This document shows, one piece after another, positions 1 through 64,000 of a stretch of DNA of 64,000 bases. Under the pieces are notes generated by a model. It saw nothing but the letters and a program-made list of their open reading frames with translations. It did not search any database and was not told the DNA's origin. Position 1 is the stretch's first letter, and each line of letters begins with the position of its first letter. This DNA is from Alphaproteobacteria bacterium (lineage in GTDB: Bacteria; Pseudomonadota; Alphaproteobacteria; Reyranellales; Reyranellaceae), in assembly GCA_017308235.1 (NCBI GenBank), contig JAFKFL010000021.1, forward strand, positions 62,001 through 126,000, written 5' to 3'. The position numbers and the translations under genes are program-made.

Positions 1-185
1 TTGCGTTCACGATCGACCGCTCCGGCCGCGTGCTATCGGCGCGCCTGGTGCGCTCGGCCGGCGACTCCGCGCTCGATACTGAGGCCGCCTCGCTGCCGCG
101 CCGCGCCAGTCCCGTTCCCGCCCCGCCGCCCGATGTCGGCGGTGGTTCAATCACACTCGCCGTTCCAATCAGGTTCAGTCGATGA
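1..185 (+). CDS. TonB-family protein, C-terminal fragment (5' end outside window)
   Basis: Reading from base 3, an open frame without a start runs to a TGA at 183-185. It begins AFTIDRSGRVLSARLVRSAG and ends in a strand-like ITLAVPIRFSR tail. The first part is the characteristic central strand-helix of the TonB C-terminal domain (energy transducer that contacts TonB-dependent outer-membrane receptors from the periplasm), followed by a Pro-rich stretch and a final beta strand. Only about 60 residues are visible, so the membrane anchor and Pro-rich spacer cannot be checked. This is probably chromosomal or cargo DNA beside the conjugation module. The family call is fairly good; the exact paralogue is unknown. 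Confidence 0.7.
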   Translation, partial: AFTIDRSGRVLSARLVRSAGDSALDTEAASLPRRASPVPAPPPDVGGGSITLAVPIRFSR

Positions 186-337
186 TCTCAGCAAATCTCA
201 CACGAACGAACCCTCAGACGACGAGCTTGTCACTTCGCTCAACGGCGTCAGCGCCGCGCTGGCGCGGGTGGCGAAACTCGTGAAGTAGCACAGTCGAAAC
301 CGAAAGCCGCCCTATCCGGCACACAAGGAGATCGCCC

Positions 338-829
338 ATGCTGACGCTGGTCAAGGATGCCGATGTTCCCGTTCAGCCGGCTGCGCCACCGCCAGAACGA
401 CGGCCGAGATCGACGCTGCGCGAGAGCAACTATAACCGTCGCCGATTCCTCGCCTGGCTGCACGACGAGGTGGCGGTGCTGCGTGCGCTCGGCATGGATC
501 ATCGCCGCATCGCCGCGCAACTCGACATCGCGGAGCATGACGTGCGAGCATTCTGTCCGAAACCGAAGGAGAAGATCCTGCGCCGCCATCTTCCCCGTCG
601 CGCTGTTGAGGCGCTCCTTCATGGCCGTCACGCCTCAATTGGCGGTCGAACCGTTGCCAAGCGCAGTCGCTACCTCGTCGAGATCGCCAGTGCCTATACT
701 TGGAATGAGCTCATGTCCGAATCCGGGGTCGGCACTGTCACGGCCTCAGAAATACGTTTGTGGCTCGAGGAGCGAGGAGCCGCACTGCGGGATGATGAGG
801 ATGACCAGCATCGGTCGGCGCAATGGTGA
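338..829 (+). CDS. Orphan protein with HTH-like and alpha-CTD-like segments
   Basis: A 163-aa protein I cannot name. A good ribosome site (AAGGAG) lies 8 bases before the ATG. Two parts look DNA-binding. Around residues 55-75 a helix-turn-helix-like stretch reads ALGMDHRRIAAQLDIAEHDV. Around residues 125-150 the sequence ELMSESGVGTVTASEIRLWL resembles the helix-hairpin-helix of the RNA polymerase alpha-subunit C-terminal domain. The tail is acidic. No membrane segment or signal peptide is visible. It stands alone, about 150 bases after the TonB-like gene and 160 before the LysR gene on the same strand. A role as a small DNA-binding accessory factor is an inference from these two motifs only. 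Confidence 0.6.
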   Translation: MLTLVKDADVPVQPAAPPPERRPRSTLRESNYNRRRFLAWLHDEVAVLRALGMDHRRIAAQLDIAEHDVRAFCPKPKEKILRRHLPRRAVEALLHGRHASIGGRTVAKRSRYLVEIASAYTWNELMSESGVGTVTASEIRLWLEERGAALRDDEDDQHRSAQW

Positions 830-989
830 TCGTCCGATAATGCCGATTGCGAGCGAGGTCCGATCCCGTCCGGATCTGGGATCAGCTATTCGCATCGAGT
901 GCCGTAGGCTGCCTGCATCCGACAGCGTCTGGATCGCGCCGCCTGAATGCAGAGACCTGCTTCACGTCTCGAGGGTGGAGACAGGGTGA

Positions 990-1871
990 ATGGAGCTTCG
1001 TCATCTCCGGCATTTTGTCGCGGTCGCCGAGGAACTGCACTTCCAGCGCGCAGCCGATCGCATCGGCATCGAGCAATCGCCCTTGTCGCGTTCGATCCGG
1101 AATCTCGAACAGCAGCTGGGCGTGATGTTGTTTGAGCGGACACGGCGGTCGACCAGGCTGACTCTGGCTGGCGAACGACTCTTTGTTCACGCCCGTGCGC
1201 TCCTGGCGGCTGCCGACGAAGCGCGCCTCGATGTGCGCACGAAAGACGGCGATCGGACCGGCCATCTTCATATTGGTGTTTGCGACGGTGTGCCGCTGCC
1301 GCGTCTCGCTCGCCTGCTTGCGTCGCTCAGGCAGACGACTCCGCATATCAGCGTGCATGTGCATGAAATGTCCTTGGTGCAGAAGGTCTATGAACTGCGA
1401 TGCGGATTCCTCGACGCTGCGCTCGCGCCGGAGAGCGGATATGGCAAGGGCATCGTTTCCGAGGCGATCTGGCGAGATCCGCTGATCGCAGTTATGCCAA
1501 GTAAGCATCCGCTGACGCAGAGGAAACAAGTCGCTTTGGTCGACGTGGTTCTGGAACCGCTCGTGCTATGCCAACGGGATACGGGCCTTGGCCATCAATG
1601 CCAGATCGAGCAGATCATCCGCACGGTGACAGCGACGCCGAACATCACTGATACGGCGGCAACACTTAGCATGTTAGTCGCGCTGGTGATTGCCGGATAT
1701 GGCATCGGGCTCGCCACCACCGCCCAACTTGAAGCCGTCAGCGCGAGCGAGCTGGTGCTGCGCCCGTTGTCCGATGTGAGCAAATTGGTCAAGACTTGGC
1801 TGATGATGCGCGCGGAAACGCCAGCCGAGCCGTTAGCTCGCTTTATCGAGCACGCGCGCCGGCCGACTTGA
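990..1871 (+). CDS. LysR-family transcriptional regulator
   Basis: A 293-aa regulator with the usual LysR layout: a winged helix-turn-helix in residues 1-60 (starting MELRHLRHFVAVAEELHFQRA, with SPLSRSIRNLEQQLG as recognition helix) and a periplasmic-binding-like effector domain from about residue 90. The length is normal for the family (about 300). The start at 990 is the only one that keeps the full first helix; a purine-rich GGAG lies upstream. It is convergent with the trb operon and its last 39 bases overlap the 3' end of the DUF2274 gene. A LysR gene at this end of trb loci is common in Rhizobiales ICEs. Its effector and targets cannot be read from the sequence. Confidence 0.92.
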   Translation: MELRHLRHFVAVAEELHFQRAADRIGIEQSPLSRSIRNLEQQLGVMLFERTRRSTRLTLAGERLFVHARALLAAADEARLDVRTKDGDRTGHLHIGVCDGVPLPRLARLLASLRQTTPHISVHVHEMSLVQKVYELRCGFLDAALAPESGYGKGIVSEAIWRDPLIAVMPSKHPLTQRKQVALVDVVLEPLVLCQRDTGLGHQCQIEQIIRTVTATPNITDTAATLSMLVALVIAGYGIGLATTAQLEAVSASELVLRPLSDVSKLVKTWLMMRAETPAEPLARFIEHARRPT

Positions 1872-2096
1872 CCGGCTTGCGCGTCCAGAGCACGCCGCTC
1901 GGAATCCCTTGTCGCGCGCCATGAAGGTTTCAAGCATGAGCGGCGCCAGGGTTGTTGCATCGACCGGCGTGCCGTTCAGTTCGGAATGAAGTGCGGCATA
2001 ACGATCGAGATTCTCGCGCAACTCGGTGCTGACCGTGAGCGTCAGCTTGACGAATTCCGACTTTGGGATCGGCCCAAGGCTGAGTTTCTTGGTCAA
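1833..2096 (-). CDS. DUF2274 protein, last gene of the trb operon
   Basis: An 87-aa protein starting MTKKLSLGPIPKSEFVKLTL, the pattern of the DUF2274 family, which is nearly always found directly after trbI in alphaproteobacterial conjugation loci. The centre (ELRENLDRYAALHSE) resembles a ribbon-helix-helix, so a small regulatory or assembly role is plausible but unproven. Its ATG overlaps the trbI stop (ATGA at 2093-2096), which indicates translational coupling. The 3' end overlaps the convergent LysR gene. The C-terminal residues (SGRASRSSRPARVLDKAS) are basic and low-complexity and may be an unselected tail read through the overlap. Confidence 0.85.
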   Translation of the reverse strand: MTKKLSLGPIPKSEFVKLTLTVSTELRENLDRYAALHSELNGTPVDATTLAPLMLETFMARDKGFRAACSGRASRSSRPARVLDKAS

Positions 2097-3364
2097 TCGT
2101 CCCTCCCGATGTTGGCGGTGAGCGGTGCGGCCTGATAGGGCCGCAAGATGAGATCCTTGTTGACGATGACGCGGACGGGAAAGCCGGGCCGCACGGTCAA
2201 GGTCGGCTGGATGTTGAGGTTTCGGCGCGTGATTTGCTGCCCGACATCGTTGATGGTGTCCTGGAATCCACTGCGCGTCGCGATGATGACGCGATTGCCG
2301 TTGGTGCTGCGGTTTACCGGCGCGGCCAGTTGTGCGCCAACGCCAAGCACCGATGAGAGCACGGCGCCGCCGATCAGGCGGAGCCAGTGATTGTCGACCT
2401 CGTCCTCCAGCCCCGCATAGCCGGCGGTGTCGACGCCGGAGAGCCGGTCCAGCACGATGGATGAGCCGTCCGGCATGACGATGCGATTCCAGACCAGCAG
2501 CACGCGGCTCTGGCCGAAAGCGACGCCGGAATCGTATTGGCCGATCAGCCGCGTGCCCTGCGGGATGAGCAGATGTCTGCCGCTCACGGTGTCGTAGACG
2601 TTTTCGGTGACGTTGCCGATGATCTGCCCGGGCAGGTCGGAATTGATGCCGGTCACCAGTGCGGCGGGAATAATCGTGCCCGCCATGACCTGATACGGCG
2701 AGCGCGGCGTTTGCAGCGTGCCGGAGCCGTAGATTTTCTGGTCGGTCTCGCGGTTCAGGAAGGCTTGCTTGCGATCCTGCATATTCTGCGTGGTCACGGC
2801 GTCGACCGGCGCGTTGGTCGGCTCCGCGCCGGGTGCGGGAATCGCCGTCAGGCCCCCGCCATTCGGCTCCGGTGGCGCGGTCGTCGCGGCGGCGACGTCC
2901 TGCCTCGGCCGGATCGACTGGAAGAAGACGGCGGCCTTGGCGGCGGCTTCCGCCTCCTGCTGCGCGCGCAGCATCGCCGCCCGCCGCGCATCTTCTTCCG
3001 GATCGGGGCGGAAGTTCGGGCGTTCGGGCATTTGCGGGATACCGGCCTCACGTTCGGAGCGAACGATCGGCCCGCCCAGCTCGCCGGGCAGCGGGGCGCC
3101 GAGCCGCGGCGGCTGGACCTGGGTGTAGTCGCGCGGCAGGGTTTGCAGACCTTCGGCCGGATTGACGCGATCGGTGCTGTAGAGTTCGTCGCCGGTCGGC
3201 TTGTCGCGATCCTTGTATTGGAGCGCCCAGATCATGGCGCCGAGCACGGCGGCTGCGGAGACGCCCGCGAGCGCGATCAGGGTCCAGCGGTTGAGCCGCG
3301 TCACAGGCTTCGGCCGCGCGCGGATGGTGAGATTCGGCGGCTGGGATTTTGGCGGTGTGGTCAT
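2093..3364 (-). CDS. trbI: TrbI, VirB10-like conjugation protein
   Basis: A 423-aa inner-membrane-anchored, periplasm-spanning component of the type IV secretion channel (VirB10 family), which links the inner-membrane ATPases to the outer-membrane TrbG. A single membrane segment (WTLIALAGVSAAAVLGAMIW) lies at about residues 27-47 after a short Pro-rich cytoplasmic tail. A long Pro/Ala/Glu-rich linker follows (about 60-220), then the conserved beta-barrel domain starting near YQVMAGTIIPAALVTGINSD. The C-terminus has the typical NKDLILRPY motif. It overlaps trbG by 4 bases (ATGA). Length and motifs are normal. Confidence 0.96.
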   Translation of the reverse strand: MTTPPKSQPPNLTIRARPKPVTRLNRWTLIALAGVSAAAVLGAMIWALQYKDRDKPTGDELYSTDRVNPAEGLQTLPRDYTQVQPPRLGAPLPGELGGPIVRSEREAGIPQMPERPNFRPDPEEDARRAAMLRAQQEAEAAAKAAVFFQSIRPRQDVAAATTAPPEPNGGGLTAIPAPGAEPTNAPVDAVTTQNMQDRKQAFLNRETDQKIYGSGTLQTPRSPYQVMAGTIIPAALVTGINSDLPGQIIGNVTENVYDTVSGRHLLIPQGTRLIGQYDSGVAFGQSRVLLVWNRIVMPDGSSIVLDRLSGVDTAGYAGLEDEVDNHWLRLIGGAVLSSVLGVGAQLAAPVNRSTNGNRVIIATRSGFQDTINDVGQQITRRNLNIQPTLTVRPGFPVRVIVNKDLILRPYQAAPLTANIGRDD

Positions 3365-4353
3365 AGTCCGAACAGCCCCCGCCGTATGCCGTCAGTGCGC
3401 GAGATGCGCACGACCTGCTGTTTCTCGCCGCCGAGACGCAGTTCGGCCGCGCCGAACAAGCGATCGACGACGTAATAAGGCGGCTTCGCCCGGTAGTTCA
3501 CGAGCTGGTTTTCGCCGGTCGGTCCGACGACGAACAGCGGCGGAAGCTCGCCTTGCGCGATGCCGGCCGGAAACTGGATATAGACCTTCTCGCCGTCGTC
3601 GAAGACGCGCACCGGCCGCCACGACGGCGTATCGCCGGTGATCTCGTAGCGGAATTGGACGCGATCAAGCTCGACCGCGTTGGCGACCGGCGTCGCCGTT
3701 TCCACACGCTCGTTCTGGCGTTGCAGCGCCATCAACCGATCGTGCGGGTACTGCCACGAGACGGAGGCCATCCATGTCTGCGGCGTCGATGTCAGTTCGA
3801 GAAGATAGGTTCGGCGGTTGGTGTTGATGACCAAGTTGGTCTTGAGGTCGGGCCGCGTCGGCTTCACCAGAATATGCGTCTGCTTGGCGTTGCCGTTGCC
3901 GCTTGTCGTATCGCCGATCACCCAGCGCACGGTGTCGCCGGCGGAGACGGAAACCAGATCCTCGTTGGTCTGAAGCGCGATGTCAGTCACCTTCTCGGGA
4001 CTGGCATAGACTTGATAAAGCGCACCGGCGGAATAAGGCCAGACCTGCGTGGCATTGATGTAGCCGGACCGTGTCGGCTGAATGCGCGCGGCAGCGTTGG
4101 CGCTCGTCACACGCTCCTTCGGATCAGCCGGCTCCGGTACCCCACCTTTGCGGGGCAGCGGTTTCAACTGACCGGGCAGCGGTAAAGGCTCTGGCAAGGG
4201 CACCACCTCGACCGAACTGGCCGGCTCGGCGATGCGCGTCGCCTCGAACGGCTCGTCGAGGGAGATTTCAGGCGACGGCGTCTTGATCGCACAGCCGGCG
4301 AGCAGCGCAGCCGAAGACAACAGAAGAAGATGGACGGGCGACATGCGGACCAT
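3361..4353 (-). CDS. trbG: TrbG, VirB9-like conjugation lipoprotein
   Basis: A 330-aa outer-membrane-associated part of the secretion channel, of the VirB9/CagX type. The N-terminus is a lipoprotein signal: a hydrophobic run ending in LLAGC, with Cys21 as the predicted lipidation site. The middle contains the family strand pattern VWPYSAGALYQVYASPEKV and VRWVIGDT. The C-terminal domain, from about residue 235, carries RPVRVFDDGEKVYIQFP, typical of the part that packs against VirB10/TrbI and VirB7-like lipids. It lies 15 bases after trbF and overlaps trbI by 4 bases. It is complete and shows no oddities. Confidence 0.95.
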   Translation of the reverse strand: MVRMSPVHLLLLSSAALLAGCAIKTPSPEISLDEPFEATRIAEPASSVEVVPLPEPLPLPGQLKPLPRKGGVPEPADPKERVTSANAAARIQPTRSGYINATQVWPYSAGALYQVYASPEKVTDIALQTNEDLVSVSAGDTVRWVIGDTTSGNGNAKQTHILVKPTRPDLKTNLVINTNRRTYLLELTSTPQTWMASVSWQYPHDRLMALQRQNERVETATPVANAVELDRVQFRYEITGDTPSWRPVRVFDDGEKVYIQFPAGIAQGELPPLFVVGPTGENQLVNYRAKPPYYVVDRLFGAAELRLGGEKQQVVRISRTDGIRRGLFGL

Positions 4354-4368
4354 GATGCGGTTACTCCC

Positions 4369-5064
4369 TCACGACCCGCCGGGACCGAGTTCGCGGCTCC
4401 AGTTGATGCCGTTGATAAAAATACCGAGTGGATTCTTACGCAGCCGGTCTTCGGTGCGCGGTGGTTGCAGAACGATTGTGATGATGGCGGTCCAGCGATC
4501 GGTGCCGGCGAGTTGGTTGTTCTCGTAATGCCGTTCGATCCAGCGGATCTGGAACGACGACTCGGACGCCCGCACGACACTCGTGACCTCGACAGCGACA
4601 GACGCCTTGCCGACCTTTGAGAATGGATCATTGGCTCGGGCATAATCATTAAGCGCCGCGCCACCGCGATCGGTGGTGAAGTCATAGGCTTCAAGCCAAT
4701 TCTGACGGACGACGATCGGATCGGTTGGGAGTGCGCGGACGTTCTGGATGAAGTGGGCGAGTGAATGCGCGATCTGCGCATCGGTTGGCCGATAGGCTTC
4801 GATGGCCGGGCCGATCGCCTTGACTTGGCCGAGTTGATCGACCTCCACGACATAAGGTGTGACGGTCGAGCGGCCGGCTTGGTAGAGCAACCCGCCGGCC
4901 ATGCCGATGGCGAGCGTGAGGCAGCCGAACGACATCAGCCGCCAGTTGCGGGCCTGAATGCGGGCGGAGCCAATCCGCTCGTCCCAGAGTTGGCCTGCGG
5001 CCTGATACGGCGTCGTCGGTTCGGGGGTTTCGGAATAGCGCACGCTGGCGCGTTTGAAGCGCAT
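4369..5064 (-). CDS. trbF: TrbF, VirB8-like conjugation protein
   Basis: A 231-aa bitopic inner-membrane protein of the VirB8 family, an assembly factor of the mating-pair channel. A basic N-terminus (RFKRASVRYSETPEP) is followed by one membrane segment at about residues 46-66 (SFGCLTLAIGMAGGLLYQAG). A periplasmic NTF2-like domain ends in the family motif NPLGIFINGINWSREL. The conserved start YSETPEPTTPYQAAGQLWDE is diagnostic for TrbF. It sits 3 bases from trbL and 15 from trbG in the same operon. Confidence 0.95.
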   Translation of the reverse strand: MRFKRASVRYSETPEPTTPYQAAGQLWDERIGSARIQARNWRLMSFGCLTLAIGMAGGLLYQAGRSTVTPYVVEVDQLGQVKAIGPAIEAYRPTDAQIAHSLAHFIQNVRALPTDPIVVRQNWLEAYDFTTDRGGAALNDYARANDPFSKVGKASVAVEVTSVVRASESSFQIRWIERHYENNQLAGTDRWTAIITIVLQPPRTEDRLRKNPLGIFINGINWSRELGPGGS

Positions 5065-5067
5065 CGG

Positions 5068-6414
5068 TCAGTTCTCCTGTCGCAATGAAGGGTTGGCGCC
5101 CGATCCGCCGTGATCGCCGGAGCGCAAGGTGTGCGCGGCCATTGTCGCACCATGCGTCGCCTGCGAGCCGCGTGAGCCATGCCGGAAGCGGTTCGCCCAT
5201 GCCGGTGCATTGCCCGAGGCGCCGCCTGCGGCGGCTTGCATTCCCGCTGTCGAGGTGCCGCATGTGGCGGTCCATGCGCCGTGCGATCCTCGGGCTGCGC
5301 TCTGGTGCATCGCGCCGGTCATGCGGGATGCGAAGTTGCGGCCAGCTTGGATGAATGCGCCGCCTCCGGCACTTGCGACGCCGGCGAGGCCGGCGCCGAG
5401 GGCTGCCGCGCCCGAGGCGCCCGATGTCGCGCGTGCCAGCCCGAATGCTGTGCGGGCGCCACCCGACATGGATGAAGCAGCTTTGACGCCGCTGCTGACG
5501 GCTGCTCCTCCCAGACGAGCGGCGCCCGCGGCCGCGGCCCCTCCCGCCACGGCCAATCCGCCAGCCGCCAGCGCGGTGCCTGCTGCTGCACCTGCGCCGA
5601 GTTGCGGGGCGCCGGAGACAAGTCCGGTGGCGATGGATGGACCGAAAATGCCGAGGCCGAGCATGGCGAGTGACGCGAGCATGATCGCGAGCGCATGATC
5701 GATCGACGGCTCAGAGGGTGCTGAGGCACGAAACTCGGCGAAAAGGCCGTTGCCGATGCCGACGATGACGGCGAGCACGAGAATCTTGATGCCGGATGAG
5801 ATGACGTGGCCGAGCACACGTTCGGCGAGAAAGGCGGTCTTATTCCAGAGCGCGAACGGCACAAGCACGAAGCCGGCCAATGTTGTCAGCTTGAATTCCA
5901 GCAACGTGACAAAGAGTTGCACCGCCAACACGAAAAAGCTGATGATGACGACCAGCCAAGCGAGAAACAGGACGGCGATCGTGTCGATATTTGAAAAGAC
6001 GGAGGTGAAGCCGGACAGTTCGCCAATCTGCTGAAGGATCGGGCGGCCGGCATCCATGCCAACCGACGCAAGTTTGCCGGCGCGCAGAAAGTCATCCGCT
6101 GAAAGACCTGAGCCGGCGGCCTTCAGGCCAAGACCGCTGAAGGACTTGAAGATGATCCCGGCGAGCGTGTTGAAGTTCGTGATGATGTAGGCGAAGGCGC
6201 CGACATAGAGTACCTTCTTGATGAGTTTGGCGAGTATTTCGTCATGACCTGCCGCAAACGCCCAGAAGAGTCCGGCGAGCGAAATGTCGATGACAATGAG
6301 CGTGGCGGATAGAAAGGCAATCTCGCCGCCGAGCAGACCGAATCCGCTGTCGATATATTGCGAGAACGTGTCGGTGAAGCGGTCGATGACAGAGAGATTG
6401 TCCATCGTCATCAC
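5068..6414 (-). CDS. trbL: TrbL, polytopic VirB6-like channel protein
   Basis: A 448-aa inner-membrane protein of the VirB6/TrbL family, which forms part of the inner-membrane platform. Residues about 30-260 hold six or so hydrophobic segments (for example LAWLVVIISFFVLAVQLFVT and ILVLAVIVGIGNGLFAEF). The remainder is Ala/Gly-rich and low in complexity, the usual TrbL tail, ending in a Gly/Ser/His-rich stretch. The family N-terminus NLSVIDRFTDTFSQYIDSGF is clear. It overlaps trbK-alt by 4 bases and precedes trbF by 3. Confidence 0.94.
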   Translation of the reverse strand: MMTMDNLSVIDRFTDTFSQYIDSGFGLLGGEIAFLSATLIVIDISLAGLFWAFAAGHDEILAKLIKKVLYVGAFAYIITNFNTLAGIIFKSFSGLGLKAAGSGLSADDFLRAGKLASVGMDAGRPILQQIGELSGFTSVFSNIDTIAVLFLAWLVVIISFFVLAVQLFVTLLEFKLTTLAGFVLVPFALWNKTAFLAERVLGHVISSGIKILVLAVIVGIGNGLFAEFRASAPSEPSIDHALAIMLASLAMLGLGIFGPSIATGLVSGAPQLGAGAAAGTALAAGGLAVAGGAAAAGAARLGGAAVSSGVKAASSMSGGARTAFGLARATSGASGAAALGAGLAGVASAGGGAFIQAGRNFASRMTGAMHQSAARGSHGAWTATCGTSTAGMQAAAGGASGNAPAWANRFRHGSRGSQATHGATMAAHTLRSGDHGGSGANPSLRQEN

Positions 6415-6743
6415 TTCGTGTTGGGCATGGCGGGTTGCGGCTTGGCGGCGCCTCCTTGCGGGCTCCCCTCTCTCTGTGAGGGAAATATCTCAACAGGATG
6501 CGGTGTGTAGGGCGTTCGTCCGTTGCCCATGAAGCGTTTGCGACGCGCCTGGCTCGCCATCTTGCAAAGCGCGTCGCCGGTGCCGCCCCAATCCTGCGAG
6601 CACCACTTCTGGATTTCGCGCAGCCGATCTGGATCGGCTGCAAGAGTGTCGACCGTGTCGGTTGCGCGTGCGGGCGAGATCAGAACAACCGCATCCGCGC
6701 CAATCGCGAGAGCAACGCCGAGCCGGGCAAGACGTGCGAGCAT
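6411..6743 (-). CDS. TrbK-alt, putative entry-exclusion protein
   Basis: A 110-aa small exported protein in the trbJ-trbL slot where entry-exclusion proteins sit. Residues 1-28 form a hydrophobic, signal-like N-terminus, without a clear lipobox Cys, unlike classical TrbK lipoproteins. The diagnostic core is WCSQDWGGTGDALC followed by a basic RRKRFMGN segment, which matches the 'TrbK-alt' family seen in alphaproteobacterial trb loci. The C-terminus is Pro-rich and divergent. The role, blocking redundant conjugation into cells already carrying the element, is inferred from family and position. Confidence 0.8.
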   Translation of the reverse strand: MLARLARLGVALAIGADAVVLISPARATDTVDTLAADPDRLREIQKWCSQDWGGTGDALCKMASQARRKRFMGNGRTPYTPHPVEIFPSQREGSPQGGAAKPQPAMPNTK

Positions 6744-6754
6744 GGGAGCCTCCT

Positions 6755-7492
6755 TCAGTTGCGAAACAGGCGAACTGTCGCTGGCGAATAGCTGCTGCCG
6801 CTTCCCATGAAGCGGCGGCGCACCTCGCGGGCGCGTTCTTCTTCGGCGATGGCGCGGGCCTGCTCCGTAGCGACGGCGCGGTCCTGCGCGAGCTTGAGCC
6901 GCGCGCTATCGATTGATTGCTTGGCACGAAGCGCGAGAAGCTGGTTGGTGGCTTGGGTCGCTTCGAGGATGCCGGCGGCCGACTGGCTGTGTGTAACCAG
7001 ATCGCCGAGGTTGTTTTCGTCGGTCGACAGATTCTCCGACACCTGGGCCTGCATCTTCATGGCGGTTTCGAGCGCATCGCGCGACCGCTCCCAGCGCGTC
7101 CGCGCGTCCTGAGTCATCTGATCGCCAGAGACGGACGCTGCGTATTGTTGCGGATAGAGTTGTTTGAACTGCTGCTCCATCGTCGCGACGTCGAAGCTCA
7201 ATCCCTTCGCTTCGCCAATGAGGCGTTCCGTCTGTGCGATGGTCCGCTTGAGGTCATTGAGGACGTTGAAGTCGAGGCTTGTCAGGTTCTTCGCCTGATT
7301 GATAAGCAATTTGGCCTGGTTCTGGAGCGACGTGATCTGAATGTTGATCTGCTCCAACGTCCGCGCCGCCGTGAGCACGTTCTGGCTGTAGTTGCTGGGA
7401 TCGAACACCACGAGCGCCGTGGCGGGCGTGGCGGGCGTGGCGAGTGCAATGCCCAGCGCACAGGCCCCGGCCACGAGAAACGATGTCTTCAT
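6755..7492 (-). CDS. trbJ: TrbJ, VirB5-like conjugation protein
   Basis: A 245-aa exported protein of the TrbJ/VirB5 family, a pilus-tip or periplasmic assembly component. The chosen ATG at 7492 gives a proper signal peptide (MKTSFLVAGACALGIALATP, cleavage near ATPATA) and has an AGGAGAT ribosome site. A longer frame upstream overlaps trbE and lacks these features. The mature part is mostly helical with coiled-coil stretches (QNVLTAARTLEQINIQITSL and a Glu/Arg-rich region near the end). It overlaps trbE by 4 bases (ATGA). Confidence 0.94.
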   Translation of the reverse strand: MKTSFLVAGACALGIALATPATPATALVVFDPSNYSQNVLTAARTLEQINIQITSLQNQAKLLINQAKNLTSLDFNVLNDLKRTIAQTERLIGEAKGLSFDVATMEQQFKQLYPQQYAASVSGDQMTQDARTRWERSRDALETAMKMQAQVSENLSTDENNLGDLVTHSQSAAGILEATQATNQLLALRAKQSIDSARLKLAQDRAVATEQARAIAEEERAREVRRRFMGSGSSYSPATVRLFRN

Positions 7493-9912
7493 GACGATAT
7501 CTCCTGATGGTGGGAAAGCTGGCGGATGAGATCGGCGGCCCATTCGAGCCCGCGCGCGTCGAGCCAGGCCGGGGCGAAACCATCCGCACCGTGCGCACGA
7601 ATAATCTCGTCGATGAGGCGGTGATCGGTAGGACCGCTTGCGGCGGCAAAGGCGAGCGCGACGGGTCCGAGATCGAGGTCGAACAGGCGATTGCCGAGAC
7701 GGGATTGGTAGTAGTAGTCGCGCCGCGGTTGGGCGCGCGCGATGATGTCGATCTGACGATCATTGAGGCCGAACCCCTCATAGATGGTGCGAAGTTGCGG
7801 TTCGGTCGCCTGTGGCGACGGCAGGAAGATTCGGACCGGACAGCTTTCGACGATCGCCGGTGCGATCGCGGAGCGCTGGATGTCGGCAAGCGATTGGGTT
7901 GCGAAGACGACGGAGACGTTCTTCTTGCGCAAGGTCTTCAGCCATTCACGGATGCGCGCGGCGAAGATCGGATCGTCGAGAAACACCCATGCTTCGTCGA
8001 GCACGAGCAGTGTCGGCGAGCCGTCGAAGCGTTCGTCGAGCCGGTGAAAGAGATAGGTCAGCACCGGCGTCACGGCGCTTGCCGTATGCATCAGTTCTTC
8101 CATCTCGAACCCCTGCACGTCGCCGATGCCGAGCCGATCGCCATCGGCGTCAAGCAGCCGACCGTGCGGCCCCGACAGCGTGTAGGGTTGAATCGCCTGG
8201 CGCAGCCGGTTCGATTGCAGCAACGTCGACAGGCCGGTGAGCGTGCGTTCCTCGCGCGGTGCGGATGCAAGGCTCGTGACCGCGGACCAGACCGCGTCTT
8301 TGACGTCCGGCGTGATTTCGACGCGCTCGTGTCCGAGAAGCCCGGCAATCCATTCGGCCGCCCATGCACGGGTTTCCTCGTCGTCGATGCCGGCGAGCGG
8401 CTGGAACGCGATCGATGCCGAGGAGCCAAGGTCGTAATGCTCGCCACCCAGGCCGAGGATAGTGGCGCGGGCCGAGCCACCTTTGTCGAAAACGAAGATG
8501 CGCGAGCCGACATAGCGACGGAATTGAAGCGCGAGGATTGAGAGCAGCACGGATTTGCCGGCGCCGGTCGGTCCAACAATCAGGGTATGGCCGACATCGT
8601 CGATATGGGTAACGAGGCGGAACGGTGTGCCGCCGACCGTGCGGGTGACGATCAGCGGCGGCGCGTCGAGATGGGTGTTGCGTTCGGGGCCGGCCCAGAC
8701 CGCCGAGAGCGGCATCATGTGAGCGAGATTGAGGGTCGAGATCAGCGGTTGCCGCACGTTGGCATAGGCGTGGCCAGGGATGGAGGACAGCCACGCCTCC
8801 GTTGCGTTCAAGGTTTCCGGAATGGTGACGAAACCCCGGCCCCGGATAATGCGTTCGACCGCCTTCAGCTTCTCGTCGGCGAGGTCCGGACTTTCGTCCA
8901 TCACCGTGACGGTCGCCGTGACATATCCATAGGCAACGGCGTCCGCGCCCAACTCCTGCAACGCCTCGTCGGCATCGTCCGACTTGTTGGCGGCGTCGGA
9001 GTCGACCAGCGGAATCTCCTGCTGGAAGATTGTCTCGCGCAGCAACGTGACGATGCCCTTGCGCTTGGCGAACCACTGCCGGCGAACCTTGGTCAGTTCG
9101 CGTTCCGCTTCCGCCTTGTCGAGTGAGAGGAAGCGGGTTGACCAGCGATAGGCGAAGCCGAGGCCATCGAGGTCGTCGAGAACGCCCGGCCAGGTCGAGG
9201 GTGGGAAGCTGCGGATGGTCAATGCGCGCAGATGGCGATCGCCGAGCATCGGCGCGAGGCCGCCGGTGAAATCGCAATCGGACAATAGCGCATCGAGATG
9301 GAATGGCACCTCGGGGACGGCGACGGGATGGCGTTGTGTGGAGATGCAGGCGTGAAGGTAGGTCAGGGTTTCGTCGTCGGAGAGCCAGCGGATTTCCGGC
9401 ATGACCCCATCGAGCAGATCAAGGAAGCGGTCGGTTTCGGCGACAAAGGCTGCGAGGTGGTCGCGCCAGTTCACCGTGCGGTGCTCGGCGCTTTCGTAAA
9501 GGTACTGGCCGGCACGGGCCTTGCCCTCGGACGGCGGCAAGAAGGCGAGCGTGATATGATAGGTGCTCTCGAAATGCGAACCGCCCTCCTCAAACGCGGC
9601 GCGCCGCTCTTCCTCCACGAGCCAGGATGCGGCTTCGGGAAATTCCGATACGGGATAGTCGTCAGCCACGCGCCGCTCGGCATCGACGAACAGCGCCCAG
9701 CCGGAGCCGAGACGTTTCAGGGCGTTGTTGAGCCGCGCCGTGGTCGCGACCAGCTCGCTTTCGGTGGCGCTATCGAGATCGGGACCGCGGAATGCCGCGC
9801 TGCGCTGGAACGCACCATCCTTGTTGAGCACGATCCCCGGCGCGACCAGACCTGCCCAGGGCAAATAATCGGCAAGGCTGGCGGGACGCTTTCGGTACTC
9901 GGCGAGACTCAT
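7489..9912 (-). CDS. trbE: TrbE, VirB4-like conjugation ATPase
   Basis: An 807-aa VirB4-family ATPase that powers channel assembly and pilus biogenesis at the inner membrane. The Walker A motif GPTGAGKS is at residues 447-454, Walker B (LLVLDEAWVF) at about 650, and a conserved ATQSLADIQRS segment follows. The N-terminal CagE/TrbE domain (residues 1-400) is complete. Translation probably starts at one of two adjacent ATGs (9915 or 9912), just past the trbD stop; the frame open further upstream only shadows trbD. Length is normal (about 810-820). Confidence 0.96.
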   Translation of the reverse strand: MSLAEYRKRPASLADYLPWAGLVAPGIVLNKDGAFQRSAAFRGPDLDSATESELVATTARLNNALKRLGSGWALFVDAERRVADDYPVSEFPEAASWLVEEERRAAFEEGGSHFESTYHITLAFLPPSEGKARAGQYLYESAEHRTVNWRDHLAAFVAETDRFLDLLDGVMPEIRWLSDDETLTYLHACISTQRHPVAVPEVPFHLDALLSDCDFTGGLAPMLGDRHLRALTIRSFPPSTWPGVLDDLDGLGFAYRWSTRFLSLDKAEAERELTKVRRQWFAKRKGIVTLLRETIFQQEIPLVDSDAANKSDDADEALQELGADAVAYGYVTATVTVMDESPDLADEKLKAVERIIRGRGFVTIPETLNATEAWLSSIPGHAYANVRQPLISTLNLAHMMPLSAVWAGPERNTHLDAPPLIVTRTVGGTPFRLVTHIDDVGHTLIVGPTGAGKSVLLSILALQFRRYVGSRIFVFDKGGSARATILGLGGEHYDLGSSASIAFQPLAGIDDEETRAWAAEWIAGLLGHERVEITPDVKDAVWSAVTSLASAPREERTLTGLSTLLQSNRLRQAIQPYTLSGPHGRLLDADGDRLGIGDVQGFEMEELMHTASAVTPVLTYLFHRLDERFDGSPTLLVLDEAWVFLDDPIFAARIREWLKTLRKKNVSVVFATQSLADIQRSAIAPAIVESCPVRIFLPSPQATEPQLRTIYEGFGLNDRQIDIIARAQPRRDYYYQSRLGNRLFDLDLGPVALAFAAASGPTDHRLIDEIIRAHGADGFAPAWLDARGLEWAADLIRQLSHHQEISS

Positions 9913-9919
9913 CATGCCG

Positions 9920-10183
9920 TCACGCCTCCAGAAATGTGCGGTGCTTGAGGTGGCGAGAGAACACCTCGACGAACTGCGGATCGGCCTTCGCGCCCCAGAC
10001 GGCGAGCGCGTGGCCTGCGATCCAGAACACGAGCCCTCCGATCCACAATTGCAGGCCGATGCCAACGGCCGCCGCCACCGTGCCGTTGACGATCGCGATC
10101 GACCGCGGCGCGCCCCCCATCAGGATCGGCTCCGTCAGCGAACGGTGAAGCGGCACTTCGAAGCCGTCGACATGCCCCGCCAT
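9920..10183 (-). CDS. trbD: TrbD, small VirB3-like conjugation protein
   Basis: An 87-aa inner-membrane protein of the VirB3/TrbD family, normally bound to the TrbE ATPase. It starts MAGHVDGFEVPLHRSLTEPI, which is diagnostic. Two hydrophobic stretches at about residues 28-60 (VNGTVAAAVGIGLQLWIGGL then VFWIAGHALAVWG) form the membrane hairpin. Its start overlaps the trbC stop (TGATG), and it ends 5-8 bases before trbE. A longer open frame upstream is not used because it runs through trbC. Confidence 0.93.
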   Translation of the reverse strand: MAGHVDGFEVPLHRSLTEPILMGGAPRSIAIVNGTVAAAVGIGLQLWIGGLVFWIAGHALAVWGAKADPQFVEVFSRHLKHRTFLEA

Positions 10184-10683
10184 CAGATCAGCGCTCCGCC
10201 GCCAAAGCTGAAGAAGGACAGGAAGAAGCTCGACGCCGCGAAGGCGATCGAGAGGCCGAAGACGATCTGGATCAGCTTGCGGAAGCCACCGCCGGCGTCG
10301 CCGAAGGCGAGCGTCAAACCGGTCACGATGATGATGATGACGGCGACGATCTTGGCGACCGGCCCTTCGATGGATTCGAGGATTTTCTGCAAGGGCGCCT
10401 CCCACGGCATGGAGGAGCCGGAGGCGTAAGCGGGGGAAACCAGAAAGGCGCAGAACAGGAGAACCGCTGATCCGTAGATCCGGCTTCGTAAGTTGGCGCA
10501 AATCCGGAATGTCGGCATTCCGGAAAGTCGCCTTTGCAGAATTCCGTAAATCCGCCGAAGCACAGTCTCGGATTTGCGCGCTTGCGGATTTGCGGAAATG
10601 CACGAATCCGGTTCTGCGGATTTACGTTTCTGGTTTGTTCCAGAGACAAGGAAAGGCGTGAATGCGGGTCTGTTGGTCGGCAT
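10183..10683 (-). CDS. trbC: TrbC, VirB2-like pilin, with an unusual N-terminal extension
   Basis: Pilin subunit of the conjugative pilus. The conserved part has a signal segment (AVLLFCAFLVSPAYASGSSM) followed by the pilin pair of membrane helices (IVAVIIIIVTGLTLAFGDAG and IVFGLSIAFAASSFFLSFF). From the ATG at 10683 the protein is 166 aa. About 55 residues precede the usual start region and are encoded by a patch of short CGGATT/AATCCG repeats. A second ATG at 10518 would give a 111-aa protein of ordinary TrbC length, so the true start is uncertain. The stop overlaps trbD (TGATG). Confidence 0.9.
   Translation of the reverse strand: MPTNRPAFTPFLVSGTNQKRKSAEPDSCISANPQARKSETVLRRIYGILQRRLSGMPTFRICANLRSRIYGSAVLLFCAFLVSPAYASGSSMPWEAPLQKILESIEGPVAKIVAVIIIIVTGLTLAFGDAGGGFRKLIQIVFGLSIAFAASSFFLSFFSFGGGALI
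10486..10630. repeat. Cluster of short CGGATT/AATCCG repeats inside the 5' part of trbC
   Basis: About 145 bases contain at least six copies of the hexamer CGGATT or its complement AATCCG, mostly as CGGATTTGCG, CGGATTTACG, AAATCCG and GAATCCG, in both orientations, so many pairs can fold back on each other. The surrounding trb genes show nothing like it. It encodes the extra N-terminal residues of TrbC. It looks like a small palindromic repeat patch inserted in, or grown within, the coding sequence. Confidence 0.6.
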
Positions 10684-10687
10684 CTCT

Positions 10688-11659
10688 TTATTCTCCGGTG
10701 ATGTGCTCGATCGCGTAGGCGTCGCCGTCGAGGCCCGTGACGCGGATGATGTCCTCGATGCGGCGTTTGCTGCCGCGTCCGGCGATGAAGACGATGACGT
10801 CAACGGCTTCGGCGATCAGCGCGCGCGGCACCGTGACGACAGCTTCTTGAATAAGTTGCTCCAGACGGATGAGCGCGCCATGCGCCGATCCGGCGTGCAG
10901 CGTGGCGAGGCCACCGGGATGTCCGGTACCCCACGCCTTCAGCAGATCGAGCGCCTCCGCGCCGCGAACCTCGCCGACGATGATGCGATCCGGCCGTAGC
11001 CGCAGGGTCGAGCGCACCAGATCGGCCGTCGAGACGCTGTTCGCCTTCGTGCGCAATGCGACATGGTCGTCGGCGACGCATTGCAATTCGATGGTGTCTT
11101 CGAGGACGAGGACGCGGTCTCCTGTCGTTGCAATCTCTTGCAGGAGCGCGTTGGCGAGCGTGGTCTTTCCTGTCGACGTACCGCCGGCCACAATGATATT
11201 GCGCCGTTGCAGCACCGCGGCTTTGAGGAATGCCGCTTGCGCCGGGCTCATGATACCGTCTGCGACGTAACGGGCGAGCGGAATAACGCTGGCGGCGCGT
11301 TTGCGAATGGCGAAGGTCGGCGCAAATGTGATCGGCGGCAAGACGCCCTCGAACCGCTCGCCGGTTTCCGGCAGTTCGGCGGACAGAATCGGATGGTCGC
11401 GATCGACCTCCAGCCCGACATGGTTCGCCACCACCTTGATGATGCGGGTGGCGTCTTCATGCGACAGTGTCGCGCCGGTCGGCTCGCGACCCGCGCCGAG
11501 CCGGTCGACCCACAGGCGGCCATCCGGATTGAGCATCACCTCGACGATGTCCGGATCGTCCAATGCCGCAATGATCGCCGGTCCCATCGCGCTGCGCAGC
11601 ATCCGAAGCTGGCGATCGCTGACGATGCGGGCGGGCGAGCGCGGCAGAGCGGCAGTCAT
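10688..11659 (-). CDS. trbB: TrbB, VirB11-like conjugation ATPase
   Basis: A 323-aa hexameric secretion ATPase (VirB11/PulE type) acting at the cytoplasmic face of the channel. Walker A GGTSTGKTT is at residues 159-167. The Asp box VLVLEDTIEL, the motif RLRPDRIIVGEVRGAEAL (Walker B/His region) and GGLATLHAGSA follow in order. The length is the family norm. It is the second gene of the long minus-strand operon: it overlaps the CopG-like gene by 4 bases and lies 4 bases before the longest trbC start. Confidence 0.96.
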   Translation of the reverse strand: MTAALPRSPARIVSDRQLRMLRSAMGPAIIAALDDPDIVEVMLNPDGRLWVDRLGAGREPTGATLSHEDATRIIKVVANHVGLEVDRDHPILSAELPETGERFEGVLPPITFAPTFAIRKRAASVIPLARYVADGIMSPAQAAFLKAAVLQRRNIIVAGGTSTGKTTLANALLQEIATTGDRVLVLEDTIELQCVADDHVALRTKANSVSTADLVRSTLRLRPDRIIVGEVRGAEALDLLKAWGTGHPGGLATLHAGSAHGALIRLEQLIQEAVVTVPRALIAEAVDVIVFIAGRGSKRRIEDIIRVTGLDGDAYAIEHITGE

Positions 11660-12141
11660 GATGGCGCCGTCTCCGTGTTGGATTTGTCCGGCGCGGTCGT
11701 TTCGTCATCATCCAGGCCGACGAAATCATCTTCGCTCGGCACGATCTCCTGATGGACCTGGCGCACAAGGCTGCCGCCACGCTGGAGGTGGCGGCCGAGT
11801 TGATCGATAAACTGATTGAAGCGCACACGTCCTTGGGCGCGGGCTGCGCTCTGGTGTGCTTCGGGAATCGGCGCCGATACCGACAGCGTGTAGCGAATGA
11901 ACAGCGCGACGGTTTCGATCAAGATTGTCTGGTCGCGCTCCAGGCGATCGAACTGATGGGACAGGCGGTCGAGCCGCGAGATGATCGCGGCTTCGCGCCG
12001 GTCGGCTCCGTCTGGTGACAGATAAGAGGATAGTGCGGCTGCGACGATTGCGGATTGAGTCTCGCCCTTCAGCGCCGTGAGGCGGCGAAGCTGCCTCCTA
12101 TGTTCGTGTTCGATGAAGACGTTGAGACGGGCCTTGCTCAT
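11656..12141 (-). CDS. CopG-type ribbon-helix-helix protein ahead of trbB
   Basis: A 161-aa protein with an N-terminal ribbon-helix-helix (KARLNVFIEHEHRRQLRRLT, then GETQSAIVAAAL), the CopG/Arc DNA-binding fold, and a helical region (about 55-110) that probably oligomerises. The last 40 residues are acidic. It is wedged between traG and trbB with ATGA overlaps at both ends, a fixed position in this ICE family. It is therefore likely an operon regulator or a DNA-processing accessory. Its operator is not identifiable here. Confidence 0.85.
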   Translation of the reverse strand: MSKARLNVFIEHEHRRQLRRLTALKGETQSAIVAAALSSYLSPDGADRREAAIISRLDRLSHQFDRLERDQTILIETVALFIRYTLSVSAPIPEAHQSAARAQGRVRFNQFIDQLGRHLQRGGSLVRQVHQEIVPSEDDFVGLDDDETTAPDKSNTETAPS

Positions 12142-14138
12142 AGCGCCATCCCGTCATCGGGATCGAGCGCGGTCAGTCGCGCCAGTCGCCGGAGTTGCCG
12201 TGTCGGCTGCGGAAGCCTGCCGTCGCGCGTGCCGGTGTCGGCGGTATCGTCGTCGAGCACGGCAAGATCGTCGCGGGGACGATCGTGCAACCGGACGACT
12301 TCGGCATCATCGAGTTGCGGTGCGAGCTGGTGCCCGCCTTCATCCTGCTCGGACGCTGCTGTACGCGCGGTGGCTGTGGGCTTCTTCGGCCGGGCAAGCC
12401 CGGTCCAGTCATCCGCGCGCGCGGTCGGCCGGTCGGCATAGCCTTTGTCGTCGAGGATCGGCGCCGGCAAAACGCGCGACGTGAAATTGTTGTCGGCGTA
12501 ATAGCGGATCTTCGTCGCCTTCGCTGGCGGATGACCGGAGACCATGACGATCTCCTGATGGTCGGGAAGCTGCATCACCTCGCCGGGCGTGAGCAGCGGC
12601 CGCGCCGTCTCCTGACGCGAAACCATCAGGTGCCCGAGCCAGGGCGAGAGCCTGTGGCCGGCATAGTTGCGCTGCGCGCGCAACTCTGTCGCGGTGCCAA
12701 GCGCGTCGGAAATCCGCTTCGCGGTGCGTTCGTCATTGGTCGCGAAAGCGACGCGGACGTGGCAGTTATCCAATATGCTGTTGTTCGGCCCGTAGGCTTT
12801 TTCGATTTGATTGAGGCTTTGGGCGATCAGGAACGAGCGCAAGCCGTAACCCGCCATGAACGCCAACGCGCTCTCGAAGAAATCCAATCTCCCCAATGCC
12901 GGAAACTCGTCGAGCATCAGCAACAGCTTGTGCTTGCGCGCGATGCCATCGGAGCCGTCGAGACTCTCGGTAAGGCGACGGCCGATCTGGTTGAGGATCA
13001 AGCGAATGAGCGGCTTGGTCCGCGAAATGTCGGATGGCGGGACAACCAAGTAGAGGGAGACTGGATGATCGGCAGCAATCAGGTCGGCGATGCGCCAGTC
13101 GCAGCGCGCGGTGACTCGCGCCACCGTTGGATCACGGTACAGGCCGAGAAACGACATCGCGGTCGAGAGCACGCCGCTGCGCTCGTTCTCGGACTTGTTC
13201 AACACCTCGCGGGCGGCGCTTGCGACGACAGGATGCGGACCGGCCTCGCCGAGATGCGCCGTCGTCATCATCGACCACAAGGCTTTCTCGAACGGGTGCG
13301 CCGGATCGGAGAGAAAGTTGGCGACGCCACGCAAAGTCTTGTCGTCTTCTGCGTAGAGCACATGAAGGATCGCGCCGACCAAAAGGCTATGGCTGGTCTT
13401 CTCCCAATGATTGCGCCGCTCCAACGCGCCTTCCGGATCGACCAGAATGTCGGCGATGTTCTGGACGTCGCGGACCTCGTGAATGCCGCGTCGCACTTCC
13501 AGCAGCGGATTGTAGGCGGCGCTTTTCGGGTCGGTCGGATTGAACAGCAGGCAGTGGGAGAACTGCGCACGCCATCCGGCGGTCAACGTCCAGTTTTCTC
13601 CTTTAATATCGTGGATCACTGCGGACTGCGGCCACGACAGCAGCGTGGGCACGACCAGGCCGACGCCTTTGCCCGATCGTGTCGGCGCGAACGCCATGAT
13701 GTGTTCGGGACCATCGTGACGCAGATAGGTTTTCGCCATCAGACCGAGGAAAACGCCGGACAGCGTCGTCAACTTCGCCTCGGCGATGTCCTTCTCGTCA
13801 GCCCAGCGGGCAGAGCCGTAGGTCGTGACATGCTTCGCTTGCCGCGCGCGCCAGACCGAACCGACGATCGCGGACAGCGCGGCGACGACACCGCTGCCGC
13901 CCGCGATCGTTCCCCCCATTCGGAAAATGTCGGGTGCATAGGCGTCGTAGACGTACCACCACTCGAACAGACGCCACGGGTAGTAGATCGGAAAGGTGGC
14001 GATCAGAAACCAGGGTTCGCCGAGGCGCTGCTGAAAACCGAGATGGTAAGCGACCCATTCGGTTGCGGCCCATGTGCCGGCAAGCGTGATGCCGAACACG
14101 ACCAGCATTTGTCCGATGAGCACCTTCGTCGGCGTCAT
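12138..14138 (-). CDS. traG: TraG, VirD4-type coupling protein of the trb system
   Basis: A 666-aa inner-membrane ATPase that hands the relaxase-DNA complex to the trb channel. Two membrane segments occupy about residues 7-28 and 78-97. Walker A APTRSGKG is at 151-158 and Walker B LLLMLDEFPALG at about 420. An ALGTATELRAQRNYAG-type conserved region and a long Pro/Asp-rich C-terminal tail complete it. The start at 14138 (MTPTKVLIGQMLVVFGIT) matches the family. A longer frame begins inside an upstream hairpin and is unlikely. It overlaps the CopG-like gene by 4 bases. Confidence 0.95.
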   Translation of the reverse strand: MTPTKVLIGQMLVVFGITLAGTWAATEWVAYHLGFQQRLGEPWFLIATFPIYYPWRLFEWWYVYDAYAPDIFRMGGTIAGGSGVVAALSAIVGSVWRARQAKHVTTYGSARWADEKDIAEAKLTTLSGVFLGLMAKTYLRHDGPEHIMAFAPTRSGKGVGLVVPTLLSWPQSAVIHDIKGENWTLTAGWRAQFSHCLLFNPTDPKSAAYNPLLEVRRGIHEVRDVQNIADILVDPEGALERRNHWEKTSHSLLVGAILHVLYAEDDKTLRGVANFLSDPAHPFEKALWSMMTTAHLGEAGPHPVVASAAREVLNKSENERSGVLSTAMSFLGLYRDPTVARVTARCDWRIADLIAADHPVSLYLVVPPSDISRTKPLIRLILNQIGRRLTESLDGSDGIARKHKLLLMLDEFPALGRLDFFESALAFMAGYGLRSFLIAQSLNQIEKAYGPNNSILDNCHVRVAFATNDERTAKRISDALGTATELRAQRNYAGHRLSPWLGHLMVSRQETARPLLTPGEVMQLPDHQEIVMVSGHPPAKATKIRYYADNNFTSRVLPAPILDDKGYADRPTARADDWTGLARPKKPTATARTAASEQDEGGHQLAPQLDDAEVVRLHDRPRDDLAVLDDDTADTGTRDGRLPQPTRQLRRLARLTALDPDDGMAL

Positions 14139-14162
14139 TCCTGCCCCGCAACAGCCCTGTGA

Positions 14163-14187
14163 CGCCGGCCTGTTTTGCAGGCCGGCG
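14163..14187. promoter_or_regulatory. Perfect hairpin in the traG leader
   Basis: Inverted repeat CGCCGGCCTG / CAGGCCGGCG (10 bp, perfect) around a 5-base loop TTTTG, 25 bases upstream of the traG ATG on the minus strand. There is no T-run directly after either arm, so it is not a standard terminator. It could be an RNA structure affecting traG translation, or an attenuator between the AbiE module and traG. Confidence 0.5.
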
Positions 14188-14424
14188 CGCATGAGCGTTG
14201 TTGCTTGGAAGGCGCTTAGTCAAAGACCAAATTCGTTGCCGGTGGCGGCGAATCTGATCTCAATGCGAGCCGATATTATTTTGTATTTCTACGTATCGAT
14301 TCCGGCAAGTCTGTCTTGCGGCGATCCGTCACGCGGCCCGCAGAGGCGTTTCGGCGTTGAGGAGGAGCAGTCGCATCGTGTTGCGTGCCGGTGTGTTGCG
14401 GAACTGGTGATTCACCGTCGCAAG

Positions 14425-15318
14425 CTATCCCCACGGGCCGGGCGCAACCCAGCGCGATGGCATGTCGCCATCGGAGGACAGATGTTTTGCGATCGGTTCG
14501 AGGAAGGCCCTCAAGGAACCTGCAACGTCGCTGAACGATGACGGTACATGATCCTGTCCGAGCCGTCGGTGGAATGCCTGCCATTGAACCTGCTTCGCAT
14601 TGACGAACGTGTCGGCGAAAGCGTCGATCGCCTCCGGCATGACGGTGCCGCGCTGCTTGAACGTCAGGCGGATGGCCTCGGCCAGCGTCGCGCCTTCAAA
14701 GTCGAACTGCCGTGACAGCAGCCAGATGTCGTAAAAATCCTTCATGCGGCTGTTTAGGGCGCCCAGCTTCACCATCGCCTCGAATTTTTCGGCGATGGCG
14801 CTCTCCCGGCTGTAGCAGAGCAATCGCGGCGCCGGGTCATCCAGCATGGTGGGAAGTTCAGCTTCTTCCGGCTCCGGATAGATGACGTCGCCAAAGCCGA
14901 TGTCGATCTGAATGGTGATGCGCGCCGTGTCGAGCCCGGCGCGAAACCGGACTCTGAGGCCCGTATAGTCTGCATCCGCGTCGATACTTTCGGTTTCGAT
15001 CGAGTCCGCATCGAAGACAATGCCGTCGTCTTGCGACGGCACCGCGAGGACGTCACGGATTTGCGCGACGATGTGGGATGTCTCGTTGCTCGTTCGGCCG
15101 AGCATGTCGATGTCCATCGTCGGACGAAACTCCGGCGCGCGCCAGACACGCAGCATCAACGCGCCCTTCAAGATGAAACGGGCGGCATGATCGGAACGGG
15201 ACAGCCGGTAGAGAAACCGTTCCATCGCGTAGTATTGCAGCAACTCGTTGAACGGGCGTTTGTCGTTTCGGGCGCGGTTGAGAAGCCGTTGCCGGACTGA
15301 TGCGGCCACATTCTTCAA
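14425..15318 (-). CDS. abiEii: AbiEii/AbiGii-type nucleotidyltransferase toxin
   Basis: A 297-aa toxin of the type IV toxin-antitoxin family AbiE. It has the nucleotidyltransferase signature FILKGALMLRVW followed by RPTMDIDML (the DxD metal-binding pair) near residues 47-72, and the later VRFRAGLDTARITIQIDIGF and YSRESAIAEKFEAMVKLG segments typical of the family. Its ATG overlaps the antitoxin stop (ATGA at 15315-15318). AbiE systems act against phages and also stabilise mobile elements. Here the pair sits between the relaxase and traG, so element maintenance is a likely role. Confidence 0.92.
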   Translation of the reverse strand: MKNVAASVRQRLLNRARNDKRPFNELLQYYAMERFLYRLSRSDHAARFILKGALMLRVWRAPEFRPTMDIDMLGRTSNETSHIVAQIRDVLAVPSQDDGIVFDADSIETESIDADADYTGLRVRFRAGLDTARITIQIDIGFGDVIYPEPEEAELPTMLDDPAPRLLCYSRESAIAEKFEAMVKLGALNSRMKDFYDIWLLSRQFDFEGATLAEAIRLTFKQRGTVMPEAIDAFADTFVNAKQVQWQAFHRRLGQDHVPSSFSDVAGSLRAFLEPIAKHLSSDGDMPSRWVAPGPWG

Positions 15319-15932
15319 GAGATCGCCTCCAGATACGGCCGCATGACGTTCTCCACCCGGCAGACCTTGGCGTATTTGAGCAGCTTGCCGGAGTCGAATC
15401 TCTTGCGCTGCCGGTAGAGTTGGAGCGCCTCCAGAACCACGTCCATTCCGATCCGGTTGCGAAACTTGAAGCTATCGACGATCGACTTCTCGGCATCGTA
15501 GATGCGGACCGGCACGCCGTCGATGTCGTGACGCTCGATGCCGGCTTTGAACGAGGCATCCGAGAACCGATGCGCGAGGATAGGCGGATGGTCGAGCGCG
15601 GGAAGGCGCGCATCGCGTGGAACGGCCACGGAAACCGCATGAGGAATCTGCGTGGTGATCCCGTGCCAGGACAGCGCCGAAATCAGACAAATCACGGCGT
15701 GGGGATAACGCAGGCTGACGGTCACGAGATCGGGATTGCCGATCGGCGGGAGATCGGCAAGACGATAGAGGCCGCGGCTGATCTGCTCGATGGTCCCCCG
15801 CTCCTTGAGGGCATAGAGCGTATAGCGGCTCAGGCCGTGACGGATCGCTTCGATCATGCGGAGCTGGCCGCCGTGGGCGCGGAAAATGTCTTCGGGTCGG
15901 GCCGTTTTCAGCATCAGACAAAACGTCTCCAT
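15315..15932 (-). CDS. abiEi: AbiEi-type antitoxin and transcriptional regulator
   Basis: A 205-aa antitoxin of the AbiEi family. The N-terminal winged helix (LSRYTLYALKERGTIEQISR, then GLYRLADLPP) normally binds the promoter of its own operon. The C-terminal part (VPVRIYDAEKSIVDSFKFRN) matches the family's antitoxin domain. Two in-frame starts are possible: 15932 (METFCLML...) or 15914 (MLKTARPEDIF...). The much longer open frame upstream shadows the relaxase. It is coupled to the toxin by a 4-base overlap. Confidence 0.9.
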   Translation of the reverse strand: METFCLMLKTARPEDIFRAHGGQLRMIEAIRHGLSRYTLYALKERGTIEQISRGLYRLADLPPIGNPDLVTVSLRYPHAVICLISALSWHGITTQIPHAVSVAVPRDARLPALDHPPILAHRFSDASFKAGIERHDIDGVPVRIYDAEKSIVDSFKFRNRIGMDVVLEALQLYRQRKRFDSGKLLKYAKVCRVENVMRPYLEAIS

Positions 15933-15947
15933 TTGTAAATAAGTGGT

Positions 15948-15958
15948 GACATTATGTC
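15948..15958. promoter_or_regulatory. Candidate AbiEi operator
   Basis: A perfect dyad GACAT-T-ATGTC lies 16 bases upstream of the first possible AbiEi start, in an AT-richer stretch that should contain the promoter. AbiEi proteins are known to bind inverted repeats at their promoters. Assignment rests on position and symmetry only. Confidence 0.45.
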
Positions 15959-16074
15959 TGATCCCGCCAATCATATCAATGCCCGTCGCACGGCAGCGGT
16001 CTTCACTGGCAATGGAAGCGGAATCCCGCTCTTTTCGGCAGAAAGAGCGGGATTCCGCATGATAAGTCCGCCTT

Positions 16075-18039
16075 TCAGACACCCATCCCCCGCTGTCGCC
16101 CGAACATCCACGACACGCTGTTGCCGCGGGCGATGCCGGCGACGGATTGGCCGAGATGCTTTTCCAGCACCGGCCGCCACGGCACGAGACTGAATCCCAG
16201 GCCGTCATCGAGCATGGCGAAGCGGCCGCTGGCGAGCATGACGGAGCGGCGGTAGATGCCGCTGATGCGCTCGCCGTCCTGCACGACGTGATGCTGCAAG
16301 CCGGTCTCGCCGGCGATCTTCTTCGCGACGGCGTCGATCTCGCGGCCGCGCAACGTGGCGAGCAGGTTGCGGGCGAAGACGATGCGCTGGCCGCGCCGCT
16401 GGGCGAGGCCCTGATCGACAAGATAATCTTCGCGGTTGCGCATGGCGTCGCGGACCTCAGCGCCGAAGCCGGACTGGCCGAGTCCCGACAGGTCGCCGAA
16501 GCGTTTACGGTCGAGCCAGGTGGCGCCGATGGCGCGGGTCTGCCGATCGATCGGCAGGTGCGAGCGCAATTCGACATCGACCCCGCCGAGTCGCCTTGCG
16601 TCATAGGCTTTGCCGCGTTCCGGCAGATCGGTGGGAACACGCCACACGCCGTCCTCGACGCGCTCGACGATGCCGGCGCGGCGCAGCGCTTCGAGGCGGC
16701 GAACGTGGGCCGCGACAAAGCTGTCCGGATCGTGTTCCGGAGCCGCCTTCGCGCGCTCGACCGCGAGATGATGGTCGGTCCGATAGATGCCGTCCGTGGC
16801 GAGGCCGGCAATGGTCCGGTCCGCCGTTCGTTCGGTCGCGGCGCGGGTCTCGACGATGCCGCCGATCGGCAATGCGTCGAAGTCGGTGCCGGCCGCCAGC
16901 AGAACGTAATGGGCGCGGCCGTCGACGCCATCGACGATCAGATAGCCGCGATCGTACAGTTCATCGGCCAATCCCTTGTCGACGATGCGGCCAACGACCG
17001 GGGTGTGCGCGGTCGCGCCGTCGAGCACGACGAAGTCGCGTTTCAGGCCGGTCATGGCGCGCTGCATGGTGCGGATGATGTCGCCGCGCTCGCTCATCCG
17101 GCGCAAGATTGCCTCCGCGTCGGCATGAAGCGTCCAGATGCAATTGCCGGTCTCTTCGGCCAATCCCATCACGGTCAGCTTTTGCAACCGGCCAATCATG
17201 GGCGTGCGGCGGAAGCGCGCCTGGGCGTTCGCCGGCTCGGACAGCAGATTGACGACGCCGGCTTCGGCTTCGCGCTGGATCATGCGGTCGAGGCCGGTCC
17301 AGCGCTCTTGATCGACCTCGCGCAGCATGCCGTCGCGGATTTCCATCTGGGTGCGGGGACCAAGCCATTCGGTCGCCAGTTCGCGGGCACGATTGCGCAT
17401 CCCATGCGCGATGTAGTCGCGGGCGATGACCAGATCCGATCCGTCCTGCTGGCGGCCGCGCAGCACGATATGGGTGTGCGGATTGTCGGTGTTCCAGTGA
17501 TCGACCGCGACCCAATCGAGCTTGGTGCCGAGATCGGCTTCCATGCGGCTCATGAGATCGCGCGTATAGGTCTTGAGGTCGCCGATGTCGCCGGCGTCCT
17601 CGGGCGAGACGATGAAGCGGAATTGATGCCGGTCGCCGCGGCCGCGCTGCTCGAAGGCGTCGATGTCAGCCGCATCGGTGGCGGGGCCATAGGCGCATGC
17701 CTTGCTTCCGTCCTTGGTTACGCCGTCGCGCTCGATGTAGCGCAGATGGCGGATGGTCGCGCGCGGCCCGACCTTGGCCAGATTCAGCAGCCGAGTCTTG
17801 ATGACGACGCGCCGAGAACTGCCGCGCAAGGACTGGCCGGCGAACTTCGCCGCGACATGGCCGCGGCCGAACCGGGCGCCGCCGCGCGAGGGCTGTCGCC
17901 GCAGCGTTCCGCCATTGGTCGGGCCGATCTTCGACGCGGCCTTGAGCACGCGGCTGGTGAACTTCGGCGCCCGCGCTGTGCCGCGCGATTTCGGCGGCGC
18001 GACCTTCGGCCGGAAGCGGTCGTCGTCACGCACCGGCAT
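16075..18039 (-). CDS. DUF3363-type relaxase (VirD2-like) of the trb ICE
   Basis: A 654-aa relaxase of the family carrying a DUF3363 C-terminal region, the DNA-nicking enzyme of Rhizobiales trb-type ICEs. The metal-binding histidines lie in HWNTDNPHTHIVLRG at about residues 175-189, preceded by the conserved HQFRFIVSPEDAGDI block. The N-terminal 60 residues are basic (RFRPKVAPPKSRGTARAPKF), typical for the family. The start at 18039 (MPVRDDDRFRPK) is chosen because the family begins this way; the 30 residues before it are not conserved-looking. It ends 140 bases upstream of the AbiE promoter region. Confidence 0.94.
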   Translation of the reverse strand: MPVRDDDRFRPKVAPPKSRGTARAPKFTSRVLKAASKIGPTNGGTLRRQPSRGGARFGRGHVAAKFAGQSLRGSSRRVVIKTRLLNLAKVGPRATIRHLRYIERDGVTKDGSKACAYGPATDAADIDAFEQRGRGDRHQFRFIVSPEDAGDIGDLKTYTRDLMSRMEADLGTKLDWVAVDHWNTDNPHTHIVLRGRQQDGSDLVIARDYIAHGMRNRARELATEWLGPRTQMEIRDGMLREVDQERWTGLDRMIQREAEAGVVNLLSEPANAQARFRRTPMIGRLQKLTVMGLAEETGNCIWTLHADAEAILRRMSERGDIIRTMQRAMTGLKRDFVVLDGATAHTPVVGRIVDKGLADELYDRGYLIVDGVDGRAHYVLLAAGTDFDALPIGGIVETRAATERTADRTIAGLATDGIYRTDHHLAVERAKAAPEHDPDSFVAAHVRRLEALRRAGIVERVEDGVWRVPTDLPERGKAYDARRLGGVDVELRSHLPIDRQTRAIGATWLDRKRFGDLSGLGQSGFGAEVRDAMRNREDYLVDQGLAQRRGQRIVFARNLLATLRGREIDAVAKKIAGETGLQHHVVQDGERISGIYRRSVMLASGRFAMLDDGLGFSLVPWRPVLEKHLGQSVAGIARGNSVSWMFGRQRGMGV

Positions 18040-18260
18040 GACGACGCTCCGGACAAGCCAAGACAAGCCGATGCGACGAAGCACGCGATCGCTGCTGTCG
18101 CAACAATGGCTTGGCTCCTTCACAGGCACGCGGCAACGTCCGCCGCGCGCCGCCCCAACCGACGTGCAGACAACACCTTTCGGACGGTCGCGTGCCGTCC
18201 GCTTTTATCTTGCCGTGCGCCCCAGGCGCTCTGTACTGCTGCTTCAGCGTTGCCATGTCG

Positions 18261-18956
18261 TCATTCTTTCTGCACGTCGGGGCTGTCGTTCTCAGGTTCT
18301 TCCGCTGGCCTGTCGCGTCGCTTGTCGGCCGCAAACAGGCTCCGCGCGGATGACGTGGTTGCGCCGGGTCGCGCCGTCGCGTCGATCGCAAAGAGCGATG
18401 TCTTGCGCGCGCCGGCCGGACGTCCGCTGGAGCCCGCGAACAGGCTTGGCGCGGCCTCGCCGATGACGGGCGTAAGCTTGTCGAGAAAGGCCGTCGTCTC
18501 GCCCGGAAGCGGCACGCCGAGGAGCTTGTGTTCCTCGTAGCGTGCGGGTCCGGCATTGTAGGCCGCGAGTGCTCCCGGCATGCTGTAGCGATCGCGCATC
18601 TGTGCGAGATAGGCGACGCCGGCAATGATGTTGTCGCGCGGATCGAACGGATCGCTGCCAAGCCCGTGACGCGCGCGCAACTCGTCCCAGGTCGGGGGCA
18701 TGATCTGCATCAGCCCCATCGCGCCTTTCGGAGAGACCGCGCGCACGTCACCGTGGCTTTCGACACGCATGATGGCGCGTATCCAGGTCTCGGGAACGCC
18801 GAACCGGCGCGATGCTTCGGTGATCGCCGTCGTCCACGGATCGGTTGCGTCGAAGCGCTCGGCGAACGTACTGCCGGGACGCGGCCGAGTCTCGGGCTCG
18901 GCCGCCGCAAGACCGCGCGATAATGCCAGTACGATGCAGATGGCGCCTACCTGCAT
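18261..18956 (-). CDS. Exported lytic transglycosylase of the conjugation locus
   Basis: A 231-aa peptidoglycan-cleaving enzyme (SLT/VirB1 type) that opens the murein for channel assembly. The start at 18956 gives a signal peptide (MQVGAICIVLALSRGLAAAE). The catalytic Glu is in IMRVESHGDV at about residue 58, followed by SPKGAMGLMQIMPPTW and the AYNAGPARYEE motif. The C-terminal 80 residues are low-complexity (Ser/Arg/Pro). An open frame reaches 19193 but has no coding character there. It lies between the relaxase and DUF736 genes, its usual place. Confidence 0.92.
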   Translation of the reverse strand: MQVGAICIVLALSRGLAAAEPETRPRPGSTFAERFDATDPWTTAITEASRRFGVPETWIRAIMRVESHGDVRAVSPKGAMGLMQIMPPTWDELRARHGLGSDPFDPRDNIIAGVAYLAQMRDRYSMPGALAAYNAGPARYEEHKLLGVPLPGETTAFLDKLTPVIGEAAPSLFAGSSGRPAGARKTSLFAIDATARPGATTSSARSLFAADKRRDRPAEEPENDSPDVQKE

Positions 18957-19189
18957 GATGCGCCGACAGAGCGGGTAGCGCGGTGATCGCAGGCTATCGC
19001 GCCCCAGCGCCGTCAGCCTGCCACCGTGCTCGCTTCGGTCAAGGGCAAGGCTGCGCCGACCGTGCGGCCGCCCTTGACCTGCGCTGCGTGCGATGGCCGC
19101 CTGTCGGGCGATCGGGTCGGAGGGATGATCCGCGATCCGATCGATCGGAGGGATGACGAAAGTGAAGGAGCAAAGGGACGCGCGCATCA

Positions 19190-19435
19190 TCATCTCAACT
19201 GTGCCTCCCCTGAATTTCGCCGAGTACTGGTTTTGCCGCTGGCGAGATCGACGACGGAGCCGTTGGCGAGACGCACGCCAATCACCACGTCGCCCAAGCG
19301 GTAGTTGTTGTTGTTGCCTCTGAGGCGATAGCCGGCGTCATCGACGACGCGGATATCGAACCATTCGTTCGGTTCGGTCTGGCCCCAGTATTTGCTGCGC
19401 CGTTTGATGCGCGCCACGAGTTGCTGGTCCGTCAT
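19190..19435 (-). CDS. Small conserved-type protein beside DUF736
   Basis: An 81-aa protein I cannot assign. It starts MTDQQLVARIKRRSKYWGQT, then has a predicted small beta domain (EWFDIRVVDDAGYRLRGNNN, YRLGDVVIGVRLANGSVVDL). No export signal or membrane segment is present. It lies 35 bases after the DUF736 gene on the same strand, and its reading direction matches the surrounding operon. The frame upstream of 19435 shadows DUF736. Confidence 0.65.
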   Translation of the reverse strand: MTDQQLVARIKRRSKYWGQTEPNEWFDIRVVDDAGYRLRGNNNNYRLGDVVIGVRLANGSVVDLASGKTSTRRNSGEAQLR

Positions 19436-19470
19436 GTCGGTCTCCGTTCGGATGAAAGCCGGATCGGGCC

Positions 19471-19800
19471 TCACCCCTTGTCGTCGCGCTTCGACGGTCG
19501 ATTCCACATCAGGTTCCAGACCTTGGCGTCGGCCTCGGACTGGAACAGCGCGGCGCGCAGCGGCTGGGCGAACGTCGGATCGTCGAGAGTGATCGAGAGA
19601 TAGTCGCCGGCCTTCTCGCCGCTGCGGCTCCACGCGGCGCCGACCTCGCGGTCGTCGGAAGCAAAGATGCGATGGTCCGGCGCGTTGTCGGCGTCGGATT
19701 TTTCGATCGGACGGATCGTCAGTTCGACGTCGAGCGAGAGCGTGCGGATACGGCCGCTGAAGCCGGTCTTGGTCTTCGTGAAAGTGCCGATCTGAGTCAT
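19471..19800 (-). CDS. DUF736 protein (first copy)
   Basis: A 109-aa DUF736 protein. The family signature is at the N-terminus (MTQIGTFTKTKTGFSGRIRT, then LSLDVELTIRP) and the GAAWSRSGEKAGDYLSITLD block follows. DUF736 proteins are small beta-rich proteins of unknown function, commonly found in plasmids and ICEs of alphaproteobacteria. The start at 19800 has a GGAGGACACG ribosome site. A second, diverged copy is at 25430-25744. Confidence 0.92.
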   Translation of the reverse strand: MTQIGTFTKTKTGFSGRIRTLSLDVELTIRPIEKSDADNAPDHRIFASDDREVGAAWSRSGEKAGDYLSITLDDPTFAQPLRAALFQSEADAKVWNLMWNRPSKRDDKG

Positions 19801-19834
19801 CGTGTCCTCCTGCGTGCGGGTTGAAATCGGACCT

Positions 19835-20398
19835 TCACGGTTCGCTGTCGGCCGGCCGGGCGGATGTGTCATCCGTGGCCGGATCGGTGTCGTCGGTGGT
19901 CCACACGGGAATGGCGCGTCCGACGATGGTTTTCACGGGAAGCGGCCCGAAGTAACGGCTGTCGAATGAGTCGGGCGCATCCCAGTTCATGAGGAAGACT
20001 TCGCCATCCTGGAGCGTGCGGCAGCCCTGCCACACGGGCAGCGGCCGGCCGCGGCTGTCATGTGCGCGGGCGACGGCGTAGCGTCCGCCATAGGCGATGA
20101 TGATGCGGCCCTCCCGGCAAACGGTGTCGCCGTGGAGCGCGAACACGCGCTTCAGGAGCGGCACGCCTCTCGGCAGATAGCCGCGCTCCGCGAGGAAGGT
20201 CGCCAGTTCATCCGGCGGCTGGACGATGGCGACGTCCGTGACCGCGATTCCGGTCGCCGGCGCGACGCTGTAGAGGCCGATCGGCAGGCTCGCCGAAGCA
20301 TTCCAGATGAATCGCGGCGCGTGTTCCGACCAGACGGGGGCGGCGACCAGCAACGCTCCGCCGGTCATCATCGCCAAGGTCATGCTGCGCGCGGTCAT
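19835..20398 (-). CDS. traF: TraF, S26-family conjugative signal peptidase
   Basis: A 187-aa membrane-anchored serine peptidase of the S26C (TraF) type, which matures and cyclises the TrbC pilin. An N-terminal hydrophobic segment (about residues 8-22) is followed by the nucleophile motif ASASLPIGLYSV, with Ser37 as predicted nucleophile, and the general-base Lys83 in VPLLKRVFALHGDTVC. The later motif FDSRYFGPLPVKTIVGRAIP is the S26 box E region. It overlaps the DUF2840 gene by 4 bases. Confidence 0.93.
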   Translation of the reverse strand: MTARSMTLAMMTGGALLVAAPVWSEHAPRFIWNASASLPIGLYSVAPATGIAVTDVAIVQPPDELATFLAERGYLPRGVPLLKRVFALHGDTVCREGRIIIAYGGRYAVARAHDSRGRPLPVWQGCRTLQDGEVFLMNWDAPDSFDSRYFGPLPVKTIVGRAIPVWTTDDTDPATDDTSARPADSEP

Positions 20399-20865
20399 GA
20401 CAGCAACTCGCGGCGGCGCAGCCAGGCGCGATGTTGCTCAACCGTATAGGCATGGTGCGGCTGGCGCAGCCGGAGTCGATTATGAACGTGCTGCCAATAG
20501 TCCGGCGCCGCGTCGGACGGGTCGACGCCGAGGGCTTCGACGGCGTCGACCGTCTGCAAGACACGCTCGACCTTGTGCCAGCCGGATGCGAACAGCAGCG
20601 TCTCCGCACCGGGATGCACATAGGGCCACGCCAGGCACGTTTCGCCCGGCGCAACCGTGCGCATGATGGTGAGGTGCGAGAGGGCGGTGCCGTAAGGGCC
20701 GCGCTCCCATCGGAGCAACGCGAAGATGCTGTTAGGCGCGAATAAAGCGAGCCGGCGACGGCGATCAAGCCGCCGCTCGCGCACCGGCTTTGCAAAGCGC
20801 AGCCGGATATTGATGCGGTCGCGTTGAAAGACGGCAAGGACGCTGGTGTAACTGCGCGTGGTCAT
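20395..20865 (-). CDS. DUF2840 protein
   Basis: A 156-aa protein of the DUF2840 family, always found next to traF in these elements. Typical segments are RLRFAKPVRERRLDRRRRLA, FALLRWERGPYGT and GETCLAWPYVHPGAETLLF. No signal peptide or membrane helix. Function unknown. ATGA-type overlaps with both neighbours put it in one operon with the RHH-like gene and traF. Confidence 0.9.
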   Translation of the reverse strand: MTTRSYTSVLAVFQRDRINIRLRFAKPVRERRLDRRRRLALFAPNSIFALLRWERGPYGTALSHLTIMRTVAPGETCLAWPYVHPGAETLLFASGWHKVERVLQTVDAVEALGVDPSDAAPDYWQHVHNRLRLRQPHHAYTVEQHRAWLRRRELLS

Positions 20866-21137
20866 GCGTCCGCTCCGTCTTCCGGAAAGCGCGTCTCAAG
20901 CAGGTCGCGAACCATCTCGGCCACGGTGACGCCCTGCCTGAAGGCGGCGACCTTGATGCGGCCGCGCAGCTCCGGCGTCACGTCGATGGTGAGACGCGCC
21001 GTATAGATATCGGCCTTCGGTAGGACACCTTGCGGAGGCGTCTCCACGGGCATTTCCGCGCCGTTGCCCTGCTGCACCCAGGCGTCAGCCGTGGGGGCGG
21101 CAGGCTTTACGCCGAAGGCCATGCGTTTGCCGCTCAT
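20862..21137 (-). CDS. Ribbon-helix-helix-like partition accessory
   Basis: A 91-aa protein with a C-terminal ribbon-helix-helix (YTARLTIDVTPELRGRIKVA, then GVTVAEMVRDLLETRF) after a disordered N-terminus. In related ICEs this gene follows parA and is a plausible DNA-binding partner. Here its start overlaps the stop of the decayed parA by 4 bases, so it may still be translated by coupling. Confidence 0.75.
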   Translation of the reverse strand: MSGKRMAFGVKPAAPTADAWVQQGNGAEMPVETPPQGVLPKADIYTARLTIDVTPELRGRIKVAAFRQGVTVAEMVRDLLETRFPEDGADA

Positions 21138-21469
21138 GGTAGACCTCGCGCGATCTCTACGGTGACGGCGGCGATCTCCTGCGCCGCCGTGCCGTCCGGC
21201 TCCAGTTCGCGCGCCAGCCGGCCAGTGGCGACGCTCTCAGCGAAGACGACGCGCTGGTGAATGTCGGCGGCGAGCGCGGGCAGGCCCTCCGGCGGGATCA
21301 GCACTAGGTCGGCGGCGAGGATCGCGGATTGGGCCAGCGCGGTGACGCGCGGCGGTCCGTCGATGACGACGTGATCGGCGCCGTGCGCGATGTCGGGCAC
21401 TTCGACATGCAGGGTCTCGCGCGGCAATCCGATGACGCCGCCCTTCTGGTTTAGGAGCGCGACGATCAT
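21134..21469 (-). pseudogene. parA: ParA ATPase with two internal in-frame deletions
   Basis: The 111-aa frame begins like an ICE-type ParA (MIVALLNQKGGV) but jumps straight to IGLPRETLHVEVPDIAHGAD. This removes the Walker A lysine and about 50 residues. A second jump, from ADLVLIP to PEGLPALAADIHQRVVFAES, removes about 45 more. Full-length relatives are about 210 aa. The remaining parts (HVVIDGPPRVTALAQSAILA, the Walker B region, and the C-terminus) are well conserved and in frame. Without the P-loop it cannot be a working ATPase. It overlaps the RHH-like gene and is preceded by the replication-origin region. Confidence 0.85.
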
Positions 21470-21507
21470 GACGCGCGCTCCCGTCGAACGCTGGTGTGCG
21501 CGTCAAA

Positions 21508-21704
21508 GCATTCGATTATTATCGTATGCGATTGGCAGAAAGCAGATTTCGGAGTAAGGTTTGATATTGATTTGTTTCGGGATGGATGTCCCGCCACGGC
21601 GTATCCACAAGCGACGCCGCCTCCAAAAACAAAGTTAGATTCTCGGTTAGAGAAGTTAGGGGCGCGAGTTTGCGCTGCGCCGCAATTGCTTAACGCATGA
21701 TCGT
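21508..21704. other. AT-rich origin-like stretch with a DnaA-box-like site
   Basis: Between the parA remnant and the iterons is a stretch clearly richer in A/T than its surroundings (for example around 21508-21590). It contains GTATCCACA at 21602-21610, one base off the DnaA-box consensus TTATCCACA. Together with the iterons at 21705-21767 and repA, it is the expected opening region of an iteron-type replication origin. It overlaps the last codons of repA (stop at 21656). Confidence 0.55.
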
Positions 21705-22636
21705 GCCTTCGATAGCACGACTGTTGCGCCTTCGATAGCACGAGGCAAATTGCCTTTGATAGCACGAGAGGTTTCACAGCTTTGCACAGCCCCCTGTGAA
21801 TGAGTGGATGGCCGTGACGCGGCCGGTGTGAAGGCGAGCCGTTCGCGGCCGTCGTCGAGCCGGTCGATGCGCAGCCGATAGCCGGGCAACGGCTGGCGGC
21901 GCACGATGTCGCGGAGGTCGCAGGCGAAGTTGGAGAAGCGCGAGAGGCTTCCGGACTTGGCATGGAGATGGCGGAAGTCGAAGCTCCAGCCGCCGGCCTG
22001 GCGGCCGCCATGCTTGCGCACAAGCCGGTACAGCCAGCGTTCGATGCCGCCGAGCAGCTCGAAATAGTTCCGGTCGATGGTGAGGATCAGCGCGTTGTCG
22101 AGCACGCCTTCGTAGAACCAGTCCGGCACGATCAGCTCGATGCCGAGCGGCCGGCCCTTGGTGTCGAGCCGTTCCTTCCATTCGTTGATCCAGGAGAAGC
22201 GATGCCGGCGCCGTTCGGAGGGTTGGCGGATCGAGGTGGCGACGGTGGTGGCTTGCAGGCGGTCGAGCGCGGCTTTCAGGCGCTGATAGTCGCGGACGGA
22301 GGTGCCGCGGCCGACAAACGTGAGAATCTCGTAGGGCGTGGTCGCCATCAGCCGCGAGGTGCGCAGGCCGAGGTCGCGGGCTTCGACGATCTGCGAGGCG
22401 GCCCAGATTAGGATGTCGGCATCCCAGATGGTGGCGAGGCCAAATTCGGCCGGCGCCTCGACATGGATGCGGACATTGCCGGCCTCGAACCGGATCGGCT
22501 CGATGCGCTTCGACTTGGCGAGAGAGAAGAACGGATAGGCCATAAGATCCTGCGAGTCGCGGGTTGCCATGTCGCCGGGGCGCGATCGGAACAGTTCGAG
22601 CTGGTCGCGCTCGGATGTGCGTCTGCGCGCCGCCAT
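21656..22636 (-). CDS. repA: RepA, plasmid-type replication initiator
   Basis: A 326-aa replication initiator protein A of the family found on alphaproteobacterial plasmids and ICEs. Starting at MAARRRTSERDQLELF (22636), it has MAYPFFSLAKSKRIEPIRFE near residue 32, then FGLATIWDADILIWAASQI and a winged-helix-like segment YEILTFVGRGTSVRDYQRLK, and LGIELIVPDWFYEGV. The C-terminal 40 residues are encoded by the iterons. A long open frame upstream of the chosen start reads through alpA and DUF2285 on the same strand and is not real coding. An ICE with its own initiator could replicate transiently after excision. Confidence 0.92.
   Translation of the reverse strand: MAARRRTSERDQLELFRSRPGDMATRDSQDLMAYPFFSLAKSKRIEPIRFEAGNVRIHVEAPAEFGLATIWDADILIWAASQIVEARDLGLRTSRLMATTPYEILTFVGRGTSVRDYQRLKAALDRLQATTVATSIRQPSERRRHRFSWINEWKERLDTKGRPLGIELIVPDWFYEGVLDNALILTIDRNYFELLGGIERWLYRLVRKHGGRQAGGWSFDFRHLHAKSGSLSRFSNFACDLRDIVRRQPLPGYRLRIDRLDDGRERLAFTPAASRPSTHSQGAVQSCETSRAIKGNLPRAIEGATVVLSKARSCVKQLRRSANSRP
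21705..21767. repeat. Three iterons, candidate oriV
   Basis: Three direct repeats GCCTTCGATAGCACGA, GCCTTCGATAGCACGA and GCCTTTGATAGCACGA at 21705-21720, 21728-21743 and 21752-21767. Start-to-start spacing is 23 and 24 bases, close to two helical turns, as expected for initiator-binding iterons. They lie inside the 3' end of repA and encode its repetitive tail (RAIKGN, RAIEGA, VLSKAR). Binding by the RepA product is inferred. Confidence 0.75.
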
Positions 22637-22653
22637 GCGTCGTTCGGGCGCGT

Positions 22654-22884
22654 TCAGCGGGCTTGGGCGTAGCGGGGATCGGAGGTGGTGTCGCAGGCCC
22701 GCGCCTCGATCCAGCTTTCGAGGTCGTCGATGGCATAGACGACGCGGGAGCCAAGCTTGCGGAACTTCGGTCCGCCGCCGATGACGCGCTTCTTGTTCAG
22801 CGTGTGCGGCGAGAGCTTGAGATAGGCGGCCGCTTCCTCGTTGGTGAGGTAGCGGCTCGCCTGTTTGGATTCGGTGCGATCCAC
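22654..22884 (-). CDS. AlpA/excisionase-type helix-turn-helix protein
   Basis: A 76-aa protein with a MerR-like 'HTH_17' fold: RYLTNEEAAAYLKLSPHTLN, then KKRVIGGGPKFRKLGSRVVY and AIDDLESWIEARA. Such proteins in ICEs act as excisionase-like or activator proteins. It lies 17 bases upstream of repA on the same strand and downstream of the DUF2285 gene, the standard order in this element family. Confidence 0.9.
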   Translation of the reverse strand: MDRTESKQASRYLTNEEAAAYLKLSPHTLNKKRVIGGGPKFRKLGSRVVYAIDDLESWIEARACDTTSDPRYAQAR

Positions 22885-22953
22885 GAATTGCCTCCGTCTC
22901 AGGCTGGCCGAGCGAAGCCCGGTCCAGCGGTTCGGAGGCAGTTTCGGAAAAGC

Positions 22954-23794
22954 CTATCCCGCCCGGTATGGAGAATCTTTGCGCGCGCGTTTTCTCCCTG
23001 CCGTGGCCGTCGCCGGCATGGAAAACTCGCCGGCCCTGCGCGCCGCCGCGCCCCACAGGAGACTGCGATAGCCGCCGTTCATCCCGGTGCGGCCGCGTCG
23101 GATCAGGTAGCGGACCCTGGCGCGCAGTTCGCTGTCGCCGTGCCACTTCTCCGTCACTATGCGCGTGCCGAAGATCGCGATGGCGATGTCACGCTCGCCG
23201 GCGCCGGCGAGGTGTCCGTCGAGGGCCTGCAAGGATTGCATGGTGATGATCGGCTCGGTTGCGCCGCGCCGGCCGGCCAGGTTGGCGGGGCGTCCGGATA
23301 TCACGGTGAACATCTCGTGCGCTTCACGCAGGCGTGCGCTGGCCCTGTCGTCCGGCGCGATGGCAAACGTGAACGGCATGCCGGCATTGAGCACGTCGGC
23401 AATATGGAGATGCCAAGAGCGGCCGCGCCGGCAGAATTTCAGCGCGAGGCGGTTGCCGTCGTGTCCGATGGCCTTGCGGCCGGGAAAGGTCCAGGGATCG
23501 AAGACCGGCGCGGCGGTCTCCGGGTCTACATCCGGCACGATCGACAAGGCGATGTCGGGATCAGGCTGCCAGAATGGCAGCGCGTCGCGGGCATCGTGGT
23601 CGGGGTTCTCGAAGAAATCGCAACCCCCATTTCAGCGCGCGGCCGGGCGATGACGATCGCCGCCGCGAGCCGAAGCACCGCCAGTCATTGCGATAGTCGG
23701 GGTTGCGACGCAGGTGTTCCCAGGCAACAGCCGGACGATCGAGAACAAGGATGTAGAGATAGGCGGCGTTTGCCATCCAGTCTTGTGTGGGCAT
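22954..23794 (-). pseudogene. DUF2285 transcriptional regulator-like gene split by a frameshift
   Basis: Two reading frames together make one recognisable protein of about 270 aa. The N-terminal part (from 23794) contains the typical AWEHLRRNPDYRNDWR box. The DUF2285 part follows: DIALSIVPDVDPETAAPVF, and ARVRYLIRRGRTGMNGGYRS near the end. Between them the frame changes at a run of five C (plus strand 23624-23628). Removing one base joins ALKWG to CDFFENPDHDARDALPFWQP, the expected family sequence. A sequencing error or a genuine mutation would look the same. A shorter product from 23547 on could still be made. Confidence 0.85.
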
Positions 23795-23956
23795 GATTCC
23801 TCCGCGCGCATTTCCCGCTGCTGCTTCTTCCGAAGAGCAAGTGTGTCCGTAATCGCGACAACCGAAGGTTTAGCTTCGTCGTCGAAGAGCTAAGAAGGTC
23901 TGAAGGCGGTCGGAAAAATTTTAGCTGTCGGAACGTGTCGTTGCGGCACGGCCCCG

Positions 23957-23984
23957 CCGCTGATCCGCATTTACGGATCGGCGG
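23957..23984. repeat. 11-bp stem hairpin in the gene-free stretch upstream of DUF2285
   Basis: CCGCTGATCCG / CGGATCGGCGG with a 6-base loop CATTTA; 10 Watson-Crick pairs plus one wobble. No T-run follows on either strand. Its core (ATCCGCATTTACGGAT) resembles the CGGATTTACG words seen in the trbC repeat patch. Apart from this, 23795-24091 shows no gene. Confidence 0.5.
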
Positions 23985-24091
23985 AAGTACTGCAACAGAT
24001 ACCGGCTATGGCCGAAGCGTTCGCCAGGGCTCGCGCGTTCCCGCGCGGCGATAGCATAGGCGGCGGCAACGAAACGGGGTCCATAGGTAAA

Positions 24092-24295
24092 TCAGCGGCT
24101 CAAAGCCGTTCCACCAATCCGCGTCAATGTCGCCACAACGTCCCTCGAAAGAAGATTCCCGCTCGCTTCGTAGAGCCGAAACTCCATCGGCAGAGCGTCG
24201 CCCTGTTCAGGGGTTCCGCGGGTGGCAACGCCATTCGCATCCTTTCCCAAACCGATGCAGCCGCCATGATGGTCTTTCGTAACGATCCATCGCAT
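24092..24295 (-). CDS. Small hypothetical protein downstream of the methylase
   Basis: A 67-aa protein (MRWIVTKDHHGGCIGLGKDA...) with a reasonable ribosome site (GGAAAGGACG) before the ATG and the same direction as the methylase 86 bases upstream. It looks like a small soluble beta-strand protein; no family recognised. Real coding is likely but not certain. Confidence 0.5.
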   Translation of the reverse strand: MRWIVTKDHHGGCIGLGKDANGVATRGTPEQGDALPMEFRLYEASGNLLSRDVVATLTRIGGTALSR

Positions 24296-24381
24296 GATGT
24301 CGTCCTTTCCGATGTTTCAATAATGAGATTGCAGCGCTCGCCCTGCGGACGGGCGCGCATGTGTCGGGAGAGAGGGGCGGC

Positions 24382-25053
24382 TTACGCTGCCGCCCGGTGA
24401 TGTTGCGGGGATGCCGGCCGCTTGCTGGCCGTGCGATAGTGGCCGTTATCCAGTTCGATGCCGATCCAGTTTCGCCGGAGTCGCTGGGCCGCCGCCAGCG
24501 TCGAACCGCTGCCGCAGAACGGGTCCAGCACAAGGTCGCCCGGCTTCGTGAAAGCCTCAATCAACGGCGCCAGCGCCTCGACCGGCTTCTGCGTCGGGTG
24601 CAGCCGGTTTCCGGTATAGGGAAAGTCCAGAACATCGGGGACAGGCCGTTCGGGCCGGGCAGGATTTCCCTTCGCCAGCAAATAAGCCTGCTCGTGTTCG
24701 TAGCGGAGGAAGCGCGCCGCCGACGCATAACGCTTGCGGAAAACAAGATGCCCGACAACGCGGAAGCCTGCCGCCTTCCATGCGTCCATGAACAGGTCAA
24801 CCTTGTTCCAGCCATAGAACGAAACGGCAAAGCCGCCATCTTTCAAAACGCGGTGCATCTGGTTGAACGCGGGGCGAAGCCAACGGCCGTTATCATCATT
24901 GGCGACGGTGCGGCCTGCGCGATCGCGGAAACGGGTCACATAGGGCGGATCGGTCAGAATGAAGTCCACCGATCCCCTATCGAATGAGCGCATCACGTCG
25001 ATGCAATCGGCATTGAAGACCACATTCCGGGGGGCGTTTGCGTTGCTGGTCAT
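24382..25053 (-). CDS. Solitary site-specific DNA methyltransferase (adenine-N6/cytosine-N4)
   Basis: A 223-aa amino-methyltransferase of the beta order: the catalytic DPPY motif at residues 35-38 (ILTDPPYVTRFRD) comes before the AdoMet-binding motif LVLDPFCGSGSTLAAAQRL near residue 180. NRLHPTQKPVEAL, before the binding loop, is typical. The target-recognition stretch between them is short. No partner nuclease is adjacent, so it probably serves as an orphan methylase protecting or marking the element. The target sequence cannot be deduced. Confidence 0.93.
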   Translation of the reverse strand: MTSNANAPRNVVFNADCIDVMRSFDRGSVDFILTDPPYVTRFRDRAGRTVANDDNGRWLRPAFNQMHRVLKDGGFAVSFYGWNKVDLFMDAWKAAGFRVVGHLVFRKRYASAARFLRYEHEQAYLLAKGNPARPERPVPDVLDFPYTGNRLHPTQKPVEALAPLIEAFTKPGDLVLDPFCGSGSTLAAAQRLRRNWIGIELDNGHYRTASKRPASPQHHRAAA

Positions 25054-25429
25054 GTCTCTATTCCTTCGGGTTTGGGGTTCAGAGAAGCGAAGCGTCGCTC
25101 CTGAACCCTTGCCCGTCGGCGAGACCGGGGAAGCAAGGCGCCAGAGAACTCTTCGGCACCGTGGAATAAATGGAGGGGACCCGTTTACGGGGAGGCGGCC
25201 GTTTATGCCGCGAAAGGCCGGAGAGTTTTCTTGTGCCGCGCGAGGGCAGCGCCCTGAGCAACAATTCCGGCGGAAGCTTCAGCGGACGCTGGGGAAATAT
25301 CTGATCGGGATTCTGAAACCTTAAAACCGGAAACGCCATACAATCCCGATCTCCGTAATTCCTGAAAAGCGAAGACGGACATGAGCATGGGGAAGCCCCG
25401 CTCTTGCGAGCGCGGCTCGGTGGTCTCGA
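25054..25429. other. Gene-free interval
   Basis: No convincing gene on either strand. The open frames here lack ribosome sites and family-like sequence. Confidence 0.5.
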
Positions 25430-25744
25430 CTAGTTAGCGACGCGGCGTCGCGACCAGATCAGGGCGAACTCACCCTCGGTGTCCGTCTCGACCAAGCTCG
25501 CGTAGATCGGGGCCGGGAACGAGGGGTCGTCGAGCTTGATCGAGTGATAGTCGCGCAACTCGCGCGAAGTCTTCTTCCATGCCGCACCGAACGCGATGGT
25601 TCCGGCGAGCACGCGGAAGGCGGGACCGTTTTTGGTGTCGCTTTCCGCCGGCGCGAAGGTCACCGACTTGACGTTGAGGGTAAGCGTGCGGATCGAACCG
25701 GAGAATCCGTTGCCGACGCGGGAGAAAGTGCCGATCGTAGCCAT
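25430..25744 (-). CDS. DUF736 protein (second copy)
   Basis: A 104-aa DUF736 protein (MATIGTFSRVGNGFSGSIRT..., then FGAAWKKTSRELRDYHSIKL). It is clearly related to the copy at 19471 but strongly diverged outside the signature, so it is not a recent duplication. The start at 25744 has an AGAAGGAAAATTGC ribosome site. Function unknown. Confidence 0.92.
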   Translation of the reverse strand: MATIGTFSRVGNGFSGSIRTLTLNVKSVTFAPAESDTKNGPAFRVLAGTIAFGAAWKKTSRELRDYHSIKLDDPSFPAPIYASLVETDTEGEFALIWSRRRVAN

Positions 25745-25885
25745 GATGCAATTTTCCTTCTGCTGATCGGGCTGCGGCCCATCGCGGCCTCGATGATGGT
25801 CGATGGACCGAGGACGATCGGCGTGCAGCACCCGGCGAGGACTTTTTTTGCCTTTCGCGGTGCAAAGCCGGCCCTGCCGGCGGCG

Positions 25886-25904
25886 AAAAAAAGCCGCAGG
25901 CGGC
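25886..25904 (-). terminator. Candidate rho-independent terminator (minus strand)
   Basis: On the minus strand a short stem GCCGC-CT-GCGGC is followed at once by seven T. The 2-base loop is tight and the stem short, so efficiency is uncertain. It would stop transcripts arriving from the Xre gene side before the second DUF736 gene. Confidence 0.45.
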
Positions 25905-26534
25905 GTGTTGGAGGTTTAAGATCGAGGCGACGCACTTCGTCGCCGGTCTTCGGTTAGACCAAACCAATCGAGGACGCCCTTGAGGCGCGGCGTGAAAAGA
26001 CAGTCAGAGGAAAACGCGATCTGGCGACAACGATCGGAAGCACGCTTTCTCGCGTCGCCCGAACGGCTGTGTAGGCTCGATCAAGCAGGTGCCGAACCCT
26101 CAACGCCGAGTGTTCTTCGTGTCGCAGCGGAAGGCTTGAGGTCGTCCGCCCTTCGCTCGCGCCACCATCTGAGTTTGGTGCGGCATGGCAAGACAGCAGT
26201 CCGTCCAGTACGCCGACAATCCTCGCACAAGCTGTTGCGACGATCCGCTCCTGGACTCGACCGATCTGCGAGAATGATTGAGCACGAGGGTCAGGATACG
26301 ACTCGATCTGTCGAGGGCTTGTCGCCCGACATCGGCCCCTGCGAGCCCCTGCGTGAGTCGGTGCGGTCGCCGAAATGTCCGCCGCCGCCACGCTTCGCGT
26401 CATGGGTTCGTCACAGAAGGCGAAGACCCGCAAGGGGCTTCGGAAGCCGCCGCAGGCGGCGCGTAGAGCCCGGCCCGAAGGGCGACGCCCAAATCACTTC
26501 CAATACTCACTACGTTGTTCAAAATGATTCTGAA
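25905..26534. other. 630-base interval without a supported gene
   Basis: Several open frames cross this stretch on both strands. None has a plausible start, normal amino-acid composition or a family motif. I see no repeats or RNA gene signal here. Confidence 0.5.
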
Positions 26535-26804
26535 CTATGACGGCTTGCGTGTGGCCTTATGCTTGTGGGTAATCTTCGCTACGTCACGAAGGACTTCATG
26601 GGGATCGAAGCCGATCACTTCCGCCAGTTCAAGGAACTCGACAACATCGACCCGGCGGCCACCGGATTCAATCGCCGCGACGACGGATTGATATCGGTCA
26701 AGAGCTTCGGCAAGGTCAGCCTGGCTCATGCCGGCTTCGCGACGCTTGTCGACAATGTGTTGAATGAGACGCATATGCCTGGGAGATCGAAGTGTTTTCT
26801 GCAT
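26535..26804 (-). CDS. Xre-family helix-turn-helix regulator
   Basis: An 89-aa (or 79-aa from 26774) DNA-binding protein. The helix-turn-helix is IVDKRREAGMSQADLAEALD, then RYQSVVAAIESGGRRVDVVE. The rest (FLELAEVIGFDPHEVLRDVA) completes the five-helix fold. It is a repressor-like protein with no fused domain. It is divergent from the decayed PAS-like gene. AGG upstream of 26774 favours the shorter form, but both starts are possible. Confidence 0.85.
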   Translation of the reverse strand: MQKTLRSPRHMRLIQHIVDKRREAGMSQADLAEALDRYQSVVAAIESGGRRVDVVEFLELAEVIGFDPHEVLRDVAKITHKHKATRKPS

Positions 26805-26900
26805 ATGCGCTGCCGGCCATTGACGAAGCCGACAGATCAATCAAACCGAAATACAGATAACCAGAAAATCTGGTTGAATCTGACACGGTGAATCCCAGTG

Positions 26901-27324
26901 ATGGATTCTCGACTGATGGCGGACCGACACCCGGTGCTGGGCCGGCTTTATCGGGTCTGGCTCGCGCCCGTGAAGGTGCCGCCATGCCGCAACCGGGCGT
27001 CTGGCTGACTTGGATGATGTGATCGTGGTGGTTCGGCGCCCGGCCGAATCGGATGGGACGGCGAAGATCGAACGCAGCGGCAAGGCTATCGACAGGCTTT
27101 TTGGCACCGCGTTGACCGGCGAGGCGGTCGGGCGGCTCACGCCATCGCGCGAAGACGCAGAGAACGAGACGGCGATCGTTTTCACAACGGGTCGCACGCT
27201 GATGATGGAAGACCACGTACAGCTTCCGGGCGGCCTGACTCGCGTTGCGCGGCTATATCTGCCGTTTGCCGACGCCGCTGGCCGGGTGGATGGCGTTGTG
27301 GTCGGCATTGCCAGGGCTGCCTGA
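26901..27324 (+). pseudogene. Decayed PAS-like protein gene with two frameshifts
   Basis: Three frames read as one protein. The frame from ATG 26901 gives RHPVLGRLYRVWLA. After a shift near 26969 comes REGAAMPQPGVWL. After another near 27004 comes ADLDDVIVVVRRPAESDGTA..., ending RVARLYLPFADAAGRVDGVV. The final stretch resembles the C-terminal end of the small single-domain PAS proteins of alphaproteobacteria (PAS_5 type), which usually end with a 'LPLSDDGxRVD' motif. A shortened product from the TTG at 27010 is conceivable but unlikely. The family call is moderate; that the gene is broken is clear. Confidence 0.6.
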
Positions 27325-27451
27325 AATCCACAAAAGTGGATCCAAGTATCCCGGAAGACGGAGAGAGGGACGGCCTATACAGGCGCTACTAAGTGTCGAT
27401 AATCCTAAGCGCAAAACTTCGCGATCATCAACAAATGCTCCGCTAGATCGC

Positions 27452-28612
27452 TTAGAAAGATGACAGCCATTGTTGGAGAGCCCTCTGAGTGCCAAAGCCG
27501 GCAGCTTTTAGAATTCTAACGATGTCGCGTGCGGCAATGATCACGATCGGATGCTGATCCTCTTTAATCTCCTGGTATGCCTGTGTTGCGACGTACGATG
27601 TCGTGACAAGAACTCCGAATTGCCGGTGCCGTAATCGTGAAATCAGCCGTGACAAATCCTTTACGCCTACAGATATTGAATCACTGTAGCATTTGGCTTC
27701 AAGTGCGAAATCCACAAGCACGGCTGAGGGACCAGTTCCGATGCGGTACCGGCCCACAGCGTCACGCCCGCCGTCGCGGATCCGTCTTGTGAGGTCGATT
27801 GATGCAATATTCTGTAACATCATCTCGGCGATTTTTGCCGCACAAGGTTCAAAGCGGTAATGATCTTCTGAGAAATAATCCTGAATGGTAGCGATGATCG
27901 CGCGCCCGGCGACATCCTCAGCGAGTTGCTCGCCCGGACTGCGATGGTCTAAAACACGCGGTGCTTTCAACGGTCGGCTTACACCTTTTTCCACCCAAGC
28001 CCGCCATACCGCCGGGCAGTTTTCTGAAAGCGGATCTCCGGCCTTCACGTCCTCGATCCAACGCTTGGCAACAACCTGACAGTCCAACACCGTGAATTTT
28101 GCCTGATAATTCTGAAACCGCTTGCCTTCCTTCATGCGCCAAAGTGCGACGAGATCGCTATTGGCATCCAGACTCTCGACTCCGGGAACGGCGAGACCCA
28201 GGAAGTCCACATCACGATAGATGCCAGTGTTCGAAAAGATGAGAACAGGTGGCACATTCGCGCGAGCTGCCTTCTGGCCATGAGCTTTGTCAAACATATC
28301 CCGCAGCAGAAGGTTGCCGAACCTCGGCGTCGAATGGAGTTCATGTCCAGGCCTTCGGTTGTCGCCGTAGTAGGTGAAAATACCTGTCTCCCTGTCGAGG
28401 TTGTCTGGCCAGTCATGTTCCTTTGTCGTCAGCGTGAGAATTGCCAACTTCGGTGCTTCCTTTGTGCCGATATAGCGGAAGCCGCCCTGATTGCTAACAC
28501 CGACCAGATGCGGAAGAGGATCATCCGAAGCATTTCCGTTGCGCCCGCCCTGATAGATGGCATCGACCAAAAGGTCAGTTGCCCGCAATTCTTCTTTACG
28601 GCTTGCGTCCAC
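27452..28612 (-). CDS. AspBHI-like restriction endonuclease with Mrr-type nuclease domain
   Basis: A 386-aa protein with two parts. Residues about 12-170 (LLVDAIYQGGRNGNASDDPL, GIFTYYGDNRRPGHELHSTP, GNLLLRDMF) match my recollection of the AspBHI N-terminal, SRA-like region, which in AspBHI recognises 5-methylcytosine. Residues about 225-386 form an Mrr-like PD-(D/E)xK nuclease with IRDGGRDAVGRY, then VDFALEAKCYSD (catalytic D and ExK) and a helix FGVLVTTSYVATQAYQEIKE. Its start overlaps the end of vsr by 17 bases, so both belong to one leftward operon. Whether it cuts methylated or unmethylated DNA cannot be decided from sequence. Confidence 0.8.
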   Translation of the reverse strand: MDASRKEELRATDLLVDAIYQGGRNGNASDDPLPHLVGVSNQGGFRYIGTKEAPKLAILTLTTKEHDWPDNLDRETGIFTYYGDNRRPGHELHSTPRFGNLLLRDMFDKAHGQKAARANVPPVLIFSNTGIYRDVDFLGLAVPGVESLDANSDLVALWRMKEGKRFQNYQAKFTVLDCQVVAKRWIEDVKAGDPLSENCPAVWRAWVEKGVSRPLKAPRVLDHRSPGEQLAEDVAGRAIIATIQDYFSEDHYRFEPCAAKIAEMMLQNIASIDLTRRIRDGGRDAVGRYRIGTGPSAVLVDFALEAKCYSDSISVGVKDLSRLISRLRHRQFGVLVTTSYVATQAYQEIKEDQHPIVIIAARDIVRILKAAGFGTQRALQQWLSSF

Positions 28613-29021
28613 GTCGGGCTGCCTTTCTCAGAGTACGTTTCACATGATCCGCCAACTTTCCCGGATGGCTTTTGATGTCGTGTTCCCAAAAGCGGATGAC
28701 TGTCCATCCTTCATCTCGCAGCGCCGCGGCAACCCGTTCGTCTCTTGCTCTGTTTTTTCCAATCTTGGCTTTCCAAAAGGAAGAATTCGTTTTCGGACTC
28801 ACACTGTGATCCGGGCAGCCATGCCAGAAGCATCCGTCACAAAACACGGCCACTCGGGATCCTGGAAAGGCGATATCCGGCCGTCCAGTTACCTTGTGAC
28901 GCAGCCGATAGCGGAGCCCGGCTGACCAGAGAGCCTTACGGAGCATCATTTCGGGCTTGGTGTCCCGATCCCGTATCTGCGACATACAGTAGCTTCTTTG
29001 CCGCGGATTCAATACATCCAT
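28596..29021 (-). CDS. vsr: Vsr, very-short-patch mismatch endonuclease
   Basis: A 141-aa enzyme that nicks beside T:G mismatches left by deamination of 5-methylcytosine at Dcm sites. All family blocks are present: the start MDVLNPRQRSYCMSQIRDRD, KPEMMLRKALWSAGLRYRLR, the catalytic GRPDIAFPGSRVAVFCDGCF, WHGCP, and the terminal EGWTVIRFWEHDIK. Length is normal. It is divergent from dcm with 80 bases between the two starts and overlaps the endonuclease gene downstream. Confidence 0.95.
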   Translation of the reverse strand: MDVLNPRQRSYCMSQIRDRDTKPEMMLRKALWSAGLRYRLRHKVTGRPDIAFPGSRVAVFCDGCFWHGCPDHSVSPKTNSSFWKAKIGKNRARDERVAAALRDEGWTVIRFWEHDIKSHPGKLADHVKRTLRKAARRGRKP

Positions 29022-29101
29022 GGTCTGGCTCCATTTTGTGCCTGGTCAGACGGAATCCGACCTGGTAGCCTGGCCCGCGTTTTCATCGGTTGGGGCGCGG
29101 A
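29022..29101. promoter_or_regulatory. Divergent vsr/dcm control region with three CCTGG sites
   Basis: The 80 bases separating the vsr and dcm starts must hold both promoters. Within 33 bases there are three CCTGG pentamers (29041-29045, 29061-29065, 29069-29073), the recognition word of the classical Dcm/Vsr pair (CCWGG). If the local Dcm shares this specificity, its own promoter would be methylated in three places. No clear -35/-10 pair could be fixed by eye. Confidence 0.5.
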
Positions 29102-30049
29102 ATGACCAGGACACTCGACATTTTCAGTGGTGGCGGCGGCAGCAGCTACGGCGCACGCAATGCTGGAGCCGAAATTGTCTGTGGTATTGATCTTTGTGAA
29201 GTGGCAGCCGCTACTTATGAAGAGAATTTCCCGGAAGCCACCACCATCACAAAGGCGCTGGAAAACATCAACCCCCGAAAGCTTCACGACTCCATCGGAG
29301 ACATTGACCTGCTTCTGGCGTCGCCGGAGTGCACTAACCACACCTGCGCTAAGGGTTCGGCTCCGCGGTCGGAGAAAAGCCGTGCCACAGCCATGCAGGC
29401 CTTGCGCTTCGCCAGGGAGTTCAGGCCGCGTTGGCTGATCCTGGAGAATGTCGTCCATATGCGCCCGTGGTCCCGCTACGACGAACTCAAAGAGTCGCTT
29501 GAGAATATTGGCTATCACTTGACCGAATTTGTCCTGGACGCCTCGGACTTCGGGGTGCCTCAGAGCCGCCGCCGGCTGTTTGTGGTCTGCGACCTTGAGG
29601 AGCCTGTAACCGCGATCAAGCGGCCGCGCCGCAAGCGCAAAACCGTCAGTGATATTCTCGATCCGCTTGGTACCTGGGAGACAACGGAGCTATTTAGCCC
29701 AAAGCGAGCAAGGCCGACCCTGGAGCGCGCCGAAAGAGCCTTTGCCGAAGTGGGTAAACGTGCAAGCTTTTTGCTGGTCTACTACGGAACGGATGGCGGC
29801 GGTGGATGGCAGCGGTTGGACCGTCCTTTGCGTACCATAACGACCGTTGACCGTTTTGCTTTGGTCGAGCCGGGCGATGACGGTCATCAGATGCGCATGC
29901 TACAGGTACCGGAACTGAAACGGGCCATGGGGTTCAGGTCGGACTATACGATGAGCCATGGTACGCGACGGGAGAATATAAAAATACTCGGTAATGGTGT
30001 CTGTCCGCCAGTGATGGAAGCAATTGTCGAAACCATAACTTCAGGATGA
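29102..30049 (+). CDS. DNA (cytosine-5) methyltransferase, Dcm-type
   Basis: A 315-aa C5 methylase. Motif I is LDIFSGGGGSSYGARNAG (AdoMet loop), motif VI is ILENVV (Glu115), motif VIII-like is FGVPQSRRRLF, and motif X is LGNGVCPPVMEAI. The catalytic loop is unusual: instead of a Pro-Cys-Gln motif it reads ASPECTNHTC (Pro75-Glu76-Cys77), so Cys77 must serve as the nucleophile. The variable target-recognition region is compact (about residues 185-255). The ATG at 29102 is used; a TTG at 29090 would add four residues. It overlaps the next gene by 4 bases (ATGA). Confidence 0.93.
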   Translation: MTRTLDIFSGGGGSSYGARNAGAEIVCGIDLCEVAAATYEENFPEATTITKALENINPRKLHDSIGDIDLLLASPECTNHTCAKGSAPRSEKSRATAMQALRFAREFRPRWLILENVVHMRPWSRYDELKESLENIGYHLTEFVLDASDFGVPQSRRRLFVVCDLEEPVTAIKRPRRKRKTVSDILDPLGTWETTELFSPKRARPTLERAERAFAEVGKRASFLLVYYGTDGGGGWQRLDRPLRTITTVDRFALVEPGDDGHQMRMLQVPELKRAMGFRSDYTMSHGTRRENIKILGNGVCPPVMEAIVETITSG

Positions 30050-32157
30050 GTATGGCCGTAACGGCGCAAAAAAAGTCCGGCAGCGAAAAGCTGATTTTCA
30101 GGGTGCGACCGCGCCTGCTGACGCTCCTTGGCGATCAGCTCATCAAGGACGCCAATCTTGCGGTCTTCGAACTCGTGAAGAACGCGTATGATGCTGATGC
30201 AACTGTTTGTGCTGTGACGCTGGAATATCCCACCGATCCGACAAAAGCGTGCATTACCGTTGAGGATGACGGCATCGGAATGGACGAAGATACGTTGCAG
30301 AACGTGTGGATGATGATTGCCACTGATTTCCGTGCGTTGCAGCGTCAGGAGGACAGGCGCACCAAGAAGTTTCACCGCTTCCCGCTAGGGGAAAAGGGTC
30401 TTGGTCGCTTGTCGGCTCACAAGCTCGGGCGCTCCATTCGTCTGATCACCCGCCGGCGCGGTGGTGAAGAACTTGTACTTGATTTTAATTGGGACAGGAT
30501 TGAAAGCGCAGACGATCTGGAAAGCGCGGGAATTGATCTTGAAATTCGTCAACCGGAAACATTCAAGGGCAACCAGCACGGCACCTGCTTTGAAATAACA
30601 CGGCTGAGGGAGGCCTGGAACCGCGGCCAAGCTCGGCGTCTTCACCGTGCCGTCAACAGCCTTTGTTCACCCTTCAAAGGGCCTGAAGATTTTGAAGTGA
30701 TGTTATCGATCCCTGATCATGAGGAGTGGCTCAAGAATCTCTTTACAGCGGAGGACGCTAACAAGTGTGCCCTCTACCATGTGCGGGGATCGTTTGAGGC
30801 GAAGTCCGGAACGTTTGATTACACATTCACACCGCCGCCCGGGTATTCAAAGCAGCTCACGAAAACAACTGAGAAGGGGAAGGAGGTTGCGCTTGAGAAG
30901 AAGGTTGAGAACAGTAGAAAGAGCGAGGCTCTCGACCTTTCAAAGCACAAGATCGGTAAAGTGAGTTTCGACTTCTGGCTTTTTGACCGTGATCCTGCGG
31001 TGCTTCGCGATGTAACCGATGACGTGAAAGGTCTCAAAGATTATCTGGATGAGAATGGCGGCATCCGTATCTATCGTGACGGCATCCGTGTCTACGATTT
31101 CGGAGAACCCGGAAACGACTGGCTCAATCTCGACATCCGGCGCGTCAATACTCCGACCGCACGTACCAGTAACAACCAGATTCTGGGTGCATTGTGGCTC
31201 GATGCGACTGAGAGCGGAGACCTCCGGGAAAAGACCAACCGCGAGGGCTTTATCGAAAATGAGGCCTTTGAGGATTTTCGCGCCGCGGTGATCAGTATGC
31301 TCACCCAGATGGAGGCGGAGAAGACCAAGGACCAGCGCAGGCTTCGGGAAGTTCTTGGCAAGGGCACGGGCAAACGGGTTTTCGAGAAGCTTGCCGAAGT
31401 GCGCGAGGTATTGGAGCGCAAAGGCGTCCTCGCAGAAGTCGAGCCGAAGCTGAAGGCCGCCGAAAAAGAGATGGAGATCTATCGTGACCAGCTTCTCCAC
31501 GCAGCGGTCCCCGGTCTCACAATAGGAATGATGCTCCACGGTGCCGAGAAAATACTCGATGAATTAAGGGCGGCAACGAGTCGGGGGGCCCACCCGGTCC
31601 GGATCAAAGAACTTGTTGACCGTCTTTATCGTGCGATGCGTCCGGTTACGAACCTGCTGAAAAACCCCAATCCAGGGAAAACCTCAGCTGGTGTTCTGAT
31701 CAAGGAGGCCATCTTCAGTGCGGAAATCAGACTGAGGCGCCATCATATCACGCTCATCAATGGCATGGAAATGGACTGCCCGGACTTCAAGATCCAAGGG
31801 TCCAAGCAAATGCTGGTCGCCTCGATCACCAATCTAATCGACAACAGCATACACTGGCTGGAGACCAAGGCCCCGAAGCAGAAGTATCTCTATATCGGCA
31901 CCACCGAGGATATTGAGGAAGGCCCGGCTATTGTTGTTGGAGACAACGGCCCCGGCTTCGGGAAAGATGATCCCGAAGACCTGATCGCCCCATTCTTCAC
32001 ACGACGGGCAGGGGGTATGGGCTTGGGATTGTATATTGTCAGTGAAATTATGCGCGTCAGCCAGGGCCGCGTTGTTTTTCCGAGCAAGAGCGATGTTGAC
32101 CTTCCCGATCAGATCAAGGGCGCGGTTGTCGCCCTTCAATTTCTGGAAAAGTCATGA
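30046..32157 (+). CDS. Dual-GHKL ATPase / histidine-kinase-like protein
   Basis: A 703-aa protein with two separate GHKL ATP-binding domains. The first is MORC/Hsp90-like: N-box FELVKNAYDADAT (Glu42, Asn46, Asp49), EDDGIGMD (75-78) and GEKGLGRLS (115-123). A middle region with a predicted coiled coil (about 430-480) leads to LHAAVPGLTIGMMLHGAEKI, where His498 sits where a histidine kinase has its phospho-acceptor, although the usual His-Glu pair is His-Gly here. The second GHKL domain is kinase-like: N-box TNLIDNSIHWLE (596-607), VGDNGPGFG (about 632) and GGMGLGLYIV (about 662). No membrane segment. It overlaps dcm and the receiver gene by 4 bases each, so all three are coupled. Probably a cytosolic sensor kinase/ATPase controlling or assisting the restriction locus. 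Confidence 0.85.
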   Translation: MSMAVTAQKKSGSEKLIFRVRPRLLTLLGDQLIKDANLAVFELVKNAYDADATVCAVTLEYPTDPTKACITVEDDGIGMDEDTLQNVWMMIATDFRALQRQEDRRTKKFHRFPLGEKGLGRLSAHKLGRSIRLITRRRGGEELVLDFNWDRIESADDLESAGIDLEIRQPETFKGNQHGTCFEITRLREAWNRGQARRLHRAVNSLCSPFKGPEDFEVMLSIPDHEEWLKNLFTAEDANKCALYHVRGSFEAKSGTFDYTFTPPPGYSKQLTKTTEKGKEVALEKKVENSRKSEALDLSKHKIGKVSFDFWLFDRDPAVLRDVTDDVKGLKDYLDENGGIRIYRDGIRVYDFGEPGNDWLNLDIRRVNTPTARTSNNQILGALWLDATESGDLREKTNREGFIENEAFEDFRAAVISMLTQMEAEKTKDQRRLREVLGKGTGKRVFEKLAEVREVLERKGVLAEVEPKLKAAEKEMEIYRDQLLHAAVPGLTIGMMLHGAEKILDELRAATSRGAHPVRIKELVDRLYRAMRPVTNLLKNPNPGKTSAGVLIKEAIFSAEIRLRRHHITLINGMEMDCPDFKIQGSKQMLVASITNLIDNSIHWLETKAPKQKYLYIGTTEDIEEGPAIVVGDNGPGFGKDDPEDLIAPFFTRRAGGMGLGLYIVSEIMRVSQGRVVFPSKSDVDLPDQIKGAVVALQFLEKS

Positions 32158-33548
32158 TCAATCAACTCGTGTCACCTTCGGTTTGCGTCATTGACGACGA
32201 GCCGGATGACTACAACTGCATTTTGAATGCCCTTAACGAGCTCTACATCAGCGCGGTCTGGATTCCTGGAACAAGTCTGGATCAGCTGCCTCCGCGACCA
32301 TTTCCGAGACTTCAGCTGGTATTTCTCGATCTGCACCTGACCAACAACCTCGGAAAGGATGCAGCCTCACACACTGCGAATGTTTTCAAGAATGTTGTAT
32401 CGGCCGATACAGCGCCAATTGTCGTTGTCATTTGGAGCAAATACGCCGATGACCCTGTAACAGAGGTAGGCGTCCCCGCGGAAGATCAGGAGACTGAAAG
32501 CGAACTGTTCAAGCGCACGCTGCTTGAGGCGGAACCAAAGTTCAAAAACCGTCTGATTTTTCTGGAGATGGACAAGCCGAAGAAGGAAGATCGCCCAGAG
32601 GATTGGAATGCCCGGTTGCAGAAGCAAATAGCTGCGACGCTTGGCAGTCAATCGGCCATTGGATTGCTCTGGACCTGGGACGGGCTTGTTAAGGACGCGA
32701 ACTCTGCCCTTATGGCGAGTCTGACCGATCTTGCGGAAGAGACGGCGGGCGGTGTCGATACACAATTGACCGACGATCACTTGAAAGAAGTGCTTCAGCG
32801 TCTCTCAAAAGCAAAAGGCGAGTCCGACTTATCGGAAGCCACGGCTCCTGGCCACCTTGTCGCGATCCTTTCGCAGCTTTTGATGGATCAGCTTGAACAT
32901 TCGGGCGGTGGACGGGCGCTTGTTGACCATGGGGCTTGGCTCAATGCAACGCCGACCGGAAAGACCAAAGCCAGCATCGCTGCGAAGATGAATGGTTTTC
33001 TTCTTACAGCTGGATGCACAGAGGGGGTGATCCCCTATCTGCCTGGCACTGTTTATGTAGCAAACGAGGTCGAGTCCTTCCTGTCAGTGTTCGGTTCTGA
33101 TCGTGAGCATCTGGAAAAGATATTCTGCAATATCACTCGCAGCCAAACCAATTCAGTTAAGATGGATGAATGGTACGCCGCCGTCAGGCCAGTTCTGCTT
33201 GAAATATCGCCTGTTTGTGATGTTGCCCAGAACAAAAGACGCAATGCTCATCTCGTTGGAGGACTTGTTATCCCGGCTGCAAAAGTCGGGACGATAAAAA
33301 CAGGTAGTGATGCTTGGGCTATTCTCCCGCCAGGGAAGACAACCTTCGCTCTCAGATGGCCTTTAGCCGGATTTGCGGCCGATGAAATTAAACTGGTTTT
33401 TCATCATAGCCTGAAAGTCACGCTGAATGCTGCTGCGGAACGGAAATGGTTCTCACCATGGTTCAGATTGCGCGAATTGCCGACTACCGCGATCAGAAAC
33501 CCCCACATGTCGCATGGATCGCGCGTAGGTTATGTTTCTGTCGCGTGA
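32154..33548 (+). CDS. Receiver-domain protein with a large orphan C-terminal domain
   Basis: A 464-aa protein. Residues 8-145 fit a response-regulator receiver: the acidic pair in VCVIDDEPDD (Asp14, Asp15), the phospho-acceptor Asp59 in LVFLDLHL, Ser95-Lys96 in VVIWSKYADD, and Lys141 in IFLEMDKPK. The region from about 160 to 464 matches no output domain I know: no HTH, no nuclease motif, no cyclase. It ends with hydrophobic strands (FALRWPLAGFAADEIKLVFH). It is the last gene of the dcm operon and the natural partner of the kinase-like protein before it. The orphan C-terminus is a candidate effector or scaffold. Confidence 0.8.
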   Translation: MINQLVSPSVCVIDDEPDDYNCILNALNELYISAVWIPGTSLDQLPPRPFPRLQLVFLDLHLTNNLGKDAASHTANVFKNVVSADTAPIVVVIWSKYADDPVTEVGVPAEDQETESELFKRTLLEAEPKFKNRLIFLEMDKPKKEDRPEDWNARLQKQIAATLGSQSAIGLLWTWDGLVKDANSALMASLTDLAEETAGGVDTQLTDDHLKEVLQRLSKAKGESDLSEATAPGHLVAILSQLLMDQLEHSGGGRALVDHGAWLNATPTGKTKASIAAKMNGFLLTAGCTEGVIPYLPGTVYVANEVESFLSVFGSDREHLEKIFCNITRSQTNSVKMDEWYAAVRPVLLEISPVCDVAQNKRRNAHLVGGLVIPAAKVGTIKTGSDAWAILPPGKTTFALRWPLAGFAADEIKLVFHHSLKVTLNAAAERKWFSPWFRLRELPTTAIRNPHMSHGSRVGYVSVA

Positions 33549-34048
33549 TCACATGTGCCTCACATCATGCGTGCTAACCAAACCACGAATTGCGTTAGAT
33601 TGAGTTCACGATGGGCGTTGCCGCCCCCTTTTGCAGGCGAAGCTTGCTGAGCTCCAGGCGCGGGCCCGCAAGACGTGGAATGGGCTTGAACGCGAGGCCG
33701 TCATTGAAATCGTCCGTGCCGCTGGTTATGCCGCCCTATATTATTTATTGCCCGTTCGAAGGAGAAGATTTCTTGAATGAAGCTGCTTTGGATGAATTGC
33801 GGAAAATTCTCTCTGGCGTCGCGTCTGCACTTGCCACCTTCCTGCCTTTGATGAGGGGAGCAGAGGACTGCCCTTTAATCCATCCACGCTTCACATTCGC
33901 CCGCTGGACCGATTCGATGCTTTTCGACTCGGCACGCTCGCGCGGTTGCAGCGCTTTGCCGGCATGGAGCGATACGGTTTGTCGCGAAGCGAAAAGGTCG
34001 ACGCGGCCACGATGCGAATGGAGATGCACCCGGGCATCGCGGAATTAT
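33549..34048. other. Stretch with eroded coding remnants
   Basis: No intact gene. Two frames on the plus strand look like remnants. Around 33631-33780 one reads LQAKLAELQARARKTWNGLE, then REAVIEIVRAAGYAALYYLL. Around 33794-34050 another reads IRPLDRFDAFRLGTLARLQR, then FAGMERYGLSRSEKVDAATM, and ends MHPGIAEL at a TAG. The second has no ATG before its middle. I recognise neither family. This fits a junction where older genes were broken when the island was assembled. Confidence 0.4.
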
Positions 34049-34150
34049 AGCGTTTTCGAGCGAAGTGGATACCGGTTCGCGCGAAGAAAACGCGTCAAAA
34101 CAACAATCTAGAGCTTCGCTTCTGATTCAATAAGAAGCGAAAATGCTCTA
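34049..34150. repeat. Bradyrhizobium-type intergenic dyad repeat
   Basis: About 100 bases whose wording (GCGTTTTCGAGCGAAGTGGA, then ACCGGTTCGCG and AACGCGTCAAAACAA) I recognise as a common dispersed intergenic repeat of Bradyrhizobium/Rhodopseudomonas-type genomes. The right half folds into a nested hairpin: TAGAGC (34109-34114) with GCTCTA (34145-34150) outside, and TCGCTTCT (34116-34123) with AGAAGCGA (34133-34140) inside. Recognition is from memory and not a database search. It supports the taxonomic guess. Confidence 0.7.
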
Positions 34151-34237
34151 ATGGACGTGCACGCCACGCATTGGTTGATGCGAGAAACCAAGCACCGTAT
34201 TGCGCTTAAGCAGCGTCCGCCTCCACGACAGCTCTCG

Positions 34238-34918
34238 TCAGCGATTAGTGGCGGTGATTAGCCACTGAAAGAACGCCATTAACACGGCGACCGCGATGGC
34301 CACGACGACGAGGTTCGGCTCCCGGAGCGGGCGGTAATCTTCGTTACGCGCCGCCTTGATGCGGGCGCAGCCATGAATGAGGATCGTCAGCAGCACTGCA
34401 CCGGCCAGCGCATAAATGAGATAGACGAGCAAGGGGCGCACTAAACGCGAGTCACAGACCACGCGTATCCAAGGCCCCGGCTCGAACGGACACAGAAAGT
34501 CCTGGATCACATCGCTCGGGCGTGCGAACCATCCGTTGAGCCCCAACGAAAGACATATCAGGGCCAGCGCAAACGCCCAGGTGCCGAGCATCGACGAGAC
34601 CAGGGAACGGGCAGCGTCGTAGTAATTTTCCGAGCGCGGATAACCGATCGCGATTACCCCGGCGACGCAGACCATCGACGCCACCAGAATGATGACGAGA
34701 GCTGCCGACGGCAAATAGCTCTCGAGGTTGAAACCTGCTGGCAACTGCTGCGCATAATAGTATTGGAGAGGAACGACGAGCCAAAGCAGCTTCGGGAAGA
34801 CCTGCTGCATCCATTTAGTCTGGAGCAGCTTGTTGATCGGCAGCAAGCGCCATTCCAGTAGACGCCGCCAGCCGGACTTCGGCGCCACGGGCATCGTGCT
34901 TCCTGCGTCCAGGCTCAT
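34238..34918 (-). CDS. Multi-pass membrane protein of the patatin operon
   Basis: A 226-aa protein with about four membrane helices (FPKLLWLVVPLQYYYA, AALVIILVASMVCVAGVIAI, WAFALALICLSLGLNGWF, and LLVYLIYALAGAVLLTILIH), plus a C-terminal anchor LVVVAIAVAVLMAFFQWLIT. The start at 34918 is preferred because it overlaps the stop of the preceding gene (ATGA); an open frame extends to 35011. I recognise no family. It is the third gene of the operon headed by the patatin-like protein. Confidence 0.75.
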   Translation of the reverse strand: MSLDAGSTMPVAPKSGWRRLLEWRLLPINKLLQTKWMQQVFPKLLWLVVPLQYYYAQQLPAGFNLESYLPSAALVIILVASMVCVAGVIAIGYPRSENYYDAARSLVSSMLGTWAFALALICLSLGLNGWFARPSDVIQDFLCPFEPGPWIRVVCDSRLVRPLLVYLIYALAGAVLLTILIHGCARIKAARNEDYRPLREPNLVVVAIAVAVLMAFFQWLITATNR

Positions 34919-35793
34919 CGGTCGGTCCAAGTGATCATCTTCGATGTTAACGGAATCACCCGCCTTCCCTCGAGCCGTTTTATGACGAGTAGCGTTGATT
35001 TCGGCTTCCATCCGGCGGCCGCCTGCATGGCGTCGTCATAGGCGTTGCTGAACCAGCCGCCGTGCGGCACCGGCCCGGTCGGAATAGGCGATGCAAAGGA
35101 GACGCAGACGCCGTGGGGCGTGTCGCGATAGGCGAATTGCGAGCTCAGCCCCTGGTAACTCGACGACGACGCGTAGGCACGCGGCACCAGCGTCATGGCG
35201 ACTTCAAAGGCGGAGTCTAGGTCACGCCGGTTCACATCGGAGAAGCCGTACGTGCCATTGAGGTCGAACGCCTTGTCGTCGTCGGTCCAGACGCAATCAT
35301 TTGCCGCGACATCCTGAATCGGCATGTGAAATCGCCGGGTCAGGTCGTAGCTCTTCTGGCGCGGATGGTGCGGATTCGACAGATGATGATCCAGATACTC
35401 CGTCAGCGTCACCAGCCGGTCACGTTCCTCGAATGCCGGAAGCACGTCCCGGGAGCAGCGCGTTCTGACTGGCGGGCGATAGACATAGGCCTTGTTCGCC
35501 CGCTTGCTCAGTTCGGCAATGGTCTGGGTCCGGACGTGCCACACGCCCTCGTAGTCGTGCCCCTGCCGTGGCCGCACCGGCGCGGTGATCAGGACGAAGC
35601 GCGCATCCCTGTCATAGGAGAGCGGCGCGCCGTTCACCGGCGCATACTGATATGGCGGCTGGCTGCGGGCGTAGAACAGCCCGGGCTTGTTGATCGCGGC
35701 GCAGATCGCCTGCTCGTCGAAGTTCTGCGCGACGACAGATCCTACAGAGACCGGCAAGAGAAGCACGGCGACAGCGAGTTTCATACGCATCAC
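34915..35793 (-). CDS. Exported protein of unknown function in the patatin operon
   Basis: A 292-aa protein with a classical signal peptide (MKLAVAVLLLPVSVGSVVAQ) and a mature part of about 270 residues with several Cys (ICAAI, TRCSRD, NDCVWT, HGVCVS) that could form disulfides. No enzymatic motif is visible. It begins 10 bases after the patatin gene and overlaps the membrane-protein gene by 4 bases. It probably acts in the periplasm with those two partners. Confidence 0.75.
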   Translation of the reverse strand: MMRMKLAVAVLLLPVSVGSVVAQNFDEQAICAAINKPGLFYARSQPPYQYAPVNGAPLSYDRDARFVLITAPVRPRQGHDYEGVWHVRTQTIAELSKRANKAYVYRPPVRTRCSRDVLPAFEERDRLVTLTEYLDHHLSNPHHPRQKSYDLTRRFHMPIQDVAANDCVWTDDDKAFDLNGTYGFSDVNRRDLDSAFEVAMTLVPRAYASSSSYQGLSSQFAYRDTPHGVCVSFASPIPTGPVPHGGWFSNAYDDAMQAAAGWKPKSTLLVIKRLEGRRVIPLTSKMITWTDR

Positions 35794-35803
35794 ATTATCC
35801 TCC

Positions 35804-38755
35804 CTAAGGGCTCGTCACTGTACCGGCACAGGGACCAACCCCGGCTCCTGTAGCAGGCACTGCCGCTTGCGGCTGCGCTGGCGCTGGTCTCGTCGGCGGC
35901 GCAGCCGGCTTGGCGGCATGTGCTCTGATAGCCTCCACAAACGCGTTGACATCCAAATAGGTCGTACCCGCTGCGCCATCGATATGGTCGATCGCGAAGC
36001 GGCCGAGTGCGCGATAGGCTTCGAATTGCGACTCGCCGAAGAATTGGTCCGCAGTGCTTTCGTGCGGGAAGACCGTTGCCTTCAGGGCGTAGCTGCGGAC
36101 CGAGATCGGTTCGATGCCTTGGAAGTTCGGCTTGATGTAAACAAGGATACCCTCCTTGTCGCCAAGATCACGGTACTTTATCTTGGCGACCGCAAAATAA
36201 GGCCCTTCGACGGGCGGCGTCTTGCGGGACACCATCTTCAGCGCCTCGAACTCGATATCGACATCCTGATCGATCGAGATTTTCCGGCATGCATTGCCGA
36301 GATCCTCGAAGCCGAAGTCTGGATCGCATCCTGCGTCGCTAATGATGATCAGTCGGCAGCGGCGCCGAACCATCTCGTAGAGCCCGAGGTTGTCGAAGTG
36401 CCCGCCGTCGGAAAGATAGACGTAGCCCTTCGTACCGTCAGTCAATCCTAGCGCTTCTTGGATCATCGGCCAGACGGCGATCCTTGGACCCGCGTGCTGC
36501 CAAGTGCTGTTTCCGGCGGAGTTGGGATTGCCGAGCCAGGCGCCGAGGCGGACGTTGAAGAAGGTCAGCAGCAGGCTAAGGGCGGGCGAGGAGTGATAGC
36601 CCATGTTGGGACTTGCAGCGGCGCCGGAGATCGCCATTGAGGTTCCGACGCTGATGCCCTTGCCATAGTTTTTCGATGCGCGGTAGCAGCCTGAAGCTCC
36701 GCTCAGATCCGTGCGCAGGACCTGCGATTCGCGGTTCTGATCCCCGCAGCCGCACCACCATGGCGTCACGACGAAGGACATCGCCTTGCGCTCCTGCCAT
36801 GCCAGTTCGCGCGTCGCGATGATATTCATCGCAATGTTTTGCACGAGATATTGCGGCGGAATTCTTCCTTCGTCCGGTGGAGCGTTAGGCCAGAGATCGC
36901 TCAGATTGAGATTGTCCTTTTCGTAGAAATCTGTGAACGCATTGGGTTTGCGATTCTCCTTCGAGGCGCCGAGAAAAGTCCTGATCAGCCGGTTGCGATA
37001 GACACCGTGAAGCGAGAAGCGGTTGGTATTGACGAACCATGATGCGACTACGCCGACGAGCACCGTCCAGAGGAACACGACGAAGAGTGACCCAAGCACG
37101 TCATACTTTGCATCGAACCAAAGCGCATTATACCCGGGCAAGACGCACGCGGGCAGGACGAGCCAGTCGACCACCGCGGAAAGAACGCTGGTTAGTATGA
37201 TGATGAACGCGGTCGCGGCCACCGCGAGGACGACGTTGAGCGAACGGCGAGCAAGAGTCGCGTAGCCCTTCTTGAAGAGAGCCATGGTCGCTGACGATTT
37301 GCCAACTAGGCTCGCGACCACGCCGGCGAGCCCGCCGGTTGCAATCAAGCCACTCAGCAAGGTGCCCGACTCTCTGTAGAGATAGTTGATGCCGTACGAA
37401 CCAAGATAGATCACGGCAAAGGTTAGCGACCAGAACACCGCCGCACGCGCGTGATAGCCAGCGGCCCTGCCCAGCCACTCCCGCTCGGCGTCGCCCCAGG
37501 ACACCTTGCCGGTCAACGCGCAGTAAAGCAGTTCGGCGAGAAACACCGCGGTCATGAACACCGACGGTCCGAGGCACATCAACATGAACACTTTGACCGG
37601 TGAGACCGCAGTGTCAGTCGCGTCCGACGACGGTGCACTGATGGCGTCGATGATCCTGGCAAGCAGCAGGCCAACGACGGCGCCCGAGGCGGTCAGCGCC
37701 AATACGATCAACATTCCCCTGTGCAGTACGCCCTTGTGCAGCTCTCCCGAGCGGATGTTCTCCGACGTCGACTTGTCGTCGTCTTTGCCGGCACGTGGCG
37801 GCGTGAATGACAGGGCGAGAACTGCAGCAAGGAAGTAGGTTCCGGCAGCGACCACCGCGACGTTCCCATACCATTTGAGTTCTTTCAGGAATGATAGCAA
37901 CTGCAGTTGGTCACTGCCCTTGACGTTAGTGTCGACCACAAACTGCTGATAGATCTTCAGGGCGGCAACGCTGATCAGCAACCCCGCAAGAAGCGTCGGC
38001 AACAGTTCGAGCGCAAGGAAGCGCGAGCGGCTGGAGGATTCGTCGCCCCAGCCCGGCCGCTGCTGGAGGGAATCGACCATCGACGTGCCGGCAAGAACGA
38101 CGGTCAGGAGGCCGAGCATGGCGATCTCTGTGTCGCTGGCCTGGAACGTCCAGGCCCATTGAGTCACCAATTTCAGCAGAATGATCGCCGCCAACAAAAT
38201 GGGAATCAGCACAAACCAGTTCAGCAGCAGGTTGCGGACATACAGCGCGACCAGCGCCAACATGTCGGTCGAGAGCAGCCCTGCACTCGGTGACAGGTAA
38301 CTGCTGTACCGGCGCAGATGATGAAGTGGGGAGATCGTTGCATTATGCGGACCGTCGAGGAGTTGCTTCTCGGCGTTGTCGTAGCCGGTACGTTGCACCC
38401 AGGCCGTCAGCATTGCGCCGGTATAGCCGCCACCGGACACCGTGGAGAGATAGTCGAAGCTCCTCAGAATCTTTCGTGCGGCGAGCCCTTGCACCACCCC
38501 GAGCGCGAACGCAGAGCTGCGAATGCCGCCGCCGGACAAGCACAACGCCGACAGATTGAGACTCCCGGCCCTGGTGGCAAAATCCTTCAATTTTTCCGAC
38601 AACGCTTTTGGATTGTGCGGCGGCGCGGGATTGGGTTGTGGGTGGCGTGCAGCATCCGCGAGCAGCGCACGTCGTTCTTCAATCGCATGCAGCTCGCCCA
38701 GCAACACGTCGCCATTATCGACGATATCCGCGACAACAGGTTGCGGCATGGCCAA
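35804..38755 (-). CDS. Large membrane-embedded patatin-like phospholipase
   Basis: A 983-aa protein. The N-terminal catalytic half shows the patatin oxyanion loop LCLSGGGIRSSAFALGVVQG (about 72-90) and the nucleophile motif YLSTVSGGGYTGA (Ser107). The middle carries at least eight membrane helices (for example FVLIPILLAAIILLKLVTQW and VLAVAATAFIIILTSVLSAV). The catalytic Asp follows near residue 780 in YVYLSDGGHFDNLGLYEMVR. The membrane block is thus inserted between the two catalytic elements, as in other very large patatin-like proteins. The C-terminus ends in a Pro/Ala-rich tail. Lipid hydrolysis at the membrane is the expected activity. Confidence 0.88.
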   Translation of the reverse strand: MAMPQPVVADIVDNGDVLLGELHAIEERRALLADAARHPQPNPAPPHNPKALSEKLKDFATRAGSLNLSALCLSGGGIRSSAFALGVVQGLAARKILRSFDYLSTVSGGGYTGAMLTAWVQRTGYDNAEKQLLDGPHNATISPLHHLRRYSSYLSPSAGLLSTDMLALVALYVRNLLLNWFVLIPILLAAIILLKLVTQWAWTFQASDTEIAMLGLLTVVLAGTSMVDSLQQRPGWGDESSSRSRFLALELLPTLLAGLLISVAALKIYQQFVVDTNVKGSDQLQLLSFLKELKWYGNVAVVAAGTYFLAAVLALSFTPPRAGKDDDKSTSENIRSGELHKGVLHRGMLIVLALTASGAVVGLLLARIIDAISAPSSDATDTAVSPVKVFMLMCLGPSVFMTAVFLAELLYCALTGKVSWGDAEREWLGRAAGYHARAAVFWSLTFAVIYLGSYGINYLYRESGTLLSGLIATGGLAGVVASLVGKSSATMALFKKGYATLARRSLNVVLAVAATAFIIILTSVLSAVVDWLVLPACVLPGYNALWFDAKYDVLGSLFVVFLWTVLVGVVASWFVNTNRFSLHGVYRNRLIRTFLGASKENRKPNAFTDFYEKDNLNLSDLWPNAPPDEGRIPPQYLVQNIAMNIIATRELAWQERKAMSFVVTPWWCGCGDQNRESQVLRTDLSGASGCYRASKNYGKGISVGTSMAISGAAASPNMGYHSSPALSLLLTFFNVRLGAWLGNPNSAGNSTWQHAGPRIAVWPMIQEALGLTDGTKGYVYLSDGGHFDNLGLYEMVRRRCRLIIISDAGCDPDFGFEDLGNACRKISIDQDVDIEFEALKMVSRKTPPVEGPYFAVAKIKYRDLGDKEGILVYIKPNFQGIEPISVRSYALKATVFPHESTADQFFGESQFEAYRALGRFAIDHIDGAAGTTYLDVNAFVEAIRAHAAKPAAPPTRPAPAQPQAAVPATGAGVGPCAGTVTSP

Positions 38756-39087
38756 AAATCTCGCCGGCGTGAGCCTCTATCGGATCGAGGCCCGGGTGAC
38801 TCCACACGGAAATCACAACATCATTTGAAATATCACTCCAAGATTGCACGGAGTTTTTGCCCGCGCCAGCACAATTTCGATATGCGCGCCTGCAACGACG
38901 TTGTCGGGCTAACGATTCCGCCAGTTGAATCGACTGCTCGCGCTCAGCCGCGATACGCGGCGTTCAAGACCGGGCCGGAGAATCGGCGTCAGCGGATGCC
39001 TTAGAACAGAGGCACCGGGATGGTGCGCCGGAGAGGATGAAACTGGGAACTCGTATGTCATTGTAACTTCTATTAATTCTTAGCGAG
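38756..39087. other. Upstream region of the patatin operon, no gene
   Basis: No supported gene. The right end is AT-richer (ATTGTAACTTCTATTAATTC around 39059). The patatin promoter should lie near 38760-38900. Confidence 0.4.
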
Positions 39088-39957
39088 TCATTCGGCGGGC
39101 GGCTCGGTGACAAAGATCAATTGCGCACCCGAAGACCACGCCTCCGCCCCTACTGCGAGCGCAACCGCTTCCTCCCGGCTGCGGCCGGTGCCGAGAATGC
39201 GCTCCAGACGCTCGCGGCGCAGCCTGGGCTGCCGCCCCTGATCGGATGGGATCGCATAGACAGCACGGTCGGGATCATCGCTGCCCTCAGAAGCACGAGG
39301 CCGCCGGATGGCAGACCGGTTCTCAAAACCTGCAAACACCTCCTCCAGGACTTCGCCAATGGGAGCCTCCCGGCTCTCTACATGAGCCCGCAGCTTTCCC
39401 GCAAGATCGGAGGGACGTATCGACGCGAGTTCCAGCGGGTCCGAACACAAGTATGCCCTGCGCTCGTCATAGACGATTTTGTGCGCCCCATCCGGCACGC
39501 TGTGGGCGTCCAGAGTGCGTCGAATCTCGCCGGGGCTAACGATCAGCGATGTTGCTACGACACGCCGGTTTTCAAAGGCATCGAGATAAATTTCCCAATC
39601 GTGAAACTTCGGGGCGAGATAGAAAACGTCCGCGCCGTCCTGTTCGGCCTTAAGGAGAAGCTCGAACTGGCCGTCCGGCTCGGCCGTGTCGATATGGTAT
39701 CGCCAGAATGGCTGTTGGAGAGCCGGACGCGGCCCCGGCACGAAGCGACGCATGGCCTGGCCAAGCTTGAACTGGAGCAGAAGCGGCGTTCCCGGCCGGT
39801 CGAAAGCCACGTCGAAGCCCAGGCTCGCTTCGTGGAGCAGACTTGGCAGGAACGGTGTTGCCCTTAGTCCTTGTCGTCGCAGCCGCCGTTCGACTTCCCT
39901 CGTGACGCCGTATCCATAAGAAAATTCAGATAGGCGCTCATGGAGCTCGACCGGCAT
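39088..39957 (-). CDS. Orphan protein with a QxK nuclease-like signature
   Basis: A 289-aa protein from MPVELHERLSEFSYGYGVTR (39957). An upstream extension to 40080 overlaps the preceding gene and is not family-like. Residues 43-64 read EASLGFDVAFDRPGTPLLLQ, then FK. The pattern Glu43, Asp49, Gln62-Phe-Lys64 fits a PD-(D/E)xK nuclease core in which Gln replaces the Glu. The C-terminal 90 residues are charged and probably flexible. It is downstream of another orphan gene in the same direction. Nuclease activity is a hypothesis. Confidence 0.6.
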   Translation of the reverse strand: MPVELHERLSEFSYGYGVTREVERRLRRQGLRATPFLPSLLHEASLGFDVAFDRPGTPLLLQFKLGQAMRRFVPGPRPALQQPFWRYHIDTAEPDGQFELLLKAEQDGADVFYLAPKFHDWEIYLDAFENRRVVATSLIVSPGEIRRTLDAHSVPDGAHKIVYDERRAYLCSDPLELASIRPSDLAGKLRAHVESREAPIGEVLEEVFAGFENRSAIRRPRASEGSDDPDRAVYAIPSDQGRQPRLRRERLERILGTGRSREEAVALAVGAEAWSSGAQLIFVTEPPAE

Positions 39958-40025
39958 AGGGAAACGCTCGCGAAAAACAGGATCGGACGGACGATTTCTA
40001 TTTTCTAAAATCGCCTGAGAATAGT

Positions 40026-40481
40026 TTACCCTGCTGCATCGGCAAGGGTGGCTGACATGCCCCAACTGCAGATCGGCCACGAACCTTCGGCTTCATCCTC
40101 CAGAGTGAAGTGAAAATCCCTGAGTCGCTTCTTTTCTAGCATCCGCAGCATGTCTGAAAATTGCCCGCGCGTGACTTCGAGCGACAGGTGCAGCGAAGGA
40201 AGATGCTCGGCTTTAAAGAGGCAGCCTGCGTCGGGGAATTCCGTCTTCATAGGGGTAGGCGTCATAATCATTATGACGCCCGGCCACGTGAATCTCACGT
40301 CCGGCATGGTAAAGGCCCCAGGCATTATCATGTACGTGAACTCGACGGATTGCCGCGGCGGGCCGGGCTGAACAACTTGCCCGAAATTGACGGTGCAGCT
40401 TCCTAGAATTTCACCGCGCCAGTTGCCGGGCTTTATATCCGGCAACATTATTGCAGGCTTTGTCCTCTTCTGCTTTGGCAT
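40026..40481 (-). CDS. Orphan protein upstream of the QxK protein
   Basis: A 151-aa protein beginning MPKQKRTKPAIMLPDIKPGN. It is predicted to be beta-rich (SVEFTYMIMPGAFTMPDVRF, FHFTLEDEAEGSW), with no transmembrane segment. No family recognised. It is divergent from the CoiA-like gene and 68 bases upstream of the QxK gene, so the two probably form an operon and may work as a pair. Confidence 0.6.
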   Translation of the reverse strand: MPKQKRTKPAIMLPDIKPGNWRGEILGSCTVNFGQVVQPGPPRQSVEFTYMIMPGAFTMPDVRFTWPGVIMIMTPTPMKTEFPDAGCLFKAEHLPSLHLSLEVTRGQFSDMLRMLEKKRLRDFHFTLEDEAEGSWPICSWGMSATLADAAG

Positions 40482-40558
40482 CGAGCTTATCCTTCGGCTT
40501 CGTCGTTCATCACGCACCCGAATCCTGCTACCCTGATCTGGTCAGAGATTGGCGACCG

Positions 40559-42037
40559 ATGGATGGGGCTGAGAAGCAGATTGAGCCGGCAATTGGCGGG
40601 AACGTCACGTTCGATCCGCTTGCTGCCGCGTTGCCGGTGGATGAACCCGCGATACGTGAGGCTCTGGATTGCGACACCGGCGAATTTGTAGATGTGAAGG
40701 CATGGATCGGTGGGCAGCGCTATGAAGAGCTGATCGCGCAGCGTGTCAGCATCCGAGAGCGTCTTTCCAAAAATCCGCGCTTCCGGTGCTCGCTCTGCTC
40801 AGTTCCAGTTTATCTCGTCGCCAATCAGTTTAAGCATTTCTTTTTCCGGCACATAACCGAAGACGGTTCGTGTCCTGCCGAGACGCGCAGCCCGCTTTCC
40901 CGCGATGAAATTCTCGCCCGAAAATATGACGGCGTGCGCGAGAGCGAACCGCATAAGCGTATCAAGGCGCTGATTATGCGCAGCCTTTCAGCAGACCCTT
41001 CCTTCTCGGAAATCCTGAGCGAACGTCAATGGCGCTCATCCCATGATGAGCGCAGCCGCCGCCAGCCCGATGTTCAGGCGACCAGGCCTATGGGAAGAAC
41101 GGCCTTTGAAGTGCAGCTTTCGACTACGTTTCTCGACGTGGTTGCTGGCCGCCGCTCCTTTTACAGGCAGGAAGACGCGCTTCTTGTATGGGTCATGGGC
41201 AAGTTCGACCCCGACTATCGGCGGCTGACGACGGATGACCTGCTCTTCACCAACAACTCAAACATTCTTGTTGTTGACGAAGAGACCGCAACCCTGTCCG
41301 AGGCTGTACGCCGGTTTCATGTACGATGCCATTTCCGGCGGCCTGCGCGGGAAGGCGATCGCCTGACCGATCGCTGGGAATCGCGCGTCATTCCTTTCAG
41401 CGAACTCACCTGCGAGAAGGAATCCCAGCGTTGCTGGTATTTCGATTATGACAGGCAGGCGTCCGCTATTCGCGCAGAGATAGATAAGGAGCTGCAAGAG
41501 CGCGAACGGGCGACACTCGATGCCCTGAGGAGCGAATTGCTCTCTTTCTGGCTTTCCCGGAAGCCCAACGCCGCCCCTGACAAGAACGAGGTTCGCGCAT
41601 GGACCGCGCTGCGCGAGGCGCTGAGCGAGCGCGGCGTTTCTTTGCCGTCATCGCCGGATGAGGACAGCGGCTTCATCGCGCTCATGAACGGCGTGGCCAG
41701 CGCAAAGGAAGGGAAGCCGGTCGGCTGGAACTTCAAGCATCTTGTGGAGGTCGCGCACCGGATCGCCGACGGCTATCCGCAGCACGTTGTGGCCTTCGGC
41801 CATGCGGCTCGACTTTTCAAGCGGGACGAAATGCTGGCCGAGCAGGACAGGACCGGAAAATGGAAACGTAGAAGCGCCGCGATAGGCGCATCGTTGCGCA
41901 ACGGCCAGCCTGATTTCGCGCCTGATCCCGCTTCCATCCTGTTGGTCGATTTCCTGATGCCCGGCACCAAGGCAAAGCTCGAAAAGATAAATCTGGCTTA
42001 CGTTCCCGCGGTTTCTTCCGTCGTCACCGCATCCTGA
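40559..42037 (+). CDS. CoiA-like nuclease-domain protein
   Basis: A 492-aa protein. A possible zinc site Cys77-x2-Cys80 ... His98 ... Cys105 (RCSLCSVPVYLVANQ, HITEDGSCP) precedes a PD-(D/E)xK core, RRQPDVQATRPMGRTAFEVQ (Pro170-Asp171 ... Glu184-Val-Gln186). The zinc-finger plus PD-ExQ order matches the CoiA competence-protein family and related DUF6035-type proteins of mobile elements. The C-terminal 200 residues are helical and unassigned. An ATG upstream at 40451 would overlap the divergent gene. Its last 40 bases overlap the convergent DUF4365-like gene. Confidence 0.7.
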   Translation: MDGAEKQIEPAIGGNVTFDPLAAALPVDEPAIREALDCDTGEFVDVKAWIGGQRYEELIAQRVSIRERLSKNPRFRCSLCSVPVYLVANQFKHFFFRHITEDGSCPAETRSPLSRDEILARKYDGVRESEPHKRIKALIMRSLSADPSFSEILSERQWRSSHDERSRRQPDVQATRPMGRTAFEVQLSTTFLDVVAGRRSFYRQEDALLVWVMGKFDPDYRRLTTDDLLFTNNSNILVVDEETATLSEAVRRFHVRCHFRRPAREGDRLTDRWESRVIPFSELTCEKESQRCWYFDYDRQASAIRAEIDKELQERERATLDALRSELLSFWLSRKPNAAPDKNEVRAWTALREALSERGVSLPSSPDEDSGFIALMNGVASAKEGKPVGWNFKHLVEVAHRIADGYPQHVVAFGHAARLFKRDEMLAEQDRTGKWKRRSAAIGASLRNGQPDFAPDPASILLVDFLMPGTKAKLEKINLAYVPAVSSVVTAS

Positions 42038-43002
42038 AACTGCCTGATCCTGGGGAATCTTGGGAAGTAGGACTGCGGCACCATCTCGAAGAAGCCTTCC
42101 TGTGCGACATGGCGGTGTCCTTCGTCAGGCAGCGCGCCGCTCGTGACGAGCCGCGCCTCTTCCTTTTGAATTAGCGCGACGAGTGCTCTGCCCCTTGAGG
42201 TCAGCGGCGCCACAAAATGAGGCTGCATTTCGCGATCTACCCAATCGATGAGGCAATCCGAATAGTCGATTTGCGCGAGATTTTGAGCGAGCAGGAATTT
42301 CGCGAAGCCGAAGACAAAGTCCTGCTCTGGACCGCCCATGCCCATCCCGAACTCCGACCCGCGTGCTTCAAGATTGTACTCAACGGCGTTACAGACGAGG
42401 TCCATCCCGTAGTAGATGCTCCGGCAGATGTTCGTCAGCCCATGCACGAAAAGGTCAAAATAGCTGAGGGGGAAACTCCCTTCATTTGATATGGTCGTGA
42501 CAAGCTCTTTGAACACTCCCTCGATGTCAGTGATGAAAGGCTGATCCAGTACGCCAGCGTTTTCAAAGAGCACGGCAGGGCTGGTTGCCTCAAGGAGATT
42601 TGCCTCGGGCACTTCGATATGGGCGCGCTCCTCGCGGGTAGGCACGCGCAACGCCTGCCGAATGTCGATCCAATAGCTGTTCCCGGTATCGGTGTTATGC
42701 AGAATGAGAAGCACCGGCAAAGGGAACTGCTCCCAATAATTCCGGTGCTTGTCCTCGGGATAGAATTTCCAGCCGGCGTCGGTGCGGTGCTGAAGGAAGG
42801 AAGGGCCGGCTTTCACCTGGGCTGCAATCGTACGCCCGGTAGCGAATCCTTCGTTTGTGATAAATTCGAGCTGACCGTCGATCCCCACGTCGCCGGTGCC
42901 GGTTTCGCGCCAAATCTGTCCCATCTTGGCCGCATAGCCCTGCACGGCGGCAATGCCGCGTCGTTCTTGCGCGTAAGTGCTTCCTGCCTTTGGCAAATCC
43001 AT
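41998..43002 (-). CDS. DUF4365-like protein with nuclease-like N-terminus
   Basis: A 334-aa protein. The N-terminal domain (QERRGIAAVQGYAAKMGQIW, then TGTGDVGIDGQLEFI and TIAAQVKAGPSF) has the DUF4365 pattern: Asp42 and Gln62-Val-Lys64 in a restriction-endonuclease-like fold. The remainder is a helical domain of unknown role. DUF4365 proteins are frequent in defence islands. It is convergent with the CoiA-like gene (40-base overlap) and divergent from hipB. A run of nine C lies just upstream of the start. Confidence 0.75.
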   Translation of the reverse strand: MDLPKAGSTYAQERRGIAAVQGYAAKMGQIWRETGTGDVGIDGQLEFITNEGFATGRTIAAQVKAGPSFLQHRTDAGWKFYPEDKHRNYWEQFPLPVLLILHNTDTGNSYWIDIRQALRVPTREERAHIEVPEANLLEATSPAVLFENAGVLDQPFITDIEGVFKELVTTISNEGSFPLSYFDLFVHGLTNICRSIYYGMDLVCNAVEYNLEARGSEFGMGMGGPEQDFVFGFAKFLLAQNLAQIDYSDCLIDWVDREMQPHFVAPLTSRGRALVALIQKEEARLVTSGALPDEGHRHVAQEGFFEMVPQSYFPRFPRIRQFQDAVTTEETAGT

Positions 43003-43035
43003 TTTTACCCCCCCCCTTTTTATGATCTATAATAA

Positions 43036-43150
43036 CATATCTTAGTCCGCTTTCGATATGCAATTGCACATCGTACGCGCTTGCAAATTTCCAATGCGAG
43101 TGATATATTTAAGCATATCACCATGTACCTTAGATATGCAGAGACATATC
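43036..43150. promoter_or_regulatory. hipBA operator region with three GATATG/CATATC dyads
   Basis: Three inverted repeats share the same hexamer: CATATC (43036-43041) with GATATG (43055-43060); GTGATAT (43100-43106) with ATATCAC (43115-43121); and GATATG (43133-43138) with CATATC (43145-43150). The last one ends exactly at the ATG of hipB. HipB-type antitoxins repress their own operon by binding several such dyads. The region is AT-rich and must contain the promoter for hipB, and perhaps that of the divergent DUF4365-like gene. Confidence 0.75.
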
Positions 43151-43735
43151 ATGCCCTACGCCACCGATGACATTCTCCAGACCCTCCGCACCGCCCGCGA
43201 GCAGACGGGCCTGAGCCAGCGCGACCTCAGCGCTCGCATCGGCGTGCCGCAGAGCCATATCTCGAAAATCGAGAGCGGCGGCACCGATCTCCGGCTTTCG
43301 AGCCTGGTCGAGCTTGTGCGTGCGCTTGATTACGAGCTGGTGCTCGTGCCGCGCAAGCTGCTGCCCGCTGTAGAGGCCATTGTCGGCGGCGCGTCCATGA
43401 CTCTGTCCGGGGAAGCCCGCCAGCGCGCTACCGTCCTCAACCGCGCCCAGGCGGCAGTTGCAAAGCTGACCCGCACCCATCCCGACGCCGCTGAATTCAA
43501 GCGCCTCGACCAGACGCTGCGAGAGCTTGCGAATTTCCAGCTCGGCAAGGGCGATCTGGATACGCTGCGCGCCGTCACCGACAAGCTGCTGAAACTCCCA
43601 ACCGGCGCGGCCGCGCTCCCGGCCGCCGAGCGCGCCTCCCGTCAATTAAGAGAGCTTCGCAACAGGACCGCCCATGCGCTGCCGGAAGCGCCGCGCCCTG
43701 CCTATGAGCTAGACGAGGAGGACGACGATGCCTGA
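43151..43735 (+). CDS. hipB: HipB-like antitoxin/regulator with extended C-terminus
   Basis: A 194-aa protein. Residues 5-65 are a Xre helix-turn-helix (LQTLRTAREQTGLSQRDLSA, then RIGVPQSHISKIESGGTDLR). The rest (about 130 residues) is a helical extension absent from the short classical HipB (about 90 aa). The start at 43151 follows the last operator; an ATG at 43136 would read through it. The 3' end overlaps hipA by 8 bases. Expected to neutralise HipA and repress the operon. Confidence 0.85.
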   Translation: MPYATDDILQTLRTAREQTGLSQRDLSARIGVPQSHISKIESGGTDLRLSSLVELVRALDYELVLVPRKLLPAVEAIVGGASMTLSGEARQRATVLNRAQAAVAKLTRTHPDAAEFKRLDQTLRELANFQLGKGDLDTLRAVTDKLLKLPTGAAALPAAERASRQLRELRNRTAHALPEAPRPAYELDEEDDDA

Positions 43736-44960
43736 CGTTTCCGTCCTCGATGTGCGTCTCTACGGCGACAAGATCGGCACGCTCACCCTCATTCCGGGCG
43801 ACCGCACGCTGTTCGCCTTCGACAAGGCGTATATCGACAATCCCGAGCGGCCGACGCTGAGCCTGTCCTTCAAGGACCAGTTCGGGCAGCTCCTGACAGA
43901 ATTCAAGCCGGTCAATGTCAGGGTGCCACCCTTCTTCGCCAACCTCCTGCCCGAGGGGCCGCTGCGCGCCTATCTTGCCGAGCAGGCTGGCGTGAACGAA
44001 AAGCGCGAGTTCTTCCTGCTGTGGGTTCTCGGCCGCGATCTTCCCGGCGCGCTTACCATCGTGCCGGCAGACGGCGAAGCGTGGCCCGATCTCAAGGACA
44101 AGGGCGACGAGGAAGAGCGCCGCAAGCGCCGGACCAATGCCCTGCGCTTTTCGCTCGCGGGCGTGCAACTGAAATTCTCGGCAGTGAAGAACGCAGGGAA
44201 AGGCGGCGGCCTCACGATCCCGGCGGACGGCGTCGGCGGCTCGTGGATCGTGAAGCTGCCCTCGCAGCTCTATGACGGAGTTCCAGAGAACGAATTCTCG
44301 ATGATGAGCCTTGCGGCCCGTCTCGGCATGGACGTACCCGAGCTCCAGCTCCTCGACATCGATGCAATCGGCGGCCTGCCCGAAGGGATCGGCAGACTCA
44401 AAGGCCAGGCGCTTGCCATCCGGCGCTTCGACCGCACGGAAGACGGCCCGGTGCATATAGAGGATTTCGCGCAGGTGTTCGGCGTCTGGCCCGACGACAA
44501 ATACAAGCGGGCGAGCGCGCGCAACATCGCGGCCGTGATCGGCCTCGAGGCGGGCGACGAAGCCGCCGCCGAATTCATCCGCCGCCTCGTGTTCAACACT
44601 CTGATCGGCAACGCCGACATGCACCTCAAGAACTGGTCGCTGATCTATCCTGACCGTCGCACGGCGGCGCTCGCGCCCGCCTACGATTTCGTGTCGACGA
44701 TACCGTATATCCCCGACGAGTTCGCAGCCATCAAATACGCCCGCACCAAGCGCATGCGCGAGCTTTCGCTCGACGAGCTGCGCTATCTCGCGGCCAAGGC
44801 GCGTCTTCCTGAAAAGCTCGTCGTCGATGCGGCGACGGAAACCGTCGCCCGCTTCCGCGACGAATGGCCGGAAGCAAAAAAGGCGCTGCCGGTCGCGCGC
44901 CCGGTCGCGGACGCCATCGACGCGCATCTGAAAGACCTCGCTCTGACCTCCGAAACATAA
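43728..44960 (+). CDS. hipA: HipA-type serine/threonine kinase toxin
   Basis: A 410-aa HipA-family kinase. The N-terminal subdomain has the usual start VSVLDVRLYGDKIGTLTL and VPPFFANLLPEG. The kinase part shows FSLAGVQLKFSA and GSWIVKLPSQ (ATP-binding), the catalytic loop LIGNADMHLKNWSLIY and the metal-binding Asp in AYDFVSTIPY. All active-site residues appear intact. Family members phosphorylate aminoacyl-tRNA synthetases (GltX in the best-studied case) and cause dormancy. It is followed by a nuclease-like gene 8 bases downstream. Confidence 0.92.
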   Translation: MPDVSVLDVRLYGDKIGTLTLIPGDRTLFAFDKAYIDNPERPTLSLSFKDQFGQLLTEFKPVNVRVPPFFANLLPEGPLRAYLAEQAGVNEKREFFLLWVLGRDLPGALTIVPADGEAWPDLKDKGDEEERRKRRTNALRFSLAGVQLKFSAVKNAGKGGGLTIPADGVGGSWIVKLPSQLYDGVPENEFSMMSLAARLGMDVPELQLLDIDAIGGLPEGIGRLKGQALAIRRFDRTEDGPVHIEDFAQVFGVWPDDKYKRASARNIAAVIGLEAGDEAAAEFIRRLVFNTLIGNADMHLKNWSLIYPDRRTAALAPAYDFVSTIPYIPDEFAAIKYARTKRMRELSLDELRYLAAKARLPEKLVVDAATETVARFRDEWPEAKKALPVARPVADAIDAHLKDLALTSET

Positions 44961-44968
44961 CAGCGCCC

Positions 44969-45460
44969 ATGATCGACCTTACGACCATCCCCGTTCCGGC
45001 CCTGCTTGAGCTGCATGTGGACCTGCTCGCCGAGCTGCGCCGCCGCGAAGTGGTGCGCAGCGCGAACAACCCGACCGGCGACTATGGCGAGCTGCTGTTC
45101 TCCCGCGCCTTCGGCTGGACGCTCAACAACAATTCCTCGGCGGATGCCGACGCGGTCGATGGCGAAGGGCTGCGCTACCAGATCAAATGCCGCCGCCTCG
45201 GCACGCCGCGCGGCTCGCGCCAGCTCGGCTTCATCCGGCGTCTGCCGGAGCGGCCCTTCGACCGCCTCGCCGCCGTCCTGCTCGATGACCGCTTCCGCGT
45301 GCTGCGCGGCGCAATCATCCCCTATGAGGTCGTCGAGCCGCGCGCCGCCTATGTCGATAGCGTCAAGGCATGGAAATTCATGCTCCGTGATTCCGTGTGG
45401 GAATTGCCAGGTGTCATCGACGCGACCGCCGCCCTGCGAGCGGCGGAACAATTGATCTAG
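44969..45460 (+). CDS. Nuclease-like third gene of the hipBA operon
   Basis: A 163-aa protein starting MIDLTTIPVPALLELHVDLL. The segment TGDYGELLFSRAFGW (Glu41), then ADAVDGEGLRYQIKCRRLG (Asp64, Gln71-Ile-Lys73), fits a compact PD-(D/E)xK-like core with QxK, similar to DUF6998-type proteins. An open frame extends back into hipA but the ATG at 44969, 8 bases after the hipA stop, is natural. It is not the HipS/HipT arrangement known from HipBST. The role with HipA is unknown. Confidence 0.7.
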   Translation: MIDLTTIPVPALLELHVDLLAELRRREVVRSANNPTGDYGELLFSRAFGWTLNNNSSADADAVDGEGLRYQIKCRRLGTPRGSRQLGFIRRLPERPFDRLAAVLLDDRFRVLRGAIIPYEVVEPRAAYVDSVKAWKFMLRDSVWELPGVIDATAALRAAEQLI

Positions 45461-45650
45461 TCCGAATCGCAGGCTCTTCCGGGGGTTCCGACGAACGACC
45501 CCGGAATGACCAGTCCATGGCCACGCCCGCAGCCTCACGGCACAGTAATCTTTGAGCAGGCCGCGGGGAGCCGATGGAAACTCGCATGCGCACGTTTCTC
45601 GTTGGTCCCGTAAGGCATCGGCGCGGCGTTGAAGACCCTGCGAGGAAGTC

Positions 45651-46037
45651 ATGTATACCGAACAGCATCACGAGCGGCGCAGAAATCCACTTTACGATCT
45701 CGTCGAACACATACCAGGCGGGTCAGCGTTTTACAGCCTTTATTCACAATGCCGCTTTTTCAGAGCCGAAATCCTCGTTCTGGAAGATGGGGTGGTCTGC
45801 GGAGCCAATCGCTATCAGGTGAACAATGACATGCAGCCCTATCCGGATGCGCTCGGCGGCGATCATCGCTATCATTACATCCCCTCTGAATTGGAAGAGC
45901 GCGTCGCGACATTGAAGACTGCACTAAAAGCGACCCCGCCCGAGCAGCGTGCTGCGCTTTCACCAGACCATCCTGAAAGCGTGGGCCGCGCTTGGCGGTC
46001 CCGCTCTCAAGAGATTTCCCGTGGACGGAAGCGCTGA
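45651..46037 (+). CDS. Hypothetical protein
   Basis: A 128-aa protein (MYTEQHHERRRNPLYDLVEH...) with a strong GAGGAAG ribosome site 2 bases before the ATG. It is polar, with likely beta strands around residues 25-60 and a charged C-terminus. No family recognised. It stands alone in the gene-sparse right end of the island. Confidence 0.5.
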   Translation: MYTEQHHERRRNPLYDLVEHIPGGSAFYSLYSQCRFFRAEILVLEDGVVCGANRYQVNNDMQPYPDALGGDHRYHYIPSELEERVATLKTALKATPPEQRAALSPDHPESVGRAWRSRSQEISRGRKR

Positions 46038-46186
46038 TATCGTCATTCGTTGCGGATGTGCCGACAGGCTGAAGCCGCACAGCAATTTATGTGAAACGTC
46101 CTTCGCCTTGTTGACCAGAAACCGGCCAATCCAGCGACGTTACCTTCGCTTACTTAGGAGCCTGCCGCAAACGACGGAGGCTCAAA

Positions 46187-46573
46187 ATGTACCTGAAATA
46201 CCGCGATGTGCTCGACATATTTATGAACCGGATAGCCGTCACAGAGGACAACGACGAGGTGTTCCGCGCGAATGCCGAGCGGTTCTTTCGTGCATGTATC
46301 GAGTGTCTCCGCAACAGCGATGAAGTCCCAACCGAGAGGATCGCGATAACGCATCTAAATCAGATCGAACTTGGCTATGGGTGCTGGCTTGATGAGGTGG
46401 AGAACGCGATTGAGGCGGCGCGCGCCGATTTTCCTCCTCACTATGCGTCTTACTACGAGCGGTTCCTCGGTGCGACGGCCATGGTCCGTGTCTGTCTCTT
46501 TAATCTTTCCCTGATGGAACAGCTTGCAGGGGAAAAGCTGATGCTGCTCCTCAAACGCCATACGGCCAGGTGA
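46187..46573 (+). CDS. Hypothetical helical protein
   Basis: A 128-aa protein (MYLKYRDVLDIFMNRIAVTE...) with an ACGGAGG ribosome site. Almost entirely predicted alpha-helix, with several Cys and aromatic residues; no signal peptide. No family recognised. It is convergent with the small acidic gene at 46617. Confidence 0.6.
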   Translation: MYLKYRDVLDIFMNRIAVTEDNDEVFRANAERFFRACIECLRNSDEVPTERIAITHLNQIELGYGCWLDEVENAIEAARADFPPHYASYYERFLGATAMVRVCLFNLSLMEQLAGEKLMLLLKRHTAR

Positions 46574-46616
46574 AGGTCGCCACATGAAAATCCATTGGAT
46601 CGCGCCGTAACTGGGT

Positions 46617-46886
46617 TCAGTTGGCGGTGGTGTCGTAAAGTGACGGGTCAGGATCGCAAGGCTCGGCAGCCTTGTCGAACACAAGCCCGTTCTTTAAGCG
46701 AAACCAAACACCGTCTCCTGCACCGTTCTTATGAAAATGGATTGTTTCGACATCTTCAGGAGAAAAACCATAGAACTCTGATGTGGTGATCGCCGCATCT
46801 TCGATTTCGCCCTCCTCGTAAAGGTCCGTGATGCAACGATTCATTATCTTCTCAATTTCGATAACATCATCAATATCGGTATTCAT
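46617..46886 (-). CDS. Small acidic hypothetical protein
   Basis: An 89-aa, strongly acidic protein (MNTDIDDVIEIEKIMNRCIT...) with an AGGTGAGGA ribosome site before the ATG. Acidic small proteins in islands are sometimes inhibitors or anti-restriction factors, but nothing specific supports that here. Its base composition is AT-richer than the following ParB gene. Confidence 0.6.
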   Translation of the reverse strand: MNTDIDDVIEIEKIMNRCITDLYEEGEIEDAAITTSEFYGFSPEDVETIHFHKNGAGDGVWFRLKNGLVFDKAAEPCDPDPSLYDTTAN

Positions 46887-46964
46887 TTCTATTTCCTCAC
46901 CTAATTAAATGGAATATTTTACAGGATAATCTTGTTTAAGAACAAGTTGACTTTCAAAGTTGCG

Positions 46965-46992
46965 AAGGCCGGGCGATGCGCCCGGCCTTTTT
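46965..46992 (+). terminator. Strong rho-independent terminator
   Basis: Perfect 10-bp stem AAGGCCGGGC / GCCCGGCCTT with a 5-base loop GATGC, followed on the plus strand by further T (five in a row including the stem end). On the minus strand the stem lies 5 bases after the ParB-like stop, preceded by an A-run, so it may work for both directions. It marks the left border of the plasmid-like module. Confidence 0.8.
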
Positions 46993-46997
46993 CACTC

Positions 46998-48698
46998 TTA
47001 TTCATCTTCTTCATTATCGGGCGGCGGCGCTTCGGCCCGGCCCTGCGCGAAACGCTCGGTGTAGCCGCGCGCGGGGAATGCGAGATAGCCGGGAAGCCAT
47101 GGCTCGCCCTTGCTGCGGGCGGCAAGGCAATCCGCAATCACCTGCTTCTGCACCTTCATCTTGGACGCAAGGTGGGCGTTCGCCTTCCTTGCGCCCGCGA
47201 TCTCGCGCAGCATCGCGTTGACGGCGTCCTTGTCGCGCAGCAGCGCGAAGAACGTCTCGTCCGGCGACCACCAGTTCCGCATGTCGGTGTGCAGCAGTTC
47301 CCCGAGCAGATCGACGGCATCCCCGTGCGCCGCCAGCGTCTCGGCCATGACGAAAGACAGAACCCGCATCACGGCCTCGTCTTCCATTTGCAGGAGGGCG
47401 CGGAAGATTCCCGGCAGCTCGCGGGCGCGGCCGCATGTGTTGCCCGTCACGACAGGACCGTCCTCGTCCTCCGCGATGCCGAGAAGCGCAGCGATCTCGC
47501 GGCGCTCGGCTGCGAACGCTGCTTCCGCCTTGCTCGCGGCAAGGCTTTCAGCGATGGCGGTGCTATCGGCCCGCCGGCCTTCCGCCTTCACCGACCACAG
47601 GCCGGAACCGGCGATCATGTGCGCGACCGCAAGGCGCAGCGCCATGCAGGGATGGCGGAGAAGCTCCGTCCGCACCGCCGCGTGGCGGTGCAGGCCAAGA
47701 TAATTCTGCATCGCCTTCGTAGTTTCGGGGCGCGGGGCGGCGCTATCCGTCCCGGCTGCCGACGCCTTCTCCCGCTTGCGGATTTCCTTCACCGGAAGGA
47801 ATCCCTCATGGAAGGAAACCTCGCCGTCACGGGTGCAGGTGACGTAGACGCGCCCGCCTCTCGATTTCGGGGTTTTCTGAAAATCCCAACTCATCCAGTG
47901 CTTGCCCGGCTCAAGCATGACGATCTCGGCCCAGCCCTTGGCCAGATAGGCGTCCCGCCTCGCCGCGATGGCTTCGCCCTGCAACTGCCAGAATGCGGCG
48001 CTGTCCATGAAATAGCGCTCGTCGCCGAACAGGTCGGAAGCAATCGCGCCCTTGTATGCGGCAGGGTCGAACAGGGCATTGCCGACAGGAATTTGCGCGC
48101 CGCCGAACAGCCATTCGCGCAAGGCCCGCCCTGTCGGGGCGTATTCGTCCTCGCTCTTATAGAGCTTCCACCATGCCTTCTGCTGGCGGTGTGTCGCCAT
48201 GGTGAGGCTGCGCAACGTGTCCGCGCCGATTTCCTCGCGGCGGTAGGCATTCAGGATCGGCTCGATCAGGTTCGCTATTGCCAGCCGTTGCTGCACAAGC
48301 CGTTCGGAAACGCCGAAATGCGCGGCCACATCGCCCGCGCTCATGCCCTTGGCGGCAAGAGCCGCGAACGCCTTGTACTGATCGATCTCGTCCATAGGGA
48401 GGTGTGCGATGTTCTCGGCAAGGGAGGCTTCCACCGCCGCCGCATCGTCGCCTTCCTCCATGACGATGCACGGAACGGGGTCGGTGACACCTTCCTCCGC
48501 AAGCGCAAGCAGGGTGTTGTAGCGCCGCTGCCCCGCGACGATTTCAAAGCCCTCGCAGTTCGGCCTGACCAGCAGGGGCTGGATGATGCCGTGCCGCCGG
48601 ACAAGGGGCAGAAGGTCGGCAATGTCCTTGCCGCCCTTCCTGCGGACGTTGAGAGGGGAAAGCTTCAACTGCCCAAGGGGCAGGTGGTCGAGTTTCAT
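46998..48698 (-). CDS. ParB-like plasmid partition/regulatory protein
   Basis: A 566-aa protein. The N-terminal ParB/Spo0J nuclease-like domain shows LGQLKLSPLNVRRKGGKDIA, then IVAGQRRYNTLLAL and ASLAENIAHLPMDEIDQYKA (the CTP-binding boxes). A helix-turn-helix domain follows (MSAGDVAAHFGVSERLVQQR). The remaining 400 residues are much longer than in chromosomal ParB and typical of the large plasmid-borne ParB-like proteins of alpha- and betaproteobacteria. No parA lies next to it in this window. It ends at the strong terminator. Confidence 0.9.
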   Translation of the reverse strand: MKLDHLPLGQLKLSPLNVRRKGGKDIADLLPLVRRHGIIQPLLVRPNCEGFEIVAGQRRYNTLLALAEEGVTDPVPCIVMEEGDDAAAVEASLAENIAHLPMDEIDQYKAFAALAAKGMSAGDVAAHFGVSERLVQQRLAIANLIEPILNAYRREEIGADTLRSLTMATHRQQKAWWKLYKSEDEYAPTGRALREWLFGGAQIPVGNALFDPAAYKGAIASDLFGDERYFMDSAAFWQLQGEAIAARRDAYLAKGWAEIVMLEPGKHWMSWDFQKTPKSRGGRVYVTCTRDGEVSFHEGFLPVKEIRKREKASAAGTDSAAPRPETTKAMQNYLGLHRHAAVRTELLRHPCMALRLAVAHMIAGSGLWSVKAEGRRADSTAIAESLAASKAEAAFAAERREIAALLGIAEDEDGPVVTGNTCGRARELPGIFRALLQMEDEAVMRVLSFVMAETLAAHGDAVDLLGELLHTDMRNWWSPDETFFALLRDKDAVNAMLREIAGARKANAHLASKMKVQKQVIADCLAARSKGEPWLPGYLAFPARGYTERFAQGRAEAPPPDNEEDE

Positions 48699-49143
48699 GG
48701 CTGTATCCTTTCGCTAGCCGTTGCTGACAGCGAAGCCCTCAAAAAAAGAGCCGCGCATGCACCCTTGGCCAGCGCCGAGCGTCCATGCTTTTCATCCGCC
48801 GCAAGGCGGATATGGACGTGAGTACCGAAAGGGGCGGAAGCCAAAGCCTGACCGCATGCGGCGCCGAAGGCGGTCCGGGCCACACGGGAGCGCAGCGAAT
48901 GGAGCGGGCCAGCCCGGACTCCGGCTATTGGCCCTTGCTCCGTCCCGTCGGTGTAAGCTGGTGAGAGGGTGCACGCGCGCGATCAGCGCGCGAAACGACA
49001 AGTGGCGTCCCAAAGGGACGCCGCTATCGGATCTTCTGCCAGGGATCGTTACCGGAAGGCCGAAACCGCGCTATGCGTGGTTCGGTGGCAAAGCCATAGA
49101 GCCCGGCCGGCGCAGCCGGGGCAGCCAAACGCTGAACGGAAAG
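48699..49143. other. 445-base leader with hairpins, no gene
   Basis: No supported gene. It contains a perfect 8-bp hairpin GGCGTCCC-AAA-GGGACGCC (49004-49022) and GCGCGC-GATCA-GCGCGC just upstream (48976-48992). Neither is followed by a T-run. The promoter for the ParB-like gene probably lies close to 48700-48760. Confidence 0.45.
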
Positions 49144-49866
49144 CTAGTCGAACAAGCCGGGCTGGTCGGGATCGGGCGGCGGCGGTTCGTCGCGATCCTC
49201 CGGCGGCGGGGGTGTGCCTGCCAGCGTCGCGAGCGCCTGGAAATATCCCTCCGCGAAAGCTTCCAGCATTTGCGTCTTGCGCGCCTCGTCCATGCGCGGG
49301 ATGTCGCGGGCGTCGAGCACGGTCAGCGTGCGCGGCGCTTTCGGTCCGGGGCAACTGAAATCCAGAATCTCGAAGCGCGCGGTTTCAAGGTCGGGGTCCT
49401 GCATCAGCACCTCGTCCACAAGCGTGACGAAGAGCGACAGGCGCTCCCGGGCGAGCGGGTTGCGCCGCCAGAAGCTGAACCACGGGAAATAAAGCTGCCC
49501 GCCAACGCCGTAGATCATGGGCGGCTCAAACGGCACCATGAGGCCGCGGCCGACCGGATAATAGCGCTTGTCGATCGTCTGGTAGAAATCCGGCGACACG
49601 CCCGCAAAATGATCCCGGATCAGCGGCAGCACGCTGAGAAGGTTGTTGCGGACTTTCTCGTTCTTGACCTTGCGCCGGATGCCTTCGGCGACCTGCTCGT
49701 AAGGCACGCGCAGCACCAGCAGGTCGCGCACGGCGAGATAGAGCGGATTGTAGTTGAAGCGCGGCGGATTCAGCGCGAGCCGCACAAGGAGGCGGGCAAT
49801 CGCCGCCGGTTCGTCCCGCCAGTTGCGGGCGAGGTGCTGTACGGAAGGGACGCGCAGTTCTGCCAT
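49144..49866 (-). CDS. Hypothetical protein, possible partner of the DUF4065 protein
   Basis: A 240-aa protein (MAELRVPSVQHLARNWRDEP...). It is soluble and mixed alpha/beta with a very acidic, Pro-rich C-terminus (PPPPEDRDEPPPPDPDQPGL). No known motif recognised. It begins 10 bases after the DUF4065 gene, on the same strand. DUF4065 (Panacea) proteins often act as antitoxins for an adjacent toxin gene, so this gene is a candidate toxin. Alternatively it is a plasmid housekeeping protein. Confidence 0.65.
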   Translation of the reverse strand: MAELRVPSVQHLARNWRDEPAAIARLLVRLALNPPRFNYNPLYLAVRDLLVLRVPYEQVAEGIRRKVKNEKVRNNLLSVLPLIRDHFAGVSPDFYQTIDKRYYPVGRGLMVPFEPPMIYGVGGQLYFPWFSFWRRNPLARERLSLFVTLVDEVLMQDPDLETARFEILDFSCPGPKAPRTLTVLDARDIPRMDEARKTQMLEAFAEGYFQALATLAGTPPPPEDRDEPPPPDPDQPGLFD

Positions 49867-49876
49867 ATGGAAACCG

Positions 49877-50383
49877 TCACTGTATCGAGAAAGGGGTCGG
49901 TACTTTCGAGTAAAACTCCAGGATGCTCATGTCGTCGATCTTCATGCCGGGGTTTACCGCCCCCGCATGATTCCAGACAGAATGCCACGGCCCCCCCTCG
50001 ACGTGGCTGAGCTCCACAAGGTCGCCTGCGCGCAGGCGGCTGTAAAACTCAACTATTTCCCGCAGCAGCGAATCTGTCTCGAAGCTGAAATCATACCCGA
50101 CGACACGCTGTTTGCCATCGGAAGGATCAATTTGCGTCGCGCGGCCCACAATTGGCGCGCGGTCGTAATTCTTGAAGGAGCGGTAGAGATACGGCAGGAC
50201 CGGCCCGAACTCCCACGCCTCGAACTTATGGCGGACAAGCGGCCCGCCGAGCGCGATCAGCGACCAGACGTGGCAGAAATACACGAGCTTCTGCAGGGCG
50301 AGGTTCGTGACAGACCGTCCCCGACCATCGCAATAGTCGAGAATGAAGTTTGCGACCGCGCGTCCGTCGTAGGTTTCCGTCAT
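49877..50383 (-). CDS. DUF4065 (Panacea/SocA-type) protein
   Basis: A 168-aa protein with the DUF4065 pattern: AVANFILDYCDGRGRSVTNL, ALQKLVYFCHVWSL, the signature FEAWEFGPVLPYLYRSFKNY, and the C-terminal DLVELSHVEGGPWHSVWNHA. The family includes the SocA proteolytic adaptor/antitoxin of Caulobacter and the promiscuous 'Panacea' antitoxin domain. It has no extra DNA-binding domain. It precedes the 240-aa orphan gene by 10 bases. Confidence 0.9.
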   Translation of the reverse strand: MTETYDGRAVANFILDYCDGRGRSVTNLALQKLVYFCHVWSLIALGGPLVRHKFEAWEFGPVLPYLYRSFKNYDRAPIVGRATQIDPSDGKQRVVGYDFSFETDSLLREIVEFYSRLRAGDLVELSHVEGGPWHSVWNHAGAVNPGMKIDDMSILEFYSKVPTPFSIQ

Positions 50384-50546
50384 GAATCTCCCTGTTCTTC
50401 TTCCGTTCTAATCGCTTCCGATGCCGGCGGCAATGCGCCGGCGCGGTCGATCCACCTCTTTTCGCGATGCGCCCAATCCGCCCGGCGCCGTGACGGCGCC
50501 GGGCAGATCACCACCACCATCGGCATGCGCGGGTCAAGAGGATGCG

Positions 50547-51224
50547 CTACCAGCCGCGTCCGTTCCGGTCAGACCCTTTCCATTTCCGGTCGGAGGAGCG
50601 GTTCGCATTGCTCTCACCGATATCTCGCGCCTTTCCCTGCGCGATTCCCGGCGGCGCGCTGGCGAGCGCCTTTTCGCAATCGAGGAGAGCAAGCGATTCG
50701 AACATCGTCTTCGGCTTCTCTGCCGCCTGCTCAAGGCGTGCCGTCGCCGCCGTGACGCGCGCATGTATGTCCTGCGTCCATCGCCCGTCGCTGCGCCTTA
50801 AGGCTTCCCAAGCGCCGCAGACATGGCCGCGCGCCTCGAAGCCTTTTTCCGTAAGCCCCCAGCGGGATTTGTCCCGGAGAACCGCCCATGCGTGCTCAAG
50901 GTAGAAACGTGAAAGCGTTTCTTTCGAATGGGATTTGCGAAAGCCCTCGGCGCGCCATTCGGCAAGCCTGCGCGGGTTCACCTCGTCGTGGCCGGGCTGA
51001 TACTTGAAGACGTTCACCCGCCTGAGGTCGAGACGGTCCTCCACCACATTGAAGATCACCTTCGAGTCTGGGGCCGTTATCTTCTCTTCCGCGCGGTTCT
51101 CGCCGCCCAGCAGGACAGCGCGATTGCACACCGTATCTACCGTCGCGCGTCGCTCTCCGCCGACGAACAGCGTGAATGCGTGCTCCCCGTCCTGTTGCCA
51201 ATAATTGTGCGTCGTATCGTTCAT
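50547..51224 (-). CDS. Hypothetical plasmid-accessory protein
   Basis: A 225-aa protein starting MNDTTHNYWQQDGEHAFTLF (51224). An extension to 51287 lacks a better start. The N-terminal third looks beta-rich, the middle helical (RRLAEWRAEGFRKSHSKETL, AWAVLRDKSRWGLTEKGFEA), and the C-terminus disordered and basic. No family recognised. Similar small orphan genes are typical between the ParB and mobilisation genes of such plasmids. Confidence 0.6.
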   Translation of the reverse strand: MNDTTHNYWQQDGEHAFTLFVGGERRATVDTVCNRAVLLGGENRAEEKITAPDSKVIFNVVEDRLDLRRVNVFKYQPGHDEVNPRRLAEWRAEGFRKSHSKETLSRFYLEHAWAVLRDKSRWGLTEKGFEARGHVCGAWEALRRSDGRWTQDIHARVTAATARLEQAAEKPKTMFESLALLDCEKALASAPPGIAQGKARDIGESNANRSSDRKWKGSDRNGRGW

Positions 51225-51395
51225 AGCAGTCACTCCGTCCGAGTCCGGCCGCAGGGCGCGGCGGCAAGGACGTGCATGACCTTTCAAAGGCGGACTGTAT
51301 TGGCCAAGGACTGGCCGGAATGGAGGAGCGGCCTTGCCGCCTGCGCGGCGCCGCGATCCGGACCGATGCCGAGACCGGCCCGGATCGGCGGAGGA

Positions 51396-51761
51396 TCACC
51401 ACCACGATGTGTAGAAGACCGTCAGTCCGGCGGCGAGCGCTTCGCGCGCCTTGGCGACAAACTGAAGATCGTCGTCGGTTTCGGAGCCGTCGCTCTCGCC
51501 GAAGAACGGGCCGTCGGTCGCCGGAAGCTGCCGCGCGCGGATGTCTGCTTCCAGCCGGTCGAGGTCTTCCCGCGTAAGGCGGACATTGACGCAATTGAAG
51601 CTGTCGTCGCAGCCGCCCTTTTCCCGGTACAGGCGCTCCATCCAGCCATGCAGGTTCGGATGCTTGCGCCAGTAGTGAATATGCGTCGCGCCCTTGCCCT
51701 CGAAATCGACCGGTGCATCCGGCGTGCGAGACAGCGTGCAGGCATACATATCGAGTCCCAT
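51396..51761 (-). CDS. Hypothetical 'MGLDMYA' protein
   Basis: A 121-aa protein starting MGLDMYACTLSRTPDAPVDF, a start shared by a widespread family of small phage and plasmid proteins sometimes mislabelled as phosphoglycerate kinase. It has HYWRKHPNLHGWMERLYREK in the middle and ends TVFYTSWW. An AAGGAAAG ribosome site precedes 51761. Function unknown. Confidence 0.75.
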   Translation of the reverse strand: MGLDMYACTLSRTPDAPVDFEGKGATHIHYWRKHPNLHGWMERLYREKGGCDDSFNCVNVRLTREDLDRLEADIRARQLPATDGPFFGESDGSETDDDLQFVAKAREALAAGLTVFYTSWW

Positions 51762-52091
51762 CTTGCTTTCCTTTCGTTCGATGTTGCCGTCCCGAAGGAC
51801 GCGGAACGAAAGGCCGGGCGGCAAAAGCTGCCGCCGTCATGGGTCAACACGGGCTTGCCTTCGCAAGCTGGCGCGGGCAGGCCCTTGACGGCAAAGCGCC
51901 GTCCGGCAGGACCGCGAGGATCACGAAGGGACCGGCAACGGAAAGGAAAGCGAAGGACCGTCCTGCCTGCACGTGCCCGGCATGTCTGCAACCGTGTGGA
52001 GGGCAAAAGCGGCAAATCATAACAGCGCGCTCCGGCGCAGGCGCGCGCCGGACCGCGAAACTACTGCATGAGCGGCAGCGGATTGCGAAAT
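51762..52091. other. 330-base interval without a gene
   Basis: No supported gene. Only GC-rich shadow frames are present. The 3' end of the Res gene follows at 52092. Confidence 0.45.
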
Positions 52092-55000
52092 CTATGTCAG
52101 CGCGAACGGCCCCTCGTCCCAGGCGGCATTGGTGTGCGCGTTCAGCTCAAGGCCGAGTCGCCCCGGATCGGTTACGAGAAGATAATGCCACGCGCCGTAG
52201 TCGCCGAGGCGATTGACGGCGTCGGCCCACCGTTCCGCCGCCTTCTGCTTAACGTCGGCGTTGTCGGTCTTCTGCCCCTTGATCTCGACGACGACGTTCC
52301 TGCCGGTATCGGTCACAACGACGAAATCGGGCACGTATTTCGCGGGCAGGCCGCGGTTGCGGTAGGGGATGAAAAAGCCGAGCCGGTCGTTCTTCACCCA
52401 GCTCTTCACGCCGGGATGGCTGTCGAGCAGGAAAGCAGCGCTCTGCTCCCATTTCTGCGTGTCGGCGACCATCGCGTTAAGATGGCAGCGCGTGACCGGA
52501 TATATCGGCTTCGTCGTGTGGAAATCGACATAGAGCGTGCTGCCGCGCCCCGCCGCGCCCTGCGGAACCACGGCGACCTCCGCGTCTTCCGAAGATGCGC
52601 CCTTCTTGATCGCCTCCATGAGCGCGCTCACCGCCGCCTGCATGTACTCGCCGACTAGCAGCACGTCGCAGGCGTGGCTATCGCCCTTGCGGACGAGCTT
52701 TTCGGCGAGGAACCGCTTCGCGGCGAAAGCGACCTTGGGAAAAAGCTGCTGCGTGGGAACGGCGGCCGCGCCGTTATCCGCCTGCCAGCGGACGCAGATT
52801 TCTTTCGCGATCCGGAAGGCGACCTGCTGGTCGCGGAACATCGCCCGCCACTCTTTCAGTGACAGGATCGGCTTTTCACCGGGGCCGTAGGCGGCCGCAC
52901 TCCCCTCCGGCGTCGTGAGCGGCGTCAGCTCGACAAGCTGCGGGATGCGCATGGGATCGATCGTGACCTTGGCGACCTGGTCCCAATCGACAAACACCTC
53001 GAAGCGTCCCGACTGGTGATAGCCGCTCACGATCGGGAAGGTGATCTCGAACGCCGCCTTCTCCGGCACCGAATAGATATGGTTCGGCTCGGGCTGCGGC
53101 GGCGTCGGCCCTGCCGGCGCGACCTTGAACGGCACAAGCTCGAACGGAACGCCGAACACCTTCGCGGTTTCCTCGGCGAACATCTGCGTGTCTTCGTTGA
53201 GCGCATAGCTCTTGCGCCGCAGGGCGCGGCCGACGACCTGCTCGCAAAGGAGCTGCGAACCGAAAGGCCGCAGGCCGACGATGTGGGTGACGGTGTTCGC
53301 GTCCCATCCTTCCGCGAGCATCGACACGGATACGATGCAGCGCACGTCCCTACCGGGCGGGATGCGCTCGTCGATCCATTTCAGCGAGCCGTCATTGTCG
53401 TCGCTCGCGACCTTGTCGTTGTGCTTGCGGACAAGCTCCGACCATTCTTCCGGGATTTTGCCGCCGGGCCATTCCGCCTTGCCGACGGTGTCGAGGATGA
53501 AGCGCAGGCGGCGGGTTTCGTCCTTGGTGCCGCCTTCCTCGATATCCTCGATGACCTTGGAATCGATGCGGACGGTGACTTCCTGACCGGGCTCGTTGCG
53601 GAACCATTGCGGGGACGCACCGTAGCTGTCGTTCCCGTTCGCAAGCCACGAATGCACTTCTCTCGCCACGGCGGTATCGCGGCAGACGACGATGAAGACG
53701 GGCGGCACCGGATGGCGCTGCTGCTGTTTCGAGAAGCGCTCCCATTCAAGGAACCGTTCGTGCCATTCGGACGCGAGCAGGTTGATGGGCGCGCTCGCGT
53801 AATTCATGACGAGTTCCGGCGTCACGTTCGTGCCGTAGCCGCCTTCCTTCGCCTTGGCCTGCACCCACCGCCATATATTGAAGTAGGCGGCTTCCTCCGC
53901 TCCGCTGACATCGCGCGCAGGCAGTTGCGGGATTTTGACGAGCCCGGATTCGATTGCGTCAAGCAGCCCGAAATCGGAAACGACCCACGGGAAAGGCTTG
54001 CCGACTTCGTTGCCGGAGCCCTGGATGTAGAAGGGCGTTGCGGAAAGGTCGATGCAGACATTGATCCCTCGCCTGCGGCTGCCGCCCGCAAGGCGGTTGA
54101 TGCGGTCGAGGCCCTCGATCCAGATCGTCGCTTCGCGCTCGTTCTTTTTCGCGAGGTCCTTGTCGTCGTCGAGCGCCTGCTCGTCGGTGGCGGTGTCGCC
54201 GCGGCGATAGGCGTGGTGCGCCTCGTCGTTGAAGATGAGCCAGTGCGGGCTGCGCCCCTTGCCGCTGCCGAGCTCGCGGCGGATGCGCTTGAACCACGCG
54301 GCGTCCGACTCGAAGTATTTCACCTCGACGGACTCGTTCTCCTTGCCTGCGTTCTTCACCACCTCGACGGGCTCGCCGGTCTTTACGACCTTCGCGGAAT
54401 CTCCGTTGACGGTGTTCGTCTCCTTCTTGGCGAGCCGGTGCCAGTTCGCGATCATCACCTCGCCGCGCCGCAATTCCTCCATGCGGTGCGGCGGCACGAG
54501 CTGGCGTGTGCGATAAAGGCTGAGATCGCCAAGCGCGGGATCGAGCTCCTGCAAGCGCTCGCGGATCGTCACGTTCGGGCAGACGATCAGCACCGTGTCC
54601 GAAAATCTATCATCGCGCGGCGCGGCGATGCGGTTGAGGATGGACCATGCCGTCAGCATGCCCATCACCGTGGTCTTTCCTGATCCGGTCGCCATCTTGC
54701 AGGCGTAGCGCATGAACGCGCGCACGCCTGCCGCCTTGGATTCAAGGCCGGGCTCGTCCCTTGGAATCTCCGGCAGGCCCTTGCGATATACGTCACGTGC
54801 CTCGACGAGGAAGAGGATCGTCTCGACCGCCTCGACCTGCGCGAAGAACAGGCGCTGCATGCGGTCGCTGCTGCGCCACAGCTCAAGCAGCTCCTTCGTC
54901 ACCGGCGACGCGCCGTCATAGGCGACGCCGCCCGACCGGCTGCCCGCGCGCCATTCCTTCACCCGCTCGCGGATGCGGTTGACGATCTCAAGCTCGATCT

Positions 55001-55238
55001 CCTCGCCTTTCGCATCGTCGAACAGCTCGGCCTGCTTCTTGTTCTTGCGCCCGCGCCCTGCGTGCTCGGGCACCCGGTAGAAATAGCTCGCGCGCCGCCG
55101 CCCTTCCGCCTTGACCGGAGGTTTCCCGCGCTCGATCTGCCAGTGATATTCCGGCTCGCGAAAGGGCGAGTTGATGATTGGTGAATCGACTTCGGCGACG
55201 GTCAGCGGCGCCTGTTCCTTCTCCTGCGCCGCGGCCAT
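52092..55238 (-). CDS. Type III-like restriction subunit (Res, BPTD_3080-type helicase-nuclease)
   Basis: A 1048-aa ATP-dependent restriction enzyme. Walker A CKMATGSGKTTVMGML is near residue 185, the helicase motif II HWLIFNDEAHHAYR near 345, and motif VI-like GSQLLCEQVVGRALRRKSYA near 660. The nuclease is at the C-terminus: YVPDFVVVTDTGRNVVVEIK (PD ... ExK) near residue 965. The order helicase then PD-(D/E)xK is that of type III Res, here of the BPTD_3080 kind. Its ATG overlaps the Mod stop (TAATG at 55236-55240), so both are made together. Confidence 0.92.
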   Translation of the reverse strand: MAAAQEKEQAPLTVAEVDSPIINSPFREPEYHWQIERGKPPVKAEGRRRASYFYRVPEHAGRGRKNKKQAELFDDAKGEEIELEIVNRIRERVKEWRAGSRSGGVAYDGASPVTKELLELWRSSDRMQRLFFAQVEAVETILFLVEARDVYRKGLPEIPRDEPGLESKAAGVRAFMRYACKMATGSGKTTVMGMLTAWSILNRIAAPRDDRFSDTVLIVCPNVTIRERLQELDPALGDLSLYRTRQLVPPHRMEELRRGEVMIANWHRLAKKETNTVNGDSAKVVKTGEPVEVVKNAGKENESVEVKYFESDAAWFKRIRRELGSGKGRSPHWLIFNDEAHHAYRRGDTATDEQALDDDKDLAKKNEREATIWIEGLDRINRLAGGSRRRGINVCIDLSATPFYIQGSGNEVGKPFPWVVSDFGLLDAIESGLVKIPQLPARDVSGAEEAAYFNIWRWVQAKAKEGGYGTNVTPELVMNYASAPINLLASEWHERFLEWERFSKQQQRHPVPPVFIVVCRDTAVAREVHSWLANGNDSYGASPQWFRNEPGQEVTVRIDSKVIEDIEEGGTKDETRRLRFILDTVGKAEWPGGKIPEEWSELVRKHNDKVASDDNDGSLKWIDERIPPGRDVRCIVSVSMLAEGWDANTVTHIVGLRPFGSQLLCEQVVGRALRRKSYALNEDTQMFAEETAKVFGVPFELVPFKVAPAGPTPPQPEPNHIYSVPEKAAFEITFPIVSGYHQSGRFEVFVDWDQVAKVTIDPMRIPQLVELTPLTTPEGSAAAYGPGEKPILSLKEWRAMFRDQQVAFRIAKEICVRWQADNGAAAVPTQQLFPKVAFAAKRFLAEKLVRKGDSHACDVLLVGEYMQAAVSALMEAIKKGASSEDAEVAVVPQGAAGRGSTLYVDFHTTKPIYPVTRCHLNAMVADTQKWEQSAAFLLDSHPGVKSWVKNDRLGFFIPYRNRGLPAKYVPDFVVVTDTGRNVVVEIKGQKTDNADVKQKAAERWADAVNRLGDYGAWHYLLVTDPGRLGLELNAHTNAAWDEGPFALT

Positions 55239-57937
55239 TACTTCGCCCCCGGTGCGTTTTTCACGACCATCAGCTCATTGCCGCGCTCGTCAATGGCCTT
55301 GACGGCGATGCGCCGCTTGTCGCCAAGGGCGAACGGCTCGCTGACTGTCCCGGCAAGGTGTTCCCACACGCTGTCGGCAAACTGCCCCTTGAGGGACTTC
55401 TGCAAATTGTCCCACGCGCTCGTCTTCGGGAAGAAGACCTGCGACGCAAGAAACGCCATGCCGTTGTAATTGGTGTCGAGCATCCAGCACGGCAGGTTTT
55501 CGGCCTTGATCTCGTCCGTCTCCATCGTGTCGGGGCGGAAGATGTCCAGCCCCTTGATGACGACGCGGTACAGCGGCGCGCCGTCGCGCTTGCCCACCTC
55601 TTCCAGCTCCACGTCGGGCAGGCCGGTAATCGAGAAAATCTCGCTCGCCTTGCTGGTCTTCAGGAGGTCGGACATGACCACGTCCGGCGTGACCGACACA
55701 TACACGGTCGGGATTTTCAGCTTGTCGAGCATTTCCCGCGCCTTCGCCTGGATGGCGAAGCCGAACAGGAAAAGCTGTTGGTAGCCCTGTTGCAGCGCCT
55801 CGGTCTGCGCGTTGAACACATATTCCGAGCCGATCGCGCCGTCCTCGGGGCCGAACACAAACGCGATGCGCTTGTCCGTGCCATTCCGCGCGACGCCTTC
55901 CGCATGCAGATATTCGCGGTCCGCGAGCGGGGTCACGGTATCGAGCTCAAGCGTCACGTTGCCTGGCAACCGGAGCGTTTTGCTTTGCCGCAGCACCTCG
56001 ATCATCCGGTCGAGAAACGCCCGCGGATTGCCCGATTGCGGCTGCTCCGCGCGCGAACCTGCCTCATCGTCGAGGCTCATCGCAGCCTGGATCGTCGCTT
56101 CTACGGTGAACGGTCCGCAGACCCTAACGACGCCTCTACTCAATTCCGGGCGATCTACCACGGTGACGACTTCTGGCTCTTCATTGTTGGCTATCGATTT
56201 GAGGGTGATCTTGGGAACAAGCCCTCCGATTTCCTGTCCTTTCCTGTTCTGCTTTCTCTCGTAACAGAAGCCGCCTAATGGGCCTTTCGCAGGGTTCTTC
56301 AATCGATACCAAGGAAAGGTGTTAGTTAGGAGGCGCTGTCGGGCAAGGGCGATGGGAACTCTGGATGTGTCGCAGGTAATCCATCGACGCCCCCACTGTT
56401 CCGCAACGATAGAGGTAGTGCCGGACCCGCACGTAATATCCATGACCAAATCGCCAGGATTGGTGGTCATAAGCATACAGCGCTGGATCACCTTCTGGTT
56501 CGTTTGCACGACATAGAGCTTATCAGACGCAAACCCTGCGATGCCCGTGTCCATCCAACTGTTCGTGACCGGAACGAGTGGGTTATCATCGAGAAATCGG
56601 ACATAGCCAAGATTGCGTCCTGCCCGTTCTATTCTATTAGCGGCAGCAAGCCTTTCCATGCCCGCGGGGTAGCTTGCCTTCCAATGATTGTTGGGATTCG
56701 GCCTGAATGTTTCTCCCTTGAAGGCGAAAGGCGTGTCCTCGCGTGCAGCTCCCGAGCTTTGAAGATCACCAACACGATAAATTCGGGCGCCATCCGGAAT
56801 TGGCTCGCTTCCATCACGCTCGCCCGTCGTCATAGCTCTCCGCGACCCATCTCTCAGTTCTATATACTTATAGGCATCATCACCCGTTTCTTTATTTTCT
56901 TTGTCGAGGAAAAGCGCGTTATAAGTGAGGGTCTTCTTGTCCTTCGCGTACCATAAGAGGTAATCGCCAACCCGGCTGATCGATCCAGTGGCAAAACCAC
57001 TCGTCGTGGCGAAGTATATCTGCGATACGAAATTCTCAGACGAGAAAACCTCGTCAAGAATCTCCCTTACATGATGAAGATTATCTTCGGATATTTGGAT
57101 AAAAATTGATCCAGAAGGCGAAAGTAGTTCTTTTGCAAACGTAAGTCTGTCCCGAAGATATGTGAGATAGGAGTGAAGGCCTAGCTCCCAAGTATCACGG
57201 TACGCCTTCACCATTTCCGGTTCTCGGATCATGGCGTCATCTTTGCCGTGCGTTACGTCACGTTTACGCACGAAAGGCTGGAAGTTCGACCCGAATTTTA
57301 CGCCGTAGGGTGGGTCGAAGTAGATCATCTGCACTTGGCCACCCATGCCCTCATATTCGAGCAGGGAGTTCATGACCTGCAACGAGTCGCCGAGGATGAG
57401 CCGATTGGTCCACGGTCCCTTGTGCTGGTAGGCGTCGAGTTTATCGGCAACGTCGAGATTGGTGTCGCCGAACAGGTCCAGATTGGTGCCGAGCGCCTTG
57501 TGCGATTTCAGGGTCTCAAGGATAGCCTGGGTAGAATGGCGTTCGTGCACGAACAGCGGCAGCGTCGGCACCGTCACCTGCTGACGTTCGGCCTTGCCGG
57601 TCCATTCGAGAAACGGCTTGGTCAGGCTGCGCAGGCGCGACACGCATTGAGTGAGCGATGTGAAACGCTCCTCCGTTCCCTTCCAGATTTGCGGTACGGA
57701 AAAGACGGTATCCTCGCCCTTCTCCGCAGCCTCGGCAATCAACCCCAAAAGCCATTCCGCGAACGCGCGGTCGGCGCTCTCGTCCCATGACAGCTCCGGG
57801 GCGAGACTCGAATCGTACCGATAGGTTTTAGGGGCCTTCTTGTTCGAGAACTGCGCCTCGACGCCGACATCCGGGCGCTGCACGGACTCCTGATTATGCT
57901 TGTAAACAGATGCACCCGACAGACTGTCCTGCGCCAT
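55238..57937 (-). CDS. Type III-like modification subunit (Mod), large DNA methyltransferase
   Basis: An 899-aa amino-methyltransferase, much longer than EcoP15-type Mod (about 650 aa). The catalytic motif QMIYFDPPYGVKFGSNF is near residue 205, and the AdoMet motif DLVMDITCGSGTTSIVAEQW, with a threonine instead of the usual Pro-Phe, near 495 (beta order). The region 560-899 is an additional C-terminal part, probably for target recognition and Res contact. It heads a two-gene operon with Res. The target site cannot be deduced from sequence. Confidence 0.92.
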   Translation of the reverse strand: MAQDSLSGASVYKHNQESVQRPDVGVEAQFSNKKAPKTYRYDSSLAPELSWDESADRAFAEWLLGLIAEAAEKGEDTVFSVPQIWKGTEERFTSLTQCVSRLRSLTKPFLEWTGKAERQQVTVPTLPLFVHERHSTQAILETLKSHKALGTNLDLFGDTNLDVADKLDAYQHKGPWTNRLILGDSLQVMNSLLEYEGMGGQVQMIYFDPPYGVKFGSNFQPFVRKRDVTHGKDDAMIREPEMVKAYRDTWELGLHSYLTYLRDRLTFAKELLSPSGSIFIQISEDNLHHVREILDEVFSSENFVSQIYFATTSGFATGSISRVGDYLLWYAKDKKTLTYNALFLDKENKETGDDAYKYIELRDGSRRAMTTGERDGSEPIPDGARIYRVGDLQSSGAAREDTPFAFKGETFRPNPNNHWKASYPAGMERLAAANRIERAGRNLGYVRFLDDNPLVPVTNSWMDTGIAGFASDKLYVVQTNQKVIQRCMLMTTNPGDLVMDITCGSGTTSIVAEQWGRRWITCDTSRVPIALARQRLLTNTFPWYRLKNPAKGPLGGFCYERKQNRKGQEIGGLVPKITLKSIANNEEPEVVTVVDRPELSRGVVRVCGPFTVEATIQAAMSLDDEAGSRAEQPQSGNPRAFLDRMIEVLRQSKTLRLPGNVTLELDTVTPLADREYLHAEGVARNGTDKRIAFVFGPEDGAIGSEYVFNAQTEALQQGYQQLFLFGFAIQAKAREMLDKLKIPTVYVSVTPDVVMSDLLKTSKASEIFSITGLPDVELEEVGKRDGAPLYRVVIKGLDIFRPDTMETDEIKAENLPCWMLDTNYNGMAFLASQVFFPKTSAWDNLQKSLKGQFADSVWEHLAGTVSEPFALGDKRRIAVKAIDERGNELMVVKNAPGAK

Positions 57938-58034
57938 AAACCCGCCCCTCGTACTCTGACGGCTGCCTCCCGCCCGCTGGATGCGAATGCGCGAATTTCC
58001 GCAGCTATCCCTAGACCAGCGCCTGGCAGCTTCG

Positions 58035-58343
58035 TCAGGCCGGTCCCGACTTCCCGGACCGGCAATCCAAACCTTGCTCGCGATTCTTTCCTATCGCGTC
58101 TTCGCCACAATCTCCACCGCATGTTCCGCTTTCGTCCAGAAAGGAGAGCATTTCTGCGATAAAGTCGGGATCGTGCAGCTTCAGGCCGATGGCAGTCAAA
58201 ACCCGGACGTTGACGGGCAACGGCGCATTTTCCGGCACTTCTTCTGCCGCATAGAACCTGAAATCGCCGTCCAGACCTGCGGAGATTGCGAATTCATCAG
58301 GGCGCAGAAGTTGGCGAGCCCCGATCTTCCTATGGCGTGACAT
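58035..58343 (-). CDS. Small hypothetical protein between relaxase and Mod
   Basis: A 102-aa protein (MSRHRKIGARQLLRPDEFAI...) with a good AAAGGAG ribosome site. It contains GLDGDFRFYAAEEVPENA and a Cys/Gly patch GTCGGDCGED near the end. No family recognised. It lies 90 bases downstream of the relaxase on the same strand. Confidence 0.6.
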   Translation of the reverse strand: MSRHRKIGARQLLRPDEFAISAGLDGDFRFYAAEEVPENAPLPVNVRVLTAIGLKLHDPDFIAEMLSFLDESGTCGGDCGEDAIGKNREQGLDCRSGKSGPA

Positions 58344-58432
58344 GGCAGGCAGCTCCTTTTCTTATCTGTCACGCCATATACGCGCTGCCGTCTGTCCGCT
58401 GTTGGCCATCCGCTGGCCAAACAGCGCCGCGA

Positions 58433-59893
58433 CTAGCGATCGTCGCCCAGCCCAAACCCGCGCCGCGGCTTCCGGTCGGATACGGTCTGCTCGCGAACCT
58501 TCTTCTTGCGCCGCTTCCAGGCGTCCCTGCTGTCGCGGACCTGGCCAGCTCCGAAGCCCTGCCCATCGGCGGCCGGCATCGTGATATCCGCCTTGTTCAA
58601 GGCGATCTCCTCCCGGAGGCCGCCCGCTTCAGCCCGCAGGTTTTCGGCTGCGGCGATCTCCCGGCGGATTGCCGCTTCAAGCGAACGGCGTTCCCGCGCC
58701 TCGACCCATTCGAGCACGGTATAGCGCCGTTCCAGCATGAACCGTTCGCGCTGGTGGCGGCGCGCGAGCGCTTCCCGCTCGATGCGTTGGCGCTCGGCAG
58801 GATTGATTTTGGGATTGCGGCGCAGCGGGGCGATCACTGACCGCAAACCGGGAACGCGGTCGAACAATCCGAAGACGGCGCCGGCTGCGCGCGCAAAGGG
58901 CGACTTTGCTTCAGACGCGTGCGCCGCATGAAGCGACATGCGCTCGCCCGCCTGCACGGTATCAAGCTCCTGCCGGCGACGGTCGAGCTTGCGCCGCCGC
59001 TCGGCCTGCTTCGCGCCCAGTTCTGCGGACAGCTTGGCCGCACGCTCGCCAACACGGGCATTCGCGGCGGCCAGCGCCGCCTTGCGTTCCGAATCCTGAC
59101 GCATCGTTTCCGCGATTTCAGCGGCAGGCGGAAGCTGGTCCGGCGTCAACGGCGCGAGCTTCTCGTTGAGCTCGCGGGTCTTCAACCCGTCGATCTGGCG
59201 CGCGAGGCTGTGGACCTTGCCGAAGCGGTCGACAACGACAAAGCCGCGCCGCTCGCCGCGGGCAAGGATATAGCCTTGCTCTTTCAGCGCCGTCCGAAAC
59301 GCTTCTGCATTATCCGACCGGCGGAACGCTTCCGTGATCTCGGCGCGGCGCTGACCGGGTGCGATCCCGGTTGCCTCGGCCTGCACCTTTTCGGACCGGG
59401 TCATGTCCTTCTTGCGCCGGCGCTCCGCGCCACGGTCCTGAGCGATCCCGTCCGGCAATGGCAGGCCGAATTCCATGGCAAGCTCTTTCGCAAGGCTGCG
59501 GAGCTTCATCCTGTCGTGCGAGATCTGCACCGCACGCATCCTTGCGGTGTCAATTCTCGACCACACGACATGGCAATGCTCGCGCCCATGCTTGACATGG
59601 AACACGACCGCACGCGGCTGACGTGCGAGCCCGAGGCGCTGCTCGATGCGGTCGATGGCGGTGAAATACTGCTCGCGGCTGATGGGCTCAGGCGGATTGA
59701 TCGAGAGGCTGTAAAGAGGCTCCTTGCACCGCGTCCCCGCAGCAAGTGCCTCATATTCGCCGAACGCGCCGTGCAGGTCGTCCGCGACAGTCCCCCTGAT
59801 CTGCGCCACCTCGATGCGCTCGTTGTCGAACGCGTTCATGAGGTGGGTCGCGAGATCGGCACCGCCTGCGCGCTGGTTGCCCTTCAGGATCAT
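58433..59893 (-). CDS. MobA/VirD2-type relaxase of the second mobile element
   Basis: A 486-aa relaxase. The family N-terminus is MILKGNQRAGGADLATHLMN. The metal-binding three-histidine motif is HVKHGREHCHVVWSRID near residue 100. A long coiled-coil and basic region from about 280 to 440 (Arg/Glu/Ala-rich, ERRRKLDRRRQELDTVQ) follows. It is unrelated to the DUF3363 relaxase at 16075. It overlaps mobC by 4 bases (ATGA). It is expected to nick at the oriT upstream of mobC. Confidence 0.9.
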   Translation of the reverse strand: MILKGNQRAGGADLATHLMNAFDNERIEVAQIRGTVADDLHGAFGEYEALAAGTRCKEPLYSLSINPPEPISREQYFTAIDRIEQRLGLARQPRAVVFHVKHGREHCHVVWSRIDTARMRAVQISHDRMKLRSLAKELAMEFGLPLPDGIAQDRGAERRRKKDMTRSEKVQAEATGIAPGQRRAEITEAFRRSDNAEAFRTALKEQGYILARGERRGFVVVDRFGKVHSLARQIDGLKTRELNEKLAPLTPDQLPPAAEIAETMRQDSERKAALAAANARVGERAAKLSAELGAKQAERRRKLDRRRQELDTVQAGERMSLHAAHASEAKSPFARAAGAVFGLFDRVPGLRSVIAPLRRNPKINPAERQRIEREALARRHQRERFMLERRYTVLEWVEARERRSLEAAIRREIAAAENLRAEAGGLREEIALNKADITMPAADGQGFGAGQVRDSRDAWKRRKKKVREQTVSDRKPRRGFGLGDDR

Positions 59894-60243
59894 GGCGCAC
59901 GCCCCAGCGCCAGGAAGCAGACAGAGCGCATCTCGGCAAGATCACGGAATGCGGCAGCGACATTGGGCTCGGTCGGGTCGAGACGGCCCGCGTCCACTTC
60001 GCAGCGCAATGTGTCCGCAATCCGTCCGAGCTCGCCGAGAATACGGGCAACCTGCTGATGGTTGACCGTGGGGCGACGGGTCGCGCGGGTCACTGGCTGA
60101 TTCAACGCCGCCGAGCGGAGCAGCGCAGCGACGCTCGTTCCGGCAAAGTCGGCGCGCAGCCGAATTGCCTCGGCCTCCGCGGCGTTGAATCTTGCAGACA
60201 GCGTCAACTGGCGTTGACGATTTCCAGACCCGCTTCGCGACAT
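59890..60243 (-). CDS. MobC-like mobilisation accessory protein
   Basis: A 117-aa DNA-binding accessory of the relaxase. MSRSGSGNRQRQLTLSARFN opens the protein, with a ribbon-helix-helix-like element QLTLSARFNAAEAEAIRLRA and a helical C-terminus (NHQQVARILGELGRIADTLR), the MobC layout. The start at 60243 is preferred; an in-frame ATG at 60279 would extend it into the oriT side. It overlaps the relaxase gene by 4 bases. Confidence 0.85.
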   Translation of the reverse strand: MSRSGSGNRQRQLTLSARFNAAEAEAIRLRADFAGTSVAALLRSAALNQPVTRATRRPTVNHQQVARILGELGRIADTLRCEVDAGRLDPTEPNVAAAFRDLAEMRSVCFLALGRAP

Positions 60244-60367
60244 CCTCGCCCTAACCGCGCATCCAATGACGCGCTTCATTGGTCGTCATGCAGCGGCGAA
60301 ACGCTGCGCTCGGCAGATGTCGGGCTCGATGCCTGAAGCTGCCGATCAATGCGGGGGGATGCAACGG

Positions 60368-60426
60368 GGGCGGGCTATGGACGCCCCCTTGCCAAGATGG
60401 CGCGGACTCGCCGCGCACATCTTGTA
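60368..60426. other. Candidate oriT: two perfect hairpins upstream of mobC
   Basis: First hairpin: GGGGGCG (60368-60374) / CGCCCCC (60384-60390), loop GGCTATGGA. Second: CAAGATG-GCGCGG (60395-60407) / CCGCGC-A-CATCTTG (60413-60426), loop ACTCG, 13 paired bases with a single bulged A. The position, directly upstream of mobC and relaxase and divergent from nothing else, and the paired inverted repeats are what an origin of transfer shows. The nic site cannot be placed by eye. 60427-60568 is AT-richer and without a gene. Confidence 0.65.
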
Positions 60427-60568
60427 CTCCGCACTAACGGCCTGTAACTGATTTTAGGGGAGAAGAATTGCAAACACGTTAAGGTTGAGCAGATTAGAAA
60501 ATCCGCAACTAAACGCGCTATGTCGTCGAAAGTAACAGAGAATTATACGCTGGTCAAATTCTGGCCAC

Positions 60569-60919
60569 TTAACGAGACGCCTCTTTTGCTTCGGCCTCGA
60601 CGATATAATCGCAAAGCTCGTCGCTTGTTCTGCATTCCGCCGCGATAACAGTCGGCCATCTGCCGGAGCGATCCGGACCGATGCGGGCTCCCGCGTCCTC
60701 GATCAAATAACGCGTCATCGCAAGATTGTTCGTGCCGACGGCGATGTGCAGCGCCGTCAATCCCGTCTGCTCATGCACAGAATCCGCGTCAGCTCCCTGC
60801 GCGATCGCGCTCTGCACGCCGTCGAGATCGCCCGCGTAAGCCGCCTGCAAGAGATTCATGTTGATCCGCGCCGTGCCGGCGTCGTCTCCCTGATTTCCCT
60901 TTCGTGCGGCTTGCGCCAT
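60569..60919 (-). CDS. Short ankyrin-repeat protein
   Basis: A 116-aa protein with two to three ankyrin repeats: NLLQAAYAGDLDGVQSAIAQ, GADADSVHEQTGLTALHIAV, then GTNNLAMTRYLIEDAGARIG. No signal peptide or other domain. It starts within the stop of the preceding gene (TGATG at 60919), so it is translated together with that orphan protein. Probably an interaction partner or inhibitor of its neighbour; the role is unknown. Confidence 0.85.
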   Translation of the reverse strand: MAQAARKGNQGDDAGTARINMNLLQAAYAGDLDGVQSAIAQGADADSVHEQTGLTALHIAVGTNNLAMTRYLIEDAGARIGPDRSGRWPTVIAAECRTSDELCDYIVEAEAKEASR

Positions 60920-61647
60920 CAGCCCTGCTCCTTCTCGGATTCGCGACGGAACTCGAAATCAATCGGGCGCGTATAGGGGCGCGCTTCACCCAGGTCGGTG
61001 AGAAACGCGGCCTCCATACCGTAGCCGGCAAGTGTCCCGTCTGCGAAACCGCGCAGCCAGTAGGCGCGCGGCAGGCTCGTCAGCGCATTCTTGGAAAGGG
61101 CGAAGACGAGAGGATCGAAGGCGAGCACGACACCTTCATAGATATGGCGGACGCTATCTGCCTGCGTCCCCTCGCTGGTAATAATCGTTTCCTCATGCAA
61201 GCGGTATGGCCCGGCAGGGCCGGACTGCACCACAACGCAGCGTGAATGAAAGACGCTGAACTCTTCGCGCTGTTCAATGTCATCCGGCGCGAGCACGCGC
61301 ATGCGCGTATCGGTCTTATGCGGTCTTGCGAAGACCGCATAATTCCCGGTCAACCCCGCAGCATTCGCGCCAGCCTGCTCCACACCGAAAAAGCCCGCGG
61401 CCTCGCGGGCGAAGCTCTCAATGTCGCCTCCCGCAGGGAGCGGTTGGGCTAATTCGAAGCAGGGGATCAGGAAGGTGTCGTTGGTGCGGCCAACGTCAGC
61501 GAGGAAACGCTGCAAGGTCTTGAGCGGAAGCAGGTCCGGCGAGCGGTCCGTGCCGTCGGCGATCCGCACCTGCAAGGTGGGAACGCCGATGCCATGCTCC
61601 TTCAGGTAGCGGAGTAAGGCAGCGCGCAGGCGTGCGCGCTCGGTCAT
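60919..61647 (-). CDS. Orphan protein coupled to the ankyrin protein
   Basis: A 242-aa protein from MTERARLRAALLRYLKEHGI (61647); an in-frame ATG at 61683 would add 12 residues. Residues 1-60 look like a helix-turn-helix (LLRYLKEHGIGVPTLQVRIA, LPLKTLQRFLADVGRTND). The rest is a beta-rich sensor-like domain (MRVLAPDDIEQREEFSVFHS, RCVVVQSGPAGPYRLHEETI). No family recognised. It is divergent from the VirD4 gene and coupled to the ankyrin gene by TGATG. Confidence 0.65.
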   Translation of the reverse strand: MTERARLRAALLRYLKEHGIGVPTLQVRIADGTDRSPDLLPLKTLQRFLADVGRTNDTFLIPCFELAQPLPAGGDIESFAREAAGFFGVEQAGANAAGLTGNYAVFARPHKTDTRMRVLAPDDIEQREEFSVFHSRCVVVQSGPAGPYRLHEETIITSEGTQADSVRHIYEGVVLAFDPLVFALSKNALTSLPRAYWLRGFADGTLAGYGMEAAFLTDLGEARPYTRPIDFEFRRESEKEQG

Positions 61648-61754
61648 ATCGAATCTGGTTTTCCGCGGTCCCCGCCCGGTCATTGCCCCACACTTCGTTA
61701 TCTGGCCAATACTTGACCTATATATCCTCCTCGTCCGCCGCCATCGTGGCCGGC

Positions 61755-63491
61755 ATGGACACGAGCACTTTTGCATATATCGCCGCCGGCGTCACCGGGT
61801 TCGCCCTCCTTTCGTGGCGCTCGCGCGAAACCCGGACTACGTTCGGTTCCGCGTCGTGGCTTGCGCCATGGGTCGTGAGCCGCAAGGGCATGTTCCGCCG
61901 CGGCGGTCTGCTGCTCGGAGACTGGACCGGGCTTGCCCCGGTCCATTATCGCGGCTCGGGCCACATCCTGACCGTCGCGCCGACGGGGTCTGGTAAAGGC
62001 ACCTCGGCGATCGTGCCGAACCTGTTGCGGCACCCGTGGATATTTCTGATCGATCCGGGCGGGGAGAACACCGCCATCGCTGCGAAGGCGTGGCGCGAGA
62101 AGGGCTACGCATTCCATTGCCTCAACCCTTGGGGAATGCACACGGCCGAGCCGTGGGCGCTGCCGACACACAGCATCAACCCCCTCAGCATCCTCGAGCC
62201 GCAGAGCGAAACCTTCGTGAGCGATACGGAACTGCTCGCCGACATGATCGTGATCCGCAATGGCACGGAAGATGGATCATCCGCCTACTTCAATGACGAA
62301 GCGCGCAGCGGCATCCGTGCCTTCCTTATGCACATCGTAACGAGCGAGCCCGCCGAACGGCGGACGCTTCTTACCTTGCGCGATTACATCACCCGCCCGC
62401 CGAGCACATGGGACGAACTGCTGAGAGCCATGAGGGCAAACAAGGCGGCGGGCGGTGCGATTGCACGCGAAGCCGAGCAATTCCAGCGCCGCGAGGCCCA
62501 GGCGCCGGAAGAGTTTTCTGCCATCATGGGCACGATCAAGCGCAACACGAACTTCATCGAAGACCCGGTGATGCAGCGGGCGCTCGCGGCTTCGACCGTC
62601 GATCTTGCCGACCTGAAGGGCGTGAAAGCGGGCGCGAAGCTGCCCGGCTGCGTCGTCTCGGTCGTCGTGCCGCTCGAATATATCGAGACGCACGCCGCCT
62701 ATGCCCGGCTTATCATCGGATGCGCGCTCTGGACGATGCAGCGCCAGCCGCTCGCGCGCGGCCGCGTGCTGTTCGTGATGGACGAATTCGCGGCGCTGCG
62801 CCGGGTCGATCGCATCGCGGGCGGCCTTGCGACGCTGCGCAAATACCGCGTGTGGCTGTGGCCGATCATCCAGAATCTCGGGCAGTTGCGGGAGCACTAC
62901 GGTCAGAACTGGCAGACATTCCTTTCTAACGCAGGCGTGAAGCAATTCATCGGCGCCGGTGATATTGAGACGGCAAAGTACATATCCGAACTGTGCGGAA
63001 TCGGAACGATCGAAGTTGCGACGCGAACGCCGGGCGGGAAAACCGTCTCGGAAACGCAGCGCCAGCTCGTGACCGCCGAAGAGGTGATGCACGCAAGCAG
63101 CAGGTTTCAGATTGTCTTCGCGGACAATCTCAAACCGATGCTCCTGCGCCGGACGAGCTATTGGCTCCGGCCCGAGCTGCGCGGCAGGTTCAACCAGAAC
63201 CCCTATCAACAGAGCACGCCCACGCTCGATGTGCGCACGCCCTATTGGGCGGCGAAGGGCCTGGTCCTGCGCCTTTGCTCATGGCTGGTCGCGCCGTCCC
63301 CCTTCGTGTGCGCCGCACTCGCCTTCTGGATCGTGAATGCGACCGGCATCGGGGTGTCACTCGGCGAGGCTGATTGGAGCCGGCCGGAACGGCCGGTCTG
63401 CACATTCATGACGACGCACGGCCCCCTCGATTACGCGGATTTTCGCCATGGCTGCCCTTGGGTCGCCTACGGCCTCAGATACGGAAAATAG
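61755..63491 (+). CDS. VirD4/TraG-type coupling protein of the second element
   Basis: A 578-aa coupling ATPase. Walker A APTGSGKGT is at residues 75-83 and Walker B VLFVMDEFAALRRVD at about 335. The family stretch WPIIQNLGQLREHYGQNWQT follows. One membrane helix lies near the N-terminus (FAYIAAGVTGFALLSW), with further hydrophobic segments near residues 500-525. Start at 61755 (MDTSTFAYIAAGV). It is clearly distinct from the TraG at 12138 in length, motifs and C-terminus, so the window holds two coupling proteins. Confidence 0.93.
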   Translation: MDTSTFAYIAAGVTGFALLSWRSRETRTTFGSASWLAPWVVSRKGMFRRGGLLLGDWTGLAPVHYRGSGHILTVAPTGSGKGTSAIVPNLLRHPWIFLIDPGGENTAIAAKAWREKGYAFHCLNPWGMHTAEPWALPTHSINPLSILEPQSETFVSDTELLADMIVIRNGTEDGSSAYFNDEARSGIRAFLMHIVTSEPAERRTLLTLRDYITRPPSTWDELLRAMRANKAAGGAIAREAEQFQRREAQAPEEFSAIMGTIKRNTNFIEDPVMQRALAASTVDLADLKGVKAGAKLPGCVVSVVVPLEYIETHAAYARLIIGCALWTMQRQPLARGRVLFVMDEFAALRRVDRIAGGLATLRKYRVWLWPIIQNLGQLREHYGQNWQTFLSNAGVKQFIGAGDIETAKYISELCGIGTIEVATRTPGGKTVSETQRQLVTAEEVMHASSRFQIVFADNLKPMLLRRTSYWLRPELRGRFNQNPYQQSTPTLDVRTPYWAAKGLVLRLCSWLVAPSPFVCAALAFWIVNATGIGVSLGEADWSRPERPVCTFMTTHGPLDYADFRHGCPWVAYGLRYGK

Positions 63492-63501
63492 GAGCGCACC
63501 A

Positions 63502-64000
63502 ATGGCTGGCATAAAGATCAACCCGGAATCGGGCGATGAGAAAGGCGGCTTTCTCTATCTGTTCGGCATCGTCTTCATCGCGCTCTGCATCGCAGGCGAT
63601 CTGTGCGCGAAGTACGATATCGCGCTCGCGACAGACAACGCTTTCCTCAATACGCTGTTATTGGCTGTCACCTTTGCCTTCTCCGTCGCAATGGTGATCG
63701 CGATCGGAATGATCGCGTACCGGATCGGCATCGCCATTCTTCATGGCGGCATCGTGGTGGCGAGATTCATCGCGGGGGCGGCTGATCTCGGCGTGACGCT
63801 TGCTGCCGAGCGTGGGCAGCTCTTGCTGGCCGCTATTCTGCGGCTATCGCTCACGGCGGCTTCCACCCTTTACAGACGCGTTCACGACGGATGGATTGCG
63901 CCAATTGCCGAGCGGCGGCGCCAGCGTGCCGAGTTGCGCAGGCTGTGGGAGGAAGTGCGCGCGGAATATCCGAGCTACGAGGAATTCCTGCGCGCGTTTC
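63502..64000 (+). CDS. Membrane protein downstream of VirD4, truncated by window edge
   Basis: An open frame from ATG 63502 (GGAGCG ribosome site) runs to the window end without a stop, 166 codons so far. It has two membrane helices (GFLYLFGIVFIALCIAGDLC and LLLAVTFAFSVAMVIAIGMI), a third hydrophobic patch, and then a basic-acidic helix (ERRRQRAELRRLWEEVRAEY). It lies 10 bases after the coupling-protein gene and so belongs to the same transfer operon. No family assigned. Confidence 0.7.
   Translation, partial: MAGIKINPESGDEKGGFLYLFGIVFIALCIAGDLCAKYDIALATDNAFLNTLLLAVTFAFSVAMVIAIGMIAYRIGIAILHGGIVVARFIAGAADLGVTLAAERGQLLLAAILRLSLTAASTLYRRVHDGWIAPIAERRRQRAELRRLWEEVRAEYPSYEEFLRAF

Follow-up and report, generated by a model that had tools for sequence, protein, structure and literature searches.

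Four proteins encoded within 6.4 kb of a 64,000-nucleotide stretch of DNA (the window) had been singled out in a first-pass annotation for restriction-type residues. The question raised by the locus is whether these proteins are nucleases and whether they form one system or several. Open reading frames for all four (A, B, C and D) were found at the coordinates first given, together with a neighbour of A and with a hipB-hipA pair, directly upstream of D, that had been overlooked. The features are, in order:

A, 39088..39957, minus strand: 289 aa; rare unnamed family, candidate PD-(D/E)XK nuclease with E43, D49 and Q62-F-K64
A2, 40026..40481, minus strand: 151 aa; upstream of A, its start set at an internal ATG by choice
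B, 40559..42037, plus strand: 492 aa; DUF7830 (putative zinc site) and DUF6035 (PD-ExQ), with a weak C-terminal DUF7829
C, 41998..43002, minus strand: 334 aa; predicted DUF4365/DREN nuclease domain (about residues 13-146) and a C-terminal region
HipB-type HTH antitoxin, 43058..43735, plus strand: longest ORF, a later start being likely; 8-nt overlap with hipA
HipA-type kinase, 43728..44960, plus strand: Couple_hipA and HipA_C; Y4mF/rhizobial type
D, 44969..45460, plus strand: 163 aa; predicted single-domain BisI-family endonuclease, Ser131 replacing the methyl-pocket His/Arg

Nuclease-type residues and family assignments

The residues behind the original observation, D..QxK in A, C and D and PD..ExQ with putative zinc ligands in B, were located in all four proteins. 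The loose pattern D..[DEQ]xK occurred in 17 of the 31 other predicted genes of the window and in 57% of shuffled genes, and did not discriminate between A-D and background genes; plain D..QxK occurred in 4/31. Strict motifs with hydrophobic neighbours, drawn up after A-D had been seen, occurred in none of the 31 other predicted genes and in 1.3% (QxK) and 0.6% (PD..ExQ) of shuffled genes. Conservation among relatives is a better test than motif counts. A crude codon-based gene finder called C and D and missed A, A2 and B, which are taken to be genes because relatives of them exist elsewhere. The restriction-type core proposed for all four proteins was borne out by homology for B, C and D, and for A by conserved residues only. 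The suggestion that each has a different partner domain held only in part, D being single-domain.

The motif of D comprises E41, D61 and Q71-I-K73. D matched Eco15I (8q5m; E = 3.7e-30) and NhoI (8q5n; E = 1.5e-19), and E41, D61, Q71 and K73 aligned with the active sites of both. In the alignment of D relatives, D61, Q71 and K73 were present in 87/87 rows and E41 in 86/87. By homology, D is a BisI-family, methylation-dependent endonuclease. As a dimer on double-stranded DNA, it would recognise several cytosines carrying 5-methyl or 5-hydroxymethyl groups within GCNGC or close to it, and would cut inside the site. The internal methyl-pocket motif of BisI enzymes, (H/R)(V/I/T/M), was absent from D, which has S131-V132 in its place; Ser replaces His/Arg in the clade to which D belongs (8/87 rows). 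Both pocket positions vary among BisI enzymes, according to the available part of PMC11347163. Because the pocket motif is absent, D is classed as a relative whose pocket is altered and not as a proven m5C enzyme. The altered pocket may change what D reads, and the Ser-pocket clade may recognise a different modification.

The label "DUF4365-like" given to C was confirmed by a match to PF14280 (6.2e-30). Among solved chains, C matched 9qbp (1e-7), 9qbq (4.9e-5) and the DREN-APAZ chain 9jsb (1.1e-3). Its motif (D42, Q62-V-K64) had invariant catalytic positions among relatives (4/4 rows). C is predicted to be a stand-alone DREN-type nuclease, the C-terminal region of which, not being APAZ, would sense the trigger.

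"CoiA-like" also proved apt for B, which has a PD-ExQ site (P170-D171, E184-V-Q186) and matched DUF6035 (1.4e-15; 58.1 bits vs a Pfam gathering score of 22.6). The match to CoiA_nuc was sub-threshold (15.9 vs 20.3 bits), placing B outside CoiA proper, and the match to DUF7829 was under its cut-off. The PD-ExQ residues and the putative zinc ligands C77, C80, H98 and C105 (C-C-H-C) were invariant in 7/7 rows of relatives. As judged from its sequence, B would be a nuclease of CoiA-like type that combines PD-ExQ with a putative zinc site.

For A, a restriction fold is probable. The acidic, D and (D/E/Q)xK residues of the PD-(D/E)XK superfamily are present in order; Q62 and K64 were kept in 10/10 rows of the family alignment, and E43 and D49 in the 9/9 rows that reach those positions. 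A minority but sizeable chance is given to A not being a nuclease, with E43, D49 and Q62xK64 conserved for some other reason. Family-domain scans with A gave no match, and nothing emerged when its profile was compared with those of B, C and D. The best hits of a PDB profile search, antibody chains (0.0077) included, were to unrelated proteins. AlphaFold2 models from one and then two sequences were unusable (mean pLDDT 37.5 and 35.0). The absence of a fold, profile or family match favours this alternative, as does the equal conservation of R86, Q97, L101, Y113, I145, H159 and S172 outside the motif; the restriction-type order and spacing of the four residues and their hydrophobic neighbours speak against it. 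If A is a nuclease, its family would be an added nuclease family, found here in a few alphaproteobacterial plasmids and genomes and on one phage-type contig. A2 had no nuclease motif, and a fixed pair of A and A2 was rejected, relatives showing that A2 is not a constant partner of A. Four unannotated genes are now named or testable candidate nucleases.

Independent spread and the conjugative element

A single system made of A-D was rejected: the 79 other genome loci of D, covering at most 6 kb either way and in some cases truncated by contig ends, gave no credible match to A, B, C or HipA. Weak matches at these loci were to A in L060 (E = 0.14), to C in L090 (E = 0.34), to HipB, of HTH type, in L034 (6e-5), L047 (0.014) and L037 (0.26), and to HipA in L088 (0.003); at the site of the last, the matching strand had no HipA-like frame, only Arg-rich ones. 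A, B and C were found apart from each other at other loci, and the neighbours of B varied among 6 loci. Non-defence genes, such as chromate and mercury genes, were neighbours at some relatives' loci. No relative was found in viral contigs scanned singly with the A, B and C proteins, nor did phage records searched with A give a match; a lone relative of A was found on a phage-type contig.

Separate modules, as first suggested, are the best reading because A-D do not travel together, and this fits the genome context. Conjugation genes flank the A-D block on both sides. The locus is read, with a probability of roughly 0.68, as cargo of a conjugative element in which nuclease genes of independent origin lie side by side, each most likely its own anti-phage or anti-plasmid module; a defence role and cleavage by A-D are both presumed.

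A small chance is given to the block serving not phage defence but the upkeep and transfer of the conjugative element, through toxin-antitoxin addiction, by keeping out rival plasmids and in DNA processing. The conjugation genes on both sides are consistent with this alternative, as are the toxin-antitoxin type of hipBA and of a SocA/SocB-like pair, the plasmid location of many relatives, and the link of CoiA to DNA uptake in the available part of PMC1189080. It is opposed by the relative of A on a phage-type contig, by the cutting of phage-type modified DNA by BisI enzymes, as described in the available part of PMC11347163, and by a CoiA-domain gene that is reported to shield E. coli from phage.

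The hipBA pair ahead of D

The pair upstream of D was identified as a hipBA module by matches to HTH_3 (1.5e-13), Couple_hipA (5.5e-23) and HipA_C (2e-47); the couple_hipB match to the HTH gene was under its cut-off. Similar HipA proteins (E<=1e-30) occurred in 233 plasmid records. With its start 8 nt behind the hipA stop, D is probably transcribed together with hipBA, and HipB would then hold D low. One prediction is that HipB may have a restriction enzyme under its control; persistence-type kinases would then be linked to restriction. Two C5 methyltransferases are encoded in this genome; should either of them place m5C in GCNGC, D would have to be kept in check. A survey of how Hip genes are organised, published in 2021 (PMC8262856), contains neither the word "nuclease" nor the word "restriction".

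A composite system uniting HipB, HipA and D is considered quite unlikely; in it, infection would lower HipB, HipA would stop translation and the co-expressed BisI-type nuclease would destroy modified phage DNA, HipB at rest keeping a potentially self-harming nuclease low. Consistent with such a system are the 8-nt gap, the lack by eye of an evident ribosome-binding site for D, and the occurrence of D relatives behind an unrelated HipA in Mesorhizobium AR02 and AR10, where the D relative begins immediately behind the stop codon of a gene for a 613-aa HipA that is only 28% identical to that of the window. About 13 nt resembling the start of D were also kept behind the stop of a Nitrobacter HipA. 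The window and AR02 copies of D grouped in an 8-row tree (100/99); this grouping was gone with all 87 rows, where 0% of the 200 bootstrap replicates joined them as sisters, and this also favours the composite system. Neither the 87-row tree nor the counts include L009 (a partial row), L001, L002 and L017 (duplicates of the window) or L013 (the interrupted AR10 copy); L123, L124 and the other plasmid copies of D are likewise outside the tree.

On the other side, no HipA was found beside D at the 79 other genome loci, in 7 class genomes, in 2 order genomes or at 3 further plasmid loci, and D was lacking beside 2/2 inspected HipA of the window type and 2/4 of the 613-aa type. A single origin of the HipA-D pairing with several losses is compatible with the tree. 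Both Mesorhizobium pairs may be non-functional, since D is interrupted in AR10 and in AR02 is aberrant around residues 122-137; the composite system is given lower odds because both copies look damaged. It is likewise improbable that unrelated HipA modules gained a same-clade BisI nuclease as last operon gene at least twice, with the pocket His/Arg changed to Ser. If true, HipB would be the switch for both growth arrest and the restriction of modified phage DNA, coupled to each other, and the modification specificity would have changed.

Comparison with known systems

C has D42, Q62 and K64 aligned with the catalytic D41, Q60 and K62 of SPARDA DREN, but lacks APAZ, has a different C-terminal region and no adjoining Argonaute gene. 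Its neighbours are B and hipB, which places C outside SPARDA, and the PADLOC Argonaute-associated model spans only residues 14-124. B shares PD-ExQ and putative N-terminal zinc ligands with CoiA (PF06054) and DUF6035, as far as described in the available part of PMC1189080; unlike CoiA, relatives of B were in defence and mobile-element contexts and not in competence operons (6 loci). As in known hipBA modules, the HTH gene of the window overlaps a two-domain HipA gene, but here a BisI-type gene follows. D matches BisI enzymes over nearly its full length and has the helix Glu, catalytic Asp, QIK and pocket Arg90 given in the available part of PMC11347163, but differs from them in having Ser131 for the published pocket His/Arg and in sitting behind hipBA.

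Layout and surroundings of the block

The genes of the block were arranged as follows:

39088-39957, minus strand: A (289 aa, unnamed family), at the left end of the block, then A2 (151 aa) upstream of A
40559-42037, plus strand: B (492 aa, CoiA-like, DUF6035)
41998-43002, minus strand: C (334 aa, DUF4365/DREN), sharing 40 nt with B, 3' end to 3' end
44969-45460, plus strand: D (163 aa, BisI family), preceded by hipB and hipA, at the right end

Conjugation genes flanked the block on the left (TrbI, CagX, VirB8, TrbL and TrbE type, a T2SSE-type ATPase, TraG type), and on the right (58-63 kb) there were a relaxase and another coupling protein of TraG type; the block is therefore cargo of a conjugative element. 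A DUF3363 protein gene was likewise found on the left flank. The host genome was 6.3 Mb. A near-copy (L017; MAG, Hyphomicrobiales bacterium SCN18_31_3_15_R1_B_68_31) was 99.92% identical to the window over 12,438 bases. A crude codon-based gene finder called C and D and missed A, A2 and B, which are nevertheless genuine genes, since relatives exist elsewhere. Further genes of the window were:

14425-15318, minus strand: AbiEii-type nucleotidyltransferase toxin inside the conjugation gene block (PF08843, 6e-51)
29108-32157, plus strand: C5-cytosine methyltransferase (PF00145, 2.9e-38), directly followed by a gene that has two HATPase domains and matches a type II enzyme in PADLOC (1.3e-16)
34238-38755, minus strand: large patatin-domain protein of 983 aa (PF01734, 2.7e-7), with two more same-strand genes behind it
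49144-50383, minus strand: SocAB-like pair with a SocA/Panacea antitoxin-like gene (PF13274, 2.4e-18); SocB toxin match of the partner weak and below cut-off (NF047746, 3e-4)
52092-57937, minus strand: type III-like restriction pair, a ResIII helicase-type protein and an N6/N4 methyltransferase (PADLOC MTase_III, 4.7e-157)

Nuclease-like residues of A, B, C and D

The loose motif D..[DEQ]xK occurred in 17 of the 31 other predicted window genes and in 57% of shuffled genes, and D..QxK in 4 of 31 and in 22%, respectively. With hydrophobic neighbours, D..QxK (1.3% of shuffled genes) and PD..ExQ (0.6%) occurred in none of the 31. These strict forms were composed after the four proteins had been seen, and residue conservation was therefore the better test. 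The first-pass annotation was right in placing four proteins with nuclease-like motifs in the block.

D matched Eco15I (8q5m; E = 3.7e-30), NhoI (8q5n; E = 1.5e-19) and, scored on a longer ORF, the PADLOC methyl-directed type II model (7.1e-45). The BisI active site is described as a helix Glu, an Asp and QVK or QIK (PMC11347163); D61, Q71, K73 and R90 were present in 87/87 aligned rows and E41 in 86/87. The internal methyl-pocket motif is given as (H/R)(V/I/T/M), with both positions reported variable (PMC11347163). The window's D carried Ser-Val at this place when aligned to NhoI and Eco15I. The first pocket position was His in 55 rows, Arg in 11, Tyr in 10, Ser in 8 and Ala in 3, the eight Ser rows comprising the seven of D's clade and L024 next to it. 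By homology and predicted active site D is in the BisI family, with a pocket departing from the motif, and its target is not to be assumed.

C matched DUF4365 (6.2e-30) and the solved chains 9qbp (1e-7), 9qbq (4.9e-5) and DREN-APAZ 9jsb (1.1e-3). Its D42, Q62 and K64, invariant in 4/4 rows, aligned with D41, Q60 and K62, the reported catalytic residues of the PD-(D/E)XK fold of NbaSPARDA DREN (PMC12205087). The PADLOC Argonaute-associated model spanned only residues 14-124. Near-full-length relatives occurred in 2 of 17 plasmid records, from Rhizobium (71%) and a cyanobacterial plasmid (44%), the latter adjoining a phage-type integrase gene.

B matched DUF6035 (1.4e-15) and DUF7830 (1e-13) above cut-off, and DUF7829 (2.8e-4) and CoiA_nuc (0.015) below it. 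P170, D171, E184 and Q186 were invariant in seven aligned rows, as were the putative zinc ligands C77, C80, H98 and C105. A PD-EXQ site is reported for CoiA (PMC1189080), and a CoiA-domain protein is listed among E. coli phage-defence genes (PMC9519451). DUF6035 appeared in the literature searched, mostly outside subscription journals, only in work on another subject by title. No constant partner of B was found in the six neighbourhoods examined (out of 37 plasmid records):

AAA, UvrD, AbiJ
SbcCD type
type I R, PIN
AAA, SIR2, ASCH, EVE, DUF4365
phospholipase D type, transposase, hypotheticals
MazEF, TrlF, HipA

On the Rhizobium sp. NXC24 plasmid (L109, 70-10772), AAA, SIR2, DUF6035, ASCH, EVE and DUF4365 genes were clustered.

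Family and profile searches gave no meaningful match for A. It occurred in 8 of 72,556 plasmid records, in two others among 146 relatives, as one weak other match among 385 genomes of the class, and in none of 50,697 phage records. A relative (49%) was present on one viral contig, where it is encoded against the direction of its neighbours and sits between tape-measure-like and tail-type genes (phage genes named by eye); A2 was not found on that contig. Q62 and K64 were invariant in 10 rows, and E43 and D49 in the nine rows reaching them; R86, Q97, L101, Y113, I145, H159 and S172 were equally conserved. Two AlphaFold2 runs gave no usable model. From its conserved residues, a nuclease role of A is likely.

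Adjacency of D to hipBA

HipB and HipA were clear by domain matches, and HipA_C was matched nowhere else in the host genome. D starts 8 nt past hipA, its ribosome-binding site not being evident by eye. On the Mesorhizobium AR02 and AR10 plasmids a D relative (74% and 81%, respectively) directly followed the stop of a 613-aa HipA, which was 28% identical to the window HipA over 295 residues. This 613-aa HipA had a match to HipA_C and none to the N-terminal domain of HipA. The Mesorhizobium 613-aa HipA at L014 (6159-8000) has about 340 residues ahead of HipA_C, and its start is presumably AbiEi-like.

This adjacency is real and probably repeated. That hipB-hipA-D is a working composite system is disfavoured: the AR10 copy of D is interrupted, and in that of AR02 the stretch around residues 122-137 is aberrant. 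HipA was absent beside D at its other 79 genome loci, in seven class genomes (about 1.5 kb flanks), in two order genomes and at three further plasmid loci (5 of 102 plasmid records of D examined). Conversely, window-type HipA lacked D at both other loci examined (out of 233 records), and 613-aa HipA lacked it at two of four (out of 84). The adjacency is facultative. About 13 nt resembling the start of D, perhaps arisen by chance, lay behind the stop of a Nitrobacter HipA.

In the 87-row tree, window and AR02 D fell within one clade of seven (100/100) but paired in 0% of 200 bootstrap trees, window D pairing with a Hyphomicrobium copy (98/75). The aberrant stretch may disturb the position of AR02 too. 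The tree would fit two gains of D beside HipA; one gain with later losses is also conceivable.

HipA and BisI as whole words were not found together in the literature searched, which spans few subscription journals, nor was HipA in an operon with methylation-dependent restriction (matches off-subject by title). The BisI literature searched, as far as its text was available, did not mention HipA, nor did the accessible portion of the 2021 Hip survey (PMC8262856) mention "nuclease" or "restriction". Lower phage plating is reported for a mobile element of Caulobacter whose genes include hipBA (PMC11945714), and a HipA-family kinase system is reported as validated in defence (PMC13092281).

Probably separate modules, and known systems

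The genome collection held 97 relatives of D, and 80 loci were kept, including L017. At D's 79 other loci only weak hits to A, B, C or HipA turned up and nothing credible, and A-D as one system was rejected on these grounds. Separate modules are the best reading of A-D, for which the first-pass annotation had proposed several small, separate defence modules; the defence role is what we infer. At L066 a relative of A2 lay near D. The genes directly ahead of D there are large ATPase genes of AAA/SMC-like type and one of 214 aa (68-6516, by eye), in what looks like another defence cluster.

B, C and D can each be placed in a known kind of nuclease or next to one, and A is an unnamed candidate. 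C is a DREN-type protein like the SPARDA nuclease, but without the SPARDA setting. New here are the BisI-type gene adjoining hipBA, the altered pocket of its product, and family A.
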